The notes under the pieces were generated by a model. That model was not told the DNA's origin. It saw only the letters and a program-made list of their open reading frames with translations, and did not search any database. A stretch of DNA of 64,000 nt. It comes from Planctomycetaceae bacterium (GTDB taxonomy: Bacteria > Planctomycetota > Planctomycetia > Planctomycetales > Planctomycetaceae). Positions 1 to 64,000 of the stretch are shown here, piece after piece. The stretch spans positions 1 through 64,000 of the forward strand of contig JABURQ010000056.1 in NCBI GenBank assembly GCA_014762625.1, given 5' to 3'. The position numbers were made by a program, and so were the translations under genes. Numbering within the stretch: the first letter of the stretch is position 1; every line of letters begins with the position of its first letter.

Positions 1-45
1 AAGATGAGAACTTTTGAAGTTGAGGTTTTGCAAAAAGCTCATCTT
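1..45. repeat. Imperfect inverted repeat at the left edge
   Basis: Bases 1-8 (aagatgag) are exactly complementary to 38-45 (ctcatctt), and inside them cttttg (11-16) faces caaaaag (31-37). The result is a roughly 15 bp imperfect stem with an AT-rich loop. It lies downstream of the minus-strand map gene and could end its transcript. It may extend left of the window, so the true edges are unknown. Confidence 0.4.
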
Positions 46-125
46 CCAAACTTTAAGGACTTACGACGAAAACAGCCGTATGTCTTCCAGACACGAAAAA
101 CACATTCTCGCCAAACAGTACACAA

Positions 126-300
126 AAACAAATTCTGCGCGGGATGTGAAAAATCGGATCAAAAACGGTCGTTTTCCACTCGTGTTTTCAACTTTGCAAC
201 TTAACAACTTGGGAAATTGTCAAGTTGAAAATCTTCGGGATTCAGCAACAAAACGGCAGAGTCCCTGGCAAACACCGAAAGCAAATCAGAACTGATGGCC
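126..300. repeat. Dispersed intergenic repeat, copy A
   Basis: This stretch closely matches 60726-60904 in the same orientation. A block of 51 bases (159-209) is identical to 60760-60810, and most flanking positions also agree. On the minus strand it contains caacttg...caagttg (7 bp arms), further aagttg repeats, and an aaaac/gtttt mini-hairpin. The repeat runs into the last codons of map, so part of it is transcribed with that gene. It is a non-coding repeat family of this genome and not a recognised insertion sequence. Confidence 0.7.
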
Positions 301-1086
301 TTCCTGCGGTCCGTTCTGGGTGAGCGTCAGGACTTCAGGTCCGTCTTCCTGCATGAGAATCGTATGTTCGAACTGAGCGGAAAGTTTTCCATCACGCGTG
401 CGAACCGTCCAGCCGTCTTTTCGGTCGAGCACGGTATCGCGGCGACCGAGGTTCAACATCGGTTCGATGGTCAGGCAGGTGCCGGGACGGATGACATCCC
501 AGCGGGACTTGGGATGCGGGAAATGGGGAACGCCGGGATCCTGATGAAATTCGCGTCCGATGCCGTGTCCCTGATACTGCTCGACGACGGAGTAACCGAA
601 TTTGGTGGCGTAGTTGAAGATCGCTTCGCCGATGTCGTAGACCGTTCCCCCCGGTTTGAGGGCTCGAATGCCTTTCCAGAGGGAATCGAAGGTGACTTGA
701 ACCAGTTGTCGCGCCTCGTCGGAGACTTCGCCGATGAAGAATGTTTCCGACTGATCTCCGAACCAACCATCGACGATGGTGGTGAGATCGACATTCACGA
801 TGTCCCCTTCTTTCAGCACGGTGTCATCGGGAATTCCGTGGCACACCACCTGATTGATACTGGTGCAGCAACTTTTGGTGAAACCGTGGTAACCGAGCGT
901 GGCGGGCGTATGACCGTGATCGAGGGTGTATTCGTGAACGAGCGTGTTGATTTCATCTGTGGTGATACCCGGCTTGACGTGCGGTCGTACCAGATCCATC
1001 ACACTGGCATTGAAACGTCCCGCCGCGCGCAGTCCGTCCTGTTCTTCCTGAGAGAGATAGAGCGGCGGCTTTTTACGCAGAGGCAT
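286..1086 (-). CDS. map: Methionine aminopeptidase, type I
   Basis: Cytosolic metallopeptidase that removes the initiator methionine from nascent proteins. The 266-residue product has the pita-bread fold signatures: the [17 protein letters not shown] region, the metal ligands in VNVDLT and GDQSETF, the [11 protein letters not shown] histidine motif, TIEPM, and a late QFEHTIL glutamate. An in-frame ATG at 1146 would add 20 residues, but the family normally begins close to the basic MPLRKK segment, so 1086 is preferred. The last codons lie in the dispersed repeat. It is transcribed away from the RNA methyltransferase genes on the other strand. Identity is secure; only the start is uncertain. 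Confidence 0.93.
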
Positions 1087-1280
1087 AGACGTCTCGTTCG
1101 GTGGATCCAAAACATGTTCGGAAACGAAATTCTGAATGCGATTCATTCTGCCAGAATTGTCGGCGATCTGAAAGGATTGGATTTCGGTTCAGAAAAATTT
1201 TCTGTGGTAAGCTTGTCTGGTCGTCCGGCTTGCTCCACGATGGCATTCGCCCCGCCTTCATGAATTCACAGGAGAGACAG

Positions 1281-2102
1281 ATGTCCGCTGCCGACCGCTC
1301 CCGCAAACCGAAACTGATGGGCAATCATCAGCGTTCGTGGATTTGGGGGCGCCATGCGGTTCTGGAAGCGGTTCGATCCGAACGATGGTTTCCCCTGGAA
1401 GTGCGCGCGGCACACGACGTCGATCCCGAAATTCGTCGGGAATTGGCGGACTGGATCGAAACTCGGAAAGAGTTGGCCGCTGCGGATTTCCCCCCGGTCC
1501 TGGAGTTTGAAGAGGCCTCCCGGCTTGAGAATCTTTGCCATCAATCCGATCACCAGGGCCTGATCGCTCGCATGCCCGAGTATCCCTATCTCACAACCGC
1601 GGAACTGCTGGCCAATCTATCGGAGCAATCGTTTCTGCTGGTTCTGGACGGAATTCAGGACGCGTTCAATTTTGGAGCCTGTTTGCGGTGCGCGGAGGTG
1701 TTCGGCGTGGATGCGGTGTTGATCGGAACGAAGGGGCAGACCGGAGTGAACAGTCAGGTCGTCAGAAGTTCGGCGGGGGCCGTACACCACGTTCCCATCG
1801 CTCGGGCGTCGGATCTGACAGACTCGCTGACGAAACTTCAATCGGCGGGCGTTACCCTCGTTGCCTCGACCGAAAAAGCGGAACAAGCTCTTCCCCAGGC
1901 GAACATGCGGGGAGCCATCGCGGTCATCGTGGGAAACGAAGGAACCGGAATTGCCGCGGAACGATTGGAGTTGGCGTCCCGCCGGGTTGCCATCCCGCAA
2001 CAGGGGATCGTCCAGTCGTTGAACGCGGCCGTCGCGACAGGGATCGTCCTCTATGAAGCCGTCCGACAACGAGAGTACGACCGTCAACAGGAAGAGACCT
2101 GA
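1281..2102 (+). CDS. TrmH/SpoU-family RNA 2'-O-methyltransferase (first of pair)
   Basis: AdoMet-dependent SPOUT enzyme expected to methylate a ribose 2'-OH in rRNA or tRNA. The 273-residue protein starts with a WGRHAVLEAV substrate-binding segment typical of RlmB-like enzymes. It then shows the three knot motifs: LDGIQDAFNFG (the family normally has DPxNxG), VGNEGTGI, and IPQQG...SLNAAVA. The start at 1281 is supported by an aggaga site about six bases upstream; the frame is open further back but that part has no family similarity. It is followed two bases after its stop by a second SpoU gene. The exact RNA target cannot be read from sequence. Confidence 0.88.
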   Translation: MSAADRSRKPKLMGNHQRSWIWGRHAVLEAVRSERWFPLEVRAAHDVDPEIRRELADWIETRKELAAADFPPVLEFEEASRLENLCHQSDHQGLIARMPEYPYLTTAELLANLSEQSFLLVLDGIQDAFNFGACLRCAEVFGVDAVLIGTKGQTGVNSQVVRSSAGAVHHVPIARASDLTDSLTKLQSAGVTLVASTEKAEQALPQANMRGAIAVIVGNEGTGIAAERLELASRRVAIPQQGIVQSLNAAVATGIVLYEAVRQREYDRQQEET

Positions 2103-2104
2103 AT

Positions 2105-2833
2105 ATGTCCCTCGAACTACGCAATCCCCATAGCGTGCTGGCGGCCCTCAAACATCGTCCCCATGATGTGCGAGAGATCCGTTGCACATCGAACAGTCCC
2201 GGCGGCGCATGGGAAGAAGCTTTGCTGGAGGCACAAAGCGCGGGGATTCCCATTTCGGTCAGTCATCGCCAGGGAGGTGGACGACGGCAACGTGGGCAAA
2301 CCGAACGCTCCAGCGGAACGGTGGCACTCGTCAAGGAGCGATCGCCGGCATCGCTCGAAGAGATCCTGCCGACCCGAGAAGCCGTTCCGGAAACGGGACT
2401 CTGGCTGGCACTCGACTGCCTGCAGGATCCACAGAACGTGGGCGCCATTTTTCGCAGCGCATCTTTCTTCGGGATTCAGGGGATCCTGATGACGAAAGAT
2501 CGATCCGCGCCGATGAATTCGACGGTGTACGACGTCTCCGCGGGAGGAGCCGAGGCAGTTCCGTTTGCGGTCGTCACGAATTTGACTCAGTCGCTTAAAA
2601 TTGCCAAAGAATGCGGCCTGTGGGTGCTCGGAGCTTCGGAACATGCGGAGAAGGATGTTTCCCAAGTTGACCGGGGGCGTCCCTGGGTACTGGTCATCGG
2701 GAACGAACAGAAAGGAATCCGCCGATTAACAAGCGAGCAGTGTGATGAAATGTGCCTGATTTCACCGCGCGGCGAGGTGTCGTCTTTAAACGCTTCGGTC
2801 GCGGCGGGTGTTTTAATGTCGGAACTGACTTGA
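2105..2833 (+). CDS. TrmH/SpoU-family RNA methyltransferase (second of pair)
   Basis: This 242-residue SPOUT methyltransferase has complete knot motifs: LDCLQDPQNVGAIFRSA, VIGNEQKGI, and ISPRGEVSSLNASVAAG. The N-terminal part (NPHSVLAAL) corresponds to the substrate-binding domain, followed by an Arg/Gly/Gln-rich linker near residues 55-70. It sits two bases downstream of another SpoU gene, so the two are very likely co-transcribed and may have arisen by an old duplication, although they are now quite different. An rRNA 2'-O-methyltransferase such as RlmB is the likely role for one of them; which one is unknown. Confidence 0.88.
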   Translation: MSLELRNPHSVLAALKHRPHDVREIRCTSNSPGGAWEEALLEAQSAGIPISVSHRQGGGRRQRGQTERSSGTVALVKERSPASLEEILPTREAVPETGLWLALDCLQDPQNVGAIFRSASFFGIQGILMTKDRSAPMNSTVYDVSAGGAEAVPFAVVTNLTQSLKIAKECGLWVLGASEHAEKDVSQVDRGRPWVLVIGNEQKGIRRLTSEQCDEMCLISPRGEVSSLNASVAAGVLMSELT

Positions 2834-2888
2834 AAGTGTGCTAGACTGAGTAAGTCGCAGATTTCGATCAGAAAAGTAAAAAAGTGAT

Positions 2889-2939
2889 CCGTTGCTTCAC
2901 GACGGCTACCGAGAGTGCAACGGAAGAAGTCTTCGTTGC
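2889..2939 (+). promoter_or_regulatory. Competing hairpins in the FHA gene leader
   Basis: gcaacgg at 2917-2923 can pair with ccgttgc at 2889-2895. Alternatively gcaac/gaag (2917-2926) can pair with cttc/gttgc (2931-2939) across an AAGT tetraloop with one bulge. The two pairings share 2917-2923 and exclude each other, as in an attenuator. No T-run follows either, so a role is only inferred. Confidence 0.3.
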
Positions 2940-3023
2940 CGTTCAAGCGATCGGTTGTACGTCGGATGTTTTGACGTGATTGATTGGCATCCTCCATTAC
3001 TCCCTCAGCATCTGAGAAAACAC

Positions 3024-3698
3024 ATGACAGAACTCACCATTCAAATTCTGGAGGGATTGGAACGCGGCAAGGTCTTTTCTCACCTGGAGCCTCCGTTCAC
3101 CATCGGACGAGAAATCTCCAATGAGATCGCCTTGAATGATGAAAGCGTCAGCCGCTATCACGCGAAAGTCCAGGTAGACAACGAACGCATCATCCTGACC
3201 GATCTGGGAAGCACGAACGGCACACGCATCAACGGCCATCCCGTTCAATTGAAAGTCCTGAAGCCGGGCGACCAGATCCATATCGGACGCTGCGTTTTAC
3301 TTTTTGGAAGCTTCGACGAGATTGAAGAAACTCTCGGTTATTCTGACGGTCAAACAGGGATCGATAGCTCTGGACAGGAGACTCAAAAGGATTTGGAAAT
3401 CAACCAAGGAATGGTTGCCCCCGGTTCTCGAACCATGAATCCTGAGGTCAATCTCGACTTATTTCCTCAAGGCTGCCCGGAAGTTCCAGAAGATCTGAAA
3501 CTGGTTCAACGAGCGCAAATCTCAGACCTGCTCGCCTTCATGCACAATCGCCTCGTGCAATTGATGGCGGAAAGCCACGAGGAATCCAACGCCGAGGAAA
3601 ATCGGGAAGTTCGGATTCCCTGGGAAACCTGGCAGCGGATGATTCGGACCGAAATGGAACTCGCCCAAGCGCTCCAGAAAATCGCGGACCCGGAATAA
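3024..3698 (+). CDS. FHA domain protein
   Basis: The N-terminal hundred residues of this 224-residue protein form a forkhead-associated domain, which binds phosphothreonine peptides. The visible motifs are FTIGREISNEIAL, SVSRYHAKV, and DLGSTNGTRING, which supply the phosphate-binding Arg, Ser and Asn positions. The C-terminal part is a low-complexity linker followed by a helical segment (about residues 155-220) with no recognised fold. The ATG at 3024 opens directly into the domain. It stands alone between the RNA methyltransferases and a divergent regulator, so its kinase partner is not visible here. The domain call is firm; the process it serves is unknown. Confidence 0.88.
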   Translation: MTELTIQILEGLERGKVFSHLEPPFTIGREISNEIALNDESVSRYHAKVQVDNERIILTDLGSTNGTRINGHPVQLKVLKPGDQIHIGRCVLLFGSFDEIEETLGYSDGQTGIDSSGQETQKDLEINQGMVAPGSRTMNPEVNLDLFPQGCPEVPEDLKLVQRAQISDLLAFMHNRLVQLMAESHEESNAEENREVRIPWETWQRMIRTEMELAQALQKIADPE

Positions 3699-3753
3699 AG
3701 CGGATGGTTTCCCGTTCACTTCGGCCCGCCTGAAAACGGTGATCGAATGACTC

Positions 3754-4422
3754 TCACGGATCGACCAGTCCCTCACGAATGGCAAACCGCGCCAGCTCGA
3801 CACGGTCGTGTATCCCCAATTTGTTCATAATCCGATATTTGTGAGAATCGATCGACTTTTCCGAGAGATGCATTTTTTTCGCGACCTCTTTCACACTTTG
3901 CCCGAGTGCGAGATGTCGTAGCACTTCGAGTTGTCGATTGGTCAATGCCGACAGTCCGATTTCCTCTCGCATCGAATACGTATGATCTTCTCGGTTGTAG
4001 ACAACCCGTTCCTGGATCGCCTCGGAAAAACAGAAGTCACCACGATTGATGCGATGTAGGGAGTCCACCAGGAAGGCGAACGGTTCGCTTTTCAAGAGAT
4101 AGCCGTATGTTCCGACTCGTAAGGCTTGCTCGATACTGATGTCGGATGCAGATTGACCCAGAAACAGAAAGCGAGTTTTTTTCTGGCGAGAACGGATTTC
4201 GGCGGCGACGTCATACGGATCACGATTCTCCAAATCGGCTCCCAGAATCGCCACTTCGGGAGTGGTCTCCAGGCAGGCCTGGATTCCTTTCTGGGGATTG
4301 TTTCCCGCGTAGACGACTGAGAACTGAGGGTCGGAATCGAGATTGGCAACGAGTGAATCAAGCAGCATCAGCTCGGAATCAATGATCACAACGTGTATGA
4401 GGACTGGATTTGGAAGATCCAT
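3754..4422 (-). CDS. LuxR/NarL-type response regulator with degenerate receiver
   Basis: DNA-binding regulator of 222 residues with an N-terminal receiver-like domain (about 8-125) and a C-terminal LuxR helix-turn-helix (about 155-215; LTNRQLEVLRHLALGQSVKEVAKKMHLS...). In the receiver the phosphoacceptor position, expected after a hydrophobic beta-3 strand, is Gly61 (VAILG), and the usual acidic pair is Asp15-Ser16. Lys111 is kept. It therefore probably does not work by normal Asp phosphorylation and may be constitutive or controlled by another signal. No histidine kinase is adjacent. The family is certain; the lack of phosphorylation is inferred from alignment by eye. Confidence 0.9.
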   Translation of the reverse strand: MDLPNPVLIHVVIIDSELMLLDSLVANLDSDPQFSVVYAGNNPQKGIQACLETTPEVAILGADLENRDPYDVAAEIRSRQKKTRFLFLGQSASDISIEQALRVGTYGYLLKSEPFAFLVDSLHRINRGDFCFSEAIQERVVYNREDHTYSMREEIGLSALTNRQLEVLRHLALGQSVKEVAKKMHLSEKSIDSHKYRIMNKLGIHDRVELARFAIREGLVDP

Positions 4423-4990
4423 GCGTCAGGTATCCTTGGGAGGTAGTTATTTGCTCAATCGTGTTAAAAGAGAAAAAACGGTTCCCAGGGGAGAGGAACA
4501 TGGAATAAAACAGAGCCGAGAAATTTTCCGGCCAAAACCCAGAGACATTCCGGGAGACTGCGGTGAGGTGAGAGTGAAAGCATGGATGAAACCACGCGGA
4601 TTCTTTGGCTCGTAAGAGCCTCTGGCCTGTGGAGATTTCGCCAGGGACCAGCCACTGCACAGAGAAGAGATACCTCTGTTCAAACAACGTAACATCGAGT
4701 GCAACACCCTCAACCACCACAGGGACAAACCTGTTTCACGCCTGAGGGGGGAGGGTGAAACCTTGTAATGATACGATAACGTCCAATTTAACCAGTTGAA
4801 ATGATAGAGTCATTCTAAAAATATTTTGATTTGCCTCCAGCATTGAAGAATTTCCCGTTCCCGATCATGATTAACTCCTGAGAAAAGGGCTCGCTCGTCA
4901 CTGCGTCCTGCACGGAAAATCGCACAAGTCAACAGGAGATCTTGTTTTACAGCCAGAAAAGAGGCGTAAAGCATCGAGTTTGTAGCCCCC
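4423..4990. other. Intergenic region, 568 bases, no convincing gene
   Basis: Divergent spacer between the response regulator and the antiporter gene. Short reading frames on both strands look random. One feature stands out: gtttcac (4733-4739) faces gtgaaac (4755-4761) around a G-rich 15-base loop. The last 200 bases are AT-rich and probably hold the antiporter promoter, but no convincing -35/-10 pair could be fixed. Confidence 0.5.
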
Positions 4991-6589
4991 ATGAACAGCG
5001 AACTTTCTACTGAAAATTCCGAACAGATGTCCAAATGGGTCATGGCAGGCCTGATCCTGGTGACGATTGGTTATTTTGGCTGGTTTTTCACTGCTTCTAC
5101 TTCCGCGCAAGAACCTCATGGCTCTTCCCACATTGTGGAGCCCGTGGAAGACAGTTCTCACCACGATTCAGAACCCGAATCAGAGAAGCATGCGGAACAG
5201 GAGCATGGAGAAGCTGGCGAGGAGCAGCATGCGTCATCCCCACCTCCCGCTCTGTATAGCGTGATTCCGTTCGTTATGCTGCTCGGAGCGATCGCCGTTT
5301 TTCCGCTGTTTCACCAGACGGAACACTGGTGGGAACATAACATCAATCGATTCAAGGTCGCGGCGGGACTGGGCCTGTTTACCCTGGTTTACTATGCCTT
5401 CCTCTACGGGCACCCTGTTGAAGACCACTTCACACATGGGCATGCGGAAAGTGGTTTACTCGGGTCGGTGGTCATTCTCAAGAATGCGATTTTAGTGGAA
5501 TACGTCCCCTTTATTGCCTTGCTCTTCAGCCTGTATGTGATTTCCGGAGGAATCCACCTGCGTGGGACTCTGGTCGGAAAACCCCAATTGAATGCCGCCA
5601 TCATCGGCCTCGGGGGGCTCTTGGCCAGTTTTATCGGAACGACGGGCGCAGCCATGCTGCTAATCCGACCGTTGATTCGAGCCAATGAGGAGCGACGTTA
5701 TGTGGCTCATACGATCGTGTTTTTCATTTTCGTTGTTTGCAACACCGGAGGGTGTTTGTTGCCGATCGGTGATCCACCGCTGTTCCTCGGATATTTACGA
5801 GGGGTCAGTTTTCTTTGGACATTAAACTTATGGCCGATGTGGCTCACAATGAATTGCGTGCTCGTGGCAGTTTATTATCTGTTCGATACACTCCGCTTTC
5901 GCCATGAAAATCTGGATCTGGAAGAAATCGAAGCCGAACAGAAAGAGCCGATATCGGTCGACGGCGGCATCAATTTTGTGTGGCTGATTGGTGTGATCGG
6001 ATGTGTGGCTCTGCTCGATCCTTCCCGGCCGATTCCTGGGACGGACTGGGCGCCTCCCGTTTTCATGCGTGAAGTGCTGATGGGATTGTTGACGGCTGTC
6101 TCGTTGATCACGACATCCAACCAGACGCGACAACTCAATTCGTTCAACTACGACGCCATCGTCGAAGTCGCGGCATTATTCATTGGAATCTTCATCTGTA
6201 TGCAACCGCCGATCCAAATCCTCGACGTTTACGGTTCTCAATTGGGGATTGATGAAGGCTGGAAGTTTTTTTGGGGAACCGGCTTACTCTCCAGTTGTCT
6301 CGATAATGCCCCGACCTATGTGGTGTTTTTTGAAACCGCGCGAACGGTCGCGGAACCGGGAGCCGAAACGATCGCCGGCGTGACGGGTTTGCATCTCATC
6401 GGAATCTCGTTGGGAGCAGTCTTTATGGGCTCGATGACGTATATCGGCAATGGGCCGAATTTCATGGTGAAAGCGATCGCTGAGAAAAACAACATTCGGA
6501 TGCCAAGCTTCTTCGGATATATGCTCTACAGTGTCGCCTTTGTGTTGCCCGCATGTATCCTGATCTGTCTGATTTTTTTACGTAGTTAA
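4991..6589 (+). CDS. Sodium:proton antiporter-like carrier (NhaD/citrate-transporter superfamily)
   Basis: Integral membrane protein of 532 residues with about twelve hydrophobic segments. The ion-transporter signature occurs twice: [16 protein letters not shown] and [22 protein letters not shown] in the first half, and [11 protein letters not shown] with [13 protein letters not shown] in the second. These are hallmarks of the ArsB/NhaD superfamily. The N-terminus has a signal-like segment ending near TSAQE, followed by a His/Glu-rich stretch (about residues 44-80) that should lie outside the membrane and could bind metal or sense pH. Export of Na+ in exchange for H+ is the likely role. No ribosome-binding site supports the start; Met13 (5027) is an alternative. 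Confidence 0.85.
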
Positions 6590-6623
6590 GGGGATGCAGT
6601 CTGTCCCCTGAAATGAGTGACTC

Positions 6624-6902
6624 ATGTCTGAGTGGTCTTCTCTTTGCGAATCCATTCAAGGTCAGGAAGTCGTCCTGGATGTGACGGGGCTGTATGTCTA
6701 TTTGGGGACGCTGACGGACTGGGACGAGAAGTTTGTCACCCTGGAATCTGCCGACGTCCACGATCTCCGAGACACGGCCACCTCTCGGGAACGGTATGTG
6801 GTCGAAGCGCGACTGCACGGTATCCGCCCCAACCGAAACCGAGTTCACATCAGGTGGGATCAGGTATTGAGTCTTTCCGTTCTCGCGGATGTGCAAATCT
6901 GA
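6624..6902 (+). CDS. Small conserved-type protein, possible Sm-like beta barrel
   Basis: A 92-residue soluble protein of unknown function. The middle (VVLDVTGLYVYLGTLTDWDEKFVTLESADVHDL) has the strand pattern and the x-G-x-L...D-x-x-x-V-x-L spacing often seen in Sm/LSm-like or SH3-like barrels, and the end (ARLHGIRPNRNRVHIRWDQVLSLSVL) resembles an RNA-binding-like second motif. It follows the antiporter gene by 34 bases and may share its transcript. The fold suggestion is an inference from pattern only. Confidence 0.6.
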   Translation: MSEWSSLCESIQGQEVVLDVTGLYVYLGTLTDWDEKFVTLESADVHDLRDTATSRERYVVEARLHGIRPNRNRVHIRWDQVLSLSVLADVQI

Positions 6903-7120
6903 GTTTTCTGCAAGATTTTCAAATCGTCCGGAAGCCCAAGCTGTCAAACACGAATTGTGCACGTGGCTCCTAAGTTTCTGATAACAAGGGCTTTAGAGTA
7001 TTTCGGTTTCTATCTGACAACTTGCGAGTGAATCGATCTGGTTCTACCCATCCGAATTGAGTTACAAATCGTCCGGTATTTCCAATGACACAGACGATTG
7101 GAAGCAGGACAAACTCAGTG

Positions 7121-7732
7121 ATGTGGATGAAAAAACTGGTCTCCTTCAACACTTTGGTTCTGGTCTCACTTCTGGTGGGTTGTGCTCCGCGCAATCGTAC
7201 CGAACGTGGTGCCTTGGTCGGCTCGACGGCGGGGGCACTTCTGGGCGGTGTCATCGGTCATCAAAGCGGAAACACCCACGACGGAGCCGTTCTGGGTGCA
7301 CTGGCGGGTGGAATGACCGGGGCCGTTGTCGGCAACGCCGAAGACCAGAAAGAGATGGCGTACGAAGAACTTGCCGAAGTACGTCAGGAAGCCGCTCAAG
7401 CCGTTACGAACTTGGATTTAATCCGGATGACCCAAAGCGGCGTGAACGATGATATCATCATTAACACCGTGAAAACGCGCGGGGGCCGAATCGACATGAG
7501 TCCCGACGCGGTCATTGACCTGAAAGCCAACGGCGTGAGCGACCATGTCGTTCTCGAAATCCAGAAAGCAGCGCAGTCAGCCGCTAAAGATGATGTCATT
7601 CAGGTCGTTCACAATCGACCGGAAATTATTGTTATCCCAGCCATCGGCGTGGGGGTCCACAATCGTCCTCCTCACGGATACTGGCATCGTCCGCGACCTC
7701 GCAGCGGAATCCATCTTCATTACTCGCGTTAA
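7121..7732 (+). CDS. Glycine-zipper lipoprotein
   Basis: The 203-residue product opens with MWMKKLVSFNT and a hydrophobic stretch ending in the lipobox LVGC, so it should be lipid-anchored. Residues 30-75 are a glycine zipper (GALVGSTAGALLGGVIGHQSG, then GAVLGALAGGMTGAVVG) of the kind found in outer-membrane and SlyB/YMGG-type proteins. A following domain (residues 85-150) resembles a short helical repeat around DDIIINTVKTRGG, and the C-terminus is His/Arg/Pro-rich. Starting at 7121 gives the best signal peptide. Its stop overlaps the convergent DUF4380-like gene by four bases. The role is probably structural, at the envelope. Confidence 0.75.
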   Translation: MWMKKLVSFNTLVLVSLLVGCAPRNRTERGALVGSTAGALLGGVIGHQSGNTHDGAVLGALAGGMTGAVVGNAEDQKEMAYEELAEVRQEAAQAVTNLDLIRMTQSGVNDDIIINTVKTRGGRIDMSPDAVIDLKANGVSDHVVLEIQKAAQSAAKDDVIQVVHNRPEIIVIPAIGVGVHNRPPHGYWHRPRPRSGIHLHYSR

Positions 7733-8742
7733 TCGGACGAGTTATCTAGAGTCGAAGACATCGCTTTTTTCGCCTTCATCTCCACAGATTGCAGGTCGAC
7801 CTGTGCACCGTTTTGGGGAAAGATGTGTGGGACCAGGTACCAGGTCTCGGTGAAGGACGCGGACTCGCCCGGCTTTAACCGCTCCCGAGGTCCAATCGGC
7901 TCCAGCTCCACCATGGGACGATCGGGATACCAGATCGACATCGTCAAACCGGCCACCTCGTTGTAAACCCGATTCGGATAAATGGGGAACTGTTTGACGA
8001 ACATGAAGTGAGTCGGCATCAGGTAGGCAAACCACCCCGCTTGAGTATCCATCCCCAACTTGGGGTGAGCCGGCGGCCCCAGAATTTCCAGAAAACCGTC
8101 TCGCTCGCGAATGTTGGGATCTTCAGGAAGGTAGTTGATCAAGGGAGCCGGCGAATACATGACATAAGATTTGGGGAACCGACTCGGTTTTGTCAAAGGG
8201 ATCACAACAATTCCGTGCCCCAAGGCAAAGGTCCGACTCCAGTAACAATATTCGACCGTTTCGTCTGACACGTTGGTCATCGTCTGGCGACAAGAGAGAC
8301 GACTGCTTTTTTGATCGAGTTGAAAGTCACGTACGAGTTGGACTCCGGTGGGACCATCTTCAGGGCTCGTCACTCGCACGTGTCGGTCGCCGACAATTTC
8401 GCCTTTCCAGACGCCCTGCCATAACACGGGATGTTTGGGGACAGTCGTTTCCGGACCGATATCAAATCGACCGGGTATCGGAGAGCCACCTCGTTTGCCA
8501 GGTTCATATTTCCAGCCTTCTCCTCCCGTAGGTAAAGGCAACGATTCTTCACCGCAATGCTGGTAGGACAGGATGCGCCCCCCGACCGATGGACAGATCG
8601 TGACGGAAGTCTCTGCATTGGAGAGCTTCAGGCAGTCGTCGTACCCGTAGGCGGAGACAAGGCTGGCTCCCTCGAATTCTGACGCTTCGAGAATGGCCTG
8701 AAACTGCAGGAGGACACATGAAATGAGAACTGAGCGCAACAT
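7729..8742 (-). CDS. Secreted DUF4380-like protein (galactose-mutarotase-like fold)
   Basis: A 337-residue protein with an N-terminal signal peptide (hydrophobic core to about residue 20) and therefore exported. The body is all-beta in character. Segments such as VTICPSVGGRILSYQ, PGRFDIGPE, and the aromatic-rich ends (QAGWFAYLM, FVKQFPIYP, ETWYLVP) match DUF4380-type proteins, which share the aldose-1-epimerase supersandwich and probably bind carbohydrate. It lies 83 bases downstream of rnc in the same direction. The substrate is unknown. Confidence 0.72.
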   Translation of the reverse strand: MLRSVLISCVLLQFQAILEASEFEGASLVSAYGYDDCLKLSNAETSVTICPSVGGRILSYQHCGEESLPLPTGGEGWKYEPGKRGGSPIPGRFDIGPETTVPKHPVLWQGVWKGEIVGDRHVRVTSPEDGPTGVQLVRDFQLDQKSSRLSCRQTMTNVSDETVEYCYWSRTFALGHGIVVIPLTKPSRFPKSYVMYSPAPLINYLPEDPNIRERDGFLEILGPPAHPKLGMDTQAGWFAYLMPTHFMFVKQFPIYPNRVYNEVAGLTMSIWYPDRPMVELEPIGPRERLKPGESASFTETWYLVPHIFPQNGAQVDLQSVEMKAKKAMSSTLDNSSD

Positions 8743-8825
8743 GGAAACCCCTCAAGCACGGAATGGAAGTCGTTTCTAATCAGCGTACTCGCTCGTCGCC
8801 GGGAAACCAATATGCTGTGTCAGAC

Positions 8826-9560
8826 CTACTGATCTGCCGGATGGGGAGCGGATTGTCCCGTGATGATGGAATACGCATTCTCCGCAGCCCGTTGCTCGGC
8901 TTCTTTTTTTGTATTTCCCCAGGCAGCCGGATAATACTTCTCGCCAATGTAGGCGGCAACTTTGAAGCACTTGGAATGATCGGGCCCTTTTTCGTCGAGC
9001 AATCGATAGCCAGGAGTTAATTGAAAATCTTTTTGTGCCATTTGCTGAAGCACGCTTTTGTAATTTTCTTCCTGTTCCTGTTCGACGAGCCGAGTGATTT
9101 CCGGGACGAGGAGTCGGAGCAGAAACGTCTGAGCTGTTTCATAACCACCATCGAGATAGAGTGCCGCCACCACTCCTTCAAACGAACCCGCCACCACAGA
9201 TTCCGGAATTCCTTCATGGTTTGTCAGTCCTTTGCCCAGATAAAGACACTCTTGAAGGCCGATTTCATAAGAGATTTTCGCGCAGGTGGAGCGACTCACG
9301 ACGGAAGATTTGATGCGAGTCAGTTCTCCTTCCGGAAAATCGGGATACTTCTCAAAGAGAACTTCACAGACCACCATACCGAGTACGGAGTCCCCCAAAA
9401 ATTCCATCCGCTCGTTGGATGTCAGTCGGGAGGTCGCGATCGAGGAGTGCGTTAATGCACGACGCAACAATTCACGGTTCTGGAACCGGTATTCGAGAAT
9501 GGTCTCGCAGTGGCTCAGATTCCGGTCATCGGAATCAGGACTGGAGAAATCGCTGGACAT
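8826..9560 (-). CDS. rnc: Ribonuclease III
   Basis: Double-stranded-RNA endonuclease for rRNA and mRNA processing, 244 residues: an RNase III domain (about 18-150) with the signature ERMEFLGDSVL (Glu53, Asp57), then a dsRNA-binding domain (about 163-238) ending GNTKKEAEQRAAENAY. The second metal-ligand motif, normally A-D-x-x-E (Asp114/Glu117 in E. coli), reads A-G-S-F-E: Glu128 is kept but the Asp is Gly125. The codon is ggt on the coding strand, so this is not a misread frame. All other features are intact. It is the only RNase III gene in the window, and whether it is fully active is open. Confidence 0.93.
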   Translation of the reverse strand: MSSDFSSPDSDDRNLSHCETILEYRFQNRELLRRALTHSSIATSRLTSNERMEFLGDSVLGMVVCEVLFEKYPDFPEGELTRIKSSVVSRSTCAKISYEIGLQECLYLGKGLTNHEGIPESVVAGSFEGVVAALYLDGGYETAQTFLLRLLVPEITRLVEQEQEENYKSVLQQMAQKDFQLTPGYRLLDEKGPDHSKCFKVAAYIGEKYYPAAWGNTKKEAEQRAAENAYSIITGQSAPHPADQ

Positions 9561-9636
9561 GATGGTCGTGACTAGCTCAGAAGTTGGAAAAGCGGGGCGA
9601 GAATTCTATCATGCAACAGGTTGGTAAAGGCGTCAA

Positions 9637-10965
9637 CTAATCCTGCCAGTCGGGTGTCTGAAATTCATCCCGCAAAAGACTGGCCCCTCGAATCTCGCTC
9701 TGTTTGCGCAGGGCCTGATAACAGTCGTAAATTCCCTGGCCCCGCGCTTCTTTCGCCAAATCCCAATCTTCCGTCGAAGGGCGATTGGCAAACTGTTTCA
9801 CCGCTTCCGGATCGCTGAGATCAATTTCTTCCGCGAGAAATAACCGGAGAAAATCATCCCAACCGTGGCGATGTGCGTCTCGATAAACCTGAGGGCCGTC
9901 GCCGAATTTGACGTTTCCTTCGGCGCCGGTCATCATCATTCTCCCGGAGACGTGCTCGGGCAACGTCAGTGAATATTCGGGAAGATTGATCGCCGAGTTT
10001 CGATCGGCAGAAAGCGTCACCCAGCCGGTCTCGTCGAGATGTCGAGAGGGGGGGGACTGTTCGGAATCTGCCCGATTTCGCTCGGTTAATAGACGGTTCG
10101 GCTCTGCCATCGAATCGGAGAACGTGTTGAGCGAAGCCACATAGGATAGAAATCGATTCTCGAAGTCCGCCTGGGCGACTTTCAGGCGGTTGCTCAGGCG
10201 ATACGGTTTGTTCTGAGTGCGGAGATCGCTCAAGTATCCAATCAAGGCCTCGCGCGTCTCCGGCGAATGGTGGAGCATAAAATGCACCCACGCCCACGAC
10301 TCCTGATAATCCAGTCGCTGCAAGTCGGCGAACTCTTCGAGGTTTTCCAGCCTTCTTAAGTTCGGCTTCCAGCCGTTGCCGATCTTTGCCGTGAGCTCAC
10401 TGGGATAGTTGCTGTTGAGTTCGCCAGGTTGGTCCCCGGCCACCTCGAAATACTCCGCCAGTCCTTCATCGAGCCAGAGTGGGACATGCTTGAGACTGGC
10501 ATGCAGTAATCCGTGTGTAAATTCATGCCGCAGATCTTCCTGCACTCGTTCTCCCCAATAGGTAAAGACGGCAAGCTCCGTGGAAGTTTTGAAAAAATAG
10601 GCTCGTCGATGAGGCAATCCCGGATACATTTCCGCCAGATAATGTCGATACGCCTGCTCGTGATTGAACAGATAGACGGTCACCGGACGTTTCTGAACGG
10701 GGAGATCCAGGTGTTGGTACACTTGTTGCCGAAGCTGTTTCAAATCCTGAATGAGTTCGTGGTTCGGCGAAATCCGAAAGTCACTCAACACCAGAAGTTG
10801 GTCGCTTCGAACCGTATGTTTGGAAGGCAGCGAGACCAATCCTTCCTGACGATTTAACAAGCTGCATCCTGGTATCACAATCGCGAACAGAATCAGCGCG
10901 ATCAGCATTCGCCGCATTGCTGCGCGCCGTTTCTCGATCGGAATGGAAGCTGCTGATAAACGCAT
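9637..10965 (-). CDS. DUF1570-like lipoprotein with HExxH peptidase motif
   Basis: The 442-residue protein carries a basic N-terminus, a hydrophobic segment and a lipobox (VIPGC), so it is probably a lipoprotein. Residues about 145-180 contain HEFTHGLLH...WLDEGLAEYFE, a gluzincin-like zinc site (two His and a downstream Glu) as in DUF1570 proteins common in planctomycetes. The remainder is helical and unassigned. Its ATG overlaps the stop of the gene upstream in a taATG arrangement, which favours the start at 10965; ATG at 10917 would give a shorter, cleaner signal peptide. Protease activity is likely but unproven. Confidence 0.75.
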   Translation of the reverse strand: MRLSAASIPIEKRRAAMRRMLIALILFAIVIPGCSLLNRQEGLVSLPSKHTVRSDQLLVLSDFRISPNHELIQDLKQLRQQVYQHLDLPVQKRPVTVYLFNHEQAYRHYLAEMYPGLPHRRAYFFKTSTELAVFTYWGERVQEDLRHEFTHGLLHASLKHVPLWLDEGLAEYFEVAGDQPGELNSNYPSELTAKIGNGWKPNLRRLENLEEFADLQRLDYQESWAWVHFMLHHSPETREALIGYLSDLRTQNKPYRLSNRLKVAQADFENRFLSYVASLNTFSDSMAEPNRLLTERNRADSEQSPPSRHLDETGWVTLSADRNSAINLPEYSLTLPEHVSGRMMMTGAEGNVKFGDGPQVYRDAHRHGWDDFLRLFLAEEIDLSDPEAVKQFANRPSTEDWDLAKEARGQGIYDCYQALRKQSEIRGASLLRDEFQTPDWQD

Positions 10966-11291
10966 TATTGTCGGTTCAAATTGAAAAGATTTTCCACATC
11001 CGGTTCGTCTTCCATGTCCGGCAGCAACTGCTCAACAGATTCGCGGGCTACCGACGAAGAGACGAGATCACTTCTTCCATCGTTCATAAAAGCACGAGCG
11101 ACTTGGGGATGATCTGCCCAATCGTGTAATGTCCATTCCCGAATGTCGAGATACACGTTTTCCAGTGTGGCCTGGGATTTGGGGACCATCAGAAACCCTT
11201 CCGCAGACATCACAAAATAGTACTCGTAGGAAAGGCCCATGGTGGCGATTCCGATCACGTTCCCTACGATGAACCATCGAAAGGATTTCAT
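10965..11291 (-). CDS. Membrane-anchored hypothetical protein
   Basis: A 108-residue protein with one N-terminal membrane segment (about residues 5-25, including GNVIGIATMG) followed by a polar, acidic domain (DMEDEPDVENLF near the end). No family was recognised. Its stop codon overlaps the start of the DUF1570-like gene, indicating translational coupling, so the two probably act together at the membrane. Confidence 0.62.
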   Translation of the reverse strand: MKSFRWFIVGNVIGIATMGLSYEYYFVMSAEGFLMVPKSQATLENVYLDIREWTLHDWADHPQVARAFMNDGRSDLVSSSVARESVEQLLPDMEDEPDVENLFNLNRQ

Positions 11292-11494
11292 GATCAGCGT
11301 CCCTGCCGGTTAATTGATGTCTTCATAGACGGTCGTGAACAGGGAAGCTTCCCCTGAGTTCCTCATCTGTTCAGGCGGAATGGTCCCACAATCGAAAAAT
11401 TTCCGCAAGATCAATTAAGAACGACCTTTAGGGCTTCAAAAAGTCGCATTTTCATCCCGATATCACTCATTGATGACAACGGGCAGATCACACC

Positions 11495-11980
11495 ATGTTC
11501 AAAAATCGAAGCACGGAAAAAGATTTGCGTGACTGGTTCAGCAAGCAGGGATGGGACGGAGAGTCAGGACGCTTTGAGGAACTCGAGCTGATTGCCATTC
11601 AACGACCGGGATGGCTTCAGGTTTTTCGATTTTCAGGCACGATGCTCGATCCCAACGATCACAAACAACGAATCTGTGGTTACTGCCGCGACGATGAACG
11701 TCACGGTTTGTTTGAAGTGGTGTATCGCGATTCTTTTCGAGATCTTCATTCAATCTTCGCTGAATGGACATCGGAGCTTGTTACAAGGAATCCCAGTGAG
11801 AAGCATCCTTTGCAAGTCGCTCTTCTGGTGTTCTTCCTGGGATGCATGGTGATCGTTGCGATTGTCCTCGCAAGAGCTTCGCTCTTTTCCACCATCACTG
11901 CGTTGAGTCGTAACTCGTCTCCTCACCCTTCCACCGTGAGTCCTACCACCGATGAACAAGATTTCTCCCTCTCTTCATGA
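11495..11980 (+). CDS. Hypothetical protein with one C-terminal membrane helix
   Basis: A 161-residue protein. The N-terminal hundred residues are soluble and contain ICGYCRDDERHGLFEVVY, which resembles a small beta-rich domain; a single membrane helix (about 105-128, LQVALLVFFLGCMVIVAIVL) and a Ser/Thr/Pro-rich tail follow. It overlaps the deaminase gene by 29 bases in another frame. No family was recognised. Confidence 0.55.
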   Translation: MFKNRSTEKDLRDWFSKQGWDGESGRFEELELIAIQRPGWLQVFRFSGTMLDPNDHKQRICGYCRDDERHGLFEVVYRDSFRDLHSIFAEWTSELVTRNPSEKHPLQVALLVFFLGCMVIVAIVLARASLFSTITALSRNSSPHPSTVSPTTDEQDFSLSS

Positions 11981-12422
11981 AATTATGATGCGGCATGCAA
12001 TCTTAATTGCCCGACAGAATCCGACGCATCCATTTGGGACCGTGATCGTCAACGATGAAGGAGATGTGATTGCGGAAGGCGTGAATCGTGGTGCCGAAAA
12101 TCCGATACTACATGGTGAGATTGATGCGATTAACGAATGCGCCAAAGAGCATCAAAACGAAGACTGGTCGAAATTTATTCTCTACAGCACCGCAGAACCC
12201 TGCCCAATGTGTATGTCGGCCATTTTGTGGTCCGGTATCCCGGCGGTCATCTACGGCACCTCAATTGCCACCTTGAAAGAACTCGGCTGGCGTCAAATTT
12301 CTATCAACTCCCAGGAAGTGATCGCCCGATCGTGGGATCCCGAACTGGCCATTCGAGGCGGCGTGCTTGAGGAGGACTGCGACCGGCTGTTTGAGTCGGC
12401 CAGTGAGAATCGAAGCTCCTGA
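11952..12422 (+). CDS. Cytidine/deoxycytidylate deaminase-family nucleoside deaminase
   Basis: Zinc-dependent deaminase of 156 residues with the HGE motif (zinc His and catalytic Glu, about residue 54) and the PCPMC motif (two zinc Cys, about 83-87) separated as in guanine deaminase and TadA-like enzymes. The region AILWSGIPAVIYG matches the usual strand after the second zinc motif. The substrate could be guanine or another nucleobase; tRNA adenosine is less likely because the C-terminal extension of TadA is not obvious. ATGs at 11985 and 11988 are possible later starts that would remove the overlap with the upstream gene, but they would cut into helix 1. Confidence 0.85.
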   Translation: MNKISPSLHEIMMRHAILIARQNPTHPFGTVIVNDEGDVIAEGVNRGAENPILHGEIDAINECAKEHQNEDWSKFILYSTAEPCPMCMSAILWSGIPAVIYGTSIATLKELGWRQISINSQEVIARSWDPELAIRGGVLEEDCDRLFESASENRSS

Positions 12423-12503
12423 AGACTACCTTTCCGACGTCCTCAGTGGAAAGTGGGCATCCTCACTCCTAGGATAGGCTCTGATCATTTTTTGGAGCCA
12501 CCT

Positions 12504-13289
12504 ATGACGTCCCCCCAATTCATCGATACGCACTGTCACCTCGACGAATCATCTTTCGAGAATGATGTCGAGCATGTCATCAACTCCGCTCGGGAAGCGG
12601 GCGTGATCACCATGCTCACGATCGGAACGACCCGAGAGAGTAGTGAGCGAGCGATTGCTCTGGCAGAGAAATTCGATACCGTCTTCGCCGCCGTCGGAAT
12701 TCAACCAAACTATGTCGCCGAGGCGAAATCGGGGGATTGGGAACGCATTCTGGAACTGGCTCAGCATCCGCGAGTGATCGCGATCGGTGAGACCGGTTTG
12801 GATAAGTATTGGGATTATTCGTCACTGGAGCTTCAGGCGGATTATTTCGATCGCCACATCGAACTATCTCGTGAAACCGGGAAGCCATTTATCGTTCATA
12901 ATCGCGAGGCGGATACGGAAATTGTGAAGCAACTGCAAGGTCAGGCAAAGCAAGGCCAATTACAGGGCGTGATGCATTCGTTCTGTGCGGATCAGAAAAC
13001 CGCTGAGGCTTGTCTCGAGTTGGGATTGTACATTTCTTTCGCCGGTATGGTCACTTTCAAACGGAATGAAGAACTTCGGACCATCGCTCAAAAAATCCCC
13101 GCGGAAAAGCTGCTAATTGAAACCGATTCCCCCTATCTTTCCCCGCATCCGATGCGCGGAAAACGCAATGAGCCGGCGCGAGTGGCACTGACAGCTCAGG
13201 TCTTGGCGGACGTTCGTGAGGTCTCCCTCGAGGAACTCGCATCTCAGACCACCCGCAATGCGAAAGGTTTGTTTAATATTCCTGAATGA
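12504..13289 (+). CDS. TatD-family metal-dependent deoxyribonuclease
   Basis: TIM-barrel hydrolase of 261 residues of the TatD/YcfH family, which act as 3'-5' DNases or quality-control nucleases. Metal ligands are visible in order: FIDTHCHLD (HxH), AIGETGLD (Glu), PFIVHNREA (His), VMHSFC (His), and ETDSPYLSPHP (Asp). A gga site at about -10 supports the ATG at 12504. It stands alone between the deaminase and the sulfotransferase. Confidence 0.92.
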   Translation: MTSPQFIDTHCHLDESSFENDVEHVINSAREAGVITMLTIGTTRESSERAIALAEKFDTVFAAVGIQPNYVAEAKSGDWERILELAQHPRVIAIGETGLDKYWDYSSLELQADYFDRHIELSRETGKPFIVHNREADTEIVKQLQGQAKQGQLQGVMHSFCADQKTAEACLELGLYISFAGMVTFKRNEELRTIAQKIPAEKLLIETDSPYLSPHPMRGKRNEPARVALTAQVLADVREVSLEELASQTTRNAKGLFNIPE

Positions 13290-13364
13290 TTCCTGTTGTT
13301 GAGATCCGCTTTTTGAGCATAATACCGGGAATTGACTTCTCACGTGCAAGGAAGCTGGCCTTCA

Positions 13365-14552
13365 ATGTCGTCGATTTCACGAACGGTTACGGGAACGCGG
13401 ACGGCTGAGCTTGAAGGCTCTAGTTCGACGCCAGCGAGGATTCCCCATTCGCTGACGGGGGGATCTTCCGATTTGATCCTGAAGCTTTTTTTGCGCCACG
13501 GAGTACGACCTGCTGGATGGTCCAAACTTCCAACCTGGATAGGGCTGCTGGCCAAATCGATGATGGGGGTTCCCTTCCGCTGGCACGAGCGTTTCAGCGA
13601 GCGTCGAGTGGAAGCGTTGAGCCAGGAACCTGTCCCGCCACTCTTTGTCATCGGACATTGGAGAAGCGGGACCACTCATCTGCACAACCTGTTGACGCAG
13701 GATCCGCAGTTCGGTTGTCTGACAATGCGTCACTGCATTACGCCGAACAGTTTCCTGACCACTCCCGAGTTTCTGAACCGGAAGCTGGCAGAGATGATGC
13801 CTGAGACGCGCCCCGTTGACGGCATGAAGATGGGTTGGAACTTTCCTCAGGAAGAAGAGTTTGCTTTGGAGCGGATGACTGATCTGTCCTATAACCACTG
13901 CTATCTCTTTCCGGATCGGGCGGAAGATATCTTTCGTCGCACGGTTCTGTTCGAGAATCGGGCGGAAGATGGGGTGAAGTGGACCGTTGAGTATCACAAA
14001 CTGTTATGTCGTCTCAGCCTGGATCAAGGGGGGAAGAGACTCTGCCTGAAAAATCCTCCGAATACTGCCCGCATCCCTCAGCTCTTGCAGCTATTTCCGG
14101 AAGCTCGATTTGTTTACATCGTCCGAAATCCGGAACATGTTTTTCGTTCGACACGCGACCTGTGGCGGAATGTGACCAAGTTGCTGGGGCTGACCAAAGT
14201 CGGCGAACAACTTATGGAACAGAATCTCGTCTTGTTCTATCGTTTGTTGTTGAAAAGTTACCTCGGGCACAGGACGCTCATTCCCGCCAGGAATTTGATC
14301 GAAGTTAAATACGAAGACCTAGTCACGACTCCGCTACAAACATTAAAGACCATCTATGAATCATTGCGGATCGACGGTTTCTCGGACGCCACTCCCCGCC
14401 TCGAAAACTATCTGCAGAAAAAAGCCGGCTTTCAAAAGTCCGAACATTATCTGGACTCCCATGAAGTTGCGAAGATCCGCCAGGAATGGGAGTTCGCGTT
14501 TTCGGAATGGGGGTATGATGAGAAATCCTGGTGCCCGGCTCCTCAATCCTAA
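13365..14552 (+). CDS. PAPS-dependent sulfotransferase family protein
   Basis: A 395-residue enzyme expected to transfer sulfate from PAPS to a hydroxyl or amine of a sugar, lipid or small molecule. The 5'-phosphosulfate loop is GHWRSGTTHLHNLL, and the 3'-phosphate site is about FVYIVRNPEHVFRSTRDLW. RICLKNPPN-type residues (LCLKNPPNTARIP) lie between. Starting at 13365 follows an aaggaag site. Planctomycetes commonly encode many such enzymes, often linked to the sulfated polysaccharides around them; the acceptor cannot be predicted here. Confidence 0.87.
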   Translation: MSSISRTVTGTRTAELEGSSSTPARIPHSLTGGSSDLILKLFLRHGVRPAGWSKLPTWIGLLAKSMMGVPFRWHERFSERRVEALSQEPVPPLFVIGHWRSGTTHLHNLLTQDPQFGCLTMRHCITPNSFLTTPEFLNRKLAEMMPETRPVDGMKMGWNFPQEEEFALERMTDLSYNHCYLFPDRAEDIFRRTVLFENRAEDGVKWTVEYHKLLCRLSLDQGGKRLCLKNPPNTARIPQLLQLFPEARFVYIVRNPEHVFRSTRDLWRNVTKLLGLTKVGEQLMEQNLVLFYRLLLKSYLGHRTLIPARNLIEVKYEDLVTTPLQTLKTIYESLRIDGFSDATPRLENYLQKKAGFQKSEHYLDSHEVAKIRQEWEFAFSEWGYDEKSWCPAPQS

Positions 14553-14621
14553 TTGCTTCCGGAAACTCAAGGTCCCGTCAAATCTGATTGATTCCGAACA
14601 GGGTTTGGATAAGATGGAGTT

Positions 14622-14787
14622 CGCGCGGCGGAGGATCGCACAAGAATCGTCCGGCTTTAATCGCCTGGACACTGCGGGGCAACCCCGCGGGTGAAGCATT
14701 GTTACCCATTCGCTGATGAATGAGCTCCTTGGTCGGATGACCAACTCGCTCATTCGCCACAGGATCGGTTGTGCCATCCGCCGCGCG
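14622..14787 (+). ncRNA. Candidate structured RNA / cis-regulatory leader upstream of the Nramp gene
   Basis: The ends are perfectly complementary over 11 bases (14622-14632, cgcgcggcgga, with 14777-14787), and a second 6 bp helix continues inward (14638-14643 with 14769-14774). Inside lie four local hairpins: 14649-14670 (gtccggc/gcc-t-ggac), 14674-14688 (gcgggg-caa-ccccgc), 14689-14707 (gggtga/ttaccc), and 14718-14755 (8 bp arms gaatgagc/gctcattc with a nested ggtc/gacc). The closing helix is followed by five Ts, and the transporter ATG is 39 bases further on. This is a multi-branched RNA-like design and not protein-coding. It could be a metal-sensing leader or an independent small RNA; it matches no riboswitch class known to the annotator. 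Confidence 0.5.
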
Positions 14788-14825
14788 TTTTTGACAGTCG
14801 CTCACCTCTCGACGAAAGCTTCGCG

Positions 14826-16358
14826 ATGTCTGGCAGTGATCCAGAGTTCGTTCCCGATGACGTCATTCCTCACCAGCATCTCCCGCCGCTGGAATACCGC
14901 GATATGCCGGAGGCGATCCCCTGGAAAGCGATGATCGGGCCGAGCATCATTCTGGCGGGTCTCTCTCTGGGATCGGGAGAGTTTATGCTGTGGCCGCACA
15001 TCACTTACAAGGCGGGGTTTGTATTCTTCTGGGCCTGCCTGCTGGGGGTGCTGACGCAGTTTTTCCTTAATATGGAAATCGAACGTTACACGTTAGTCAC
15101 CGGCGAAAGCGTGATCACCGGATTTTCCCGTTTGAGCAAGCACTGGGCCTGGATCATGTTGATCTGCAACATCGTTCCGATGGCCTGGCCGGGATGGGCC
15201 AGCGGAGCGGCGACGACGCTGTCGTGGCTCTTGTATGGTGCGCAGGAGGTCGTCGTTGACGGAGAGATTCAATATCAGGCTGCGCATGCGAACTGGTTCG
15301 CGATTGCGGGGTTGATTCTAGTAGGCATTGTGCTGACGTCCGGTCCCGTCGTTTACAACACGGTTGAAAAAATTCAAACCTTCCTGGTTGCGTTAATCAT
15401 GGTGGCCGTGGTGCTGTTGGCGTTTCTGCTGGTGAAGCCTTACGCCATCTCGGAAATGTTGGCGGGAGCGGTCAAGTTCGGCGAGATGCCTCCCCCGTCA
15501 GCCGACCTGGCCTTTGTGTCGCTGTTGGGAGCGCTGGCGTTTGCCGGCGCGGGAGGGACGCTCAACCTCGGGCAGTCGAACTACATCAAGGACAAAGGTT
15601 ACGGCATGGGAAAATACATCGGACGGATTACGAGTCCGATCACCGGCCAAACCGAGGCGAGCCCTGAAGTGGGCTATCACTTCAAACATACGGACGACAA
15701 TCTTGCACGGTGGAAGCAATGGTGGAGAGCGGCCAATATCGAACATTTTCTCAGTTTCTTTGTGACCTGTTTGTTGTGTCTCGCGTTGTTGTCGCTTATT
15801 TCCTACTCCATTTTTTACGATGCTGGCGGAGCTCTGAAACCGGGAATGGATAAGTTCGGCAAAGACATGAACTTCATCTGGGGGGAAGCGACCACTCTCG
15901 GCACGATGGAAGGCGGCCAAATGCTGAAGGTCGCCTTTCTCATCATGGGAACGGCCATTCTGCTCACGACGGAACTCGGGGTTCTGGATGTGATCTCCCG
16001 GATTTCCGCAGATATTGTGAAGGTGAATTACCTGCGCGATAACGAGAACTGGTCGGTGAGTAAGCTCTACTTTCTGTTTCTCTGGGGGGAAATTGCTCTC
16101 GGTGTGACCATCCTGATGACGCCAGGGTTTGCCAAGCCATTGTTTCTGATCAAAATTTCGGCGGCTCTTCAGGGGGGCGTGATGTTCGTCTATTCGATCT
16201 TGCTTCTCTGGATGAATAACAAAGTTCTCTCGCGATCGTTATCGATGAGCCCGCTCCGCTTCGTGGCGATTATCTGGTCGTGTGCATTTTTTGGCTACTT
16301 CTCATTCATGGTGATGAAAATGGAAGTGATGCCGATTCTCTTCGAAATAATAAGCTAA
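14826..16358 (+). CDS. Nramp-like divalent metal transporter family protein
   Basis: Membrane carrier of 510 residues with about eleven to twelve hydrophobic segments. The first helix region (IGPSIILAGLSLGSGEFMLWP) matches the Nramp/APC opening but replaces the canonical metal-binding DPGN with GSGE, as in a divergent branch seen in planctomycetes and relatives. A second discontinuous helix shows ALAFAGAGGTLNLGQSNYI. Because the metal-binding motif differs, the substrate (Mg2+, Mn2+ or other) is uncertain. The ATG at 14826 follows the structured element. Transcription probably starts before 14620, which would place that element in its leader. Confidence 0.8.
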   Translation: MSGSDPEFVPDDVIPHQHLPPLEYRDMPEAIPWKAMIGPSIILAGLSLGSGEFMLWPHITYKAGFVFFWACLLGVLTQFFLNMEIERYTLVTGESVITGFSRLSKHWAWIMLICNIVPMAWPGWASGAATTLSWLLYGAQEVVVDGEIQYQAAHANWFAIAGLILVGIVLTSGPVVYNTVEKIQTFLVALIMVAVVLLAFLLVKPYAISEMLAGAVKFGEMPPPSADLAFVSLLGALAFAGAGGTLNLGQSNYIKDKGYGMGKYIGRITSPITGQTEASPEVGYHFKHTDDNLARWKQWWRAANIEHFLSFFVTCLLCLALLSLISYSIFYDAGGALKPGMDKFGKDMNFIWGEATTLGTMEGGQMLKVAFLIMGTAILLTTELGVLDVISRISADIVKVNYLRDNENWSVSKLYFLFLWGEIALGVTILMTPGFAKPLFLIKISAALQGGVMFVYSILLLWMNNKVLSRSLSMSPLRFVAIIWSCAFFGYFSFMVMKMEVMPILFEIIS

Positions 16359-16603
16359 CAGCCCGTTGAAAAACTCGATTTTGCCGCGAATGGATTTTTA
16401 TTTTTTCAGAATTGTTCAGCACCTGAAATGGCTCTCATTGTCTGAAAACAGTCGCTTTCTCCGGTCTCCAGGCCTGTGACCGGTACTCGCGCAACGTGCC
16501 ATCTCACACGAAGAGTACTGCGGCAAAATGACTTACGGACATCTCTGCTCGCTGTCTGACAACAAGCTCCCTCTGGGTAGAAGCACACTCACAGGGAGTC
16601 ATC
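16359..16603. other. Spacer before the phage-like block
   Basis: This 245-base gap separates the Nramp gene from the portal gene. It contains cagcccgttgaaaaactcg right after the Nramp stop, reminiscent of insertion-sequence ends but with no transposase, and an inverted gtactc/gagtac pair around 16482-16518. It should contain the promoter of the phage-like operon. No gene is seen in it. Confidence 0.4.
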
Positions 16604-17989
16604 ATGCTCGAACTTTTGAAGGACAAATGGCGGACCGCTCGGTTAGGGGCTCGGTATCGTCGCATCTTGCAGGAGCAGGTCCTGGAGATGGTCGAGCAGC
16701 AATCGCCTCAACCGGTTCAGGAAGATCCGGGCCGCTGGCTGCTCCTCGGCGATCAGACATCGGGACCGTCGGAGCAGACGCGGAAGGATATTCGCTCGGC
16801 GGCACGGCGACTCGCTCAAAATCACCCGCATGCTCGCAACATTCTACGGCTGCTGGAGATTTATGTCGTCGGGCCGGGATTGAAGCTGTCCCATCACGCA
16901 CAAGAAGCCACCTCAGAGTCAGACGTCGATCTTGCAACAAACGCTGACCGTCTCTGGCGAAATTTTCTGAGATCGAACCGTCGTCATTTCTCTTTTCGGG
17001 AATTTGCCCGACGAACGTGGCGGGATGGAGAATGTTTTCTGCGGTTGTTTTCATCGGTGGATGACAGACCGACTGTTCGTTTCGTCGATCCCGAACGCAT
17101 CGGGCCGACGCGCGACACTCCCGAGTCGCAAGGAATTCTCACGGCAGAGGACGATGTCGAAACACCTCTCTCTTACCTTCAAATCGATCCCGAAACAGGA
17201 GAACTGGCGGAAGAAATTCCAGCTGACGAAATGCTGCATGCACGCATCGGCGTCGATTCCAATCAGAAACGGGGATTGTCTTTGTTCGCTCCCATGATTG
17301 AGATGCTGGGGTGTTTCGACCGCTGGTTAGAGACGGAAATGACGGCCCGCAAGCTACAGGCCTCGATTGTCTTGTGGCGAAAAGTGACCGGTTCCCCGGC
17401 ACAAGCTCGCGGTGTCTCACAAGAAGCTGCCAGCGGAAGTGGTGCCGGTCAAAACCGAGCGGGAACCCCACAAAAAGAACGTTACGGTCCCGGCAGTATT
17501 CTGACCACATCGGGTGGAACCGACCTTCAGTTTCTCCAGCCGAAGACCAACTTCGGCGATGCGGTTCCCCTGGGACGCATGATGTTGCTCTCCATCGCGG
17601 CGGGTGCCGGACTGCCCGAGTTTATGCTCACCTCCGATGCCTCCAACGCCAACTTTGCGTCCACGATGGTCGCCGAAGGGCCGGCCGTGAAGATGTTCCA
17701 AAGCGAACAAAATTTCTTTGCGGCGGAATTTGAGAACTTATGGAGCTGGGTGATGACCGCGGCCATCGATCGCGGCGAGTTGCCGATCGATTTCTTCGAA
17801 CAAATTCGTGTGGAGTGGAATTTTCCCGAACTGGTTAATCGCGATCGTCCTCGGGAACGGGAAGCCGATGTGCGTCTCGTCGAGCAGAAGATTCTTAGTC
17901 GTGCCGAAGTGGCACGCCGGGAAAAAATGGACCCCGACACGATGCGACGAGAGATTGCCGACGAGGAAGGAGCACTGATCGATGAATAA
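16604..17989 (+). CDS. Phage portal protein, lambda type
   Basis: First gene of the virion-like block. At 461 residues it is close to the usual size for the lambda-type portal family, a twelve-fold ring through which DNA enters the capsid. Family features are the N-terminal ARRLAQNHPHARNILRLLEIYVVGPGLKL, the WRDGECFLRL segment, FVDPERIG, the acidic DEMLHARIGVD stretch, and the C-terminal WNFPELVNRDRPREREAD helix. A Gly/Ser/Gln-rich insertion sits near residues 268-295. A large terminase subunit gene would be expected just upstream and is absent. Its stop overlaps the next gene by eight bases. Confidence 0.88.
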   Translation: MLELLKDKWRTARLGARYRRILQEQVLEMVEQQSPQPVQEDPGRWLLLGDQTSGPSEQTRKDIRSAARRLAQNHPHARNILRLLEIYVVGPGLKLSHHAQEATSESDVDLATNADRLWRNFLRSNRRHFSFREFARRTWRDGECFLRLFSSVDDRPTVRFVDPERIGPTRDTPESQGILTAEDDVETPLSYLQIDPETGELAEEIPADEMLHARIGVDSNQKRGLSLFAPMIEMLGCFDRWLETEMTARKLQASIVLWRKVTGSPAQARGVSQEAASGSGAGQNRAGTPQKERYGPGSILTTSGGTDLQFLQPKTNFGDAVPLGRMMLLSIAAGAGLPEFMLTSDASNANFASTMVAEGPAVKMFQSEQNFFAAEFENLWSWVMTAAIDRGELPIDFFEQIRVEWNFPELVNRDRPREREADVRLVEQKILSRAEVARREKMDPDTMRREIADEEGALIDE

Positions 17990-18419
17990 CAGTCTCGCCG
18001 AAATCGTCACCACCAGGACCGGGCGGCTGTTGTGGTTAACACATGAAAGGTTACCGCATCCCGATGCCGTGATCTGTCCCGCTGAAGAAGCTCACGTTCG
18101 GTTAGTGATCGGGCTGCTAGAAGACAGTTACGAACGACGCCGGGGGATTCTCCAACGACTGAAAGCCATTTCCCAAAAAATCAACACACTGGCTCCCATA
18201 GAGCGACCCAGTATTCCGGCCCGGATGCCGAACGGCTTGTACGAACCGATCTCCTGGCGTTTTGCATTGTGGCTGAGTCACGCCTTGGGGATCAAATCAG
18301 ACAGTTGCAGGCATGATTTGATTCGCCGCTTACAGCACTGGCTGGATGAAGGCGACGACTGTGATCGGATTTCGCTGACGGAGTTCGTTCAGCCATCTCT
18401 GAAGACAATGAAAGGATAA
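17982..18419 (+). CDS. Hypothetical protein of the phage-like block
   Basis: A 145-residue soluble protein that starts inside the last codons of the portal gene and is therefore translationally coupled. It is rich in Arg and helix-forming residues (EEAHVRLVIGLLEDSYERRRGILQRLKAI) and ends with a second helical part. No family was recognised. Its place between portal and protease suggests a structural or assembly role, but nothing in the sequence shows it. Confidence 0.6.
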   Translation: MNNSLAEIVTTRTGRLLWLTHERLPHPDAVICPAEEAHVRLVIGLLEDSYERRRGILQRLKAISQKINTLAPIERPSIPARMPNGLYEPISWRFALWLSHALGIKSDSCRHDLIRRLQHWLDEGDDCDRISLTEFVQPSLKTMKG

Positions 18420-18422
18420 GTC

Positions 18423-19298
18423 ATGACCGACACGATGACAGAAGCGGTGCAACAACTCACCGAGCGTATCACCGACTGGCGTTCGCCGACGATCGAGGTC
18501 GATGCCGCCAGTCGCTGGATCAGAAACATTGCCCTCGCGGGCCGCGATTCGCGGAACGGCTATCAATATTCGCAGGAAGCGCTGACCGACGCCGTTCAAC
18601 TTTACGAACACAAACCGGTCTTTCTCGATCACGCGGAACGTCTGACGAAACCGTTCGAACGTTCCACGCGGGACCTCGTCGGTAGCATTGTGAATGCCCG
18701 TTTCGAGGGCGATCGAATCCGCGGCGACATTCGCGTGTTGGACACGGAAGCGGGACGCACTTTTCTCGCGTTGGCGGAAGCCGAGCAAACCCCTGTCGGG
18801 ATGAGCCATGTCGTGCTGGCTCGTCGTTCGAACGATCGCAGGCAGGTCGAATCGATCGAAGAGGTGGTCAGCGTTGATGCCGTCATGTATCCCGCGACCA
18901 CACAAACATTTCAGGAAGCGACACAGCAGATTGATGAAGAATTGAAGAGTTTGCAGCAGGAGCGCGATGAACTCCTCGAACAGCTCCAGCAGACGAAGCA
19001 GGATCTCGCCACTTTGCAGGAACAACAATCTCGCACAGGCGAGCGTCTGCAATGGTTGGTGGAAAGTGGACTTCCCGACTTCGCACTCACGGAGGAGTTT
19101 CGGGAACAGATTCTCAAGGAAGAGGATCCGCAGCGCTGCCGGGCGTTCATTGAGGAACGCAAGCAGCTACTTCGACAAGCGTCGGCAAGGAGGCCGTCGA
19201 GTCGATCAAGGATGAGTTCTCCGAATGAAACCGACGACCGGGCGATTGTGAAAGCCATTCGCGGACGTCGCGGGACCGGCATTCCGAGGAGTCATTAG
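18423..19298 (+). CDS. Prohead protease-scaffold fusion
   Basis: A 291-residue protein with two parts. Residues about 20-165 resemble phage prohead serine proteases of the herpesvirus-assemblin-like type: His70 in VFLDH, Ser128-His129 in VGMSHV, and the following VDAVMYPATT strand. Residues about 168-215 form a Glu/Gln-rich coiled coil, typical of a scaffold that is later digested, and the tail is basic. Such fusions mature the capsid by cutting scaffold and coat. It starts three bases after the previous stop. The catalytic assignment is by motif position and not tested. Confidence 0.72.
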   Translation: MTDTMTEAVQQLTERITDWRSPTIEVDAASRWIRNIALAGRDSRNGYQYSQEALTDAVQLYEHKPVFLDHAERLTKPFERSTRDLVGSIVNARFEGDRIRGDIRVLDTEAGRTFLALAEAEQTPVGMSHVVLARRSNDRRQVESIEEVVSVDAVMYPATTQTFQEATQQIDEELKSLQQERDELLEQLQQTKQDLATLQEQQSRTGERLQWLVESGLPDFALTEEFREQILKEEDPQRCRAFIEERKQLLRQASARRPSSRSRMSSPNETDDRAIVKAIRGRRGTGIPRSH

Positions 19299-19311
19299 CG
19301 ATGGATCGCGA

Positions 19312-19369
19312 CCGCTCAGGGATGAGCGGCGGGCAAGGAAGCCCATTTTTACTCACAAATTTTCGTGAG
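19312..19369 (+). promoter_or_regulatory. Hairpin cluster before the decoration gene
   Basis: Three consecutive stems lie in the 124-base gap: ccgctca-ggga-tgagcgg (19312-19329, 7 bp perfect), gggc-aaggaa-gccc (19331-19344) followed by attttt, and ctcac/gtgag (19352-19369). The middle one with its T-run resembles a weak terminator. They could set the ratio of early head genes to coat genes or mark an mRNA-processing site. Confidence 0.4.
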
Positions 19370-19422
19370 CGCAGGCAAACCGTCTCACCAAATCAAACAC
19401 GGCATTGAAAGGAATAAAAATC

Positions 19423-19905
19423 ATGTCGAATCAGTTACGTTTTCGCAGCGGTCAGGTTTTTTTGCACAAGTTGCGGGTCGACTCGGGAACGGTCATTGAA
19501 GCGGGAGACATGGTGTTTCTCGATACGGACGATGTGAAGCCAGCGTCCGATTTCACCTTCACGACCGACCTGGCAACGACGCAGGGAAATTTCGCCGCCT
19601 CGTTTCTGGGAATTGCCCATCAGCAATCGGCGGATGGCGATACCGACGATCTGTCGATCGATTTGAGTCCGCATGCGGTTTACGAATTTGACGTCAATTC
19701 CGCCACCTATGAAGCGGGCGATCTGTTGGGACCGGACGAGCAATCGTCCGCACTCATGGACCAACAGCTCGAAGCGGTGGCCTCCTCAAATCTGGCGATT
19801 GCTCGCGCTGCCGAATACAAGGCCTCGGTGGCGGCCTTGCTGCGTGTGACCTTTGCTTCGGCGTTTCACGTCGGGTCAGCCAATGTGAATGCCCAGATCG
19901 GTTAA
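19423..19905 (+). CDS. Head decoration-like protein
   Basis: A 160-residue beta-rich protein directly before the coat gene. Features such as EAGDMVFLDTDDVKPAS, FLGIAHQQSADGDTDDLSI, and YEAGDLLGPD are typical of small capsid-decoration proteins (DUF2190 or gpD-like) that stabilise expanded heads. The ATG at 19423 has an aaagga site about nine bases upstream. Position and composition support the call; specific homology could not be tested. Confidence 0.65.
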   Translation: MSNQLRFRSGQVFLHKLRVDSGTVIEAGDMVFLDTDDVKPASDFTFTTDLATTQGNFAASFLGIAHQQSADGDTDDLSIDLSPHAVYEFDVNSATYEAGDLLGPDEQSSALMDQQLEAVASSNLAIARAAEYKASVAALLRVTFASAFHVGSANVNAQIG

Positions 19906-19959
19906 TTCAATCGAGTCGTTTCTTAGATCACAATTCACTTCCAGGAAGAAGGATATCTC

Positions 19960-21156
19960 ATGCAGGGACAAAATCTCAGCACATTGATGGAATCGCTCGG
20001 AGCCGAGGGGTTTTACCAGAAAATTTGCTCATTGTTGAACGAACAGGAATTGTCTGTCGACGATTTCAGCTATTACGAACTGGCCGATGCATGCGGCGTG
20101 TTGCCGAGACTTCGCAGCTTGCGGGAATCCGTCGCACCGGAAGGAGCTGTGACCGCACTGCTGCGGGAATCGAATCCCGGCGTGGGAACGAATCTGTTCC
20201 AGGTGGTAACGGGTGAGTTAATCGGTCGCAAAGTGATCGAAGGGTATGAAGACTCATCTGGTTTCATCGGCGACAAACTCGTTTCTGTCATGCCCAGCCG
20301 ATTGAGAAATCAGAAAATCGCCGGTTTTACAGCCTTGGCCGGACCGTCCGAAGTGGCCGAGGGGCATCCCTATGAAGAGTCAACGTTTGAAGAGAAATAC
20401 GTCACCACCGAAGAATCCAAGAAGGGGCGGATTCTCTCAATCAACGAAGAATTGATTGCTTTCGATCAAACGGGTGAAATTAATCGTCGCGCGATGGCGT
20501 TGGGTCATTATCTCCGTCAGGAACGCGAACGAACAATCGTGCGAGCCGTGACCGACGCCGATTCCGGAGCAGGGAAATTCGTCTATCGTCCGAACGGAAG
20601 CGGCCAGGCCCTCTACGCCGCCGATGGTACCCATCGCAACTACATCGGTGTGGGGAATACGACATCGAGTGGGTTCGATGCCGCCGTCCCGCTGATCGAC
20701 TGGACCGACATCGATACCGCGCTTTCCTACCGGGCGACGGAAGTGAAAGACGATCGCATCGACGGAACACCGCGACCGATTGTGATGCCCGTGAAACAGA
20801 TGCTGGTTCCCGAAGCCCTGCGAGGCACCGCCCTTTCGATTGTCAATTCGACCGATGTAACGGTCATCGCCAACGACCAGGAAACACGGTTCGCGAACCC
20901 GGTGAAAGGTCTGGTGGAAGTGTTGAGTTCGCCGTTTGTTGATGAAGTGGGCGGAGCGGCCCTTCAGGACTGGTACATCGGCGATTTCCAGAAACAGTTT
21001 GTCTGGACGGAAATCTGGCCGGTTCAGACCTTCCTGCAGCAGAACGACAGTGACGCGGCCTTCGAGCGCGATGTCGTGATGCGTGTGAAGGTCCGGTATT
21101 ACGGCGGTATCTCCGCAGTGGATACCGTGCATGTCACCAAAGTGGATGGCAACTGA
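19960..21156 (+). CDS. Major capsid protein
   Basis: A 398-residue coat protein of likely HK97 fold. Its position after portal, protease and decoration genes, its size, and features such as EGHPYEESTFEEKYVTTEESKKGRILSINEEL (an E-loop-like region), ERTIVRAVTDADSGAG and the C-terminal DAAFERDVVMRVKVRYYGG support it. An N-terminal segment of about 100 helical residues could be the part cleaved by the adjacent protease. It is separated from the next gene by 106 bases, one of the longest gaps in the block, as fits separate, high expression. Confidence 0.8.
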   Translation: MQGQNLSTLMESLGAEGFYQKICSLLNEQELSVDDFSYYELADACGVLPRLRSLRESVAPEGAVTALLRESNPGVGTNLFQVVTGELIGRKVIEGYEDSSGFIGDKLVSVMPSRLRNQKIAGFTALAGPSEVAEGHPYEESTFEEKYVTTEESKKGRILSINEELIAFDQTGEINRRAMALGHYLRQERERTIVRAVTDADSGAGKFVYRPNGSGQALYAADGTHRNYIGVGNTTSSGFDAAVPLIDWTDIDTALSYRATEVKDDRIDGTPRPIVMPVKQMLVPEALRGTALSIVNSTDVTVIANDQETRFANPVKGLVEVLSSPFVDEVGGAALQDWYIGDFQKQFVWTEIWPVQTFLQQNDSDAAFERDVVMRVKVRYYGGISAVDTVHVTKVDGN

Positions 21157-21262
21157 TCCGTTTCACCGTCCCCGTGGTGCTGTCGGCATTGATTGTCGTT
21201 GTTGAATTCGACAAGAGGCAGGGAAGCTTCCAGTACCACGTTTTTGATCACAGGAATTCGTC

Positions 21263-21817
21263 ATGAAGATTCTCGGACAAGAAACAACCTCTGACTTTAC
21301 GGTCACCAGGTCTTTCCTACGACCGGACGGTTCGGAAATGACGTTGAAACTCGCTCCGTTGCCGTTGAGATTTCAGAGTCGTCTGTATCAGCGAGAGATT
21401 GTAGCCCCCGTGCCGCCGCAACGAGTGGCTCGCGACTCGAAAGGTCGTCCTGTGAAAGATCGCGAGGGCCTGGCTGTTCTGATCAAAGACGAACACGACG
21501 GCGAGTATCTGGCCGCAATGGCCGACTATCAGCAGCAACTGGCTGTGTTGATGGTCTACGAAGGGTTGAGGCACGACGCGGATGTCAGTTTTGAATCCCA
21601 GCCTCCGGAAAACGGAAGCTGGAAATCGTTTGCGGAAGAATTGTGTCGGGAATTTGAAGCCGCGGGCTGGTCGTTGGGAGATTTGACCAGGGTGTGTGAA
21701 GAAATTTGTCGCCTCAGCAATCTCCTCGACGACCATTTGCGGGAATCCGAACAGGTTTTTTCCTCACCCGCTCCGGAAGTCGTGGCGGAGACTCCGTTGC
21801 GTGTCCACGATCCCTGA
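21263..21817 (+). CDS. Tail assembly chaperone-like protein
   Basis: A 184-residue protein that begins with a beta-strand domain (FTVTRSFLRPDGSEMTLKLAPLPLRFQ) and continues with helices. It resembles phage tail-assembly chaperones that hold the tape measure during tail assembly. Such chaperones (lambda G/GT) usually make a longer form by -1 ribosomal slippage. Here the -1 frame is open from before 21706 to 21951 and encodes a plausible extension, and the run gttttttcc lies at 21755-21763 within the overlap. The gene is placed before the lysis-like genes and not next to the tape measure, which is unusual. Confidence 0.62.
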   Translation: MKILGQETTSDFTVTRSFLRPDGSEMTLKLAPLPLRFQSRLYQREIVAPVPPQRVARDSKGRPVKDREGLAVLIKDEHDGEYLAAMADYQQQLAVLMVYEGLRHDADVSFESQPPENGSWKSFAEELCREFEAAGWSLGDLTRVCEEICRLSNLLDDHLRESEQVFSSPAPEVVAETPLRVHDP

Positions 21818-21846
21818 CTTACCTGATCTGGCGTTTCTGCGAGCGG

Positions 21847-21951
21847 ATGGGAGTGACACTGAAAGACTGGCAAGCACTGCCCTATCACGACCAGTTGAAG
21901 AGTCTCGCATACGAGCGACTCCGTCAACGGGAAGAACAACTCTCACATTAA
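21847..21951 (+). CDS. Tail chaperone -1 frame extension or separate 34-residue protein
   Basis: The -1 frame after the chaperone encodes, from about 21804, the segment SLTYLIWRFCERMGVTLKDW continuing QALPYHDQLKSLAYERLRQREEQ. This looks like the C-terminal domain common in phage chaperone extensions: a hydrophobic start, then W-x-x-L-x-x-x-x-x-x-x-L and a charged helix. It could be read by frameshifting (product about 229 residues) or alone from the ATG at 21847, which has only a poor ribosome-binding site. Frameshifting is favoured. Confidence 0.5.
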   Translation: MGVTLKDWQALPYHDQLKSLAYERLRQREEQLSH

Positions 21952-21978
21952 ACAATCAATCGAGAAAGGAATCTCATC

Positions 21979-22197
21979 ATGAAGGGCTCACCCAAATATC
22001 AATTGAACCGCGACGATCTCTCCGCCATCGCTCGAGGAGCGTTACTCGCAGCGGGCGGGGCCGTGATGGCGTATCTCAGCACGGAAGTGTTACCCAACTT
22101 GGATGAAAGCACGACGGCGGGAGCGGTCCTGGCGGGTGTCGGTGCAACGCTGCTCAATTTACTCCGGAAGTTTATGACGGATCAGGGGAATTCATGA
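21979..22197 (+). CDS. Holin-like small membrane protein
   Basis: A 72-residue protein with two hydrophobic segments (about 20-36, GALLAAGGAVMAYLS, and 47-62, GAVLAGVGATLLNLL), a short acidic loop (NLDESTT) and a charged C-terminus. This size and layout is typical of class II holins, which permeabilise the inner membrane at the end of phage growth. Its stop overlaps the next ATG (ATGA). The call is from architecture and neighbours. Confidence 0.5.
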   Translation: MKGSPKYQLNRDDLSAIARGALLAAGGAVMAYLSTEVLPNLDESTTAGAVLAGVGATLLNLLRKFMTDQGNS

Positions 22198-22436
22198 GTT
22201 GGCTCTCTTTATTGAAATCATTATTCGGGGCAATCGTCCATGCCATTGGGCAAGTCTTTGAATGGTTGAATCGTCGCGAGAAGAAACAGGAACGGGAGGA
22301 AGACAATGCACGAGTCTCAGACATCATGTCAGCAGCCGCGAAACCGACTCAGGAAAACGCGGATCGCCTTAATCGCTGGTTGGCTCGTGGTCGGAGTGGC
22401 CGGTTGCGCAAATCTGACCCTCCCGAGTCGCGTTGA
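22194..22436 (+). CDS. Possible inner-membrane spanin-like protein
   Basis: An 80-residue protein with an N-terminal amphipathic or hydrophobic helix (WLSLLKSLFGAIVHAIGQVF) followed by a highly charged helix (NRREKKQEREEDNAR). It overlaps the previous stop by four bases and has a lipoprotein gene nested in its second half in another frame, as in the Rz/Rz1 spanin pairs of phages. The spanin role is an inference; the hydrophobic part is short for a full membrane anchor. Confidence 0.45.
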   Translation: MSWLSLLKSLFGAIVHAIGQVFEWLNRREKKQEREEDNARVSDIMSAAAKPTQENADRLNRWLARGRSGRLRKSDPPESR

Positions 22437-22626
22437 GTACATTCCTGCCGACCGGGCCGTGATGCCACTCGCGAAAGGACAGCCGGCACCTGCAGATGGT
22501 TGGTACATCCCCCCCGCCGTCTTGCAGGAGATGATTCCTTACCTCGATGAAAAATACCGCAACGTCGAGGACCTGGAACCCTCTCCGAAATCTCCCAATT
22601 CAAATGTGGAAAGGAGAACGCCATGA
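22306..22626 (+). CDS. Nested lipoprotein, possible outer-membrane spanin
   Basis: A 106-residue protein whose start lies within the preceding gene in a +1 frame, overlapping it by 131 bases. A strong gggagga site at 22294-22300 confirms this nested start. The N-terminus has a basic region, a hydrophobic core (IALIAGWLVVGV) and the lipobox VAGC, so it is lipid-anchored; the mature part is short and Pro-rich. Together with the gene around it this copies the Rz/Rz1 layout. Its stop overlaps the next start (ATGA). Confidence 0.55.
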   Translation: MHESQTSCQQPRNRLRKTRIALIAGWLVVGVAGCANLTLPSRVEYIPADRAVMPLAKGQPAPADGWYIPPAVLQEMIPYLDEKYRNVEDLEPSPKSPNSNVERRTP

Positions 22627-22919
22627 CCGACCTCACCGATCTTTCCAGCGTTTCCGGAGACGAGCTGACGGAATCGCAAATCAAAGGGATTCTCGCGCAG
22701 ATCGATCTCGACATTACGAACCTTGTGCGAGACGGAAAGCTTTCTGCCCTCAATTATGCCGTGGGAGGACAGGCCGGACGGACCGCCGATCGAGCGGGAA
22801 ATTTGCGGGCGCTCCTCGATGCACGCACTCACTATCAACAGTTGCTCGAATCCGCCCCGAGTTGGAACGTCAATCAGTTCGAGGGACAGAAATCTCAACG
22901 ACAGGATCTCTCCTCATGA
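22623..22919 (+). CDS. Small helical protein, possible head-tail connector
   Basis: A 98-residue protein with helices around ESQIKGILAQIDLDITNLVRDGKLSA and RAGNLRALLDARTHYQQLLESAPSW. The acidic start, mid-protein Gly-rich turn and size are reminiscent of gpW-like connector proteins, but the similarity is weak. It overlaps both neighbours by four bases (ATGA on each side), so it is surely part of the operon. Confidence 0.5.
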   Translation: MTDLTDLSSVSGDELTESQIKGILAQIDLDITNLVRDGKLSALNYAVGGQAGRTADRAGNLRALLDARTHYQQLLESAPSWNVNQFEGQKSQRQDLSS

Positions 22920-23158
22920 ATTTCAACCTTCATGACGAACGTCTGGACCGACTTGTGGAGGCCGTTCAGCAAACCAATCTCCTGCTGGAAGGTATGAAGA
23001 TTACGTTGACGCAAATTTCGGAACGATCCATCGATCACGAAGACCGCTTGAGAGTGCTGGAAAAGTGGCGTCATAACCTGACACCGATACTGGCAGCACT
23101 GACGTTTCTTTCGGGAGCGGTGTTTTCGGAGATGGTTCAACGCATGTTGTTTCACTGA
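22916..23158 (+). CDS. XhlA-like coiled-coil membrane protein
   Basis: An 80-residue protein: an N-terminal coiled coil (HDERLDRLVEAVQQTNLLL through ISERSIDHEDRLRVLEKW) and one C-terminal membrane helix (LTPILAALTFLSGAVFSEM). This is the layout of the XhlA family, which works with a holin in some phages and PBSX-like elements to release particles. It begins in the stop codon of the gene before it. The family call rests on layout and not on detailed similarity. Confidence 0.5.
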   Translation: MNFNLHDERLDRLVEAVQQTNLLLEGMKITLTQISERSIDHEDRLRVLEKWRHNLTPILAALTFLSGAVFSEMVQRMLFH

Positions 23159-23186
23159 GTCAGTAAGACGGAATGAGACGTAACCA

Positions 23187-23552
23187 ATGAATCTTGAAAA
23201 CACACAACTGAAAGCGGATCGCGACCGGCTGTTCGCCGATTGGGGAGAACAGATCACATTTCGGCGTATCGCGCAAACCTTCACTCCCGAAACTCAACAA
23301 ATTTCGGAGAGCGAAACCGAATGGACTTTGTTGACACTCGTCGGCAACCGTCCGTCAGCCAACATTCCCGCTGCCGGCGGACAGGTACAAACGATTGATC
23401 TGGTTCTTCAGGTCAAAGCGGAAGAGTGGAGCGGTTCTGTCGGTGAGACCACCTGGCGAGCCGATGTCGCAGGATCGGCTTATGAAGTGATCGGCCAGTC
23501 GGCCGCCGCCGACGGCAACGTTATTGAATTAATCTGTCGAAAGGTGGCCTGA
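23187..23552 (+). CDS. Head-tail adaptor-like protein
   Basis: A 121-residue protein with an N-terminal helix and a beta-barrel-like region (GEQITFRRIAQTFTPETQQISE, then QTIDLVLQVKAEEW and YEVIGQSAAADGNVIELICRKVA). Strand pattern and place match SPP1 gp16 or Gp9-type head-tail adaptors. It is followed one base later by the gp10-like gene. Assignment is from position and strand pattern. Confidence 0.55.
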   Translation: MNLENTQLKADRDRLFADWGEQITFRRIAQTFTPETQQISESETEWTLLTLVGNRPSANIPAAGGQVQTIDLVLQVKAEEWSGSVGETTWRADVAGSAYEVIGQSAAADGNVIELICRKVA

Positions 23553-23553
23553 C

Positions 23554-23982
23554 ATGATCTCAAGACACTATCAAACCGATTCGCAGGGATTGACGGAGGC
23601 GCTGATTGAGATTCAAAGCCGGACATTAAATCGAATTCGGAAGCGGTTCGTGGACCAGGTCCTCGTGGAGACTCTCCACAGACTCATCGACCGACATCCG
23701 GTGGAAACGGGCCGCGCTCGGAACGCCTGGCAGACCGCTCAGACTCAGCTCCAGCATGGAGCCGTTGCCGATGACTCGACCGAGGGCGGCTCGCGATTTC
23801 AGGAGGACCGTCACGTCTCGACTGCCGAAGCGACAAACCGTGTGAACTATGTTATGTTTCTGGAAGAGGGGACTCGTGAAATGCGTCCCCGCCATCTGGT
23901 CGCCAAGTCACTGGCGGAGGTGATACTCAGGATCGAACAGATCGCGGTACCCATCGTCAGAGAGGAGTTGCAGACCCCATGA
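23554..23982 (+). CDS. HK97 gp10-like tail component
   Basis: A 142-residue tail-completion protein. The motif H-P-V-E-T-G-R-A-R-N-A-W and the later NRVNYVMFLEEGTREMRPRHLV region match the gp10/gpZ-like family, in which the T-G-x-x-R-x-x-W segment and the Y-x-x-x-x-E-x-G-T...P-x-x-x segment are typical. These proteins cap or join the tail to the head. The stop overlaps the next start (ATGA). Confidence 0.72.
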   Translation: MISRHYQTDSQGLTEALIEIQSRTLNRIRKRFVDQVLVETLHRLIDRHPVETGRARNAWQTAQTQLQHGAVADDSTEGGSRFQEDRHVSTAEATNRVNYVMFLEEGTREMRPRHLVAKSLAEVILRIEQIAVPIVREELQTP

Positions 23983-24446
23983 CTGAAGTTCTTTCTCAGG
24001 AAGCGATCGCTGCCAGCTTGCTCTCCTTCTGGAAATCCCGGTTTGATGGCAGCGTCACAACCATCTATCCCGGCATGAAAGTCGATACCACCTCGCTCTC
24101 GGAATGGGTCGAAATCTGGGTCGATTCCTGGTCGCGTCGGCCACAGCGTCTGGGAGGGATACCGTACCTCGATGTGACGGCGACCGTGCATTGTTTTGTC
24201 AAATCAGGACAGGAGAGCGGACGCATCCAGGCCATCACCGATTCCGTTCGCACTGTTTTCGCGCAAGAATCGATCCCGCTAAAAGATTACTCAGAAAGCG
24301 CGGTGCCGACCATCGGATTGATCCGATTGAAAGAACCGGAAACCCGCAATCTGACGAGACATCAGACCGGCAGCCTGCAGATCGTGCTCCATCATACCGC
24401 CGTCATTGTGCGAGGAGCCGCACAAGCGGAAACCGCTCTCAACTGA
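23979..24446 (+). CDS. Tail terminator-like minor tail protein
   Basis: A 155-residue protein of the type found between the gp10-like gene and the tail tube in siphoviruses (lambda U-like). It has an N-terminal helix, a Trp-rich strand (LSEWVEIWVDSW), a central DVTATVHCFVKS segment and a late VLHHTAVIVRG strand. The family match is by position and strand pattern, so confidence is moderate. Confidence 0.55.
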   Translation: MTEVLSQEAIAASLLSFWKSRFDGSVTTIYPGMKVDTTSLSEWVEIWVDSWSRRPQRLGGIPYLDVTATVHCFVKSGQESGRIQAITDSVRTVFAQESIPLKDYSESAVPTIGLIRLKEPETRNLTRHQTGSLQIVLHHTAVIVRGAAQAETALN

Positions 24447-24482
24447 TGACAAATCCGATTCATTTCCAAGGAAGGAATACCG

Positions 24483-24992
24483 ATGTCCGTATCCAATATT
24501 GTTCGCAACCTGCGCGACGGTGAGTTGGTGATCAAAGACGGCACCACACCGACCGCCCAGTCGCTCACACTCCTGCTTGATGAAGGTGATCTGAACTGGT
24601 CACAACGCACTAACACGATTGAGATTAAGGACCGCGGTTCGATCGCCGACGGACACACGCGACCGGGCGATGACGAGTCGATTTCTCTTTCGTTTACCAC
24701 CAAATGGACACAACTGATCGGGAAGTCCGCCGATGCCGCCGACCCGCTCCAATTGTACGAGTTGCTGATGTTCGCCAGCGGAACCGATGTGATGAGCACT
24801 TCTGGCAGCGGTCAACAGGAGACCTTGCGGTTTGAATTTACCGTCACGGATCCTGCGGGTCAGGCCAGTGAGAAAATCATTTTCGACAAGGTTTATCGCG
24901 AATCACTTTCGATGTCGGAGGGGGATGACTTCAACGTCATTGCGTTCCGCGGGCGAGATTTTGAAACGGTGCCCATCCTCGAACGGCTTTGA
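24483..24992 (+). CDS. Tail tube protein
   Basis: A 169-residue beta-rich protein expected to polymerise into the tail tube. Features are SVSNIVRNLRDGELVIKDG at the start, the central ESISLSFTTKW and the C-terminal FRFEFTV...ASEKIIFDKVYRESLSMSEGDDFN, which has the strand-loop pattern of phage major tail proteins. It lies directly before the tape measure gene, as in other tailed phages. No sheath-like gene is near, so the tail would be non-contractile. Confidence 0.62.
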   Translation: MSVSNIVRNLRDGELVIKDGTTPTAQSLTLLLDEGDLNWSQRTNTIEIKDRGSIADGHTRPGDDESISLSFTTKWTQLIGKSADAADPLQLYELLMFASGTDVMSTSGSGQQETLRFEFTVTDPAGQASEKIIFDKVYRESLSMSEGDDFNVIAFRGRDFETVPILERL

Positions 24993-25034
24993 TTTCATCA
25001 GTGATGCAGCATTCATTCCGTAGAGAGGAGAATC

Positions 25035-25745
25035 ATGGCCAATTTGAACGAGTCTTTGACAATCAAGATTCAGGGAGACAGTAGCGGCTTCAGTCGTGAA
25101 CTGGATCAAGTCGTGTCTCAAGTGACGAATCTGGAAAGTCGTCTCAACAGTGTCGATTCCGCCAGTCAGCGGCTGGCTTCCTCGCTGCAAGGATTGAGGA
25201 GCGCGATGGCCCCGATCAACCGGATCAGTCAGGCTTTGGAGCAAGTGAAACAGCAAATGACGTCGCTCTCAAGCACTCCCATCACTCTGAATGTGCAACC
25301 GGCGTTAAATGCGTTGCAGTCCTTGCAGGCCCAGATCGCCGCGACGCGTGCACAGCTGCAAGCGCTGCAAGGGATGTCGGCGACCGGTGCGGGATTCGGG
25401 GGCGCGGGAGCCGTCGGTTACGCTCACGGGGGACTGGTCAATGGACGTCCCGGCCTCGATCGGATTCCCGCGATGTTGACCGCGGGGGAATTCGTCGTTC
25501 GTGAGTCATCCGTCAATCAGTTGGGCGTGCAATTTCTGAGCGTGCTGAATGAACGAGGTTCCTTGCCTCAGCGATCAGCCTCTCGGGAGAACATTCGCGA
25601 GTTGAATGAGAGCGATCGTACGGTTCCCTCGCCACAGACACATTTTGGTGGCGTCAATATCCACGTGCGGCAGACCACCGACTTGCCCGGCGTGATCCGA
25701 GAATTGCAGGCGGGAGGCGTACGACTCCGGAATCGCCGCGGGTAA
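25035..25745 (+). CDS. Very short tape measure-like protein
   Basis: A 236-residue protein with helical, Ser/Gln-rich repeats (LESRLNSVDSASQRLASSLQ, then LQAQIAATRAQLQALQ) and the C-terminal segment GYAHGGLVNGRPGLDRIPAMLTAGEFVVRESSVNQLG, which is characteristic of phage tape measure proteins. Typical tape measures are 600-1500 residues. Since tail length tracks tape length at roughly 0.15 nm per residue, this implies a tail of only about 35 nm. No large gap or second tape gene exists nearby. Confidence 0.65.
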   Translation: MANLNESLTIKIQGDSSGFSRELDQVVSQVTNLESRLNSVDSASQRLASSLQGLRSAMAPINRISQALEQVKQQMTSLSSTPITLNVQPALNALQSLQAQIAATRAQLQALQGMSATGAGFGGAGAVGYAHGGLVNGRPGLDRIPAMLTAGEFVVRESSVNQLGVQFLSVLNERGSLPQRSASRENIRELNESDRTVPSPQTHFGGVNIHVRQTTDLPGVIRELQAGGVRLRNRRG

Positions 25746-25783
25746 ATCTTTTTCAATCTTCAGTTACGCAGGGAAGTGAGAAC

Positions 25784-26236
25784 ATGGCCTTTGTGTTTCA
25801 GCCGGGTGTTTATCGAAACAGCAATCTGTATTTGTTGCCTCGCCCCGTTTCAACGTTGCGTGTAACAGAGGGATGGGATTTCCAGCAATTCAAAGTTCCC
25901 CTCAAAGCCGGCGACGTGCATGTGGGACACTCGAAAGATGGTCTAAATATCCTGATCGAAGGGCAGTTTGGAACTCAGGACGGGTCGTTGAAGTTGAACG
26001 AAGAAGAGATGTTTGTCGCTTTGGAGTCGTTGAGGATGGCGTTGGATGTGACTTCTGATGCGGACAAGTTTGAGTTCTTCACTTATTACGACGTTTCCTC
26101 GTCAACGTATCGGAAATACAAAGCATGCTCGACGATTCGCTTGGAATATGATCTCTCCAGTCCGCATCTCTTTACCTATTCCGCGACGCTTCACGCCGAC
26201 GATCCCGCGATTTATTCTACCGCTCCGGGAGGTTGA
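25784..26236 (+). CDS. Distal tail-like protein
   Basis: A 150-residue beta-rich protein beginning MAFVFQPGVYRNSNLY, with KAGDVHVGHSKDGLNILIEGQFG and a late FTYYDVSSSTYRKYKACSTIRLEYD. Its place between tape measure and hub fits a distal tail protein (Dit-like) that forms the tip ring. The next start follows two bases later. Assignment is by position. Confidence 0.5.
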   Translation: MAFVFQPGVYRNSNLYLLPRPVSTLRVTEGWDFQQFKVPLKAGDVHVGHSKDGLNILIEGQFGTQDGSLKLNEEEMFVALESLRMALDVTSDADKFEFFTYYDVSSSTYRKYKACSTIRLEYDLSSPHLFTYSATLHADDPAIYSTAPGG

Positions 26237-26238
26237 GA

Positions 26239-27813
26239 ATGGCTGCAGGATTTGAAAGAACGATCCGACATTATCAGTCCGACGCGACGACTCTGGTAGG
26301 GAGCATCGAGAGTTCGGCGGTTGTCGGCTGTTGGTTTGAATTACATCGCCAGGGGGGATGTGGCGCGGGAGAACTCCGGCTCCAAGACGGATTTCTAGCA
26401 CGGAATCAGATCGATATCGGTGACTGGATATCTCTGGAGTACAGCCCCGACGATCGCTGGTATTTCGGACGCGTCGAATCCCGATCCGCGGATAGCCCTG
26501 CCGGAGTTCGTTTCCGCCTCGAAGGAATGGCCATTGAACTGAATGAAGTCTTTCCGGGAGGATTTGGCGAATCGGCCGAGGGCGTCCCTCCTCATCGCTA
26601 CGCCAACACGGATTTGTTCCAGAACGATCCCGATTACCTGCTGGAAACCTTCGACTCCGTCGCGACCACGGCTCAGCTCGTCCAGGCCCTGATGAATCAG
26701 TACGTGATCTCCGCGACAAATATCTCTCTCGATCCATTGGATATTGAAGAGGCCCCCGATGAAGCGGGGCTCACCAGTTTCAAATTTCGCGGCGAGGAAT
26801 CGGTCCGTTCGATTTTGAAGGATTTGGCACTGAGAGCCAATAATGCCAGTTGGGGTGTGGATGAAACCGGTGCGTTCTTTTTTTTACAACCGGTCACCAC
26901 TGTATCGACGACATATCGGGAAGGAGTTCATCTCAGTCGGCTGGAAGAATCCCGAGACCGCGATTTACTTTACAATCGCGTGCTGTTGACGGGTGGGTAT
27001 GTTTATGACGAACCGGTGAATTCGTTCAATCGGGCACGCGGATTCTATCGCTGGCGCGGACACTATCTGCAACCGGACAGTCGTGCGTTACATGGCGAAC
27101 GTCGTATCCGGCTATGGGTTCCCTGGATACGGACCGAGCCTGATTCTCTCGCCTTCATTCGAGAGTTCTTTCGCACCTATTCGCAGCCTGTCTCGATTTA
27201 CTTTCTCGAAGCTCCCGATCAATCCACCTTGTTAAGACCGTGGGATTCGGTGCTTCGACTGCTCGACCGAAACGGCTCGGAATTGATGACGTCGCAAATT
27301 GAAACCTTGCGAGTTCAGTTCGATCATACTCCCACATTTCGGATGGAGTTAGGACCCGCCGATCCGCATACACTCTGGCCCGAACCTCCCCAAGACGAGC
27401 GGTGGGAAACGCCGGAGAATCATGGGAATGGTGGAAGTGTCTCTCTGACCCCCGACCCGACATCGTTCAATGAATCTTCAGTCAGTTCACTCGATTCGCT
27501 GACGTCAATGAGTTCGGTCCTGTCACTCACCAGCGAAGAGACCGTAACGACGCTGGAACCGACGACGACATTCGAGTCGACGACCACTCTTGAGCCTACA
27601 ACCACCCAACAATCGACAACATCGCAAGAACCGTCGACAACAGAAGTTCCGGGAACCACGTCCTCACAGTCAAGCGATTTCGGTGGGGGAGAAACCGTGA
27701 CTTCTATCGGACAGTCTGGGACCGAAGTCCCCTCAAGTGCAACGACCACTGACAATACCACGAATGACAGTGTCACCAGTGAAACATCCACAGCGCAGAC
27801 AACGGCAACTTAG
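26239..27813 (+). CDS. Tail hub-like protein with mucin-like Ser/Thr tail
   Basis: A 524-residue protein. Residues 1-395 resemble phage tail hub or late-control proteins: GDWISLEYSPDDRWYFGRVESRS, EGMAIELNEVFPGG, a YVISATNISLD region and LLTGGYVYDEP. Residues about 400-524 are of a different kind: by hand count 64 of 125 are Ser or Thr, with runs of EPTTT and ESTTT and little hydrophobic content, like a mucin or O-glycosylated stalk. Three sugar-related genes follow. The start at 26239 has a ggagg site seven bases upstream. The tail domain may bind hosts or be glycosylated. Confidence 0.68.
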   Translation: MAAGFERTIRHYQSDATTLVGSIESSAVVGCWFELHRQGGCGAGELRLQDGFLARNQIDIGDWISLEYSPDDRWYFGRVESRSADSPAGVRFRLEGMAIELNEVFPGGFGESAEGVPPHRYANTDLFQNDPDYLLETFDSVATTAQLVQALMNQYVISATNISLDPLDIEEAPDEAGLTSFKFRGEESVRSILKDLALRANNASWGVDETGAFFFLQPVTTVSTTYREGVHLSRLEESRDRDLLYNRVLLTGGYVYDEPVNSFNRARGFYRWRGHYLQPDSRALHGERRIRLWVPWIRTEPDSLAFIREFFRTYSQPVSIYFLEAPDQSTLLRPWDSVLRLLDRNGSELMTSQIETLRVQFDHTPTFRMELGPADPHTLWPEPPQDERWETPENHGNGGSVSLTPDPTSFNESSVSSLDSLTSMSSVLSLTSEETVTTLEPTTTFESTTTLEPTTTQQSTTSQEPSTTEVPGTTSSQSSDFGGGETVTSIGQSGTEVPSSATTTDNTTNDSVTSETSTAQTTAT

Positions 27814-27842
27814 CCCACAATCGAATCCTTCGGAGAGAAACC

Positions 27843-28916
27843 ATGTCGCTGTTCTACCGCATGGCCGCAGACAAGACGAAGCAACCGGTGGCTCTCGCGA
27901 ATCAGTTCGCCGGGACAGAATCTGCCGCCTGTTGGTTAATCGGAGGCGGTCCCTCGCTAAACGAATTGCCGATCTCCGAGATCGTCAATTCGCCGTTCCC
28001 TCAAATGACGACCAATCTCGCCGGTCATGGTCTCCTCAGACCGACATTTTGGACCTCTTACGACCCCTCTGTCAGATTTCATCGGTCCATCTATCTCGAC
28101 CCTTCGATCATGAAGTTCGTACATCCGCGGCGCGCCATGGATCTGGTTCCCGAGACAACGTTCAAAGTTTGTGATTGTCCCAACCTCTATTTTTTCGAGC
28201 CGGAGACGGATCGCGGGTTTGCGAATTTTCTGTCGCCTCAAAGCTCCACCATCGTCGACTGGAACGACACGCTGGTTCAAGCCATCGATCTGCTGTATCA
28301 ACTCGGTTTTCGCCGTGTGTATCTCGTCGGCACCGAAATGATCGTTCATCCTTCCGAGAACTGGATCGAGGAAGCCGCAAAAGTGGGCGTGACTTATGAC
28401 CCCTGGATGCTGTTGGGAGATTTCTCGAAACAGTGCGAAGCGGCGGGACTGTCGCGAGAACGACAGGCAGAACTGGGAACCGGGGATCAATATCATTTTG
28501 ACGAACAAAAACCGTTGGCGGCGTCCATCAATACCGATGCGCATTACTTTCGCGTCGCCCAGTATCTCCGATTGTGCCGACGCGCCATCTCTCTCGCCGG
28601 CATGAGTCTGGTTTCGGCAACTCCAGGGAGTCGGCTGAATGACTATTTCCCCTATGAGACCGTCGAACAAATCTGCCAACGGGAAAGTGAGCGGATTGGT
28701 TATCCGCCGGAATCGTCCGTGAAAGGGTTTTACACGGGGACCGCCGAGCGACAGACGGGAGGCAGCGGTCCGATGCGGGACTATCGTCCGCATCACTGGA
28801 AAACGAATGCTCCCACAAAAGCTCCAAACCCCGAGCAGAAACCGATTCCCGATCGAGACAAGTTGAAAGTTTATCTGAACGCTCCGCCCGAAGTGGAAAT
28901 CAGGGAGGAAGGTTAG
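27843..28916 (+). CDS. DUF115/sialyltransferase-like protein
   Basis: A 357-residue protein whose front half shows the nucleotide-sugar-binding look of DUF115 and related glycosyltransferases: CWLIGGGPSLNELP, TFWTSYDPSVRFH, IVDWNDTLVQAIDLLYQLGFRRVYLVGTE, and later GTGDQYHFDE and SLAGMSLVSATPGSRLNDYFPY. The C-terminal 80 residues are Pro-rich. It lies 29 bases after the hub gene. An enzyme that adds a sugar to a protein or glycan is likely, but the donor is unknown. Confidence 0.55.
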   Translation: MSLFYRMAADKTKQPVALANQFAGTESAACWLIGGGPSLNELPISEIVNSPFPQMTTNLAGHGLLRPTFWTSYDPSVRFHRSIYLDPSIMKFVHPRRAMDLVPETTFKVCDCPNLYFFEPETDRGFANFLSPQSSTIVDWNDTLVQAIDLLYQLGFRRVYLVGTEMIVHPSENWIEEAAKVGVTYDPWMLLGDFSKQCEAAGLSRERQAELGTGDQYHFDEQKPLAASINTDAHYFRVAQYLRLCRRAISLAGMSLVSATPGSRLNDYFPYETVEQICQRESERIGYPPESSVKGFYTGTAERQTGGSGPMRDYRPHHWKTNAPTKAPNPEQKPIPDRDKLKVYLNAPPEVEIREEG

Positions 28917-29567
28917 ATGACAACATCCGTCATTATCCCTCAGTACGGCGAGTTTGATCTGACGCAACGCCTGATTCGTAATCTCGAAGTTTACGAACAT
29001 CCCACCACGGAGTTGATTATTGTCGATGATGGGAGTCCTGAATTGGACCGTTTCCATGCCCCGCCAATAAACCATCTGAAAGTGGTGGCTCAACCGCATC
29101 GGGGAGTCACCGCCGCCTGGAACCGGGGAGTTCATCATTCCTGCGGAGAGGTTCTGATTTTCCTGAATAATGATGTGACATGCACTGGGGCGTGGATCTC
29201 TCGATTGCGGGAACCGCTGGAAGATCGAAACGTCGTGCTGGCCGGCCCACGAATGCGACGAGAGCGACTGATTCCGCATGCGGTGGCTCAGGAATTTTCT
29301 CGGTGCGTTCTGGAAGGATGGTGTTTTGCCGTCCGACGACAGGACTTTCTCCGTGTGGGCGGTTTTGACGAACGGTTCGAGATGTATTTTTCGGACACCG
29401 ATTTTCAATGGCGACTCTTGAAAATGAATCAACAGGGATGTTTGAGAGAAGTCCCGGATCTCCCTTTGAAACATGCGGGACATGCCACCACTCGCCATCT
29501 CGATCGACGACGCGATGTTCACGCCTCGGATCGCAGGAAATTTCTTCAGAAATGGAGTTGCAGATGA
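28917..29567 (+). CDS. Family 2 glycosyltransferase
   Basis: A 216-residue soluble GT-A enzyme. Seen motifs are VIIPQYGEFDLTQRLIRNLE, LIIVDDGSPE (nucleotide binding), GVTAAWNRGVHHSCGEVLIFLNNDV, and the late GGFDERFEMYFSDTDFQWRL with the acidic residues of family 2. It begins one base after the gene before and overlaps the next by four bases. No membrane segment is visible, so a lipid-linked acceptor is less likely than a protein. It probably acts on the adjacent tail hub or on a particle glycan. Confidence 0.82.
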   Translation: MTTSVIIPQYGEFDLTQRLIRNLEVYEHPTTELIIVDDGSPELDRFHAPPINHLKVVAQPHRGVTAAWNRGVHHSCGEVLIFLNNDVTCTGAWISRLREPLEDRNVVLAGPRMRRERLIPHAVAQEFSRCVLEGWCFAVRRQDFLRVGGFDERFEMYFSDTDFQWRLLKMNQQGCLREVPDLPLKHAGHATTRHLDRRRDVHASDRRKFLQKWSCR

Positions 29568-30535
29568 CTCTGTCTCCTCATCTGCTTCAAGTCTGTAATG
29601 TGGGGACGGTCGTCGGAGGGACGGGAGCCTGTGCGTGGACTGTGACGCGTGCTCTCCCTGACTGGAAACACACCGTGCTTTTTTTCAGCCCCGTCCGTCA
29701 GGAGACTCGAAAGGCTTTTGATGAGATCTCCGTGGAAACGATCTCCCGACTGAAACGCTCTGAGTTGGAAAAGTATGCTCCCGATCTGGTTCTCTATCAC
29801 AATACAGCCCGGCATCGAATCGAAGAAGAGTGCCTGACGTGGCGGGCGATCTACTATCAACATTCTCGGGTCGCCGCCTGGTCGGAGATCTCGACGGTCG
29901 CCTGTTCATCGTGGTTGTCGTCACAGGTTCCCGCCAAAGATCGTCCCGAGGTTTTGCAGCAGGCAGTTCCGAGGGCTGTCCGACCAATCTGCACCAGTCG
30001 TCGTGCCCGTTTGGGAGAAGAGATTGTGGTGGGGCGGATCTGTACGCCTTCTGACCGGAAATGGCCTCGGGAATTAATTCCCTGCTATCGACAACTGGCT
30101 CAGGAGCATCCCCAAATCGTCTGGGAGTTTGTCGGTTGCCCGAAGTCCTTGCAGGCGGAACTTCAACCCGCCGTCAATCATCGCGTCAATTTTCACGAAG
30201 CGGGTTGGGATGCCAGAAGCCATTATTGGAATTGGGATGTGCTTCTCTATCACCATCCCACACTGACCGAGTCATTCGGCAGAACCGTCGCCGAAGCGAT
30301 GAGAACGGGCTGCATTCCTGTTGTCGATCGTCGAGGTGGCTTTTGTGAACAGATCGAAGCAAACTCGGGGTTTCTCTGCGAGAATCTGGAGGAATTCTCC
30401 GCGGTGTTGCAGGTTCTCCGAGATCCGAGCGAAAGAATCGCTCGGAGTCGTCGATGTCGTGCCATCGGAGATGAGAAGTTTTCGCTGCGCGGATTTCGCA
30501 AACGGCTTTTGAACCAATTTCAGCGTCTGCTTTAA
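29564..30535 (+). CDS. Family 4-type glycosyltransferase
   Basis: A 323-residue GT-B enzyme with an N-terminal NVGTVVGGTGACAWTV glycine-rich loop and the C-terminal family 4 signature LTESFGRTVAEAMRTGCIPVVDRRGGFCEQI (E-x7-E). It overlaps the previous gene in an ATGA start. It is the last gene of the phage-like block and ends four bases into the convergent AAA ATPase gene. Together with the two genes before it, it makes a small sugar-transfer module. Confidence 0.8.
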   Translation: MTLSPHLLQVCNVGTVVGGTGACAWTVTRALPDWKHTVLFFSPVRQETRKAFDEISVETISRLKRSELEKYAPDLVLYHNTARHRIEEECLTWRAIYYQHSRVAAWSEISTVACSSWLSSQVPAKDRPEVLQQAVPRAVRPICTSRRARLGEEIVVGRICTPSDRKWPRELIPCYRQLAQEHPQIVWEFVGCPKSLQAELQPAVNHRVNFHEAGWDARSHYWNWDVLLYHHPTLTESFGRTVAEAMRTGCIPVVDRRGGFCEQIEANSGFLCENLEEFSAVLQVLRDPSERIARSRRCRAIGDEKFSLRGFRKRLLNQFQRLL

Positions 30536-32022
30536 TCCGCAGCGACGCACCGTTCTTCCGCCCACTCGCGTAACTGGCTGACTTTCTCTCCCATGAGCAC
30601 TGAAAGCGGTTTCGTGCCGGCAATCTCGTCGAGGAGGTGTTGGTCGGAAAGTTCCACTCCCTCGCGAAAAGCGGCGAACAGGCCGCTGATGACAACCTGT
30701 TCGATTTCCGAACCGCCGAAGTCCGCGGCGGCGTCGCTCAGTTTTTCGAGATCGAACTGAGAGGGTTTTCGGTCACGGCGAGCGAGGTGGATTTCAAAGA
30801 TTTTCTCGCGAGCTTTCTGGGAAGGAAGGTCGATGAAAAAGACCTCGTCGAAGCGTCCTTTGCGCATCAGTTCCGGCGGCAGAGAAGAGACATCGTTGGC
30901 GGTGGCAATGATGAAAATGGGGTGTCGATGATCCTGCATCCAGGAGAGTAAGGTGCCAAACATCCGTTTCGACAAACCGCCATCAGCGGAGGAAGTGCTT
31001 GCCGAGGCAAAAGCTTTTTCGATTTCATCAATCCAGAGAATCACGGGGGCCATCGCTTCCGCCTGCGCGAGTGCCTGCCGAAGCTGGCTTTCACTTTCTC
31101 CAATGAATTTTTGATACAGGACCCCCGGATCGAGTCTCAAGAGGGGCATTTGCCAATCGGAGGCGACCGCTTTGGCACACAGGCTTTTCCCGCATCCCGG
31201 GATCCCCAACATCATAATCCCCCGCGGCGGTTCGAGTCCAAATTCCTGCGCTTCGCGAGAAAACCCTCCGCGTCTTTGTTTTAACCAGGCTTTGAGGTTT
31301 CGCATACCGCCGACATCTTCGACCGAGAAATCGACCCCTATCGATTCCAGGCATCCGGCCGACCCAAGAACGGTTCTTTTAGTCTCTATGATGCGGGGAA
31401 GGTCTGATTGATCGAGGTGATAGTCATCATAGATGGCGGAAGCGATGACCCGTTCGGCTTCATCGCAGGTGAGCCCTCGCAAGCTCTGTACGAGATGTTC
31501 GAGCTGCTTGGCCGTGATCTTCGAGGTCACATTCCGCAAAGACTCTTCCCCCACTTTTTTATAGGTGGCTCGGACAAGCTCCTCAAGCTCTTCCGAAGTT
31601 GGCCACGGGAACTCATAGCGAATGGTCAGACGACGGATTTCATCCGGGAGCGGCAGCGCGTCGACCAGAATGACGGTCGATCGACGTTCGCGACATCTCT
31701 GAAACAGGTCTCTCAAATGTCGATAAACGAGCGCGTCTTTGCCGTGAACTCCCAAATCCCGGAAAATAAAAACGTAGGATCCAATACAATCCTGCACGTA
31801 GGAAAGTGCTTCCGTCAGTGAAGAAGGTTGAATCACCGCCGACCGTCGGATCCCTTCACCATCGAACGGAACCAACCCCTGCGTCATCGACCACTCCAGA
31901 AGTGACCGATTCATCTCCCGCGCGGTTTCGTGTATCTGTTTCAGAACTCGTAACTCATCGTTCGACTGAACGGCGATCAGAGGATGACCGGATTGGATCA
32001 ACAGTTTCAAAGACTCAGTCAT
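30532..32022 (-). CDS. Ycf46-like AAA+ ATPase
   Basis: A 496-residue protein of the Ycf46 type known from cyanobacteria and relatives. The N-terminal part ([22 protein letters not shown]) is the family-specific domain. The C-terminal AAA+ module has [13 protein letters not shown] (Walker A), [11 protein letters not shown] (Walker B), sensor TANDV and a late [10 protein letters not shown] arginine finger segment. The ATG at 32022 with gaggtgg upstream fits the family start; an ATG at 32085 would add 21 residues. It faces the glycosyltransferase gene tail to tail. The substrate is unknown. Confidence 0.85.
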
Positions 32023-32254
32023 GGCGGCCACCTCGCGTGAATGAGAGACGAACAGAATCGCCTTGGCGGAATTCGACATTCGCACAGCCGATCATCAATC
32101 TCAAGGGGTGGTCGGCGAAAATTCTGTCGAAATTGAAGGACCGTCTGGCTGGTCGCATGACATTTCTCCCCCCATTTTCGTAATATAAACTACTTCCGCG
32201 GTTCGACGATCGGTCGAAACGATCTTTCCACACCAACAAACCATTAAATACCAG

Positions 32255-34897
32255 ATGTTTTTAAAACTGGGACAACTTGTCTCCCGATTCTGGGGCTTGG
32301 TGCTGTCGGGGTGGATCCTGCTCATCACCGTGCTATTTTTCGTGACACCGTCATTTGAAAGCATGCTGCAGGAAGGGGAATTCGCGTTCCTCCCCGCGGA
32401 TTCTGAGAGTTTGATCGCGGAGAAGTTATTCGAAGAGGCGTTTCCCGACGATTTGTTGACGAGTACCGTTGTGATCGTCGCCCGTCGTCCCACTCGAAAA
32501 GAGGGGTTGGCCCAGGAAGATCGGGATTATCTTCACAATACGCTGGTTCCACTCTTACGAGCCATCGGTGTGCGATCGAATGCCGCCGAAGACGAACCCG
32601 ACGAAGAACTGGAACGGAAAGCTCAACGCTACGCCGAACAGTTTCGGCATCTGCGATTGACCGAGGAAGAGTCGGACCTTGTTTATCGCGTTCGTGACTG
32701 GACGCATCCACGTATCGGACACCTACTCGATTCGAAAAACGGCGAAGCGACTCTCATTATCATCTCGTTGACGACCGAGTTCGCGGCGGATGTCAACATC
32801 CCCTTGATCGAGAAGATCGAACAACTGAGGAACGAACTCAAATTTCATCCCGACCCATCGCTGCGGATTCCCGATGGCATGGAACTCTCGCTCAGCGGAA
32901 CGGCAACGGTCGGACGCGATATGAGAACGGCGTCGAAAGAAAGCAGCGAACGGACGGAATCCGCGACAATTATCCTGGTGCTTGTGTTGTTGATCCTGAT
33001 CTATCGAGCCCCGCTGTTGGCGATCATTCCTCTGATGACCGTCGGGGTGGCCGTCACGACGTCGATGCTCGTCCTTTCCGGTCTTGCTTCCTGGGGTATT
33101 TTAAGCCTCTTCAAAGATATCGAAATCTTTATCACAGTTCTCGTTTATGGTGCGGGGGTCGATTATTGCCTGTTTTTGATCGCCCGTTACAAAGAGGAAC
33201 TCGACCAGAGGGCCACTTTCAAAGAAGCGACTGAGCGATCGATCGGGAAAGTGGGAGCCGCGTTAGCAGCCAGCGCGGGGACCTCGGGTATCGGCATCGG
33301 CATGATGTCTTTCGCCGAGTTTGGGAAGTTTCAGCAAGCTGGGAACGCGATCTTTATCGCTCTCATGATTTGCCTGTTGGCCGCTCTGACGTTTGCCCCC
33401 GCTCTGATTCGCATGTGCGGCAAGTGGGCGTTCTGGCCCTATATGCCGCACGAAACGACACAACGCATGCAGTGGCTCTCCCCCACGACCTTTCTGGGTA
33501 AAGTCATGAAAGGTGATGTCATCGAGCAGTTCTGGTCGTCGATGTGCGATCGGATCGAACGAGCTCCCGCAAAAATCTGGCTGCTGACTGTCTCCGTGAT
33601 GGTCCCGTTTGCCGTTGTGGGAACAATTTTTATCGACCAACTCAGCTACGGCTTATTATCCGAACTCCCGGAACATTATCTGAGCGTGCAAGGAGCCAAA
33701 GCCGCACAAAAACACTTTCCCGCCGGAGAAACAGGTCCGGCGCACGTGTTACTCCAGAACACGTCGATCGATTTTACCGACTCGGAAGTGATCGAAGAAC
33801 TGGGGCGATTGACGGATAAAATTAAAGCTCAAAAAAAGGAATTGGACGTTTCCGATATTCGCAGTGTGACCGATCCCACGGGTATCACGGACCGAGCCGT
33901 CAAACATCAGCAGGAGCTCGAAAAAAATCTGGGGTTGGTCCAACGCCGGGTCATGAATCAGAAGATCCGGGAATATTACGTCACCCAAGTCGACGAACTC
34001 GATCACAGTATCACTCGGTTAGACCTGGTATTCACGAGCGATCCTTTCTCGCGCGACAGCATCGCAAATTTCAACTCCTTCCGTCAGCACATGAATGAAT
34101 TGATCGGCGAATTCGATCGAGCTCTTCAAACGCGGCACGCTCAAAACATCGAACTTCTGGAGAAAGAAATCCAGACCTTCAAAACAGAGATGGATCCTGA
34201 GGACGCTGACGACCGCACCGTACTTGCCGAACTCCGAGAAAGTCTCCAGCAGGAATCGGACCAGAATCTTCAAGCGACCCAACTTTACTTTCTGGGACCG
34301 ACGGCGAGTATCGCCGACTTGAAACAAGTCACGGACAGGGACCAGGTTCGTATCGAGACGTTAGTTCTCGCGGTGGTCTTTCTGATCCTGGTGATGCTCT
34401 TGCGACGCATCATGATCTCGTTCTATCTCCTCATGAGCGTATTCTTCACCTTTTTTGTTTCCCTGGGAGCGGCGGCTCTCCTCTTTTATCTGATGGATCC
34501 TTCGGGCTTCGCCGGTTTGGATTGGAAAGTTCCCGTCTTCCTGTTCACGATTTTGATTGCGGTGGGTGAAGACTACAACATCCTGCTCATGACCCGCATC
34601 GAGGAAGAACAGAAAAAGCACGGACTCGTGAAAGGGGCTCTGCTGGCGTTGCAAAAGACCGGAAGTATCATTTCCAGTTGCGGCGTGATTATGGCGGGGA
34701 CGTTTTCCTCGCTCATGTTCGGAACTCTACTCGGGATGCAGCAACTCGGGTTTGCGTTGGCGTTTGGCGTCTTGATCGATACGTTTATCGTGCGACCGAT
34801 CCTGGTGCCGGCGTGGCTGGTGATGTTATATCGTGGTTACTTCGGAAGATTCGGCAAGCTGCTGGGGGCTCCCTCCTCCTCCGGCGAACAGGAATGA
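32255..34897 (+). CDS. MMPL/RND-family exporter
   Basis: An 880-residue inner-membrane transporter with two sets of about six membrane helices separated by soluble loops, as in MMPL and SSD-domain exporters of lipids. The first set includes IILVLVLLILIYRAPLLAIIPLM and VYGAGVDYCLFLIARYKEE, a GxxxDY motif used for proton coupling; the second has VGEDYNILLMTRIEEEQ. A long coiled-coil loop (about residues 575-690, with ELEKNLGLVQRR and NIELLEKEIQTFK) is unusual for the family. The cargo is not known. It is followed by a PfkB kinase gene 45 bases later. Confidence 0.83.
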   Translation: MFLKLGQLVSRFWGLVLSGWILLITVLFFVTPSFESMLQEGEFAFLPADSESLIAEKLFEEAFPDDLLTSTVVIVARRPTRKEGLAQEDRDYLHNTLVPLLRAIGVRSNAAEDEPDEELERKAQRYAEQFRHLRLTEEESDLVYRVRDWTHPRIGHLLDSKNGEATLIIISLTTEFAADVNIPLIEKIEQLRNELKFHPDPSLRIPDGMELSLSGTATVGRDMRTASKESSERTESATIILVLVLLILIYRAPLLAIIPLMTVGVAVTTSMLVLSGLASWGILSLFKDIEIFITVLVYGAGVDYCLFLIARYKEELDQRATFKEATERSIGKVGAALAASAGTSGIGIGMMSFAEFGKFQQAGNAIFIALMICLLAALTFAPALIRMCGKWAFWPYMPHETTQRMQWLSPTTFLGKVMKGDVIEQFWSSMCDRIERAPAKIWLLTVSVMVPFAVVGTIFIDQLSYGLLSELPEHYLSVQGAKAAQKHFPAGETGPAHVLLQNTSIDFTDSEVIEELGRLTDKIKAQKKELDVSDIRSVTDPTGITDRAVKHQQELEKNLGLVQRRVMNQKIREYYVTQVDELDHSITRLDLVFTSDPFSRDSIANFNSFRQHMNELIGEFDRALQTRHAQNIELLEKEIQTFKTEMDPEDADDRTVLAELRESLQQESDQNLQATQLYFLGPTASIADLKQVTDRDQVRIETLVLAVVFLILVMLLRRIMISFYLLMSVFFTFFVSLGAAALLFYLMDPSGFAGLDWKVPVFLFTILIAVGEDYNILLMTRIEEEQKKHGLVKGALLALQKTGSIISSCGVIMAGTFSSLMFGTLLGMQQLGFALAFGVLIDTFIVRPILVPAWLVMLYRGYFGRFGKLLGAPSSSGEQE

Positions 34898-34941
34898 GTC
34901 TCTGCCCGACCATCTCCTCCTGAGAGGTGAGAGATTTCTTC

Positions 34942-35841
34942 ATGATCACACGCCAAATTCTGGGACTCGGGACGATCGTCATCGATCACCAATTATTTGT
35001 CGATCGTTTCCCGACCGTGGATACCAAAGTCGAAGCGACCGGTTCCCGATATCAGATTGGCGGTCCGGTTCCGACGGCTCTGGTGTTTCTCTCCCGACTG
35101 GGACACGACTGCTCCTATGTTGGCGTTTGGGGAGACGACCAGTTCGGACAAACCATTGAATCCGACCTGCGTGCGGAAAAAATTCGTTTCTCCCCCGATT
35201 GTCGTCAGGCCATTGAAACCGGACTGGCTCAGGTGTGGGTTGATGAAGCATCGGGGAGTCGAACAATCGTTTGCCGAAGAGTATCTCCCGACGAGGCATC
35301 ACTTTCTCGACCTTTGGAATCCCTTCCTGAAAAGGGAATATTGACGCTCGATGGCTGGCCGCCGAATCTGGCCGTTCAAGCCGCCCAAGCGGCTCGTCAA
35401 CAGGGGCTCACCGTTTTTCTCGATACCGGATCTCCCAAAGGACGAACAGATGAATTACTGCGTCATGTCGATCTCGTGAATGCACCGAGACGATTTCTAA
35501 GACAGTTTTTTGACAGTGATCACATCGAATCCGGAGCGCAACAACTGCTGGCATTCGGCCCCAAGATGGTCACCGTGACGGATGGTGAGAGAGGGGCCTG
35601 GCTATTCACCCGCGACAATACTTATCATCAAACGGCATTTCCGATTGAAGCGGTGGATACGACGGGAGCCGGTGACATCTTTTCCGGAGCGTTGGTTCAC
35701 GCCAGCCTTCAGGATTGGTCCGAACAACGCATGCTGAAATTTGCCTCCGCAGCGGCCGCTCTCAAATGCCGCCAACCCGGCAACCGAGACGCGTTACCAA
35801 CCCACGAGCAGATTGAAGATTTTCTCGCCATCACGGATTGA
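34942..35841 (+). CDS. PfkB-family carbohydrate kinase
   Basis: A 299-residue ribokinase-type enzyme that phosphorylates a sugar or nucleoside with ATP. The substrate-lid side has GPVPTALVFLSRLGHDCSYVGVWGDDQFG, and the signature DTTGAGDIFSGALVHAS supplies the catalytic Asp and anion hole. The ATG at 34942 follows a gagaggtgagag site. The substrate cannot be fixed from sequence. Confidence 0.85.
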   Translation: MITRQILGLGTIVIDHQLFVDRFPTVDTKVEATGSRYQIGGPVPTALVFLSRLGHDCSYVGVWGDDQFGQTIESDLRAEKIRFSPDCRQAIETGLAQVWVDEASGSRTIVCRRVSPDEASLSRPLESLPEKGILTLDGWPPNLAVQAAQAARQQGLTVFLDTGSPKGRTDELLRHVDLVNAPRRFLRQFFDSDHIESGAQQLLAFGPKMVTVTDGERGAWLFTRDNTYHQTAFPIEAVDTTGAGDIFSGALVHASLQDWSEQRMLKFASAAAALKCRQPGNRDALPTHEQIEDFLAITD

Positions 35842-35853
35842 ATAAAGTATCCC

Positions 35854-37182
35854 TCAGTCCGTGACGATCTTCAGATTCGGCAGTTCTGCCTGTAAAAGTT
35901 CCAGTGTCTCTTCAGAGGGACCGACGTATCGGAGTTGCAGTTCCTGGAGCGACTTGAGGTCCTTCAATTTCTTCAACCCTTCGTCGGTAACACCCGTTCC
36001 ATTCAGAATTAATTTTTCGAGTGCAGGCAACTCAACGACGGTGTCGATGGCCTCATCGGTAATAAAGGTATCCTCTAAATCAAGGAACTTGAGGTTTTTC
36101 AGCCCTTGTAGCCCCACAATATTCTGGTCGTCGGTGGGGGTTTGTCGCAGATTCAGCGTTTGGAGTGTGGTCATTTTTCCGACGGCTTGTACCCCTTCCG
36201 CTCCGAGAAAATTCTCGAACAGATTCAACTCCACGAGCGCCGGTAATTCGGAAAGCGCCACCAGACCGGGGTCGCCGATCGGCGTACCTCTCAAGTTGAG
36301 CGTTTTTAACTTTTTCAATTTTGCCAGAGACTTCATGCCTTCGTCGCTGATGCCGTTGACGCGCATCAGGCTGATAAACTCCAGATTTTCGAGGTCCTCC
36401 AGAAACTCCAACCCGGCATCGGTCACCTGGGTATCGTCCAGCTCGATTGCCTTCAGCTTCGGAAACTGATGCGCGGCTTCGAGAACCTCATCATCGAAAG
36501 ACGGTCCCCAGACATTGATCCGTTCGAGATTTTTAATCGGAGCTAATTGCTTAATGAAATCGGGGGATGCAGAGGTCCCTTGAATTTTGATGCTGCGTAG
36601 ATGAGGCATCGCGGCAAGATACTTGGCGCCTTCATCATCGATTCTGGTGAATCGGATGTCGGCTTCCTTCAAGGACGTTAACGGCTGAAGATGTTTCAGA
36701 TCTTCGCTGGTGAGATTGGTTCGTCGTAGCGAGATTGCTTTCAGGTTTTTGAGGTCTTTCAACTGCTGCAATCCTGCGCCCGTCAGCTTGGTATTATCCA
36801 ATGCCAGTAAGTTAAGCAAAGTTAACTGGCCGACGTATTTCATTCCTTCATCCGAGATTTCCGGACCTGTGAGTCGCAGATCGATCAGGTTGGGAAGCCC
36901 CTCCAGATATTTGAGATCCGCGTCCTGAATCGGATAATCGAGGGCATACATTTTCGTCACCCGACCGTCCTCATCCTCCACCAACCGGACGTCCAACTCC
37001 TGCAAGGCATCAATCGAAGCTTGAGAGTCTTCGGGGCGTGGTTCGGGAGCAGGAGACGATGTCGCCTGTTCGTCAGACGAAGCTTGGCTCGATTCGGTGG
37101 GAGTCTGATCCGATTCTTGAGGGCAACCACTCAACAACAACGACATCAGCGCACAAAGAGAACAAATGGAGCGATTGATCAT
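35854..37182 (-). CDS. Leucine-rich-repeat lipoprotein
   Basis: A 442-residue secreted protein with signal peptide and lipobox LSGC. A Ser/Glu/Pro-rich linker of about 40 residues follows. From about residue 75 on there are about fourteen leucine-rich repeats of 23-25 residues with the core LxxLxLxxTxITDxGLxxL, the SDS22-like type frequent in planctomycetes. It is probably an extracytoplasmic binding protein, anchored to the membrane or cell envelope. The ligand is unknown. Confidence 0.82.
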   Translation of the reverse strand: MINRSICSLCALMSLLLSGCPQESDQTPTESSQASSDEQATSSPAPEPRPEDSQASIDALQELDVRLVEDEDGRVTKMYALDYPIQDADLKYLEGLPNLIDLRLTGPEISDEGMKYVGQLTLLNLLALDNTKLTGAGLQQLKDLKNLKAISLRRTNLTSEDLKHLQPLTSLKEADIRFTRIDDEGAKYLAAMPHLRSIKIQGTSASPDFIKQLAPIKNLERINVWGPSFDDEVLEAAHQFPKLKAIELDDTQVTDAGLEFLEDLENLEFISLMRVNGISDEGMKSLAKLKKLKTLNLRGTPIGDPGLVALSELPALVELNLFENFLGAEGVQAVGKMTTLQTLNLRQTPTDDQNIVGLQGLKNLKFLDLEDTFITDEAIDTVVELPALEKLILNGTGVTDEGLKKLKDLKSLQELQLRYVGPSEETLELLQAELPNLKIVTD

Positions 37183-37330
37183 GAAACTTCAGAACCTGCA
37201 AAGTACGGAATTTCTGGAAATGTCCACAAAACACTTCCTTCTTTGCAGAATAATGGCCTCACAAAGGAATCGCAATTGTCAAGAAGATTGAGCCGCTACG
37301 CTTCGACGCTACGTTTTCGCTGGACGCACT

Positions 37331-38050
37331 CTAATTCGCTTCCTGTTCTTTTTCTCCAGCCAGTCGAATCCGAGCCGCTTCGTCTCCATAAGCAGGTGAG
37401 CCTGAGTCGTAAGCAGGTTGAAAGGCGACCTGATTCGGAATCTCAATATCCCGTGTGTAAGCCGACTTCTGTTTCGACTCGGCGATTTCCTGTTTCAAAG
37501 ATCCATTTTGATAGGGACCGACCCCTAACACGAACCAGTTATTTCGATCGGATTGCGCCAACGAGACGCCCCCCTGTCCGAGGATCTGTCCCGACTTGGT
37601 ATGGTAGGCGACAATTCCGAGCTTGGCCGCCGCTTCCTGACTTTCTTTCGTAATCAGCCGGACCTCGGGCAATGTCACCATACCGGGAACCGTAATTTCG
37701 GGAACACCGACGAACATATCAGTCGAATCGGTTCCCACTCCTCCACTGCGAATTTCCATACAGATTTCGGAATCCTCTTTCTTATCGACGACGCGCACAC
37801 CTTGTATCATCAGTCGATGGCGAATTGAGGCCACGATATAATTTTTATCAACCGCTTCGATATACTTCTCTTCCAGAAAGACATCGTGCCCCGCGAACGC
37901 ACCGAAATCGACGTTTGATAACGAATCATCGACGGCGTTCGAGATGAGTAGCTGCTCTGTGGCTGTCCGAGCGGTATTTGAACTTTTCGTCGACGTACAG
38001 CCGATCAGAGCCAGGGAACAGGCCAACAAGGGAAACAGTAGAACTCTCAT
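37331..38050 (-). CDS. DUF6655-like lipoprotein
   Basis: A 239-residue lipoprotein: MRVLLFPLLACSLALIGC is a clean signal peptide with lipobox. The mature part contains NTARTATEQLLISNAVDDSLSNVDF and VDKNYIVASIRHRLMIQGVRVVD, which match a family of planctomycete envelope lipoproteins of unknown role; a late basic, Ala-rich segment closes it. Starting at 38050 gives the signal peptide; a longer frame to 38140 has none. Confidence 0.7.
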   Translation of the reverse strand: MRVLLFPLLACSLALIGCTSTKSSNTARTATEQLLISNAVDDSLSNVDFGAFAGHDVFLEEKYIEAVDKNYIVASIRHRLMIQGVRVVDKKEDSEICMEIRSGGVGTDSTDMFVGVPEITVPGMVTLPEVRLITKESQEAAAKLGIVAYHTKSGQILGQGGVSLAQSDRNNWFVLGVGPYQNGSLKQEIAESKQKSAYTRDIEIPNQVAFQPAYDSGSPAYGDEAARIRLAGEKEQEAN

Positions 38051-38331
38051 GAGAGCACCTGTGAAAGAATGTTTTGATGGGATGGGATTGATCGTCAGAC
38101 GGAATGGTCTGAGAAATGACGGATGGCGAGATAGATCCATGGAGAGGGGATCAATTGATAGTGTTTTTAGCAGAGATCGTCAAGATGATACTCACGCTCG
38201 AGTCCACTCATTTCCCCCAAACTTCCCGATCTGTGGTTTTTGAGACGTACAACCAATGGAGAACTCCTGGAGAACGTCTATCATGACATGTAGAGCAAAC
38301 AGTCCCTCGAAAGACTCCACCCGAGAAGCCG

Positions 38332-40041
38332 ATGAAAAACGAGCAAATTGCCGCCAGCTTCGATGAACTCGCCGACCTACTTGAAGTGCAGGGCGCCAAT
38401 CCCTTTCGTATTCGCGCATATCGCAATGCCTCTCGCACCATTGAGAGTTTGACCGATTCCCTCGAATCGATGCTCGAATCGGAAACCGATCTCACGGAAT
38501 TGCAGGGGATCGGGAAAGACCTGGCTGGGAAAATTAAAGAACTTGTGGAAACGGGGACGCTCGAAAAATTGGAAGAATTGAAGAGTGAAGTTCCTCCCGG
38601 CGTGTTGGATATCATGAGGCTTCCCGGAGTCGGTCCCAAAAAAGCGGCCTTGTTGTTTAAGGAACTGAATATCACGGGTCTTCCCGAACTCAAGGCAGCC
38701 GCGGAAGCAGGGGAAATACAAAAACTGAAAGGCTTTGGGAAGAAAACGGAAGAGTCGATTCTGTCCAACATCGACCAGGCGGCCCAAGCCAAAGAACGTG
38801 AGTTCTATGCAACTGCGGAACCGTTGGTGGAGGAAATTGTTGACGCGCTCTCCGAACTCTCCTCCACGAAACAGGTTTCACCCGCCGGCAGTTTCCGCCG
38901 CCGGAAAGAAACTGTGGGCGACCTCGATATCCTCGTCACCTCGGACGATGCGGAACAGGTCATGGATGCCCTGGCGTCGCACGAACTCGTGCAAGAAGTC
39001 CTGCAACGCGGTGACACAAAACAGCGCGTGCGATTGATCAAGGGACTCGAAATGGATCTTCGCGTCGTGCCGGAAGAGTCCTACGGCGCGGCGATGCAGT
39101 ATTTTACCGGTTCCAAAGAACACAATATCGTGATGAGAAAACGAGCTCAGAAACGTGACCTGGAACTGAATGAATACGGTTTGTTCTCCGGTAAGAAATC
39201 GATCGCCGGCAAAACCGAAGAAGAAATCTACCAGGCCCTCGATCTCGCCTGGATACCTCCAGAGTTGCGGGAAGATCGAGGAGAATTCGAACTGGCGGAG
39301 AAGGATCAGCTTCCGGAATTGATCACTCTGGAGGATATTCGCGGCGACCTTCACATGCATACCACCGCAACCGACGGAACCGCTTCGATTCAAGAAATGA
39401 TTGAGGCCGCCAAAGAGCGCGGCAGAAAATATATGGCGATTACCGACCACTCCAAACGCGTGACAATGGCCAACGGCCTCGATGCCGATCGTCTCCGCGA
39501 TCACTGGCGGGACATTCGCAAAGTGGCGGAAAAAATCAAAGGCATCCATGTCCTGTGTGGAATCGAATGCGACATCCTGGAAGATGCCTCACTCGACCTT
39601 CCCGACGAGGTCCTCGAAGAGGCGGACTGGGTGATTGCAGTCCTGCATTACGGATTGAAACAGGACAAGGCACAGATCCACAAACGCCTGATGACGGCCA
39701 TCAAAAACCCGCACGTCGATATTATTGGACACCCGACCGGACGATTGATCGGGAAGCGTCCCGGTGCGGAGATGGACATCTCGGAGATTCTCAAGGCCGC
39801 CGCCGACCACGAGGTCATGATGGAAATCAATGCCCACCCCAGCCGTCTCGATTTGAACTCCCTCCACGCCGCCGCCGCGAAAGAGTTGGGAATTCCCATC
39901 GTGATCAGCACCGACGCACATTCGACCGGCGGGATGGATGTGATGCGTTATGGGGTCTTTCAGGCTCGGCGAGCAGGTCTGTCTGCGAAAGATGTCGCCA
40001 ATTGTCGGACCTGGGCACAGTTCAAGAAGCTGCTGAAATAG
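38332..40041 (+). CDS. polX: DNA polymerase/3'-5' exonuclease PolX
   Basis: A 569-residue repair polymerase with two parts. The N-terminal part is a Pol-beta-like polymerase: helix-hairpin-helix units ([15 protein letters not shown] and [13 protein letters not shown]), then [17 protein letters not shown], with metal-binding Asp197 and Asp199, and the third Asp242 in MDLRVV. The C-terminal PHP phosphoesterase starts at [12 protein letters not shown] (His341, His343) and includes ITDHS and STDAHS. It carries out gap filling and end trimming in base excision repair. It stands alone, 281 bases from a divergent gene. Confidence 0.93.
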
Positions 40042-40153
40042 CGATTTCTCCCGGTCAGATTGAGTTCTGTTTTATAGGGATTTGCAAATCAGGCTCTCCC
40101 TAGGAACAATAGAGAATTCAACGATCAACTCTCTCCCGCGAAAGGAGTTACTG

Positions 40154-40717
40154 ATGCTTCGAAAAATGTTTTTAACACTGACTGTCCTGACTGCGATGAC
40201 GGCGATCAATCTCGCCGTTGCCGAGGAATCGAAAGAAGTCGAAGTGAAAGCGATCACGCTGAATGTTCCCGCCAGTTGGGAACAGCAACCAGCCAGCAAT
40301 CGCCTCCGTCTGGCCCAATTTTCCGTCAAACCGGCCGAAGGGGAATCGGATGCGGAGATTGTCGTTTACTCATTCGGTGGAGGTGGAGGCGGGGTTGCCG
40401 CCAACGTCAGCCGTTGGGTGAAACAGTTTGATGCAGAAGGTCGCGAAGTCACCGTGACCGAAGGGAAATCTAAAGCGGGCGAGTATGTCTTGGTGGATAT
40501 CGCCGGGACCTATAACAAACCGATCGGGCCTCCCATTCGCCAACAAACAGAGAAAGCCCCCAATTCCCGCATGCTGGCCGCCATTATCAACGTCGGCGAC
40601 GAAGGAAACTATTTTCTTAAATTGACCGGCGGGAAAAAGACCATCGCCGCTCAGGTGGAAAACTTCCGCAAATCGTTCGGTGCCGACAAAGAATCCGAAA
40701 AACCGTACGAGCAATAA
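40154..40717 (+). CDS. Secreted hypothetical protein
   Basis: A 187-residue exported protein: signal peptide to about residue 23 (cleavage near AVAEES), then a beta-rich domain (VKAITLNVPASWEQQPASNRLRLAQFSV, a Gly-rich turn of seven Gly, and FLKLTGGKKTIAAQVENFRKSF at the end). The whole looks like a small PsbP/MOG1-like fold, but this is only an inference. A strong aaggag site supports the start, and a strong terminator follows. Confidence 0.6.
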   Translation: MLRKMFLTLTVLTAMTAINLAVAEESKEVEVKAITLNVPASWEQQPASNRLRLAQFSVKPAEGESDAEIVVYSFGGGGGGVAANVSRWVKQFDAEGREVTVTEGKSKAGEYVLVDIAGTYNKPIGPPIRQQTEKAPNSRMLAAIINVGDEGNYFLKLTGGKKTIAAQVENFRKSFGADKESEKPYEQ

Positions 40718-40746
40718 AGCGTTTTTTTTCAGAGCGCATAAAAATC

Positions 40747-40776
40747 AGCCCGGCGAGTTCCGTCGGGCTGTTTTTT
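40747..40776 (+). terminator. Rho-independent terminator
   Basis: A 9 bp stem (agcccggcg/cgtcgggct, one G-T pair) with a 5-base loop runs 40747-40769 and is followed by gtttttt. It ends the secreted-protein gene to its left. Confidence 0.85.
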
Positions 40777-40824
40777 ACAATTTCAGCAGTTGTCATCAGC
40801 GACGCATCAGTCGCCGGCGAAAAA

Positions 40825-40944
40825 CTAGCGAAGTGCTTTATGGCACGTCTTGCACCGCTTTTTCATCGCGACAAGTTTGCCGCACTTCGGGCAGCGGGCA
40901 TTTTTGCGAGCTTTTTTCAGTTTTGTGCGAGGGCGTTGAACCAT
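40825..40944 (-). CDS. 39-residue zinc-ribbon protein, bL32-like spacing
   Basis: A basic 39-residue protein: a Lys/Arg-rich first half (VQRPRTKLKKARKNARC) and a four-Cys zinc ribbon at Cys18, Cys21, Cys31 and Cys34. The spacing C-x2-C-x9-C-x2-C is that of ribosomal protein bL32. A real bL32 is about 55-60 residues and normally sits by plsX/fabH, so this may be a shortened relative or an independent nucleic-acid-binding protein. The ATG has a ttggaaat stretch upstream. The frame is open further upstream but that part is not family-like. Confidence 0.6.
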   Translation of the reverse strand: MVQRPRTKLKKARKNARCPKCGKLVAMKKRCKTCHKALR

Positions 40945-41074
40945 TATTCTATTTCCAAAAAACGTAGCTGTGAAAGTTTGAGCGAACCTCCAGTGTAGAT
41001 CTTGCGGCAAAAAAGCACAAACGACACAGTCTGGCATTCTCGAATTTTCTGACTGGATCCCTCTCACCGACCCT

Positions 41075-42382
41075 ATGAATGATGCCGGAATCGAGATAGT
41101 CCCCCCAGAATCACGACGGCTTTCCTGCTGGGAGTTGTTGGTCACGATACTCACAACGGCTCAAATTCTGGCGTCGTTCCGCCTCTGGACTCCTCAGGAA
41201 AATTTTCCGCAAGTCCCGATGATAACTGGGTTTGCCTGGTCTGATGGAATCGCTTGGACTTTTCTGACCGGCCTTGGAATCGCGTTGATGGGAGTATCTC
41301 TCAATGCCTTCAGGCAACGCGTTCGTCGCTGGCCGGCTCTTCTTTTTCTCATGACAGCGGGAGCTCTTCTGCTGGAGGATCAGCACCGATTACAGCCCTG
41401 GATGATCTTCAATCTCTGGTTATTTCTCATCATTTCGCTGGGGAAACCTCGACGTATTTTGAAACTGATTCCCATTCTCACGGCCAGTCTGTACGTCTAT
41501 TCGGCGCTGTCGAAATGTAATCTGATGTTTCTCGAACAGCATGGGCTCATTATTTTGGGGGGACTGCTTCGAGCTCTTCACCTCGACCCCGCTCAACTCT
41601 CAACGGCGGCCAAGAACGTGCTCATCTCCTCATTTCCGATCGCAGAAATGCTGATCGGTGCCGGATTGCTCTTCGCTCGGACTCGTCGCTTGTCGGCCGT
41701 CATGGCGATGATCATGCACGCTCTCCTGCTGCTGACCTTCAGTTCGCGGGGCTTGAACCATGAATGGTCCGTGTCGTTATGGAATGTCTTTTTTCTGCTG
41801 CAAGCCTTTGGGCTCTGGGTGCTACCGGAATCCTTCTTCGGGGTACGAACGGCGGCCAAAGTGGATGACCGGGAGACAGCCACTTCCGGTTGGATCTTAA
41901 TCGGAATGAGCGTGGTGATCTGGGGATTCCCGTTAATACGTTTCTCGGGCCATCTCGATCAATGGATGGGCTGGTCGCTTTACAGCCCCCGACACAAGGT
42001 TGTCCGTATCCTGCTGAGGACCTCTCCCGACAAGATCGATTCTGAATTTCCCCCCTTCACCAAAAGTGCTTACCGGTGGGTAGGAGGGGAAACCGGACCT
42101 CTGACATTCCTTTCCGATCGTTGGTCGCTCTCAGAATTGCACGTCCCTCTGAATCCGGAGGCGCGGATGGAATTCGCTGTGGCATTCAGCTTATGCGAGC
42201 GATTCGATTGTTGGGATCAGTTAGCGATCGAAGTCGAAACCAGGAATCTCATGGCCCCCGACAAACGGGAAACCCGACGCTATGTCGGACGCGAGCAATT
42301 TTCTCAGCTCGCTCAGGAATACCGGTTGCCCGTTCGACCCAACGCAAGATTTCTCATATCGCGTGAAGCAAAGTCAAAATAG
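41075..42382 (+). CDS. Multi-pass membrane protein of unknown function
   Basis: A 435-residue protein with about seven hydrophobic segments in the first 280 residues and a soluble C-terminal domain of about 140 residues (from SPRHKVVRILL on) that is polar and ends with an Arg-rich stretch. The His/Trp-bearing loops (LEDQHRLQPWMIFNLW, SRGLNHEWSVSLWN) are reminiscent of HTTM or DoxX-type proteins, but no firm family is seen. It ends at a bidirectional-type hairpin. Confidence 0.5.
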   Translation: MNDAGIEIVPPESRRLSCWELLVTILTTAQILASFRLWTPQENFPQVPMITGFAWSDGIAWTFLTGLGIALMGVSLNAFRQRVRRWPALLFLMTAGALLLEDQHRLQPWMIFNLWLFLIISLGKPRRILKLIPILTASLYVYSALSKCNLMFLEQHGLIILGGLLRALHLDPAQLSTAAKNVLISSFPIAEMLIGAGLLFARTRRLSAVMAMIMHALLLLTFSSRGLNHEWSVSLWNVFFLLQAFGLWVLPESFFGVRTAAKVDDRETATSGWILIGMSVVIWGFPLIRFSGHLDQWMGWSLYSPRHKVVRILLRTSPDKIDSEFPPFTKSAYRWVGGETGPLTFLSDRWSLSELHVPLNPEARMEFAVAFSLCERFDCWDQLAIEVETRNLMAPDKRETRRYVGREQFSQLAQEYRLPVRPNARFLISREAKSK

Positions 42383-42385
42383 AAA

Positions 42386-42409
42386 AAGCACTCCCCTCGG
42401 AGAGTGCTT
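42386..42409. terminator. Bidirectional terminator hairpin
   Basis: Arms aagcactc (42386-42393) and gagtgctt (42402-42409) form an 8 bp stem with an 8-base loop in the gap between two convergent genes, preceded by an A-run and thus followed by a T-run on the minus strand. It can end both the membrane-protein and the fliA transcripts. Confidence 0.7.
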
Positions 42410-42435
42410 GAAACAGTTGGTAATACGATCGACGA

Positions 42436-43212
42436 TCAGTCAAATTCCGGACGTCGCATCCCGAGCTGCTCTTTCAACCGTGAAACTATGCTGGAGTGCA
42501 TTTGACTGACGCGAGATTCAGAAAGGCCGAGAGTCGTCCCGATTTCTTTCATCGTCAACTCTTCATAGTAATACAGAATAATGATCAATCGCTCGTTACG
42601 ATTCAGCCCTTTGGTGACGAGCTTCATGATGTCGAGCTTCTGGATGCTGTTTGTGGGGTCTTCTCCCTTGGCATCTTCGAGAATGTCAATTTCACGAACG
42701 TCTTTGTAGCTGTCGGTTTCGTACCACTTTTTATTCAAACTCACCACACCGACCGCGTTGGCATCGTTCTTCAGCTTTTCGTATTCATCGAGTGGCAGAC
42801 CCAGTTTCTTGGCAACCGCCGCATCGCCGGGAGGACCACCGGCTTCCGCTTCCGCTTCTTTGCGGGCAGCTTCCAGCTTGCTGGCTTTACTGCGAACGAG
42901 TCGCGGAACCCAGTCCATCGTCCGTAGTTCATCGAGCATGGCTCCTCGAATTCGGGGAACACAATAAGTCTCGAATTTGACTCCCCGTTCCAAATCGAAC
43001 GCCTCGATGGCATCCATCAAGCCGAAGACCCCAGCGGACATCAGATCGTTCATATCGACGCCGTCGGGCAGCTTCGCCCACACACGTTCCGCGTTATATC
43101 GCACGATCGGCAAATACTTCTCGATCAAACGATTTCGAAGAGATTGATCCGATTGATCCTTCTTGAACTCGGTCCAAAGTTGTAATGTTGCGTCGTCGAC
43201 TTTGGTTGCCAT
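42436..43212 (-). CDS. fliA: Flagellar sigma factor FliA (sigma-28)
   Basis: A 258-residue sigma factor of the FliA/WhiG group. Region 2 has YLPIVRYNAERVWAKLPDGVDMNDLMSAGVFGLMDAIEAFD and FETYCVPRIRGAMLDELRTMDWVPR; region 4 has LTMKEIGTTLGLSESRVSQMHSS, the DNA-binding helix-turn-helix. It directs transcription of late flagellar and motility genes, usually with the anti-sigma FlgM. It is the last gene of the flhA-flhF-flhG-fliA order, after a 256-base gap with two hairpins. Confidence 0.92.
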   Translation of the reverse strand: MATKVDDATLQLWTEFKKDQSDQSLRNRLIEKYLPIVRYNAERVWAKLPDGVDMNDLMSAGVFGLMDAIEAFDLERGVKFETYCVPRIRGAMLDELRTMDWVPRLVRSKASKLEAARKEAEAEAGGPPGDAAVAKKLGLPLDEYEKLKNDANAVGVVSLNKKWYETDSYKDVREIDILEDAKGEDPTNSIQKLDIMKLVTKGLNRNERLIIILYYYEELTMKEIGTTLGLSESRVSQMHSSIVSRLKEQLGMRRPEFD

Positions 43213-43271
43213 GAAACTCTCCGTGGATATGTTATTTCTGTCTGTCGATCAGAGCGAGATAGGTCTGGGTG

Positions 43272-43324
43272 GTCGGAGATGAATTCTCCGACGCGGTGGT
43301 ATTGGGGTGAGATTTGAAATCTCA
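43272..43324 (-). promoter_or_regulatory. Two hairpins in the fliA leader
   Basis: gtcggaga-tgaat-tctccgac (43272-43292, 8 bp perfect stem, 5-base loop) and tgagattt-g-aaatctca (43308-43324, 8 bp arms around one base) lie 60-110 bases before fliA. The second is a near-perfect palindrome that could also be an operator. No T-run follows either in the transcribed direction. Confidence 0.5.
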
Positions 43325-43468
43325 ACTCTCGAAGGTCTTAAAATCAGGACGCATTGAGAGCCCCTATTTGGTATCGGTCATCATGATCGGCAAATTGAGT
43401 AAAATCGTCATAAACCTGAAATACTTTTTAATAAGAGAAAACTCCCCAAACAGCCCAGACAGCCAATT

Positions 43469-44344
43469 TCACGCCGCTCGAGCTGAAGAAAGTCTGGATT
43501 GATTGGAGTGATGAAAACGCTGAAAAAAACTGTGTTTGAAATTGGATGAATCGTTTCCTGTCAACCAGCGTGTCGAGAGATGGGCAATTGCTTTTCGTCC
43601 CGCCCCCTCCTCCTCATGATTTGCGAACTGGGTCATGGCGGGATCGCTGGGAACAAATCCCGCCGCTCGAATCTCCGTTTGCAAAAAGAGTTTGGTTGTT
43701 TGCTGCAAGCGATCGATCACATCGAATGCGATGTCTGAAGTTTCGGCTTGATTGACGACAATCGACGTCTGATCCAGGAGGTCGGAGCACGATTTCATGA
43801 ATCCGTAAGACGCGGCGACCGCTGTTGGTTCGGGAGTGCAGACTAGCCAGGACGAATGACAGGCAGCCATCAGTGACTGCACTTCACCGGAGATGGCCCC
43901 CGGTAAATCGAGAATAATGACGTCGAACTGTTCTTCCCAAAACTGGAGTGCTCGGCTCAATGCGGAGGACTCCCGCCAGAGGGCTGTCGTTAAATTGCTG
44001 ACGCCATTCCCTTGCAGATAATGAAGGCCATCGCCGGTTGAGTAGAGAACTTCGCTGGCAGTTCGGGAGCCCGTCAAGACATGTGAAATGTTCCAGGGAT
44101 GATGAAAACCCATCACCAAGTCGTGAGCGGCATTTCCATCCACATCCCACACGCAGACCGATTGACCGGCTTTTTGCAGGGTCAACGCTGTTTGTAAAGC
44201 GAGTGTTGTTTTTCCGACTCCCCCCTTCGCGGCAGTCATCCCCAGCACTCTTGCTGACGGCGATTGAGAGGAAACGCTGTTTGAATCACTCGCCAATCGT
44301 CGCTGTTTCATGAGGGTTCGCAGAGCGTGTGCCTGATCGACCAT
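43469..44344 (-). CDS. flhG: MinD/ParA-type flagellar ATPase FlhG
   Basis: A 291-residue P-loop ATPase that, with FlhF, fixes the number and place of flagella. The N-terminus begins VDQAHALRTL, the short motif through which FlhG stimulates FlhF. The nucleotide site is deviant Walker A (TAAKGGVGKTTL), then VWDVDGNAAH and DVIILDLPG. The preferred start is the ATG at 44344, since the earlier codon (44356) is TTG. It follows flhF by 44 bases. Confidence 0.88.
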   Translation of the reverse strand: MVDQAHALRTLMKQRRLASDSNSVSSQSPSARVLGMTAAKGGVGKTTLALQTALTLQKAGQSVCVWDVDGNAAHDLVMGFHHPWNISHVLTGSRTASEVLYSTGDGLHYLQGNGVSNLTTALWRESSALSRALQFWEEQFDVIILDLPGAISGEVQSLMAACHSSWLVCTPEPTAVAASYGFMKSCSDLLDQTSIVVNQAETSDIAFDVIDRLQQTTKLFLQTEIRAAGFVPSDPAMTQFANHEEEGAGRKAIAHLSTRWLTGNDSSNFKHSFFQRFHHSNQSRLSSARAA

Positions 44345-44388
44345 GTTGGATTCCAAATGTAAACGTGTCGTTAAAGCCGGGAAGGGAA

Positions 44389-45585
44389 TTAATGCAACGA
44401 ATCGCGTCCCAGGATCAATCGAGCCAGCCGATCGTTGCAGGCGGGTTCGATGTCATCCGGAACATTCTGACCCGTTGTCAGGTAACTGATGGGAAGGTTG
44501 ATTTCCTGGTGCAGCGACAGCACAGTGCCGAGGCTGTCCGATTCGTCAAGTTTGGTCAGAATTAACGAAGAGACGTCAGCCGTCGCGAAACTTCGAATTG
44601 TGGTTTGCAGACTTCGCAACCCGGCTGACAAACTCAGCACCAGATGGACTTCGTCCACGTCTGCTGCCTTGAGTAATTGTTTGAGTTCCTGGACTTTCAG
44701 ATCGTCTTTCGGGCTCCGTCCGGCAGTATCAATCAGCACCAGATCCATCTCGGAGAGCTCGTCCATCGCCTGAGTCATCTCTTCGGGACTCGTCACGATT
44801 TTCATCGGCAGGTCGATAATTTCCGCGTAGGTTCGCAGTTGTTCGACAGCCGCGATGCGGTACGTATCGACGGTCACCAATCCCATCCGGATCTCATCAC
44901 GAAGTCGAAAATTAGCGGCAAGTTTCGCGATCGTGGTCGTTTTTCCCACGCCGGTCGGGCCAACCAACGCCACAACTTTTCGCTTTTGAGGAGTGACTTC
45001 GATGGGGCCTCGACAGTTCAGTTCATTTTCCACCATGCCGGTGAGAAGTGTTTGAGCCCGCTGAGTGTCCTCTTCGAGACAGTCTCCAAATTGTTGTTTC
45101 AAGCGAAACACCAGATCCCGCGCCAGATTTTCCTCGAGATCGATATCGATCAGCTCCGCATACAGCTCGAATAATTCGACCGGCACATCTCGAGACGAAC
45201 CAACGATTTGCTGCTCTCCCATTTGCTCCAGCATCGATTGAATGGAGTTCAATCGTTCCTCCAGAGCCGATAGTTGTGGAGAAGATTCAGAACTCTTCGA
45301 GAGCTCTTCATGCTTTTCACCATGCATTTCGGCGGAAAGATGTTCCGATTCGAGAGATTCGAGATCGAGTCCGGCGGTGTCTGAAAAATCGATCGCCGCT
45401 CGTTCCCAGCGTGTGCCGAGTCCCGCTGTGATCTCGACTTCCACTTTAGGTTGCTTCCAGGGAAGTAAACGTTTTCGAGTCAATTCGCGACTTTGCAGAA
45501 TGACGGCTTCTTCGCCCAGATCGCGATGGACTAACAACATCGCTGCTTCCAGACTGCTTGCTCGAAATGTTCTAATTTCAGACAT
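44389..45585 (-). CDS. flhF: Flagellar GTPase FlhF
   Basis: An SRP-type GTPase of 398 residues that recruits the flagellar base to its site. The N-terminal domain (EIRTFRASSLEAAMLLVHRDLGEEAVILQSREL) is typical. Residues about 85-125 are an acidic linker. The NG domain shows VALVGPTGVGKTTTIAKLAA, VTVDTYRIAAVEQLRTYAE, LIDTAGRSPKDD, and LTKLDESDSLG. The ATG at 45585 begins right at the conserved N-terminus, 16 bases after flhA. Confidence 0.92.
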   Translation of the reverse strand: MSEIRTFRASSLEAAMLLVHRDLGEEAVILQSRELTRKRLLPWKQPKVEVEITAGLGTRWERAAIDFSDTAGLDLESLESEHLSAEMHGEKHEELSKSSESSPQLSALEERLNSIQSMLEQMGEQQIVGSSRDVPVELFELYAELIDIDLEENLARDLVFRLKQQFGDCLEEDTQRAQTLLTGMVENELNCRGPIEVTPQKRKVVALVGPTGVGKTTTIAKLAANFRLRDEIRMGLVTVDTYRIAAVEQLRTYAEIIDLPMKIVTSPEEMTQAMDELSEMDLVLIDTAGRSPKDDLKVQELKQLLKAADVDEVHLVLSLSAGLRSLQTTIRSFATADVSSLILTKLDESDSLGTVLSLHQEINLPISYLTTGQNVPDDIEPACNDRLARLILGRDSLH

Positions 45586-45601
45586 AGAGTATCCTGACGG
45601 C

Positions 45602-47749
45602 TTAGGTGACCGTGTTTGTCGTAACCATTGGCGGATCCGTATGTGATCCGGCAATTTCATTTTTGATTTGTCGATAGATTTGAATCTCGGTATCGCGGCT
45701 GATCTCCTGTCGGGCAATCACTCCCAGACGTGGAAGTCGAGCGCGTGTGAGACGTTTCAAAGCGGGCCTCAACTCAGCGTCACACATCAGCACGGGAGAA
45801 AACCCGTCCGTAATCATTTGTGAAACGCATTCTTCCAGATCGAGTAACAGCGACTGTTCGAGGTGTCGGGGAATTCGCAAGCAGGGACCGCGGTCTTCCC
45901 AGCAAACTATTTTGCTGAGTTCATCCTCTAACCCGACTTCCAGTTCCAAAACCGTCAGCCGGCGCCGATCGTCGCGATACTGTCCGCTGATCGTTCCCGA
46001 CAACCGACGACGGACATACTCAGTCAGTTGGGCCGATTGATGCACGCGAGGGCTATGATCGCCGATGGTCTGGAGAATCGTTTCCAGGTCCCGAACCGGA
46101 ACTCGTTCTTCGAGTAGCAAAGTCATGACTTGATGAATTTTGACGGTATTCACCACGCTCGGAACCAGTTCCTCCACCATTCGCGGAGCGGTTTGCTTCA
46201 AACGATCCAGAAGCTCGTGAACCTGTTGACGAGTCAATAATTCCGCCGCATGTTCCCTCACAACTTCCGCGAAATGAATCATGACGGCCGTGGAGGGTTC
46301 GACCACCCGGTAACCGTAAGAGCGAGCCGTTTCCGCTTGTCGCGATTCCACCCACTTCGCACGCAGCAAGTCGCTGCTGATCTGTAATTCCACTCCCGGA
46401 ATCTGGCGCGTCGTCTGTGGTGTTTCCAGAGCGAGAAATCCGTCCGGGAATGCTGTACCGCGAGCAAACTCAACCCCTTTGATACGAATGCGATATTCGT
46501 TTCGGTCGAGTGTGAGGTCGTCCCGAATGCGGACGCTGGGAACAATCATTCCCAGTTCCTCCGCAATTTGTTGTCTGAGATTGGTAAGACTTTGAAGCAG
46601 ATCGCCGTGCTCTTTCTTCGTTAGCTTCAACAACCCCAAGCCGAGCAACAGTTCCAACGGTTCGATCTGGAGGCGTTCCAATAAGTCAGGTTGAGAGTCT
46701 GTCCCGTTCGTCCCTGATTCTGAAGCAGCAACGGGAGCGGTGTTTTCTTCTTCGCTCTCCTCCGGCAAAGGAGTACGGACATAATTCGCCATCAACAGAC
46801 ATCCCGCCGATAAGCACAACAGGGGAATCATCGGTAATCCCGTAAATGCCAGACCTCCCAGCAATATCCCGGAATAGTTCAAAGCGGCCGGGGATTGTAA
46901 AAGTTGGGATGTCGTTTCGTGAGACAAATTAGAACTGCTCGAAGAACGTGTGATCAGAAACCCGGTCGCCAACGCAATCAGAAATGCTGGAATCTGAGAG
47001 ACCAGCCCGTCACCGATCGTGAGGGTCGTAAAGATCTCTGCCGCCTCGGCAATCCCCATCGAGTTCTGAACTAACCCGATATACAGACCCCCCAGAATAT
47101 TGACGCCCGTGATCGCCATCCCGGCGAGAGCATCTCCCGTGACAAATTTTCCGGCACCGTCCATCGCTCCGTAGAAATCGGCCTGTTGCGACAGTTCTTC
47201 CCGTCGGCGCTGGGCTTCTTCCTGATCGATGAGACCGGCATTCAAATCGGCATCAATCGCCAATTGTTTCCCCGGCAAACCATCCAAGGTGAAACGAGCG
47301 GCGACTTCACTGATCCGAGACGCTCCTCGCGTGATGACGAGAAATTGAATGATGATCAGAATCAGAAAGATCACGAGCCCGATAGCCAGATTTCCGCCCG
47401 CGACAAAATCACCGAACGAACGAATCATTCTCCCCGCCGCGTCGGGGCCGCTGTCGGCTCCATTGCTCAAAATCAAACGGGTGGAAGCGATGTTGAGAAC
47501 GAGTCTTGTCAGAGTCGTCCCCAACAGCAACACCGGAAATACGTTGAAGTCCAGCGGTCGGCGGACATGAATGGCGGTCAGCAAAATCATCACGGCAGCG
47601 GTCATATTTCCCACGAGCAACAAGTCCATCAGGACTGTCGGAATCGGGATCACTAACAGGCTAATCGCCAGAAGGATCAAGATGGGAAATACCACTCCCA
47701 GACGCTCCAATCGCTTGGAAGACGCATGAGATGATGCAACGGACGGCAT
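45602..47749 (-). CDS. flhA: Flagellar export-gate protein FlhA
   Basis: A 715-residue membrane protein of the flagellar type III export gate. The N-terminal 330 residues hold about eight membrane helices with the FHIPEP-family signature (ATRLILSNG...GDFVAGGN and RISEVAARFTLDGLPGKQLAIDADLNAGLI) and the export-gate loop GDGLVSQIPAFLIALATG. The C-terminal cytoplasmic domain (from about 355) binds export substrates. It heads the flhA-flhF-flhG-fliA series. The promoter should lie in the 226-base gap before it; none was pinned down. Confidence 0.93.
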   Translation of the reverse strand: MPSVASSHASSKRLERLGVVFPILILLAISLLVIPIPTVLMDLLLVGNMTAAVMILLTAIHVRRPLDFNVFPVLLLGTTLTRLVLNIASTRLILSNGADSGPDAAGRMIRSFGDFVAGGNLAIGLVIFLILIIIQFLVITRGASRISEVAARFTLDGLPGKQLAIDADLNAGLIDQEEAQRRREELSQQADFYGAMDGAGKFVTGDALAGMAITGVNILGGLYIGLVQNSMGIAEAAEIFTTLTIGDGLVSQIPAFLIALATGFLITRSSSSSNLSHETTSQLLQSPAALNYSGILLGGLAFTGLPMIPLLCLSAGCLLMANYVRTPLPEESEEENTAPVAASESGTNGTDSQPDLLERLQIEPLELLLGLGLLKLTKKEHGDLLQSLTNLRQQIAEELGMIVPSVRIRDDLTLDRNEYRIRIKGVEFARGTAFPDGFLALETPQTTRQIPGVELQISSDLLRAKWVESRQAETARSYGYRVVEPSTAVMIHFAEVVREHAAELLTRQQVHELLDRLKQTAPRMVEELVPSVVNTVKIHQVMTLLLEERVPVRDLETILQTIGDHSPRVHQSAQLTEYVRRRLSGTISGQYRDDRRRLTVLELEVGLEDELSKIVCWEDRGPCLRIPRHLEQSLLLDLEECVSQMITDGFSPVLMCDAELRPALKRLTRARLPRLGVIARQEISRDTEIQIYRQIKNEIAGSHTDPPMVTTNTVT

Positions 47750-47975
47750 CCGTGCCTCCGAACCTGCAAGGGGTCAAATTGTCGATGTGATGTCATGTTG
47801 AGATCAGGACGATCTCGTCGAGGTGAGGATCATCTTGTAGAGAAATGTAAATTTTGTGTCTAGATTTCTCACGAACCTTTTCCCCTGACTGTTCATAGGA
47901 TTAAAAATATTACAAACTCAATCGAGACAGTCACTTATCGATTGGAAATGCTTCCCGATCCCGGATTCCTTCCGC

Positions 47976-48851
47976 ATGAACGAGCCTCCCAACCCCCAAA
48001 CGTCCGAGCCAACCAACCCTGCTGAGTCCCAATTGCGACAGTTACTCCTCGGCTTGGTGTCACGTCTCAAACCGGGGTTTCAGTTGGACTTACTCGCCTT
48101 CGAAGCGCGAACGGTGCTCACGAAAAACGGTTTTGAGTACCAAGATCTCCGAACCACGCTGGACCGTCCAAACACGGCGAGTGGGGGCGAATGGGCGCTT
48201 TGCGATGGAGACATCATTTCCGTGGAACTCGTCGGACGATGCGAATCACGAGATTTGTCTGCGAAGGTCACCGTACCGGTTGGAAAAATGAGTCAGAAAC
48301 GGGCACAGGAATTCCGTGAGATCGCCAAAACGACCGCACCTCTCCCGCCCCACGGAACATTGATACTGATTGGTATGCCGGGAACCGGAAAATCGACAAT
48401 CGGTCGATTGCTGGCTGCAGCTCTGAATCGCCCGTTCGACGACTTGGATGAGTTGATTGAAGCCGATTCTGGGAAAGCTCTGGAACAAATCATCGATGCT
48501 GTGGGATTTGAACAATTTCTGGAATTGGAAGCCGATTACGCTCGACGATATGAGAATGAACAGGCCGTCCTGGCGACGGGCGGAAGTGTCGTGTATGAAG
48601 CGTCCGCCATGCTGGCGTTACAACAGAGGGGCACCCTCATTTACCTCGATACTCCTCTGGATGAATTGGCCACGCGTCTTTCGGATCTCACACAAAGGGG
48701 CGTCGTACTTCAACAATCGCAAAGCCTGGAAGATCTCTTCCACGAACGGCAACCGCTTTATGAATGTTACTACGATCTTAAAATCGAAACCTCCGGTCTG
48801 ACGGCTGAGGAGACAGTCACCGACATTGTTTCCCGACTGGAGTCTCTCTAA
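47976..48851 (+). CDS. Shikimate kinase-like protein with N-terminal extension
   Basis: A 291-residue protein in two parts. Residues 1-125 are unassigned and contain a beta-rich segment (DIISVELVGRCESRDLSAKVTV). From residue 127 there is a P-loop kinase domain of the shikimate kinase group: IGMPGTGKSTIGRLL (Walker A), PFDDLDELIEADSG, LATGGSVVYE, and HERQPLYECYYD. The shikimate-contacting Arg expected in an F-R-x-x-E setting is replaced by Leu182 (FLELE), as in a side branch of the family found in several phyla. The substrate may therefore not be shikimate. Confidence 0.72.
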   Translation: MNEPPNPQTSEPTNPAESQLRQLLLGLVSRLKPGFQLDLLAFEARTVLTKNGFEYQDLRTTLDRPNTASGGEWALCDGDIISVELVGRCESRDLSAKVTVPVGKMSQKRAQEFREIAKTTAPLPPHGTLILIGMPGTGKSTIGRLLAAALNRPFDDLDELIEADSGKALEQIIDAVGFEQFLELEADYARRYENEQAVLATGGSVVYEASAMLALQQRGTLIYLDTPLDELATRLSDLTQRGVVLQQSQSLEDLFHERQPLYECYYDLKIETSGLTAEETVTDIVSRLESL

Positions 48852-48877
48852 AGCGCTATGGTTAAGTGGGATTTGCT

Positions 48878-51800
48878 CTACTTACTGGAGAGTGCCGGTT
48901 GGCTCTGACGGGATTTCAGATAAGCAATCAGATCGCGTAATTCCTGCGTGGAGAGTTGTTGATCGATGCCTTGCGGCATCACGGAAACCGGGGACTGCTT
49001 CAGCAATTCAATCTCTGAACGAAGTATCCGGATGGTTCGTTGATCGGTTGTTACGAGAAGAATTTCCGCAGCGGTTTCCGATTGGATCACTCCGCTGTAA
49101 GTACGTCCCGCGTCAGTGACGATCGTATACGGTTCGTACCCGCGAGCAAAACTGTTACTCGGAAAGACAATCGCTTCCAATAGATCCCGCTCGGTGCGAA
49201 TGCGACCGATTTGTGAAAGATCGGGACCGATTTGTCCTCCCTCTCCTTCAATACGATGGCAACTCGAGCAGGCCGCTCGCCGACTCTCAAAGATTCGTTT
49301 GCCGTACTCCGCATCGCCGTTCAGGATCTGTGGCAGCATGGTGGACAATTTTTGATCGCGTTCTCCGATCATGGATGCTCGTTGTGCATTCACATTATTG
49401 AGCAATTGTGCGACCTCCTGACTCACTTCATCGTTAAGCCAGTTTGCCAGATTGGATTCCGAGACCCGGTCCGCCACCTGATGTCGCAAAACGCTGTTGA
49501 GATAAGCACTTTGGACATATTCGGGAGAGGTTCGCGCGTAATCCTGAAAGGCAGGCAGAACGTGAGAGGGAGCTTCTGAAATCGCGGAGGACAGCTGTTT
49601 GAGCTGGGAGTCTGAGAGTTTCGGAATGCTCACAATCGTTTCGGCAGCAGCCAGAGAGCTCAATGTCTGATCTTCGTCCACCAGACGATCGAGGAGGAAT
49701 TCGAGGACGGAATCAGGAACATTTTGCATTCTTGGAGCGATGGCCGTGAGGGAAGCCATCGCGATTTCCGGTTGTTCTTGCGAAGACTGAAAGAGTGCCA
49801 GGATCTCACGATCGAAAGAGTCGAGAGTCGATTTTTCGATGAGTTTCAACGTCTGGAGCAGAATGACTTCGTTGGAGCTTTCAAGTCCTTTCTGAAGTGC
49901 GGCGGTCCAATCTTGAGTGAGCAAATTGGTCGGCAGAAGATCGAGCGTCTCCAGTAAAAACAGTCGGACGGAAGGAGATGTCTCCTCACGTTCCAGGGCG
50001 GTTCGCATCACCGACTGGATTTCTTCCTGACCGAACGTGGTCAACAGAAATCCCCGTACGAGTGAAGCTCGTTCGGGTGAAAGTTCTTTCGCAGCGAGCC
50101 ACTGTCCCAATTGGTCTTGTGTCTGCTCGATCCATCGCGGATGTTCCCCGATGACTCGCATTGCTTCCTCCTGAAGAAGACGATCGCTGGAGGTCAGAAG
50201 CGGGAATATATCGTCCGGTTTCAGATCGGTCTCGGAGCGTTGAGACAAAACCACTAAAGCATTCCGGATCATGGAAGGTTGAGGGGAATCGAGGGCAGCG
50301 CGGAGAGTCTCCGTCTCCCCAACTTTGAGCAAAGCATGAACGACAGCATGCTCCAGATGCCGATCAACCTTGGGAGCTTCAAGCACCTTCAACAGAGATC
50401 GGGTAATGACCGCAGACTTCTCCGGCTCGAGGTCTTCTCGTCGGAGCAGAACCTGTTCCAGCGTTTGGGCGGCCACTCGTTGGACGTGAGGAGATTCTTC
50501 CTGCAGTAAGTTGAGGAGAGGTTGCACGGAGCCATCTGGAGGATAAATTTCCGCCAGAACCTGTAAGGTCACGAGTCGGACTGAGGCCGAATCGTCTTTC
50601 AGATAACCGAGGAATTGTTTCAGTTCGGCCTCAGGCGAAAGTGGGACGTCGGGAGAAATCCGTGAGACCATCCACAGATAATTTCTCCGCCAGCGTTCCG
50701 ACTGTTGATCCCAATCCAGCTCCCGCCCCAGCTTCAAAGCCTCGGGCCGATTTTGATCGAAGCGTTGAGCGAGCCGATCGATGGCCAACTCCCGCACAGC
50801 CGGACGATCATCGTCCATCAGCAGCGCAAGCTCTTCATCATTGATTCCTTGCCAATCGATCGATTTTCCATACGGATCCGAGATCTCTGGAGCATTCGTT
50901 TTACGAATCCGGTAAATGGCCCCCTTGAATTCCGGCTTGGCGATTTGTGATGTCGGGCACCCGATACGAAACCAGCCGCCGGTGTCGATGACCAGTAGGC
51001 TTCCATCGGCATCCTCCAGTATATCCGTGGGATGAAAATCCGGATTATCAGACACGAGGAAATCTTCTTCTCGCGAAGTCCAGGTACTGCCGGATTTTTG
51101 CAGGACGGAACGAACGACGCGATGCGTGTTGAAGACTGAAATGAAGTAATTGTCTTGATAACTCTCACCGAAATGATTGGACCGGTAGCGTGTGGTTCCG
51201 GAAACGGCCACATGCCCCAACGAGGAAATGGGAGCTAACAACGAACCGGTGTAATCAAACTCGGCGATACAGTCTCCCTGATCCTTGCGGGGGTAAACGC
51301 CGTCCGGCAGCCAGTGAACCAGAGCATCGACTCTCGGTCGCGCGTACAAAATATTCACGCTGCCGATCACTTCACCGGTCTCGGTAAAATCGACCTCCAC
51401 GGGATTATCCATCCCTCCACCGCAAAATGTCTTCAGATCGCTGCCGTCCGGTCGGCAGGAAAAGATCCGCGCCGCTTTTCCCTGACTCAGAATCTGACCG
51501 GTTTCATCCTCGAAAGTGTGACCGTGTCTGCCATCGCACCAGAAAATTCGTCCGTTGGGCGAGAGGAAACAACCATGCACGCTGGCCGCATTCCCACTGA
51601 ACCCGAACGTTCCGGCGAGCTTTTCCCGGACATCGGCCACGCCGTCATCGTCCGTATCCTGTAACCGCCAGATATAAGGAGGACTCGCCACATACAGCGA
51701 GCCTCGATACCAGAGGGCTCCCATCGGCAAGGTCATCTTGTCCGCGAAGATAATGCTTTTGTCGTAGACGCCGTCGCCGTCGATATCCTCCAGTCGCCGG

Positions 51801-52093
51801 ATCATATTCGGTGGCCCCTCAAGCAGATCGTTGGAGCGAAGATTCTCTCCCGCGCTTTCGGCAATATAGAGGCGTCCCTGATCGTCGAAGCCACCCATCA
51901 TGGGGTGTTCGACGAGCGGAGTCCCCGCGACACGTTCTATTTCAAAACCATCCGGAACGGATGGAAGCGGCGATTCTCCCCAACCGGTTGAGATCGCACC
52001 AAACAGCAGCCAGATACCGAAGAACAATCGCACGCAAAACTCCTTACAATTGGGGTGACGTAAGACGGTCGGAGTGTGCGCGTCCGACTTCAT
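48878..52093 (-). CDS. PVC-type haem-binding CxxCH protein with dehydrogenase-like and HEAT domains
   Basis: A very large secreted protein (1071 residues) of a type almost confined to Planctomycetes-Verrucomicrobia. The order is: signal peptide (to about 35), a beta-propeller 'membrane-bound dehydrogenase' domain (about 40-420), HEAT-like helical repeats (about 450-900), and a C-terminal cytochrome c-type domain with ACSSCHRIEGEGGQIGPDLSQIG (CxxCH, about 130 residues from the end). It probably oxidises a sugar or similar compound and passes electrons to the haem. It starts within the ispH stop codon (ATGA). Confidence 0.88.
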   Translation of the reverse strand: MKSDAHTPTVLRHPNCKEFCVRLFFGIWLLFGAISTGWGESPLPSVPDGFEIERVAGTPLVEHPMMGGFDDQGRLYIAESAGENLRSNDLLEGPPNMIRRLEDIDGDGVYDKSIIFADKMTLPMGALWYRGSLYVASPPYIWRLQDTDDDGVADVREKLAGTFGFSGNAASVHGCFLSPNGRIFWCDGRHGHTFEDETGQILSQGKAARIFSCRPDGSDLKTFCGGGMDNPVEVDFTETGEVIGSVNILYARPRVDALVHWLPDGVYPRKDQGDCIAEFDYTGSLLAPISSLGHVAVSGTTRYRSNHFGESYQDNYFISVFNTHRVVRSVLQKSGSTWTSREEDFLVSDNPDFHPTDILEDADGSLLVIDTGGWFRIGCPTSQIAKPEFKGAIYRIRKTNAPEISDPYGKSIDWQGINDEELALLMDDDRPAVRELAIDRLAQRFDQNRPEALKLGRELDWDQQSERWRRNYLWMVSRISPDVPLSPEAELKQFLGYLKDDSASVRLVTLQVLAEIYPPDGSVQPLLNLLQEESPHVQRVAAQTLEQVLLRREDLEPEKSAVITRSLLKVLEAPKVDRHLEHAVVHALLKVGETETLRAALDSPQPSMIRNALVVLSQRSETDLKPDDIFPLLTSSDRLLQEEAMRVIGEHPRWIEQTQDQLGQWLAAKELSPERASLVRGFLLTTFGQEEIQSVMRTALEREETSPSVRLFLLETLDLLPTNLLTQDWTAALQKGLESSNEVILLQTLKLIEKSTLDSFDREILALFQSSQEQPEIAMASLTAIAPRMQNVPDSVLEFLLDRLVDEDQTLSSLAAAETIVSIPKLSDSQLKQLSSAISEAPSHVLPAFQDYARTSPEYVQSAYLNSVLRHQVADRVSESNLANWLNDEVSQEVAQLLNNVNAQRASMIGERDQKLSTMLPQILNGDAEYGKRIFESRRAACSSCHRIEGEGGQIGPDLSQIGRIRTERDLLEAIVFPSNSFARGYEPYTIVTDAGRTYSGVIQSETAAEILLVTTDQRTIRILRSEIELLKQSPVSVMPQGIDQQLSTQELRDLIAYLKSRQSQPALSSK

Positions 52094-53028
52094 TTGTCAG
52101 TTTGCAGGATTCGGAGCTCTTTCGGAAGAGAAAAATGAACATTCTCTTCTCGCAGGACTTCTTCTCGAAACGTTGCTGAGTAGTTTTCCACCAGATGCTC
52201 GACCACTTCCTGGACCACAACTTCCGGAGCGCTCGCTCCCGCCGTGATCAGCACGGTCTGCACATTCTCGAACCAATCTTCTTGCAGCTCTTCTTTACCG
52301 TCGATGAGATACGCCGGTTTACCGAGGGAATGACCAATTTCCATCAAACGACGCGAATTGGAGCTGTTTTGACTGCCGAGAACCAGGAGTAAGTCTGACT
52401 CGGGAACGAGTTGGGCGACGGCATGTTGCCGATTCGTGGTCGCATAGCAGATGTCCTCTTTCGGTGGTGACACGATCTGAGGGTATCTGGCTTTCAACGC
52501 GTCGATCACCTGCCCCGCTTCTTCGACGCTCAGCGTCGTTTGGGTGAGATAGGCCAATTTGTCGTCGGGGCCGAACGGCAGCGCCTCGACTTCATCAGGA
52601 GTCTCCACGAGAGTAATCGATTCCGGCGCCTCACCCATCGTGCCGATCACTTCATCGTGCCCTTCGTGTCCGATGAGCAGAATGTTGTAATGATCGCGCG
52701 CGTATTTGACGGCTTCCAGATGGACCTTGGTGACCAGCGGACAAGTCGCATCGATGCTTTGCAGATTCCGTTCTTTGGCGATCTGGCGAATCTCCGGAGA
52801 AACTCCATGCGCGCTGAACAGCAAAATCGAACCTTCGGGCACCTCTTCCACCGAATCCACAAAGGTCACTCCCTGATCGACAAATCGTTCGACGACATAT
52901 TTGTTGTGGACAATCTCGTGGTAGACGTAGATCCCGTCTCCAAAGAGTTTCAACGCCTGATCGAGACACTCTATCGCCATGTTCACACCGGCACAGAAGC
53001 CGCGCGGATTTGCCAGAATGATTTCCAT
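52090..53028 (-). CDS. ispH: 4-Hydroxy-3-methylbut-2-enyl diphosphate reductase
   Basis: Last enzyme of the MEP isoprenoid pathway: reduction of HMBPP to IPP and DMAPP. The 312-residue protein has the three iron-sulfur Cys in order (PRGFCAGVNMAIE, DATCPLVTKVH, and PKEDICYATTNRQ), the AHG motif and the ESTH-like GHEGHDE stretch. It is followed within four bases by the haem protein gene, an unusual partnership that suggests joint transcription and not a shared role. Confidence 0.93.
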   Translation of the reverse strand: MEIILANPRGFCAGVNMAIECLDQALKLFGDGIYVYHEIVHNKYVVERFVDQGVTFVDSVEEVPEGSILLFSAHGVSPEIRQIAKERNLQSIDATCPLVTKVHLEAVKYARDHYNILLIGHEGHDEVIGTMGEAPESITLVETPDEVEALPFGPDDKLAYLTQTTLSVEEAGQVIDALKARYPQIVSPPKEDICYATTNRQHAVAQLVPESDLLLVLGSQNSSNSRRLMEIGHSLGKPAYLIDGKEELQEDWFENVQTVLITAGASAPEVVVQEVVEHLVENYSATFREEVLREENVHFSLPKELRILQTDK

Positions 53029-53115
53029 GATCGTCTCGTGAGTGAGAAAGAATGAATTAGTTGACTTATCTCATTCTAGTCTCGACGACCACTCCTCGAA
53101 AGGCACGGCCTGTGA

Positions 53116-54978
53116 CTATTCTACGGTCACGCTTTTCGCCAGATTTCTCGGACGATCGACTTCACAGCCCCGTAAAACGGCAATTTGATAAGCGAGCAAC
53201 TGAAGTGGAATCGACGCCACTAACGGCTGGAGATACTCCTCAACATCGGGGATCTCGATCACGTGGTCGGCTAATTGCTTCACCCGCTCGTCTCCCCGGC
53301 AGGCGACCGCGATGACAGGCCCCTTCCGGGCTTTCACCTCTTCCAGGTTGCTGATCACTTTGGGGTAGATGCCTCCGCGCGGGATCACAAACACACTCGG
53401 AGTCCGCTCTTCCACCAGTGCAATCGGACCATGTTTCATCTCTGCGGCCGGATACCCTTCCGCGTGAATGTAGCTGATCTCTTTGAGCTTCAACGCCCCT
53501 TCCAGCGCGACGGGGAAGTTGTAGAGTCGCCCCAGGTACAAGAAGTTCTCACGATCGTAATACTTCTCAGCAATCTGCTTCACCTGCTCGTAGCATTGCA
53601 AGGTTTCCGCGATGCGTTCGGGCATCTGTTGCAGGCCCTCAATCATTTTCTGACCTGCCGGATGAGATAAGTGCCTCATCCGTCCAAGATATAAGGCCAA
53701 CAAGGTCAAAACTGTCACTTGAGACGTGAAGGCTTTGGTGGAAGCGACGCCGACTTCCGTCCCGGCATGAAGATAGATCCCGCCGTCGGCTTCCCGAGCG
53801 ATGGTCGATCCCACCACATTACAAATCGCCAGCGAGGGATGCCCCTTACGTTGCGTTTCCCGCATGGCGGCGAGCGTGTCGGCTGTTTCACCGCTTTGAG
53901 TAATCGCAAAAATCATCGTGTTGCGGTCCATCGGCGGATTCCGGTAACGCAACTCACTCGCGTATTCGACTTCGGTCGGGATGCGTGCAAATTCCTCAAG
54001 CAGGTATTCCCCCACCAGTCCCGCATGCCAACTTGTCCCACACGCGGTCAGCACCACTCGATCGATGTTGCGCAACGGTTGCGGATCGATGTTCAAGCCC
54101 CCGAAAACGGCGGTCGCTTCGTCTTCATCCAGCCGACCTCGCAGGGCGTTTTCGACCGTCATCGGCTGCTCGAATATTTCTTTGAGCATGAAGTGCGCGT
54201 AATCGCCTTTGTCAGATTCGGCGGAGACGGGATCGAGTGTTTGGATCGCCAGGTTTTGTCGTCCGGTATCCCGATGCAGAATCTCCACCCCCTCAGGAGT
54301 CATCAACGCCAGTTCGTGATCCGATAAATAAACCACCTGGTCCGTGTGACCTGAGAGAGGGGCCGCATCACTGGCAATGAAGTTTTCACCGTCTCCCAGC
54401 CCGATCACCAACGGACTTCCGGCACGCGCTACCAGCAGACAGTCCGAGAGATCGCGAAACAGAACCCCCAAACCGTAAGTCCCTTTGAGTTTCGCCAGCG
54501 TCTGCTCCAGGACTTGGATGGCGGTTCTTGTGTGAGGCCACGGAGCCTCGAGCTTCTGTTGCTCACGCAGATGATGTGCGATCAAATGAGCGATCACTTC
54601 GGTGTCGGTTTGTGAGTAGAAACGAAACCCGAGAGTCTCCAATTGACTTTTCAGCGTCTGGTAATTCTCAATCACGCCGTTATGAACCACCGAGACTTCG
54701 CGATCGCCTCCCAAATGAGGATGCGCGTTGATATCGGTGGCAGGGCCGTGCGTCGCCCAGCGTGTATGTCCGATCCCGACCTGCCCGCAGATCGGGTCCT
54801 GCCGCACCAGTTTTCGCAATTCATCCACGCGTCCCTTCGCCTTGCGAAGCGAAAGCGTCGTCCCGGTCTGAATCGACAATCCCGCCGAGTCGTAACCGCG
54901 ATACTCGAGTTTGGTCAACCCGTCGAGAATCATCGGAACCGCGTTCCGATAACCGATGTAGCCAACAATTCCACACAT
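53116..54978 (-). CDS. glmS: Glutamine-fructose-6-phosphate aminotransferase
   Basis: Makes glucosamine-6-phosphate for UDP-GlcNAc, and so for envelope glycans. The 620-residue protein begins MCGIVGYIG, whose Cys2 is the glutaminase nucleophile; the preceding in-frame Met is ignored for this reason. The glutaminase domain shows HTRWATHG and ENYQTLK, and the two SIS isomerase domains show TACGTSWHAG, ITQSGETADTL and LKEISYIHAEGYPAAEMKHGPIAL. It ends KSVTVE. It lies next to the sugar-transfer genes at 55002-59945, which use such precursors. Confidence 0.95.
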   Translation of the reverse strand: MCGIVGYIGYRNAVPMILDGLTKLEYRGYDSAGLSIQTGTTLSLRKAKGRVDELRKLVRQDPICGQVGIGHTRWATHGPATDINAHPHLGGDREVSVVHNGVIENYQTLKSQLETLGFRFYSQTDTEVIAHLIAHHLREQQKLEAPWPHTRTAIQVLEQTLAKLKGTYGLGVLFRDLSDCLLVARAGSPLVIGLGDGENFIASDAAPLSGHTDQVVYLSDHELALMTPEGVEILHRDTGRQNLAIQTLDPVSAESDKGDYAHFMLKEIFEQPMTVENALRGRLDEDEATAVFGGLNIDPQPLRNIDRVVLTACGTSWHAGLVGEYLLEEFARIPTEVEYASELRYRNPPMDRNTMIFAITQSGETADTLAAMRETQRKGHPSLAICNVVGSTIAREADGGIYLHAGTEVGVASTKAFTSQVTVLTLLALYLGRMRHLSHPAGQKMIEGLQQMPERIAETLQCYEQVKQIAEKYYDRENFLYLGRLYNFPVALEGALKLKEISYIHAEGYPAAEMKHGPIALVEERTPSVFVIPRGGIYPKVISNLEEVKARKGPVIAVACRGDERVKQLADHVIEIPDVEEYLQPLVASIPLQLLAYQIAVLRGCEVDRPRNLAKSVTVE

Positions 54979-55001
54979 CACGAATCCTTTCGGTGAGACG
55001 T

Positions 55002-56717
55002 TTATTGTGTGTCTTTTTTATCCGGAGCCGTTGCCAGCTGCAGACGGGAATGAGGGACGATTCGCCAACACTTGGGTAATGTTTTCCGCCCGTCCCAATG
55101 TTGCTTCCAGGCGGACGGAACACTCATTACGGGGGACAAGGAACCGAATTGTTTGAGTTCTTCTTCCTTCGTCTCGGGAGCAACTATCAACGCGGAATCT
55201 TTCTCGGAGAGTTGTTCGAGGAACTTCTCGGTTTCCGTCCGCTGCTGATTGAAGTTCCAATAATCGGGCCCCAATCCGTAGCCCGCGGAAAAGCTCATCT
55301 CATATCCGAGAATTTGTTCGTCACGATACCGGTCCCGCACCTGTTCCGCGAATTGAGCATGGAGCTTCCAGGGATCTCGCGCCGGCTGAATGCCGCCGAA
55401 AAAAATCATCACCAACCAGGTATAGCAGATCGCGGACCACAGCGCGCCTTGACGTTGTCGCCCCCAGTAAAATAACCACGTATTGAGAGTCAATCCGACA
55501 CCAATCAGTGCCCCCGTGGAAATCGCGGTGATCAGGTAATCGGGCCATTCCTTGAGTAGGATCGTCACGGCGGCGATACTCGCGACAATGTTAAGCATCG
55601 TGATCGCAAGCGTTTGACGTTTGCTCCAGCGGAACGCAAGCCATCGCTCGGGAGTCAACTCAATTGCCAATCGGCGTCCGGTCAGGATCGACAACGTCGG
55701 CAGGAACGTCATGGCGTAATTGGTATGTTTGTCGGGCTGGAGGGTAACGATGACAAACGGCACCAGAAACCAAATCCAGAGAAAACGTTCCCGCGGATCA
55801 CGGTCTCTCCAGGCAAGTTGCCAACTCCGCCTTAATTCCATGATCCAGACCGGTGTCCAGGGGATTGTGATCCAGAGGATCTCGAACAAATAAAACCACA
55901 CCGGCGAATATCCGACTTCACCGAGTGCCCGCCCCAGAGTTTCCGTCTTCCAGACTTGCCAGGCATTCGGAAGTTGGGAGGTAATCGCCCACGCCCACAA
56001 TCCAAAAGGAGCCAGGCAAAGAGCCCACCCCAGCGGATTGACCAGATGTTTGACATCCTGCCAGCGTCGTTGCAGCAACCAGTAAACTCCGGCAATTCCG
56101 AACACCAGTACGGGACCGTAATAAAACTTGGCGAGGACCGAGATCCCCATTAGCGAAAAGATCCCTGTCCAGCGCAGGAAGCCCTGTTTCCAGGTTTGTC
56201 CTCTGGGCTGATTGGCGATGAGAAACAAAGCCGCCACATTCACCAGCGTGAGGCACATGTCGACTTCGGTCTTGCGGGACCAGAGTAGCGAATAGTAACA
56301 GGTGACTTGAGCAAACGCCGCCAGCCATCCGGCCTGTTTCCCGTACCATGTGGCGGTCCAGTAACCGATGAGGCCGGCCAGTATGATCGAAAAGATGGCG
56401 GCGGGAACGCGTGCGGAGAACTCATCAACCCGCCCGGTGAGACCGGCACTTGCCGTAATAATCCAATACGCAAGCGGTGGTTTGCGAAGTCGGGGGACCC
56501 CCGATTCGTACGGGATCATGTAATTGCCCGTGACGTGCATATTACGCGAGGTTGATGCCGCTAATACCTCATGCAGCGTAAAAACTCGATAATGACTGAT
56601 CGCGAAAAACGAACAGAGAACCCCCAGAGCCACCAACAACACTCCCACGCGCGCGGAAACAAACGGTTCGCGCTGTTCCTGTGAAACACTATTTTCGCAG
56701 GGCGAGTGGGCGGACAT
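55002..56717 (-). CDS. Glycosyltransferase family 39 (ArnT/PMT-like)
   Basis: A 571-residue membrane protein with about eleven hydrophobic segments. The N-terminal loop has ASTSRNMHVTGNYMIPYESGVPRLRKPPLAYW, the typical acidic and basic loop of polyprenyl-phosphate-sugar transferases of the ArnT type, and the C-terminal soluble part is about 120 residues. It transfers a sugar from a lipid carrier to lipid A or another target outside the membrane. It lies 23 bases after glmS. Confidence 0.83.
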   Translation of the reverse strand: MSAHSPCENSVSQEQREPFVSARVGVLLVALGVLCSFFAISHYRVFTLHEVLAASTSRNMHVTGNYMIPYESGVPRLRKPPLAYWIITASAGLTGRVDEFSARVPAAIFSIILAGLIGYWTATWYGKQAGWLAAFAQVTCYYSLLWSRKTEVDMCLTLVNVAALFLIANQPRGQTWKQGFLRWTGIFSLMGISVLAKFYYGPVLVFGIAGVYWLLQRRWQDVKHLVNPLGWALCLAPFGLWAWAITSQLPNAWQVWKTETLGRALGEVGYSPVWFYLFEILWITIPWTPVWIMELRRSWQLAWRDRDPRERFLWIWFLVPFVIVTLQPDKHTNYAMTFLPTLSILTGRRLAIELTPERWLAFRWSKRQTLAITMLNIVASIAAVTILLKEWPDYLITAISTGALIGVGLTLNTWLFYWGRQRQGALWSAICYTWLVMIFFGGIQPARDPWKLHAQFAEQVRDRYRDEQILGYEMSFSAGYGLGPDYWNFNQQRTETEKFLEQLSEKDSALIVAPETKEEELKQFGSLSPVMSVPSAWKQHWDGRKTLPKCWRIVPHSRLQLATAPDKKDTQ

Positions 56718-56892
56718 GGACGCAATCTCTGGCTGAATGACTGAATTGTCGAGTTCTTAGCACCGTTCCGATTCCCGGTCAAGCGGGACTCGCAGGCGAG
56801 ACAATACCGCTACGAAGCGATTTCTCTTGCCTCGTTTTTGTCGCCGTTCTATGATCCCGGCCACTTCCCCCGGCGTTTCACCGGAGTTTTCC

Positions 56893-57711
56893 ATGGTCAG
56901 CCATCTGGTCATCCCCTGTTACAATGAGGCCGAACGTCTTCCCAGCGACCGGATACTGGAATTCTTGCGCGACAACCCTCACTGGACCCTGGTCTTTGTC
57001 GATGACGGTAGTCGGGATACCACTCTGGATCTCCTGAACGAGATTCATCAACAAGAGCCATTGCAAACGGCGATTTTGTCCTTGAAACAGAATTCCGGCA
57101 AAGCGGAAGCGGTCCGGACCGGAATGTTCTGTGCGATCACCCAATTTGCGGCGGAGCGAGTCGGTTTTGCCGACGCCGATCTGGCGACACCGTTGGAGGA
57201 AGTGATGCTGTTGGATGAGGTTCTCGATCGGCATCCCGATGTGGAATGTGCCTTGGGAGTACGCCTGCCTCTGCTGGGGCACGAAATTCAGCGTAAAAAA
57301 CATCGCTTTCTGATCGGACGAAGCTTTGCTCGCTTGGCCAGTTGGGTCCTGGGAGCGAAATGTTGCGATACCCAATGTGGAATGAAACTATTCCGAGTCA
57401 GCCCCGAGTTGGAGTCGGCGTTGAACGCGCCGTTTCTGTCGCGTTGGGTCTTTGATGTCGAATTGATCAAGCGTTTGAAACTGGTTCATGGAAACGACTT
57501 TTTCAATCGAGTTCCCCTCTGGGAACAACCGCTCGAATCGTGGGAAGAAGTGGCCGGGTCGAAACTTCGTCCGCGGGACTTTCTGATCGCCGGTCTCGAT
57601 TTGTGGCGAATCTGGCGTCAAACGAGTCTTCCTGAGGCCGATCCTCCCGGAGATCGCTTCGATATCATTGCTCTCCCGGAATCCGATCGATCTCTTCCTC
57701 GTGCGGCGTAA
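56893..57711 (+). CDS. Family 2 glycosyltransferase (dolichyl-phosphate-glucosyl type)
   Basis: A 272-residue GT-A enzyme with VSHLVIPCYNEAERLPSDRI, LVFVDDGSRDTTLD, KSEAVRTGM-type NSGKAEAVRTGMFCA, FADADLATPLEEV and the late CDTQCGMKLFRV motif, as in polyprenyl-phosphate-sugar synthases of the ALG5 kind. It likely charges a lipid carrier for the membrane transferases nearby. The ATG at 56893 has a ccggag site eight bases upstream. Confidence 0.83.
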   Translation: MVSHLVIPCYNEAERLPSDRILEFLRDNPHWTLVFVDDGSRDTTLDLLNEIHQQEPLQTAILSLKQNSGKAEAVRTGMFCAITQFAAERVGFADADLATPLEEVMLLDEVLDRHPDVECALGVRLPLLGHEIQRKKHRFLIGRSFARLASWVLGAKCCDTQCGMKLFRVSPELESALNAPFLSRWVFDVELIKRLKLVHGNDFFNRVPLWEQPLESWEEVAGSKLRPRDFLIAGLDLWRIWRQTSLPEADPPGDRFDIIALPESDRSLPRAA

Positions 57712-57726
57712 TTCTGCCGGAATGAT

Positions 57727-58938
57727 TCAAGCGGCCCGAGCTGATGACGAATTGTTTGATTCGCAGTTTGGATACAGAGCTAATGGCCGGTTTTCTCGAT
57801 CTTCCTCCCGCCAGCGATAGACCAGATATCCGCCAAACAGACAGCAGCACAGCGGAGCCAGCCAGATGGCGTGTCCTCCTTCAGGCGTGAAGAATTTTCC
57901 GATCTCATAACTTCCGACCGTCAGAACAGCCAGCAAGAGTAATCCGAATCCAGCCAGAATTCGTTTTCTCGAACCGATTTCCTCGGCGTAAAAGAGACCC
58001 AGGGCCGGCCCCAGCAAACAGTAGGTGTTGTGCTCCGTGCGTGGGTTAAACAACAGAATGTAGACGGCGGAAAAGCCAAACAACCAGATGGCAGCCCGCG
58101 AACTCGGTAAGCGACGATAAGTGAGAGCTGTCATTCCCAAAGTGACCAGAGCTGCCAACACTCGTATCACGGTTTGCCAGTGACTGGCGATTGTGATTCC
58201 GGCGTTCCTCAGCATTCCAAATAATTGAGCCCACCAGGCTTCCACACCCAGGTTGTGAGCGGACTCCAACATACTGAAGCAATCGCGATACTGAGAAACA
58301 ACATATTCAGGACGCTGAAACAGGAAGGGAGAGATCGCAACCGCCAGGATCCCGACCCCAACTCGTTTCCGCATCGGTGGGATGACGGCTCCCGCGAGCA
58401 GCACCATCACCAAGATCAACGGCTTAATCGCCAGACCGATCATCAACCAAACCGTCGCCTGGTTCCATTGTTCTCGCGACAAGCAAACAGCCGCCAAAAC
58501 CATGCACGCCGTCATATGCACGGTCGATTGGCCGTTTCGGATCGCACTACTGCCCAACAGCACGGTGATAAAAACGATTCCCCAATGGATCGCGCGATCT
58601 CCGGAATGGGTGACTCCATTCAGCCGACGCAACGACACCGCCAGGAGAGCAACTCCCAGGCATCGCCAGCCGATTTGCCCCCAGGGCTGGGGAAGTTGCG
58701 AGAAGGGAGCGTACAGGATCGCCGCTTGGGGGAAGTAGAGGAAACCGACTCCTTTCTCGGTCAGATACATCGATTCTCCCGAGACCCAGTTTCGCGCCGC
58801 TCGATCGTAAGACCGTGTGACGGTTCGTCGTTCTCCCTGAAGAATTTTGGCGCTGACAATGACCAGCAGCAGAACGAGAATCACTTCAGGAGGGATTTTG
58901 GAAAGTCGGACCAGCAAGGATGAATGTTGTGAACTCAT
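57727..58938 (-). CDS. Glycosyltransferase family 87 membrane protein
   Basis: A 403-residue membrane protein with about ten hydrophobic segments. Early on it has the Y-D-R-A-A-R-N-W-V-S-G-E-S-M-Y segment and FLYFPQAAILYAPFS, the hallmarks of GT87/DUF2029 polyprenyl-phosphate-mannose transferases. The ATG at 58938 is used here; an upstream codon at 58953 is TTG. It follows the GT2 gene by 12 bases in the same direction, so the two are likely co-transcribed. Confidence 0.8.
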   Translation of the reverse strand: MSSQHSSLLVRLSKIPPEVILVLLLVIVSAKILQGERRTVTRSYDRAARNWVSGESMYLTEKGVGFLYFPQAAILYAPFSQLPQPWGQIGWRCLGVALLAVSLRRLNGVTHSGDRAIHWGIVFITVLLGSSAIRNGQSTVHMTACMVLAAVCLSREQWNQATVWLMIGLAIKPLILVMVLLAGAVIPPMRKRVGVGILAVAISPFLFQRPEYVVSQYRDCFSMLESAHNLGVEAWWAQLFGMLRNAGITIASHWQTVIRVLAALVTLGMTALTYRRLPSSRAAIWLFGFSAVYILLFNPRTEHNTYCLLGPALGLFYAEEIGSRKRILAGFGLLLLAVLTVGSYEIGKFFTPEGGHAIWLAPLCCCLFGGYLVYRWREEDRENRPLALYPNCESNNSSSARAA

Positions 58939-58949
58939 GGTGTTGGAAT

Positions 58950-59945
58950 TCAAGCAGCACGTTTGAAGGAGGGTGAGTATTTCGCGGAATCTTCACTCTC
59001 AAAATTCACCGTATCCCGAACGGCGAAGGGAGGGCGACGATCGTTGGAAAAGTAGATCCGAGAGCCCATTTCTCCCAGCATCCCCAGCACGAAAAATTGC
59101 AGGGAGACCATGCCCGAAAAGACTGCTAACGTAAATAGCGGATTCCCGGTCATGTCGACACCTCCAATCAGCTTCATGCCGATGGTGGCCAGTCCGGAAA
59201 GACCACTGATCCCCAGACAACTGATTCCGGCTGTCCCGAACAGTCGCATCGGGCTGATCATGTATTGAATCAGGAACTTGACCGTGATGAGATCGAGCAC
59301 CACACGAAACACGCGACCGATACCGTACTTGCTGACTCCGAATTGGCGGGGATGATGGTTGGTGACAACCTCGACACATTTGGCCCCACGCCAGGCCGCA
59401 AGAATCGGAATAAAGCGATGCATTTCTCCGTACAGTTCAATTTCCCTGGCGACTTCACTGCGGACGGCTTTCAGAGTGCAACCGAGATCGCGGACCGGAA
59501 AACCGGTGACTTTGGAAATCAGCCAGTTCGCACATTGGGAGGGGAGTTTGCGATTGATGAACGCATCCTGGCGATTTTTTCGCCAGCCGTGGACGAGATC
59601 GTACCCTTCCTCAATTTTGGCCATCATCATCGGAATATCGGTCGGATCATTCTGAAGATCACCATCCATCGTGATGACGACATCTTTACTCGCATACTGA
59701 ATGCCGGCTCCCATTGCGGCGGATTGCCCGAAGTTTCCTCGGAACTCCACGATTTTGACCGTACGATCTTCGGCGGCAATGCGTTCCAGCTCGAGCAAGG
59801 AACGATCGGTCGAACCGTCATCGACAAAAATGATCTCGTAATCCCGTTGAGTCTCGGGGAGCACGCGATTCAACGCGTCATACATCAACGGTACATTTTC
59901 TTCTTCGTTGTAAATTGGAACAACGACGGAAACACTGAATGACAT
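58950..59945 (-). CDS. Family 2 glycosyltransferase with C-terminal membrane helices
   Basis: A 331-residue DPM1/ArnC-like enzyme: [62 protein letters not shown] and GWRKNRQD (the Asp-rich donor site), then RRAA end. Two membrane helices follow after residue 230. It makes polyprenyl-phosphate-linked sugar, probably for the GT87 and GT39 enzymes beside it. Confidence 0.88.
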
Positions 59946-60725
59946 GGAGGAATCCTTTCCTCGCGGAAATCGGCTGTCTTGCGGAGATTTGCGGTATCAG
60001 GGCGGGAAGTTTCTCAGATCCTGGTGATTTCGTCTAGATGGAAACAGCCTCTCTCGCCCAAAACGGATTTGTTGTAACTTCCGTGGCTCACGTGCTTTCG
60101 GTGACATGATTTTTTTTTGACAGGCCGCTTCTGCACTGGCAGCCACAATCCCCGAATTTGTCGTCGGTGGCTCAACGAAACCACAGAAGGGACTTCTGAA
60201 GAGGAAGTGCTTCCCCTCCCCAAATTCAGGGGAAGGTGAAGTTGTTCATCCGCGTCATCCGCGGTCTCCATCTCTTTGGTTTTATGATGGCCACGAAGAG
60301 ACACCAAAAAAGATTCTCAATTTTCGTGCCTTTTTGCGTTTTTTGTGGCCATTCTTTTCCTTCTTCCGTGAGTCTCCGTTTGCTGCATCTCATTCGTGTT
60401 CTCACTTGTTCCTTTCGCGTACGTCTTCACAATGGTCGGCACTACGGACCATTCAAAATTGACCTTGCCGATTCATGCGTACCAGAGTTAGCGTTCGGGG
60501 TTATTCGATTTTTGATTTTCGAGTTCCGATTTTGCAATCCGGTGGTCCACACATCTCGATCTTTGGCAATTTGAATATTTGTTAGTCGTTATTGGTCAGT
60601 GGTCAGTTGCCGAGAAGAAACTAGAAACTGGCAATTAGCAACTAAAGAAAGACAAGGAGGTCACATCACTGAAATCTGTCTCCTGAATCCTGTTTCCCGA
60701 CTCCTCGCGTCCCAAACAGTGTTCA
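59946..60725. other. Long intergenic region without supported genes
   Basis: About 780 bases with no convincing gene on either strand; the longest frame (60236-60574, plus) has a composition unlike its neighbours. Around 60240-60360 there are phrases such as catccgcgtcatccgcggtc and ggccacgaagagacacc that resemble widespread intergenic repeats seen in many bacteria, and a T-run-rich block (60343-60363). It looks like decayed mobile or intergenic repeat material. Confidence 0.5.
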
Positions 60726-60904
60726 ATAACAAATTCCGCGCAAGATGTGAAAATTCAGGTCAAAAACGGTCGTTTTCCACTCGTGTTTTCAACTTTGCAA
60801 CTTAACAACTCGCAAAATTGTCAAGTTGGAAACTCTCGGGATTCAGCAACCAAACGACGGAATCCCTGACAAACACCGAAAGCAAATTTCAGAACGGATG
60901 GCCC
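60726..60904. repeat. Dispersed intergenic repeat, copy B
   Basis: Same orientation and sequence as 126-300, including 51 identical bases (60760-60810). The right end reads, on the minus strand, as codons for G-H-P-F-stop, close to the G-H-Q-F-stop at the end of map. This suggests that the copy includes the tail of a former map-like gene or that the repeat overlaps the ends of two genes. Confidence 0.7.
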
Positions 60905-60958
60905 CCGGCAACTCAAGCCCTGTTTGTTCGCTGATTGAGCGGAAGTGTCTCGTTCGAC

Positions 60959-61453
60959 TCACCGCCGACCTTTGATGGCTGGTGCCAGACGAGGGGCCGC
61001 TGAGAAGACAAGTTCCAACGCGGAGAGAAACTCGGGAATCAGGTCGGCCTCCTCGGGTACGGTGGAGAAACGTTGATACGATCGTGCAGAGAGTCGTTGT
61101 TGCAGACCGTGGAGCCTCGCCGTCATTTCCTCCAGAAATTCCCCGAGTTCCCGTTCCTCAAGATCCCGACGTTGTAGTGTGACGCGATCCTGTTGCGAAC
61201 GGTCACGATTCAATTCGGCGAGCGTGGTTCCCTGTGTTCGATAGAGCAGACCATTGCGGTAGGCTCGTCTGAGTTGGCCGAGGGGGTTGAATTGATAGAC
61301 CGGATCCGGTCCCAGGTAGATTGAGAGACCGCCGTCCCGTTTGAAGCCCAGGAAGACCGGCTCCTCGCGATCCTCGAATTCCAGTTCCGCGCGTCGCGAC
61401 AGCGCGACCGCTTCGCGGAGTAGATCTTCACGGTCTGATTCGTCGCGTGCCAT
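60959..61453 (-). CDS. Hypothetical protein paired with DUF8091-like gene
   Basis: A 164-residue protein: an Arg/Glu-rich start (DESDREDLLREAVALSRRAELEF), a strand region (PVFLGFKRDGGLSIYLGPDPVYQFN) that looks like a small beta domain, then helices. No family was recognised. The preferred ATG is 61453; a TTG at 61519 would place the start inside the neighbouring stop. It follows the nuclease-fold gene in the same direction and the two probably form a unit. Confidence 0.58.
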   Translation of the reverse strand: MARDESDREDLLREAVALSRRAELEFEDREEPVFLGFKRDGGLSIYLGPDPVYQFNPLGQLRRAYRNGLLYRTQGTTLAELNRDRSQQDRVTLQRRDLEERELGEFLEEMTARLHGLQQRLSARSYQRFSTVPEEADLIPEFLSALELVFSAAPRLAPAIKGRR

Positions 61454-61515
61454 TTTCCGGCAATCCTGTGCGTGAGGCTGGTTCCCTGTCACTATCAGGC
61501 GTGGGCAGTGGGCAT

Positions 61516-62196
61516 TCAAGCCACTTCTTTGAGTGACCCCGGTGTGTAGCAGTACTCGATCGCGTTACCTCGTTTTCCGGTCACTTCCACGCTTCCCGCC
61601 TTCCGCAGGCAATAAGCGGTCTTCTGAGCCAGCCAGCGAGGGATCGAACAACCGTCGGCGAGATCCTTGGTTGTGAACGGCTCCGCCGGCAACACGGGCA
61701 GTAGCCCCAACAGATCGGCAGGCGTCGCGACCGAGACCCGCTGTCGAACTTCGGTCAGTTCGCGGTCGAGGACTTTGTAATCTTTGCGCCAACGCCGGGA
61801 TTTCTTTTTGGGAACCCGGTGTTCGACCTGTTCGGTCAGCAAGACTTCGATGATCAGATTCTCGTGGGGAAATAGATCCTTGAAGTGGACCAGTTCGTCG
61901 AAGAGATGGAGTAGCGATTCCTTTTTCGGACTGTAACGTTTCGTCAGAACTTTCCCGTCCGGCTTCTGTCGTTTGATGATGTATTTCTTCGCGGCGAGCG
62001 GCTTGACGACGGTCAGGAGATGATCGTTGAGGAGCACTTTCAGTTTGGGAGCCAATGAAGAGAGAGAGGCAGCCTGAATTTCGATCAATCTTCCGTCGGA
62101 GATCGCGTCAATTCGATAGCCGTCCACCAGCACTTCCGTCTCTTCCGAGGTGGGAGCGTAGAGCGTCTTGAGTTGTCGGTGGAGCGTCGATTCCAT
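61516..62196 (-). CDS. DUF8091-like protein with nuclease-fold motif and winged helix
   Basis: A 226-residue protein with two parts. Residues about 15-100 resemble a PD-(D/E)xK-type core: VDGYRIDAISDGRLIEIQAASLSSLAPKL, where an Asp, a Glu-x-Gln and hydrophobic strands have the right spacing, the usual final Lys being Gln. Residues about 160-225 look like a winged helix (LPAEPFTTKDLADGCSIPRWLAQKTAYCLRKAGSVEVTG). The family is widespread but its role is not known. The start at 62196 is the first Met inside the conserved part; 62274 is the open-frame limit. Confidence 0.6.
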   Translation of the reverse strand: MESTLHRQLKTLYAPTSEETEVLVDGYRIDAISDGRLIEIQAASLSSLAPKLKVLLNDHLLTVVKPLAAKKYIIKRQKPDGKVLTKRYSPKKESLLHLFDELVHFKDLFPHENLIIEVLLTEQVEHRVPKKKSRRWRKDYKVLDRELTEVRQRVSVATPADLLGLLPVLPAEPFTTKDLADGCSIPRWLAQKTAYCLRKAGSVEVTGKRGNAIEYCYTPGSLKEVA

Positions 62197-62436
62197 TCGC
62201 GGCGATCTTCCGGAGGGAGAGCGAGGGAAGTTTAGAAGACTGACACGTTTGCGCGAAGAGAGTTCTCTTCTCACGGTCCTACGTCGTAAACGACTGGGAA
62301 TCTAAGTGTCGAAGAGTGGTCAGAATGGGGAAAGCCTCGGGATCCCCGGTGATTTGCGAAAAAGTCTGCCCTGTGGGCGGTCTCACCCCTTAGAATGGAG
62401 ACGTCCTTTCCAGTCGCATTCTACGACAGGTGTCCC

Positions 62437-62709
62437 ATGTCTCAAGCTATCGTCAATCCCGAAGAACTTCGCCGATTCGCACAGCAACTCAAACAGTTCA
62501 ATTCGGGACTTCAGGAACAGATGACCGCCCTCGCGGGAAAAATGCAGTCCCTCTCCACCTCCTGGAGAGATCAGGAAAACAAACGATTCGTCGAAGAGTT
62601 CGAACAGAATATGAAATCGATGTCGCGAATCGTGGAAGTGAACGACGAATACATTCCGTTTCTGATGCGGAAAGCCGATCGTATCGACGAATACCTGCAA
62701 CAACGATAA
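62437..62709 (+). CDS. WXG100-like small secreted protein
   Basis: A 90-residue helical hairpin-type protein: helix 1 around NPEELRRFAQQLKQFNSGLQEQMTAL, a turn with LSTSWRDQE (Trp at the usual place, with R in place of G), helix 2 around NKRFVEEFEQNMKSM. Size and pattern match WXG100 targets of type VII secretion. ATG at 62437 opens the family-like part. It is followed closely by two other small helical genes and a long coiled-coil gene. Confidence 0.7.
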   Translation: MSQAIVNPEELRRFAQQLKQFNSGLQEQMTALAGKMQSLSTSWRDQENKRFVEEFEQNMKSMSRIVEVNDEYIPFLMRKADRIDEYLQQR

Positions 62710-62718
62710 AGGGACATT

Positions 62719-63246
62719 GTGGGAGAATCCGCCAACATCACATCCGTGGAAGCGATCGACAATTTTCAGGTCGTGTTGCGCACGCAACGCGACCGGGCGG
62801 CGGAAGTTCTCGATACCTACAAACGCGAACTGCATCGGGTCGTGCAGTGGTTTGAAAATGAAGTTCCCCTCGTTTGGAAACAGGAACTCCGGCGTCGCTA
62901 TGACAAAATGTCACAGGCGCGAGCCGAATATGAGACCTGCAAAATGCGAACGGTCGCCGGTCAGCGCTCCAGTTGTATCGACGAGAAAAAGAGATACGAC
63001 CGGGCGAAACGTCGCTTGCAGGAGGGCGAACGAAAAATCGAGGAAGTCAAAACGTGGCGCCGAAAGTACGCGGAAGAATCGGAAGAATGTCGCGGGCGGC
63101 TGGGGAAATTTCAGGAAGTGCTCGATCACGACCTGGAAAAGTCTCTGGCGTTGCTCGAACGAACCGTGCAGTCACTTGAGAACTACCTGGGCCGAACGAT
63201 TAGCTCCTCCGACGCGGATTCGTCCAATTCGGGAAAGGAAGAATAA
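62719..63246 (+). CDS. Coiled-coil protein of the secretion-like locus
   Basis: A 175-residue protein that starts with GTG nine bases after the WXG100-like stop. It is almost entirely helical and charged (RDRAAEVLDTYKRELHRVVQWF, YDRAKRRLQEGERKIEEVKTWRRK), with a Ser/Asp-rich tail. No family was recognised; it probably belongs to the WXG100 locus as a chaperone or structural part. Confidence 0.6.
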   Translation: MGESANITSVEAIDNFQVVLRTQRDRAAEVLDTYKRELHRVVQWFENEVPLVWKQELRRRYDKMSQARAEYETCKMRTVAGQRSSCIDEKKRYDRAKRRLQEGERKIEEVKTWRRKYAEESEECRGRLGKFQEVLDHDLEKSLALLERTVQSLENYLGRTISSSDADSSNSGKEE

Positions 63247-63247
63247 G

Positions 63248-63493
63248 ATGCGGCATTTCGATCTCACGTCTCATATCGGTCGCTTGCGGGAAATTGGCGA
63301 GACCGTGGATTCGTCGTGGAAGGAAACGACGGAATTCTGGAATGATTCCAACAGCGAGCAGTTTGAAAAAGAACACTTACAACCGTTTTTCCTCGAACTG
63401 AAAAATGCCCTCCTGGTCATGCAACACATATCGGACATGACGCGACACGCTCAGCGGGAATGTCTGCCGGATCAGGAACGAGATTATGTCTGA
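63248..63493 (+). CDS. Small WXG100-like or related helical protein
   Basis: An 81-residue protein starting one base after the previous stop. Its sequence has a Trp-containing turn (VDSSWKETTEFWNDSNSEQFEKEHLQPF) between two helices, similar to the first small gene of the locus and to small proteins next to type VII ATPases. A helical hairpin is likely. It overlaps nothing and reads well in codon use. Confidence 0.6.
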   Translation: MRHFDLTSHIGRLREIGETVDSSWKETTEFWNDSNSEQFEKEHLQPFFLELKNALLVMQHISDMTRHAQRECLPDQERDYV

Positions 63494-63568
63494 AACCAGC
63501 ACCCACCAATTCATCGGGCCGCATGACTTTATCCTTCAAACTCTCTGTCCCTTACAGCGAGGTGTCCG

Positions 63569-64000
63569 TTGAACGATTCTTCTTTAGTCGAACAGTATGC
63601 AGGTCTGTTGAATCAGCTTCAGGCGACGATCGATCGTCGTCTCGAACACGAAGCCGCATTAAACGCGATCGTAAATGCCGATAATCGTCCCTTTCCGCAG
63701 CAACTCGAAGAACAGAAGCGACGGATATCCGAAGACTTCGACGATCGACTACAAACGGTCTACGAGCAAAAAACGAACGAACTGAATGAACTCGAAGGGA
63801 GCTACAACTCCGAGACGTCTCGGATCGAGTCCGAACATCAACAACGCATTCGGCAACTGACCGCCGACTACAAGCAACAGGAGTCACAGACCGGAGAGGA
63901 GTACCAGCAAAAAAGCTGGATGATGAGTTCCATCGTCGATGACGATGCGGAGGAAAGCCCCAAACGCAAGCTCGAAAACTTGATCCATCGCCAACAGAAA
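63569..64000 (+). CDS. Long coiled-coil protein, N-terminal part (cut by window edge)
   Basis: An open frame that begins at a TTG with gaggtg 7 bases upstream and runs off the window; 144 residues are visible. They form an unbroken charged coiled coil (LNQLQATIDRRLEHEAAL, then EEQKRRISEDFDDRLQ and so on). In this position after WXG100-like genes it may be the start of an FtsK/EssC-like secretion ATPase, whose ATPase domain would follow beyond the window. That identity is a guess from context. Confidence 0.5.
   Translation, partial: MNDSSLVEQYAGLLNQLQATIDRRLEHEAALNAIVNADNRPFPQQLEEQKRRISEDFDDRLQTVYEQKTNELNELEGSYNSETSRIESEHQQRIRQLTADYKQQESQTGEEYQQKSWMMSSIVDDDAEESPKRKLENLIHRQQK

Follow-up and report, generated by a model that had tools for sequence, protein, structure and literature searches.

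A block of tailed-phage particle genes in a Planctomycetaceae genome probably belongs to a vertically inherited, host-domesticated particle system, a viriform resembling gene transfer agents (GTAs) that is known here from its genes alone. We regard domestication as very likely, packaging of DNA by the predicted particle as likely, and transfer of that DNA to other cells as plausible. The window, by which we mean the whole 64,000-nucleotide stretch analyzed, corresponds to positions 1 to 64000 of contig C35 in a 6.2-Mb assembly of 208 contigs that is 99.99% complete (G000). A domesticated, possibly GTA-like particle had been proposed in a first-pass annotation of this DNA, and the proposal is supported by a terminase on another contig (C133), co-occurrence of the parts across the family, purifying selection, and broad single-copy presence. 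The scattered set, inherited like cell genes in many members of the family, points to a previously undescribed GTA-like lineage.

The particle locus occupies window positions 16604 to 30535 and is real and intact (Table 1). As the first-pass annotation stated, its genes run in one direction with many overlaps, as seen in the open reading frame list, and the block of phage particle genes that it described is backed by Pfam or PHROGs for the portal, protease, decoration/cement protein, coat, connectors, terminator, and tape measure. The claimed hub was borne out by its predicted fold rather than by a sequence family. The probable tail tube is identified by gene position and by conservation in relatives; no family match was found. 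The lysis-like genes are present as reading frames (21979 to 22197, 22194 to 22436, and 22306 to 22626), with a weak PHROG match, and counterparts of the three were found in G035, G044, and G052 only; no endolysin was found. Of the three claimed glycosyltransferase-type genes, one is a GT2 enzyme and one is GT1/GT4-like, and the third has a Maf-type fold. The tape measure is only 236 aa long, and the tail is therefore predicted to be short. A start at 29408 was considered for the last gene and rejected in favor of 29564, which is more probable given its ATGA overlap with the preceding stop.

Table 1. Genes of the particle locus, in window coordinates
Feature	Position	Strand	Evidence
Portal protein, lambda family	16604..17989	+	Pfam PF05136 E=5.5e-38; phrog_21 E=1.4e-49; orthologues 48-64% identical in ~45 family genomes
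o2, small conserved protein without family match	17982..18419	+	Several relatives have a 34-41% identical gene between portal and protease
Head maturation protease / scaffold	18423..19298	+	phrog_207 E=1e-4; kept in every relative locus
Decoration / cement protein	19420..19905	+	Pfam PF09956 E=9e-5, just under cut-off; 48-77% identical in most relatives
Major coat protein, HK97-type	19960..21156	+	Pfam PF25209 E=6e-19; single-copy family orthologues 70-81% identical
o6, probable tail assembly chaperone, first part	21263..21817	+	Conserved with overlapping next frame; role inferred from overlap
o7, probable second tail chaperone, small ORF	21706..21951	+	Overlaps o6 in other frame; 31-47% identical in relatives
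Three small ORFs for membrane proteins or lipoproteins, possibly a holin and a nested spanin-like pair	21979..22626	+	Weak holin PHROG E=0.034
o11, 98 aa, probable small connector	22623..22919	+	53-76% identical in most tailed relatives; no family match
o12, small coiled-coil membrane protein	22916..23158	+	phrog_5225 E=4e-7 (PHROG of unknown function)
Head-tail adaptor / head closure	23187..23552	+	phrog_1951 E=0.008; phrog_161 E=0.017
Neck / tail completion protein	23554..23982	+	phrog_5 E=1.7e-7
Tail terminator	23979..24446	+	phrog_179 E=1e-4
Probable tail tube protein	24483..24992	+	Lies between terminator and tape measure; relatives have 57-73% identical proteins; no family match
Short tape measure protein, 236 aa	25035..25745	+	phrog_58 E=1.9e-9; further tape-measure PHROGs also match
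Probable distal tail protein	25784..26236	+	35-58% identical; directly 5′ of hub in relatives
Tail/baseplate hub with Ser/Thr-rich C-terminal extension	26233..27813	+	Predicted fold; no sequence family
Maf-like glycosyltransferase	27843..28916	+	Predicted fold; 45-55% identical in relatives
GT2 glycosyltransferase	28917..29567	+	Pfam PF00535 E=2e-18
GT1/GT4-type glycosyltransferase, inferred start 29564	29564..30535	+	Pfam PF13692 E=4e-9

The predicted fold of hub residues 1 to 403 (pLDDT 85) matches the hubs of contractile injection systems, Mu gp44, and T4 gp27, with a best E value of 3e-16. The last 121 aa of the protein are 51% Ser/Thr, and many relatives, though not all, also end in a Ser/Thr-rich tail. 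For the Maf-like protein, the predicted fold matched the Maf flagellin glycosyltransferase 5mu5 with a Z score of 14.2 in VIA-align; Foldseek gave a weaker match and was by itself indecisive. The sugar genes are conserved together with the tail in relatives and belong to the element, and the adjacent transferases may glycosylate the Ser/Thr-rich hub end at the tail tip. Genes for a sigma factor and for flagellar FlhA lie at window positions 42436 to 47749, ∼12 to 17 kb from the cluster, a proximity of interest given the likeness of the Maf-like enzyme to a glycosyltransferase of flagellin. A hub homologue (G023:C58:73990-75036) is the sole part of the element left in G023, and two genomes of the same genus have all parts.

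The scanned flanks consist of ordinary host genes, including those for RNase III, TatD, PolX, FlhA, and IspH. The window and flanks next to the cluster yielded no terminase, integrase, repressor, tRNA, Rfam RNA, or att-like direct repeat, in agreement with the first-pass annotation on the missing terminase and integrase. The direct repeats that the region does contain resemble coincidental matches, none of them a convincing att repeat, and a promoter scan of the region stayed at chance level.

The first-pass annotation had made DNA packaging conditional on a terminase elsewhere in the genome, and a large terminase (TerL) was indeed found. Searching the genome with the PHROG terminase profile phrog_2 identified a 530-aa reading frame on contig C133 that also matches phrog_9 (E = 9e-25) and TerL_ATPase above the cut-off; a genome search with PF03237 gave no match. 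A second phrog_2 match, on C45, was rejected as a terminase because that reading frame resembles PhoH. The frame directly before TerL matches small-terminase (TerS) PHROGs, and the resulting five-gene module has the order ParB-like protein, ABC ATPase, GNAT protein, TerS, TerL. TerL and its neighbors are 59 to 87% identical, in conserved order, in two genomes of the same genus, and C133 was assigned to G000 on that basis. Judging from contig sizes, the particle locus and the terminase would be at least about 29 kb apart. The ATPase and candidate nuclease residues of TerL are invariant across 17 sequences. The ParB-like, ABC-type ATPase, and GNAT genes (L053:11725-13760) accompany TerS and TerL in nearly every lineage examined. 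A host ThiF gene adjoins the module in about eleven genera (G000, G003, G059, G040, G018, G007, G025, G037, G104, G024, G001, G013, and G044), and this flank is kept whether or not the module is linked to the head genes.

Among 150 genomes of the family, the coat gene is present in 46, TerL in 50, and the portal in 46 (two of them fragments). Coat and TerL occur together in 43 genomes, coat alone in 3, TerL alone in 7, and neither in 97 (Fisher P = 2e-26, with the sets compiled by hand and phylogeny ignored); phylogenetically independent pairs all had the same direction (4/4, P = 0.125, an underpowered comparison). All 36 coat-bearing family genomes that are ≥90% complete also have an orthologous portal and large terminase, usually located elsewhere. 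The coat orthologues are distributed over dozens of genera, without internal stops, and carriers include Thalassoglobus, Alienimonas, and Planctomicrobium. All parts, terminase included, are contiguous in G001, G013, G024, G044, and G050. Terminase and portal lie 460 kb from coat and tail in G018 and about 127 kb away in G066, and G070 has three places, one for the portal, one for coat and tail, and one for TerL. In the finished genome G004, the single-copy parts are at 0.11 Mb (coat), 3.51 Mb (TerL), 3.69 Mb (portal), and 3.71 Mb (tail), a spread over megabases that makes packing of the complete element into one particle implausible. Since genes that are needed occupy distant chromosomal places in many relatives, a particle would be unable to carry the whole set, and the element would therefore not spread as a phage.

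Pairwise dN/dS values (NG86) indicated purifying selection in all genes tested: 0.020 to 0.036 for the coat, 0.04 to 0.08 for the portal, 0.03 to 0.08 for TerL, 0.035 to 0.06 for the tube, and 0.06 to 0.11 for the hub, with GT2 the most relaxed (0.28 to 0.53). The coat and TerL trees follow rpoB, with distance correlations of 0.53 and 0.65, respectively (P = 0.0005; 24 genomes). When each genus is represented by a single genome, the correlation holds for TerL (0.50, P = 0.0015) and is weak for the coat (rho = 0.26, P = 0.07). Occurrence at the same site within the genus and purifying selection, which the first-pass annotation had singled out as informative, were thus both observed. Coat presence changes at least nine times on the rpoB tree, so the gene was lost often or sometimes exchanged. 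In G003 and G059, of the same genus, the site has the same neighbors, and all that lies between these is a piece of the portal (aa 1 to 149 and 1 to 298, respectively); the cluster was therefore once present and then deleted, with differing endpoints. At these scars (L116 in G003:C93 and L115 in G059:C39), the loss concerns the cluster; the terminase module is intact in both genomes, with a TerL dN/dS of 0.07.

These deletion remnants, together with the phage-type gene order and the contiguous, terminase-containing modules of five genomes, are what might be expected of an ordinary or decaying prophage that lost its terminase and other genes or had them moved away by rearrangement. We consider that explanation highly improbable. 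Integrase, att sites, and an adjacent terminase, or else sporadic insertion, were to have marked an ordinary prophage and were not seen, and decay was seen in part, as the cluster deletion in two species of one genus. The uninterrupted, single-copy coat orthologues and the low dN/dS of every gene tested speak against a prophage, as does a comparison with 50,697 phage records, which gave no relative for either coat or TerL; joint retention of unlinked parts largely refutes it. A particle that has lost DNA packaging and is empty or delivers protein, in the manner of a tailocin, is also very unlikely. The terminase does lie outside the operon, and G003 and G059 keep it without particle genes, which means that the two are not strictly coupled. 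However, head, portal, and TerL are kept most consistently and several lineages lack tube and hub, a pattern opposite to that of tailocins; no effector gene was identified, and TerL retains its invariant catalytic residues and low dN/dS.

The lineages with no recognizable tail bear on a further alternative, in which a DNA-packing head is the selected function, the tail is dispensable, and DNA-filled capsids remain intracellular or are released by lysis, without tail injection. Tube and hub are both undetected, with coat, portal, and TerL kept, in g15 (G015, G064, G086, and G104), G017, G021, G022, G058, G007, and G061. The four g15 genomes are 95 to 100% complete, and neither they nor G017, G021, G022, and G058 contain a tube or hub homologue at any place in the genome; the g15 head loci (L040 and L042) run from portal, protease, decoration protein, and coat straight into host-like genes, and the coat dN/dS is 0.035. 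Tube and tape measure are unrecognizable in G025 and G035, and in G050 neck and terminator are missing as well. In G286, from another family, the coat is not followed by any recognized tail gene; instead, the locus (L223) continues into EF-P and other host genes. On the other side, the tail set of the window element is complete and evolves under purifying selection, and tail genes elsewhere may be too diverged to detect, above all in the divergent G007 and G061; we therefore judge the alternative unlikely as an account of the system. Lineages that keep head and motor under strong purifying selection without a tail would, on this view, imply a capsid role independent of injection. A broader version, in which domesticated capsids across the class have head, portal, and terminase as the selected unit, to the exclusion of the tail, and would act as DNA-filled capsids without phage-like injection, is a doubtful but tenable reading of the genomic pattern.

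Outside the family, the coat profile has matches, mostly single-copy, in 104/397 genomes of the class. Families f9, f10, f11, f12, and f23 share the order ABC-TerS-TerL-portal-protease-decoration-coat, as do f7 and f14 as far as the loci reach. The coats of those families are 61 to 80% identical to that of G286 and only about 30% identical to that of the window. A second, diverged clade of the element (L223 to L239) extends over nine or more further families of the class. In the coat tree, the sequences of f7, f9 to f14, f19, and f23 join those of f1 and f8 by a very long branch. On account of this branch, we do not claim that the whole class goes back to one ancient acquisition; two related domestications have at least equal probability. 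The best phage match of the portal is only about 24% identical, and a single IMG/VR contig, with the contiguous arrangement, was matched.

If the preferred reading of a domesticated, GTA-like particle is right, a few cells would, under some condition, express the particle cluster and the terminase module. TerS and TerL would fill an HK97-type head with host chromosomal DNA by way of the portal, and neck, tube, short tape measure, and hub would form a short tail whose Ser/Thr-rich tip might be glycosylated by the three neighboring transferases. Lysis would then free the particles, which could inject DNA into kin. Planctomycetota would thereby join the groups with GTA-like particles, probably by independent domestication, and the family would offer a natural series of stages, from a contiguous cluster, through a split-off terminase and two to four loci, to loss of the tail or loss of the head with the terminase kept. 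Carriers in named genera make particle production and gene transfer directly testable. More generally, calling a prophage without terminase from a single locus can mislead if packaging genes are unlinked.

GTAs are defined by caudoviricete-derived proteins, full endogenization, often at multiple loci, and mostly vertical inheritance with host co-diversification, and further by packaging of mostly random host DNA, a head too small for the full gene set, and delivery of DNA to cells (PMC9662315). The system described here shows the first three, genomic traits. Its proteins are caudoviricete derived, as judged by the families of portal, coat, terminase, tape measure, and connectors and by the fold of the hub. 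The terminase is on another contig, finished relatives have at least two loci, and no mobility genes were found. Vertical inheritance is indicated by the rpoB correlations (weak for the coat with one genome per genus), the ThiF flank, and same-site presence within the genus. A complete temperate prophage would have an integrase and att sites, which are absent from the window and flanks, and a linked terminase. In the open-access literature, we found no report of a planctomycete GTA.

The closest parallel is the Brachyspira GTA BhGTA (VSH-1, Brachygtaviriformidae), a ∼16-kb cluster without terminase whose single-copy, conserved terL lies outside it and which co-diversified with the host genus (PMC9662315). 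Both systems have a particle cluster without terminase and a terL elsewhere in the same genome, and Brachyspira therefore provides a precedent for a detached terminase. By its published description, BhGTA differs in its phylum and in having an endolysin in the cluster, whereas the planctomycete system has a five-gene terminase module, portal, head, and tail genes that are also unlinked in some genera, and a span covering the family and beyond. In RcGTA, terL is inside the main cluster, unlike the terL described here, which is outside the particle cluster. RcGTA (Rhodogtaviriformidae) is encoded at several loci, with R. capsulatus having five, and is vertically inherited (PMC9662315). The two systems are alike as domesticated, multilocus, vertically inherited tailed-phage particles; the coat profile and TerL had no match among PDB sequences, which may suggest an independent origin. 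Esterman et al. (PMC7947584) mention a Zavarzinella prophage TerL that is near RcGTA TerLs. Tailed prophages with a lambda-type portal and ParB, ABC, and GNAT packaging genes share the order terminase-portal-protease-decoration-coat-neck-tail and the PHROG families of portal, terminase, ABC, and GNAT proteins, but the planctomycete element differs from them in having no integration, replication, or regulation genes and in being unlinked in most genera. Neither its coat nor its TerL has a relative among isolated phages, so the element is probably independent of known GTAs.
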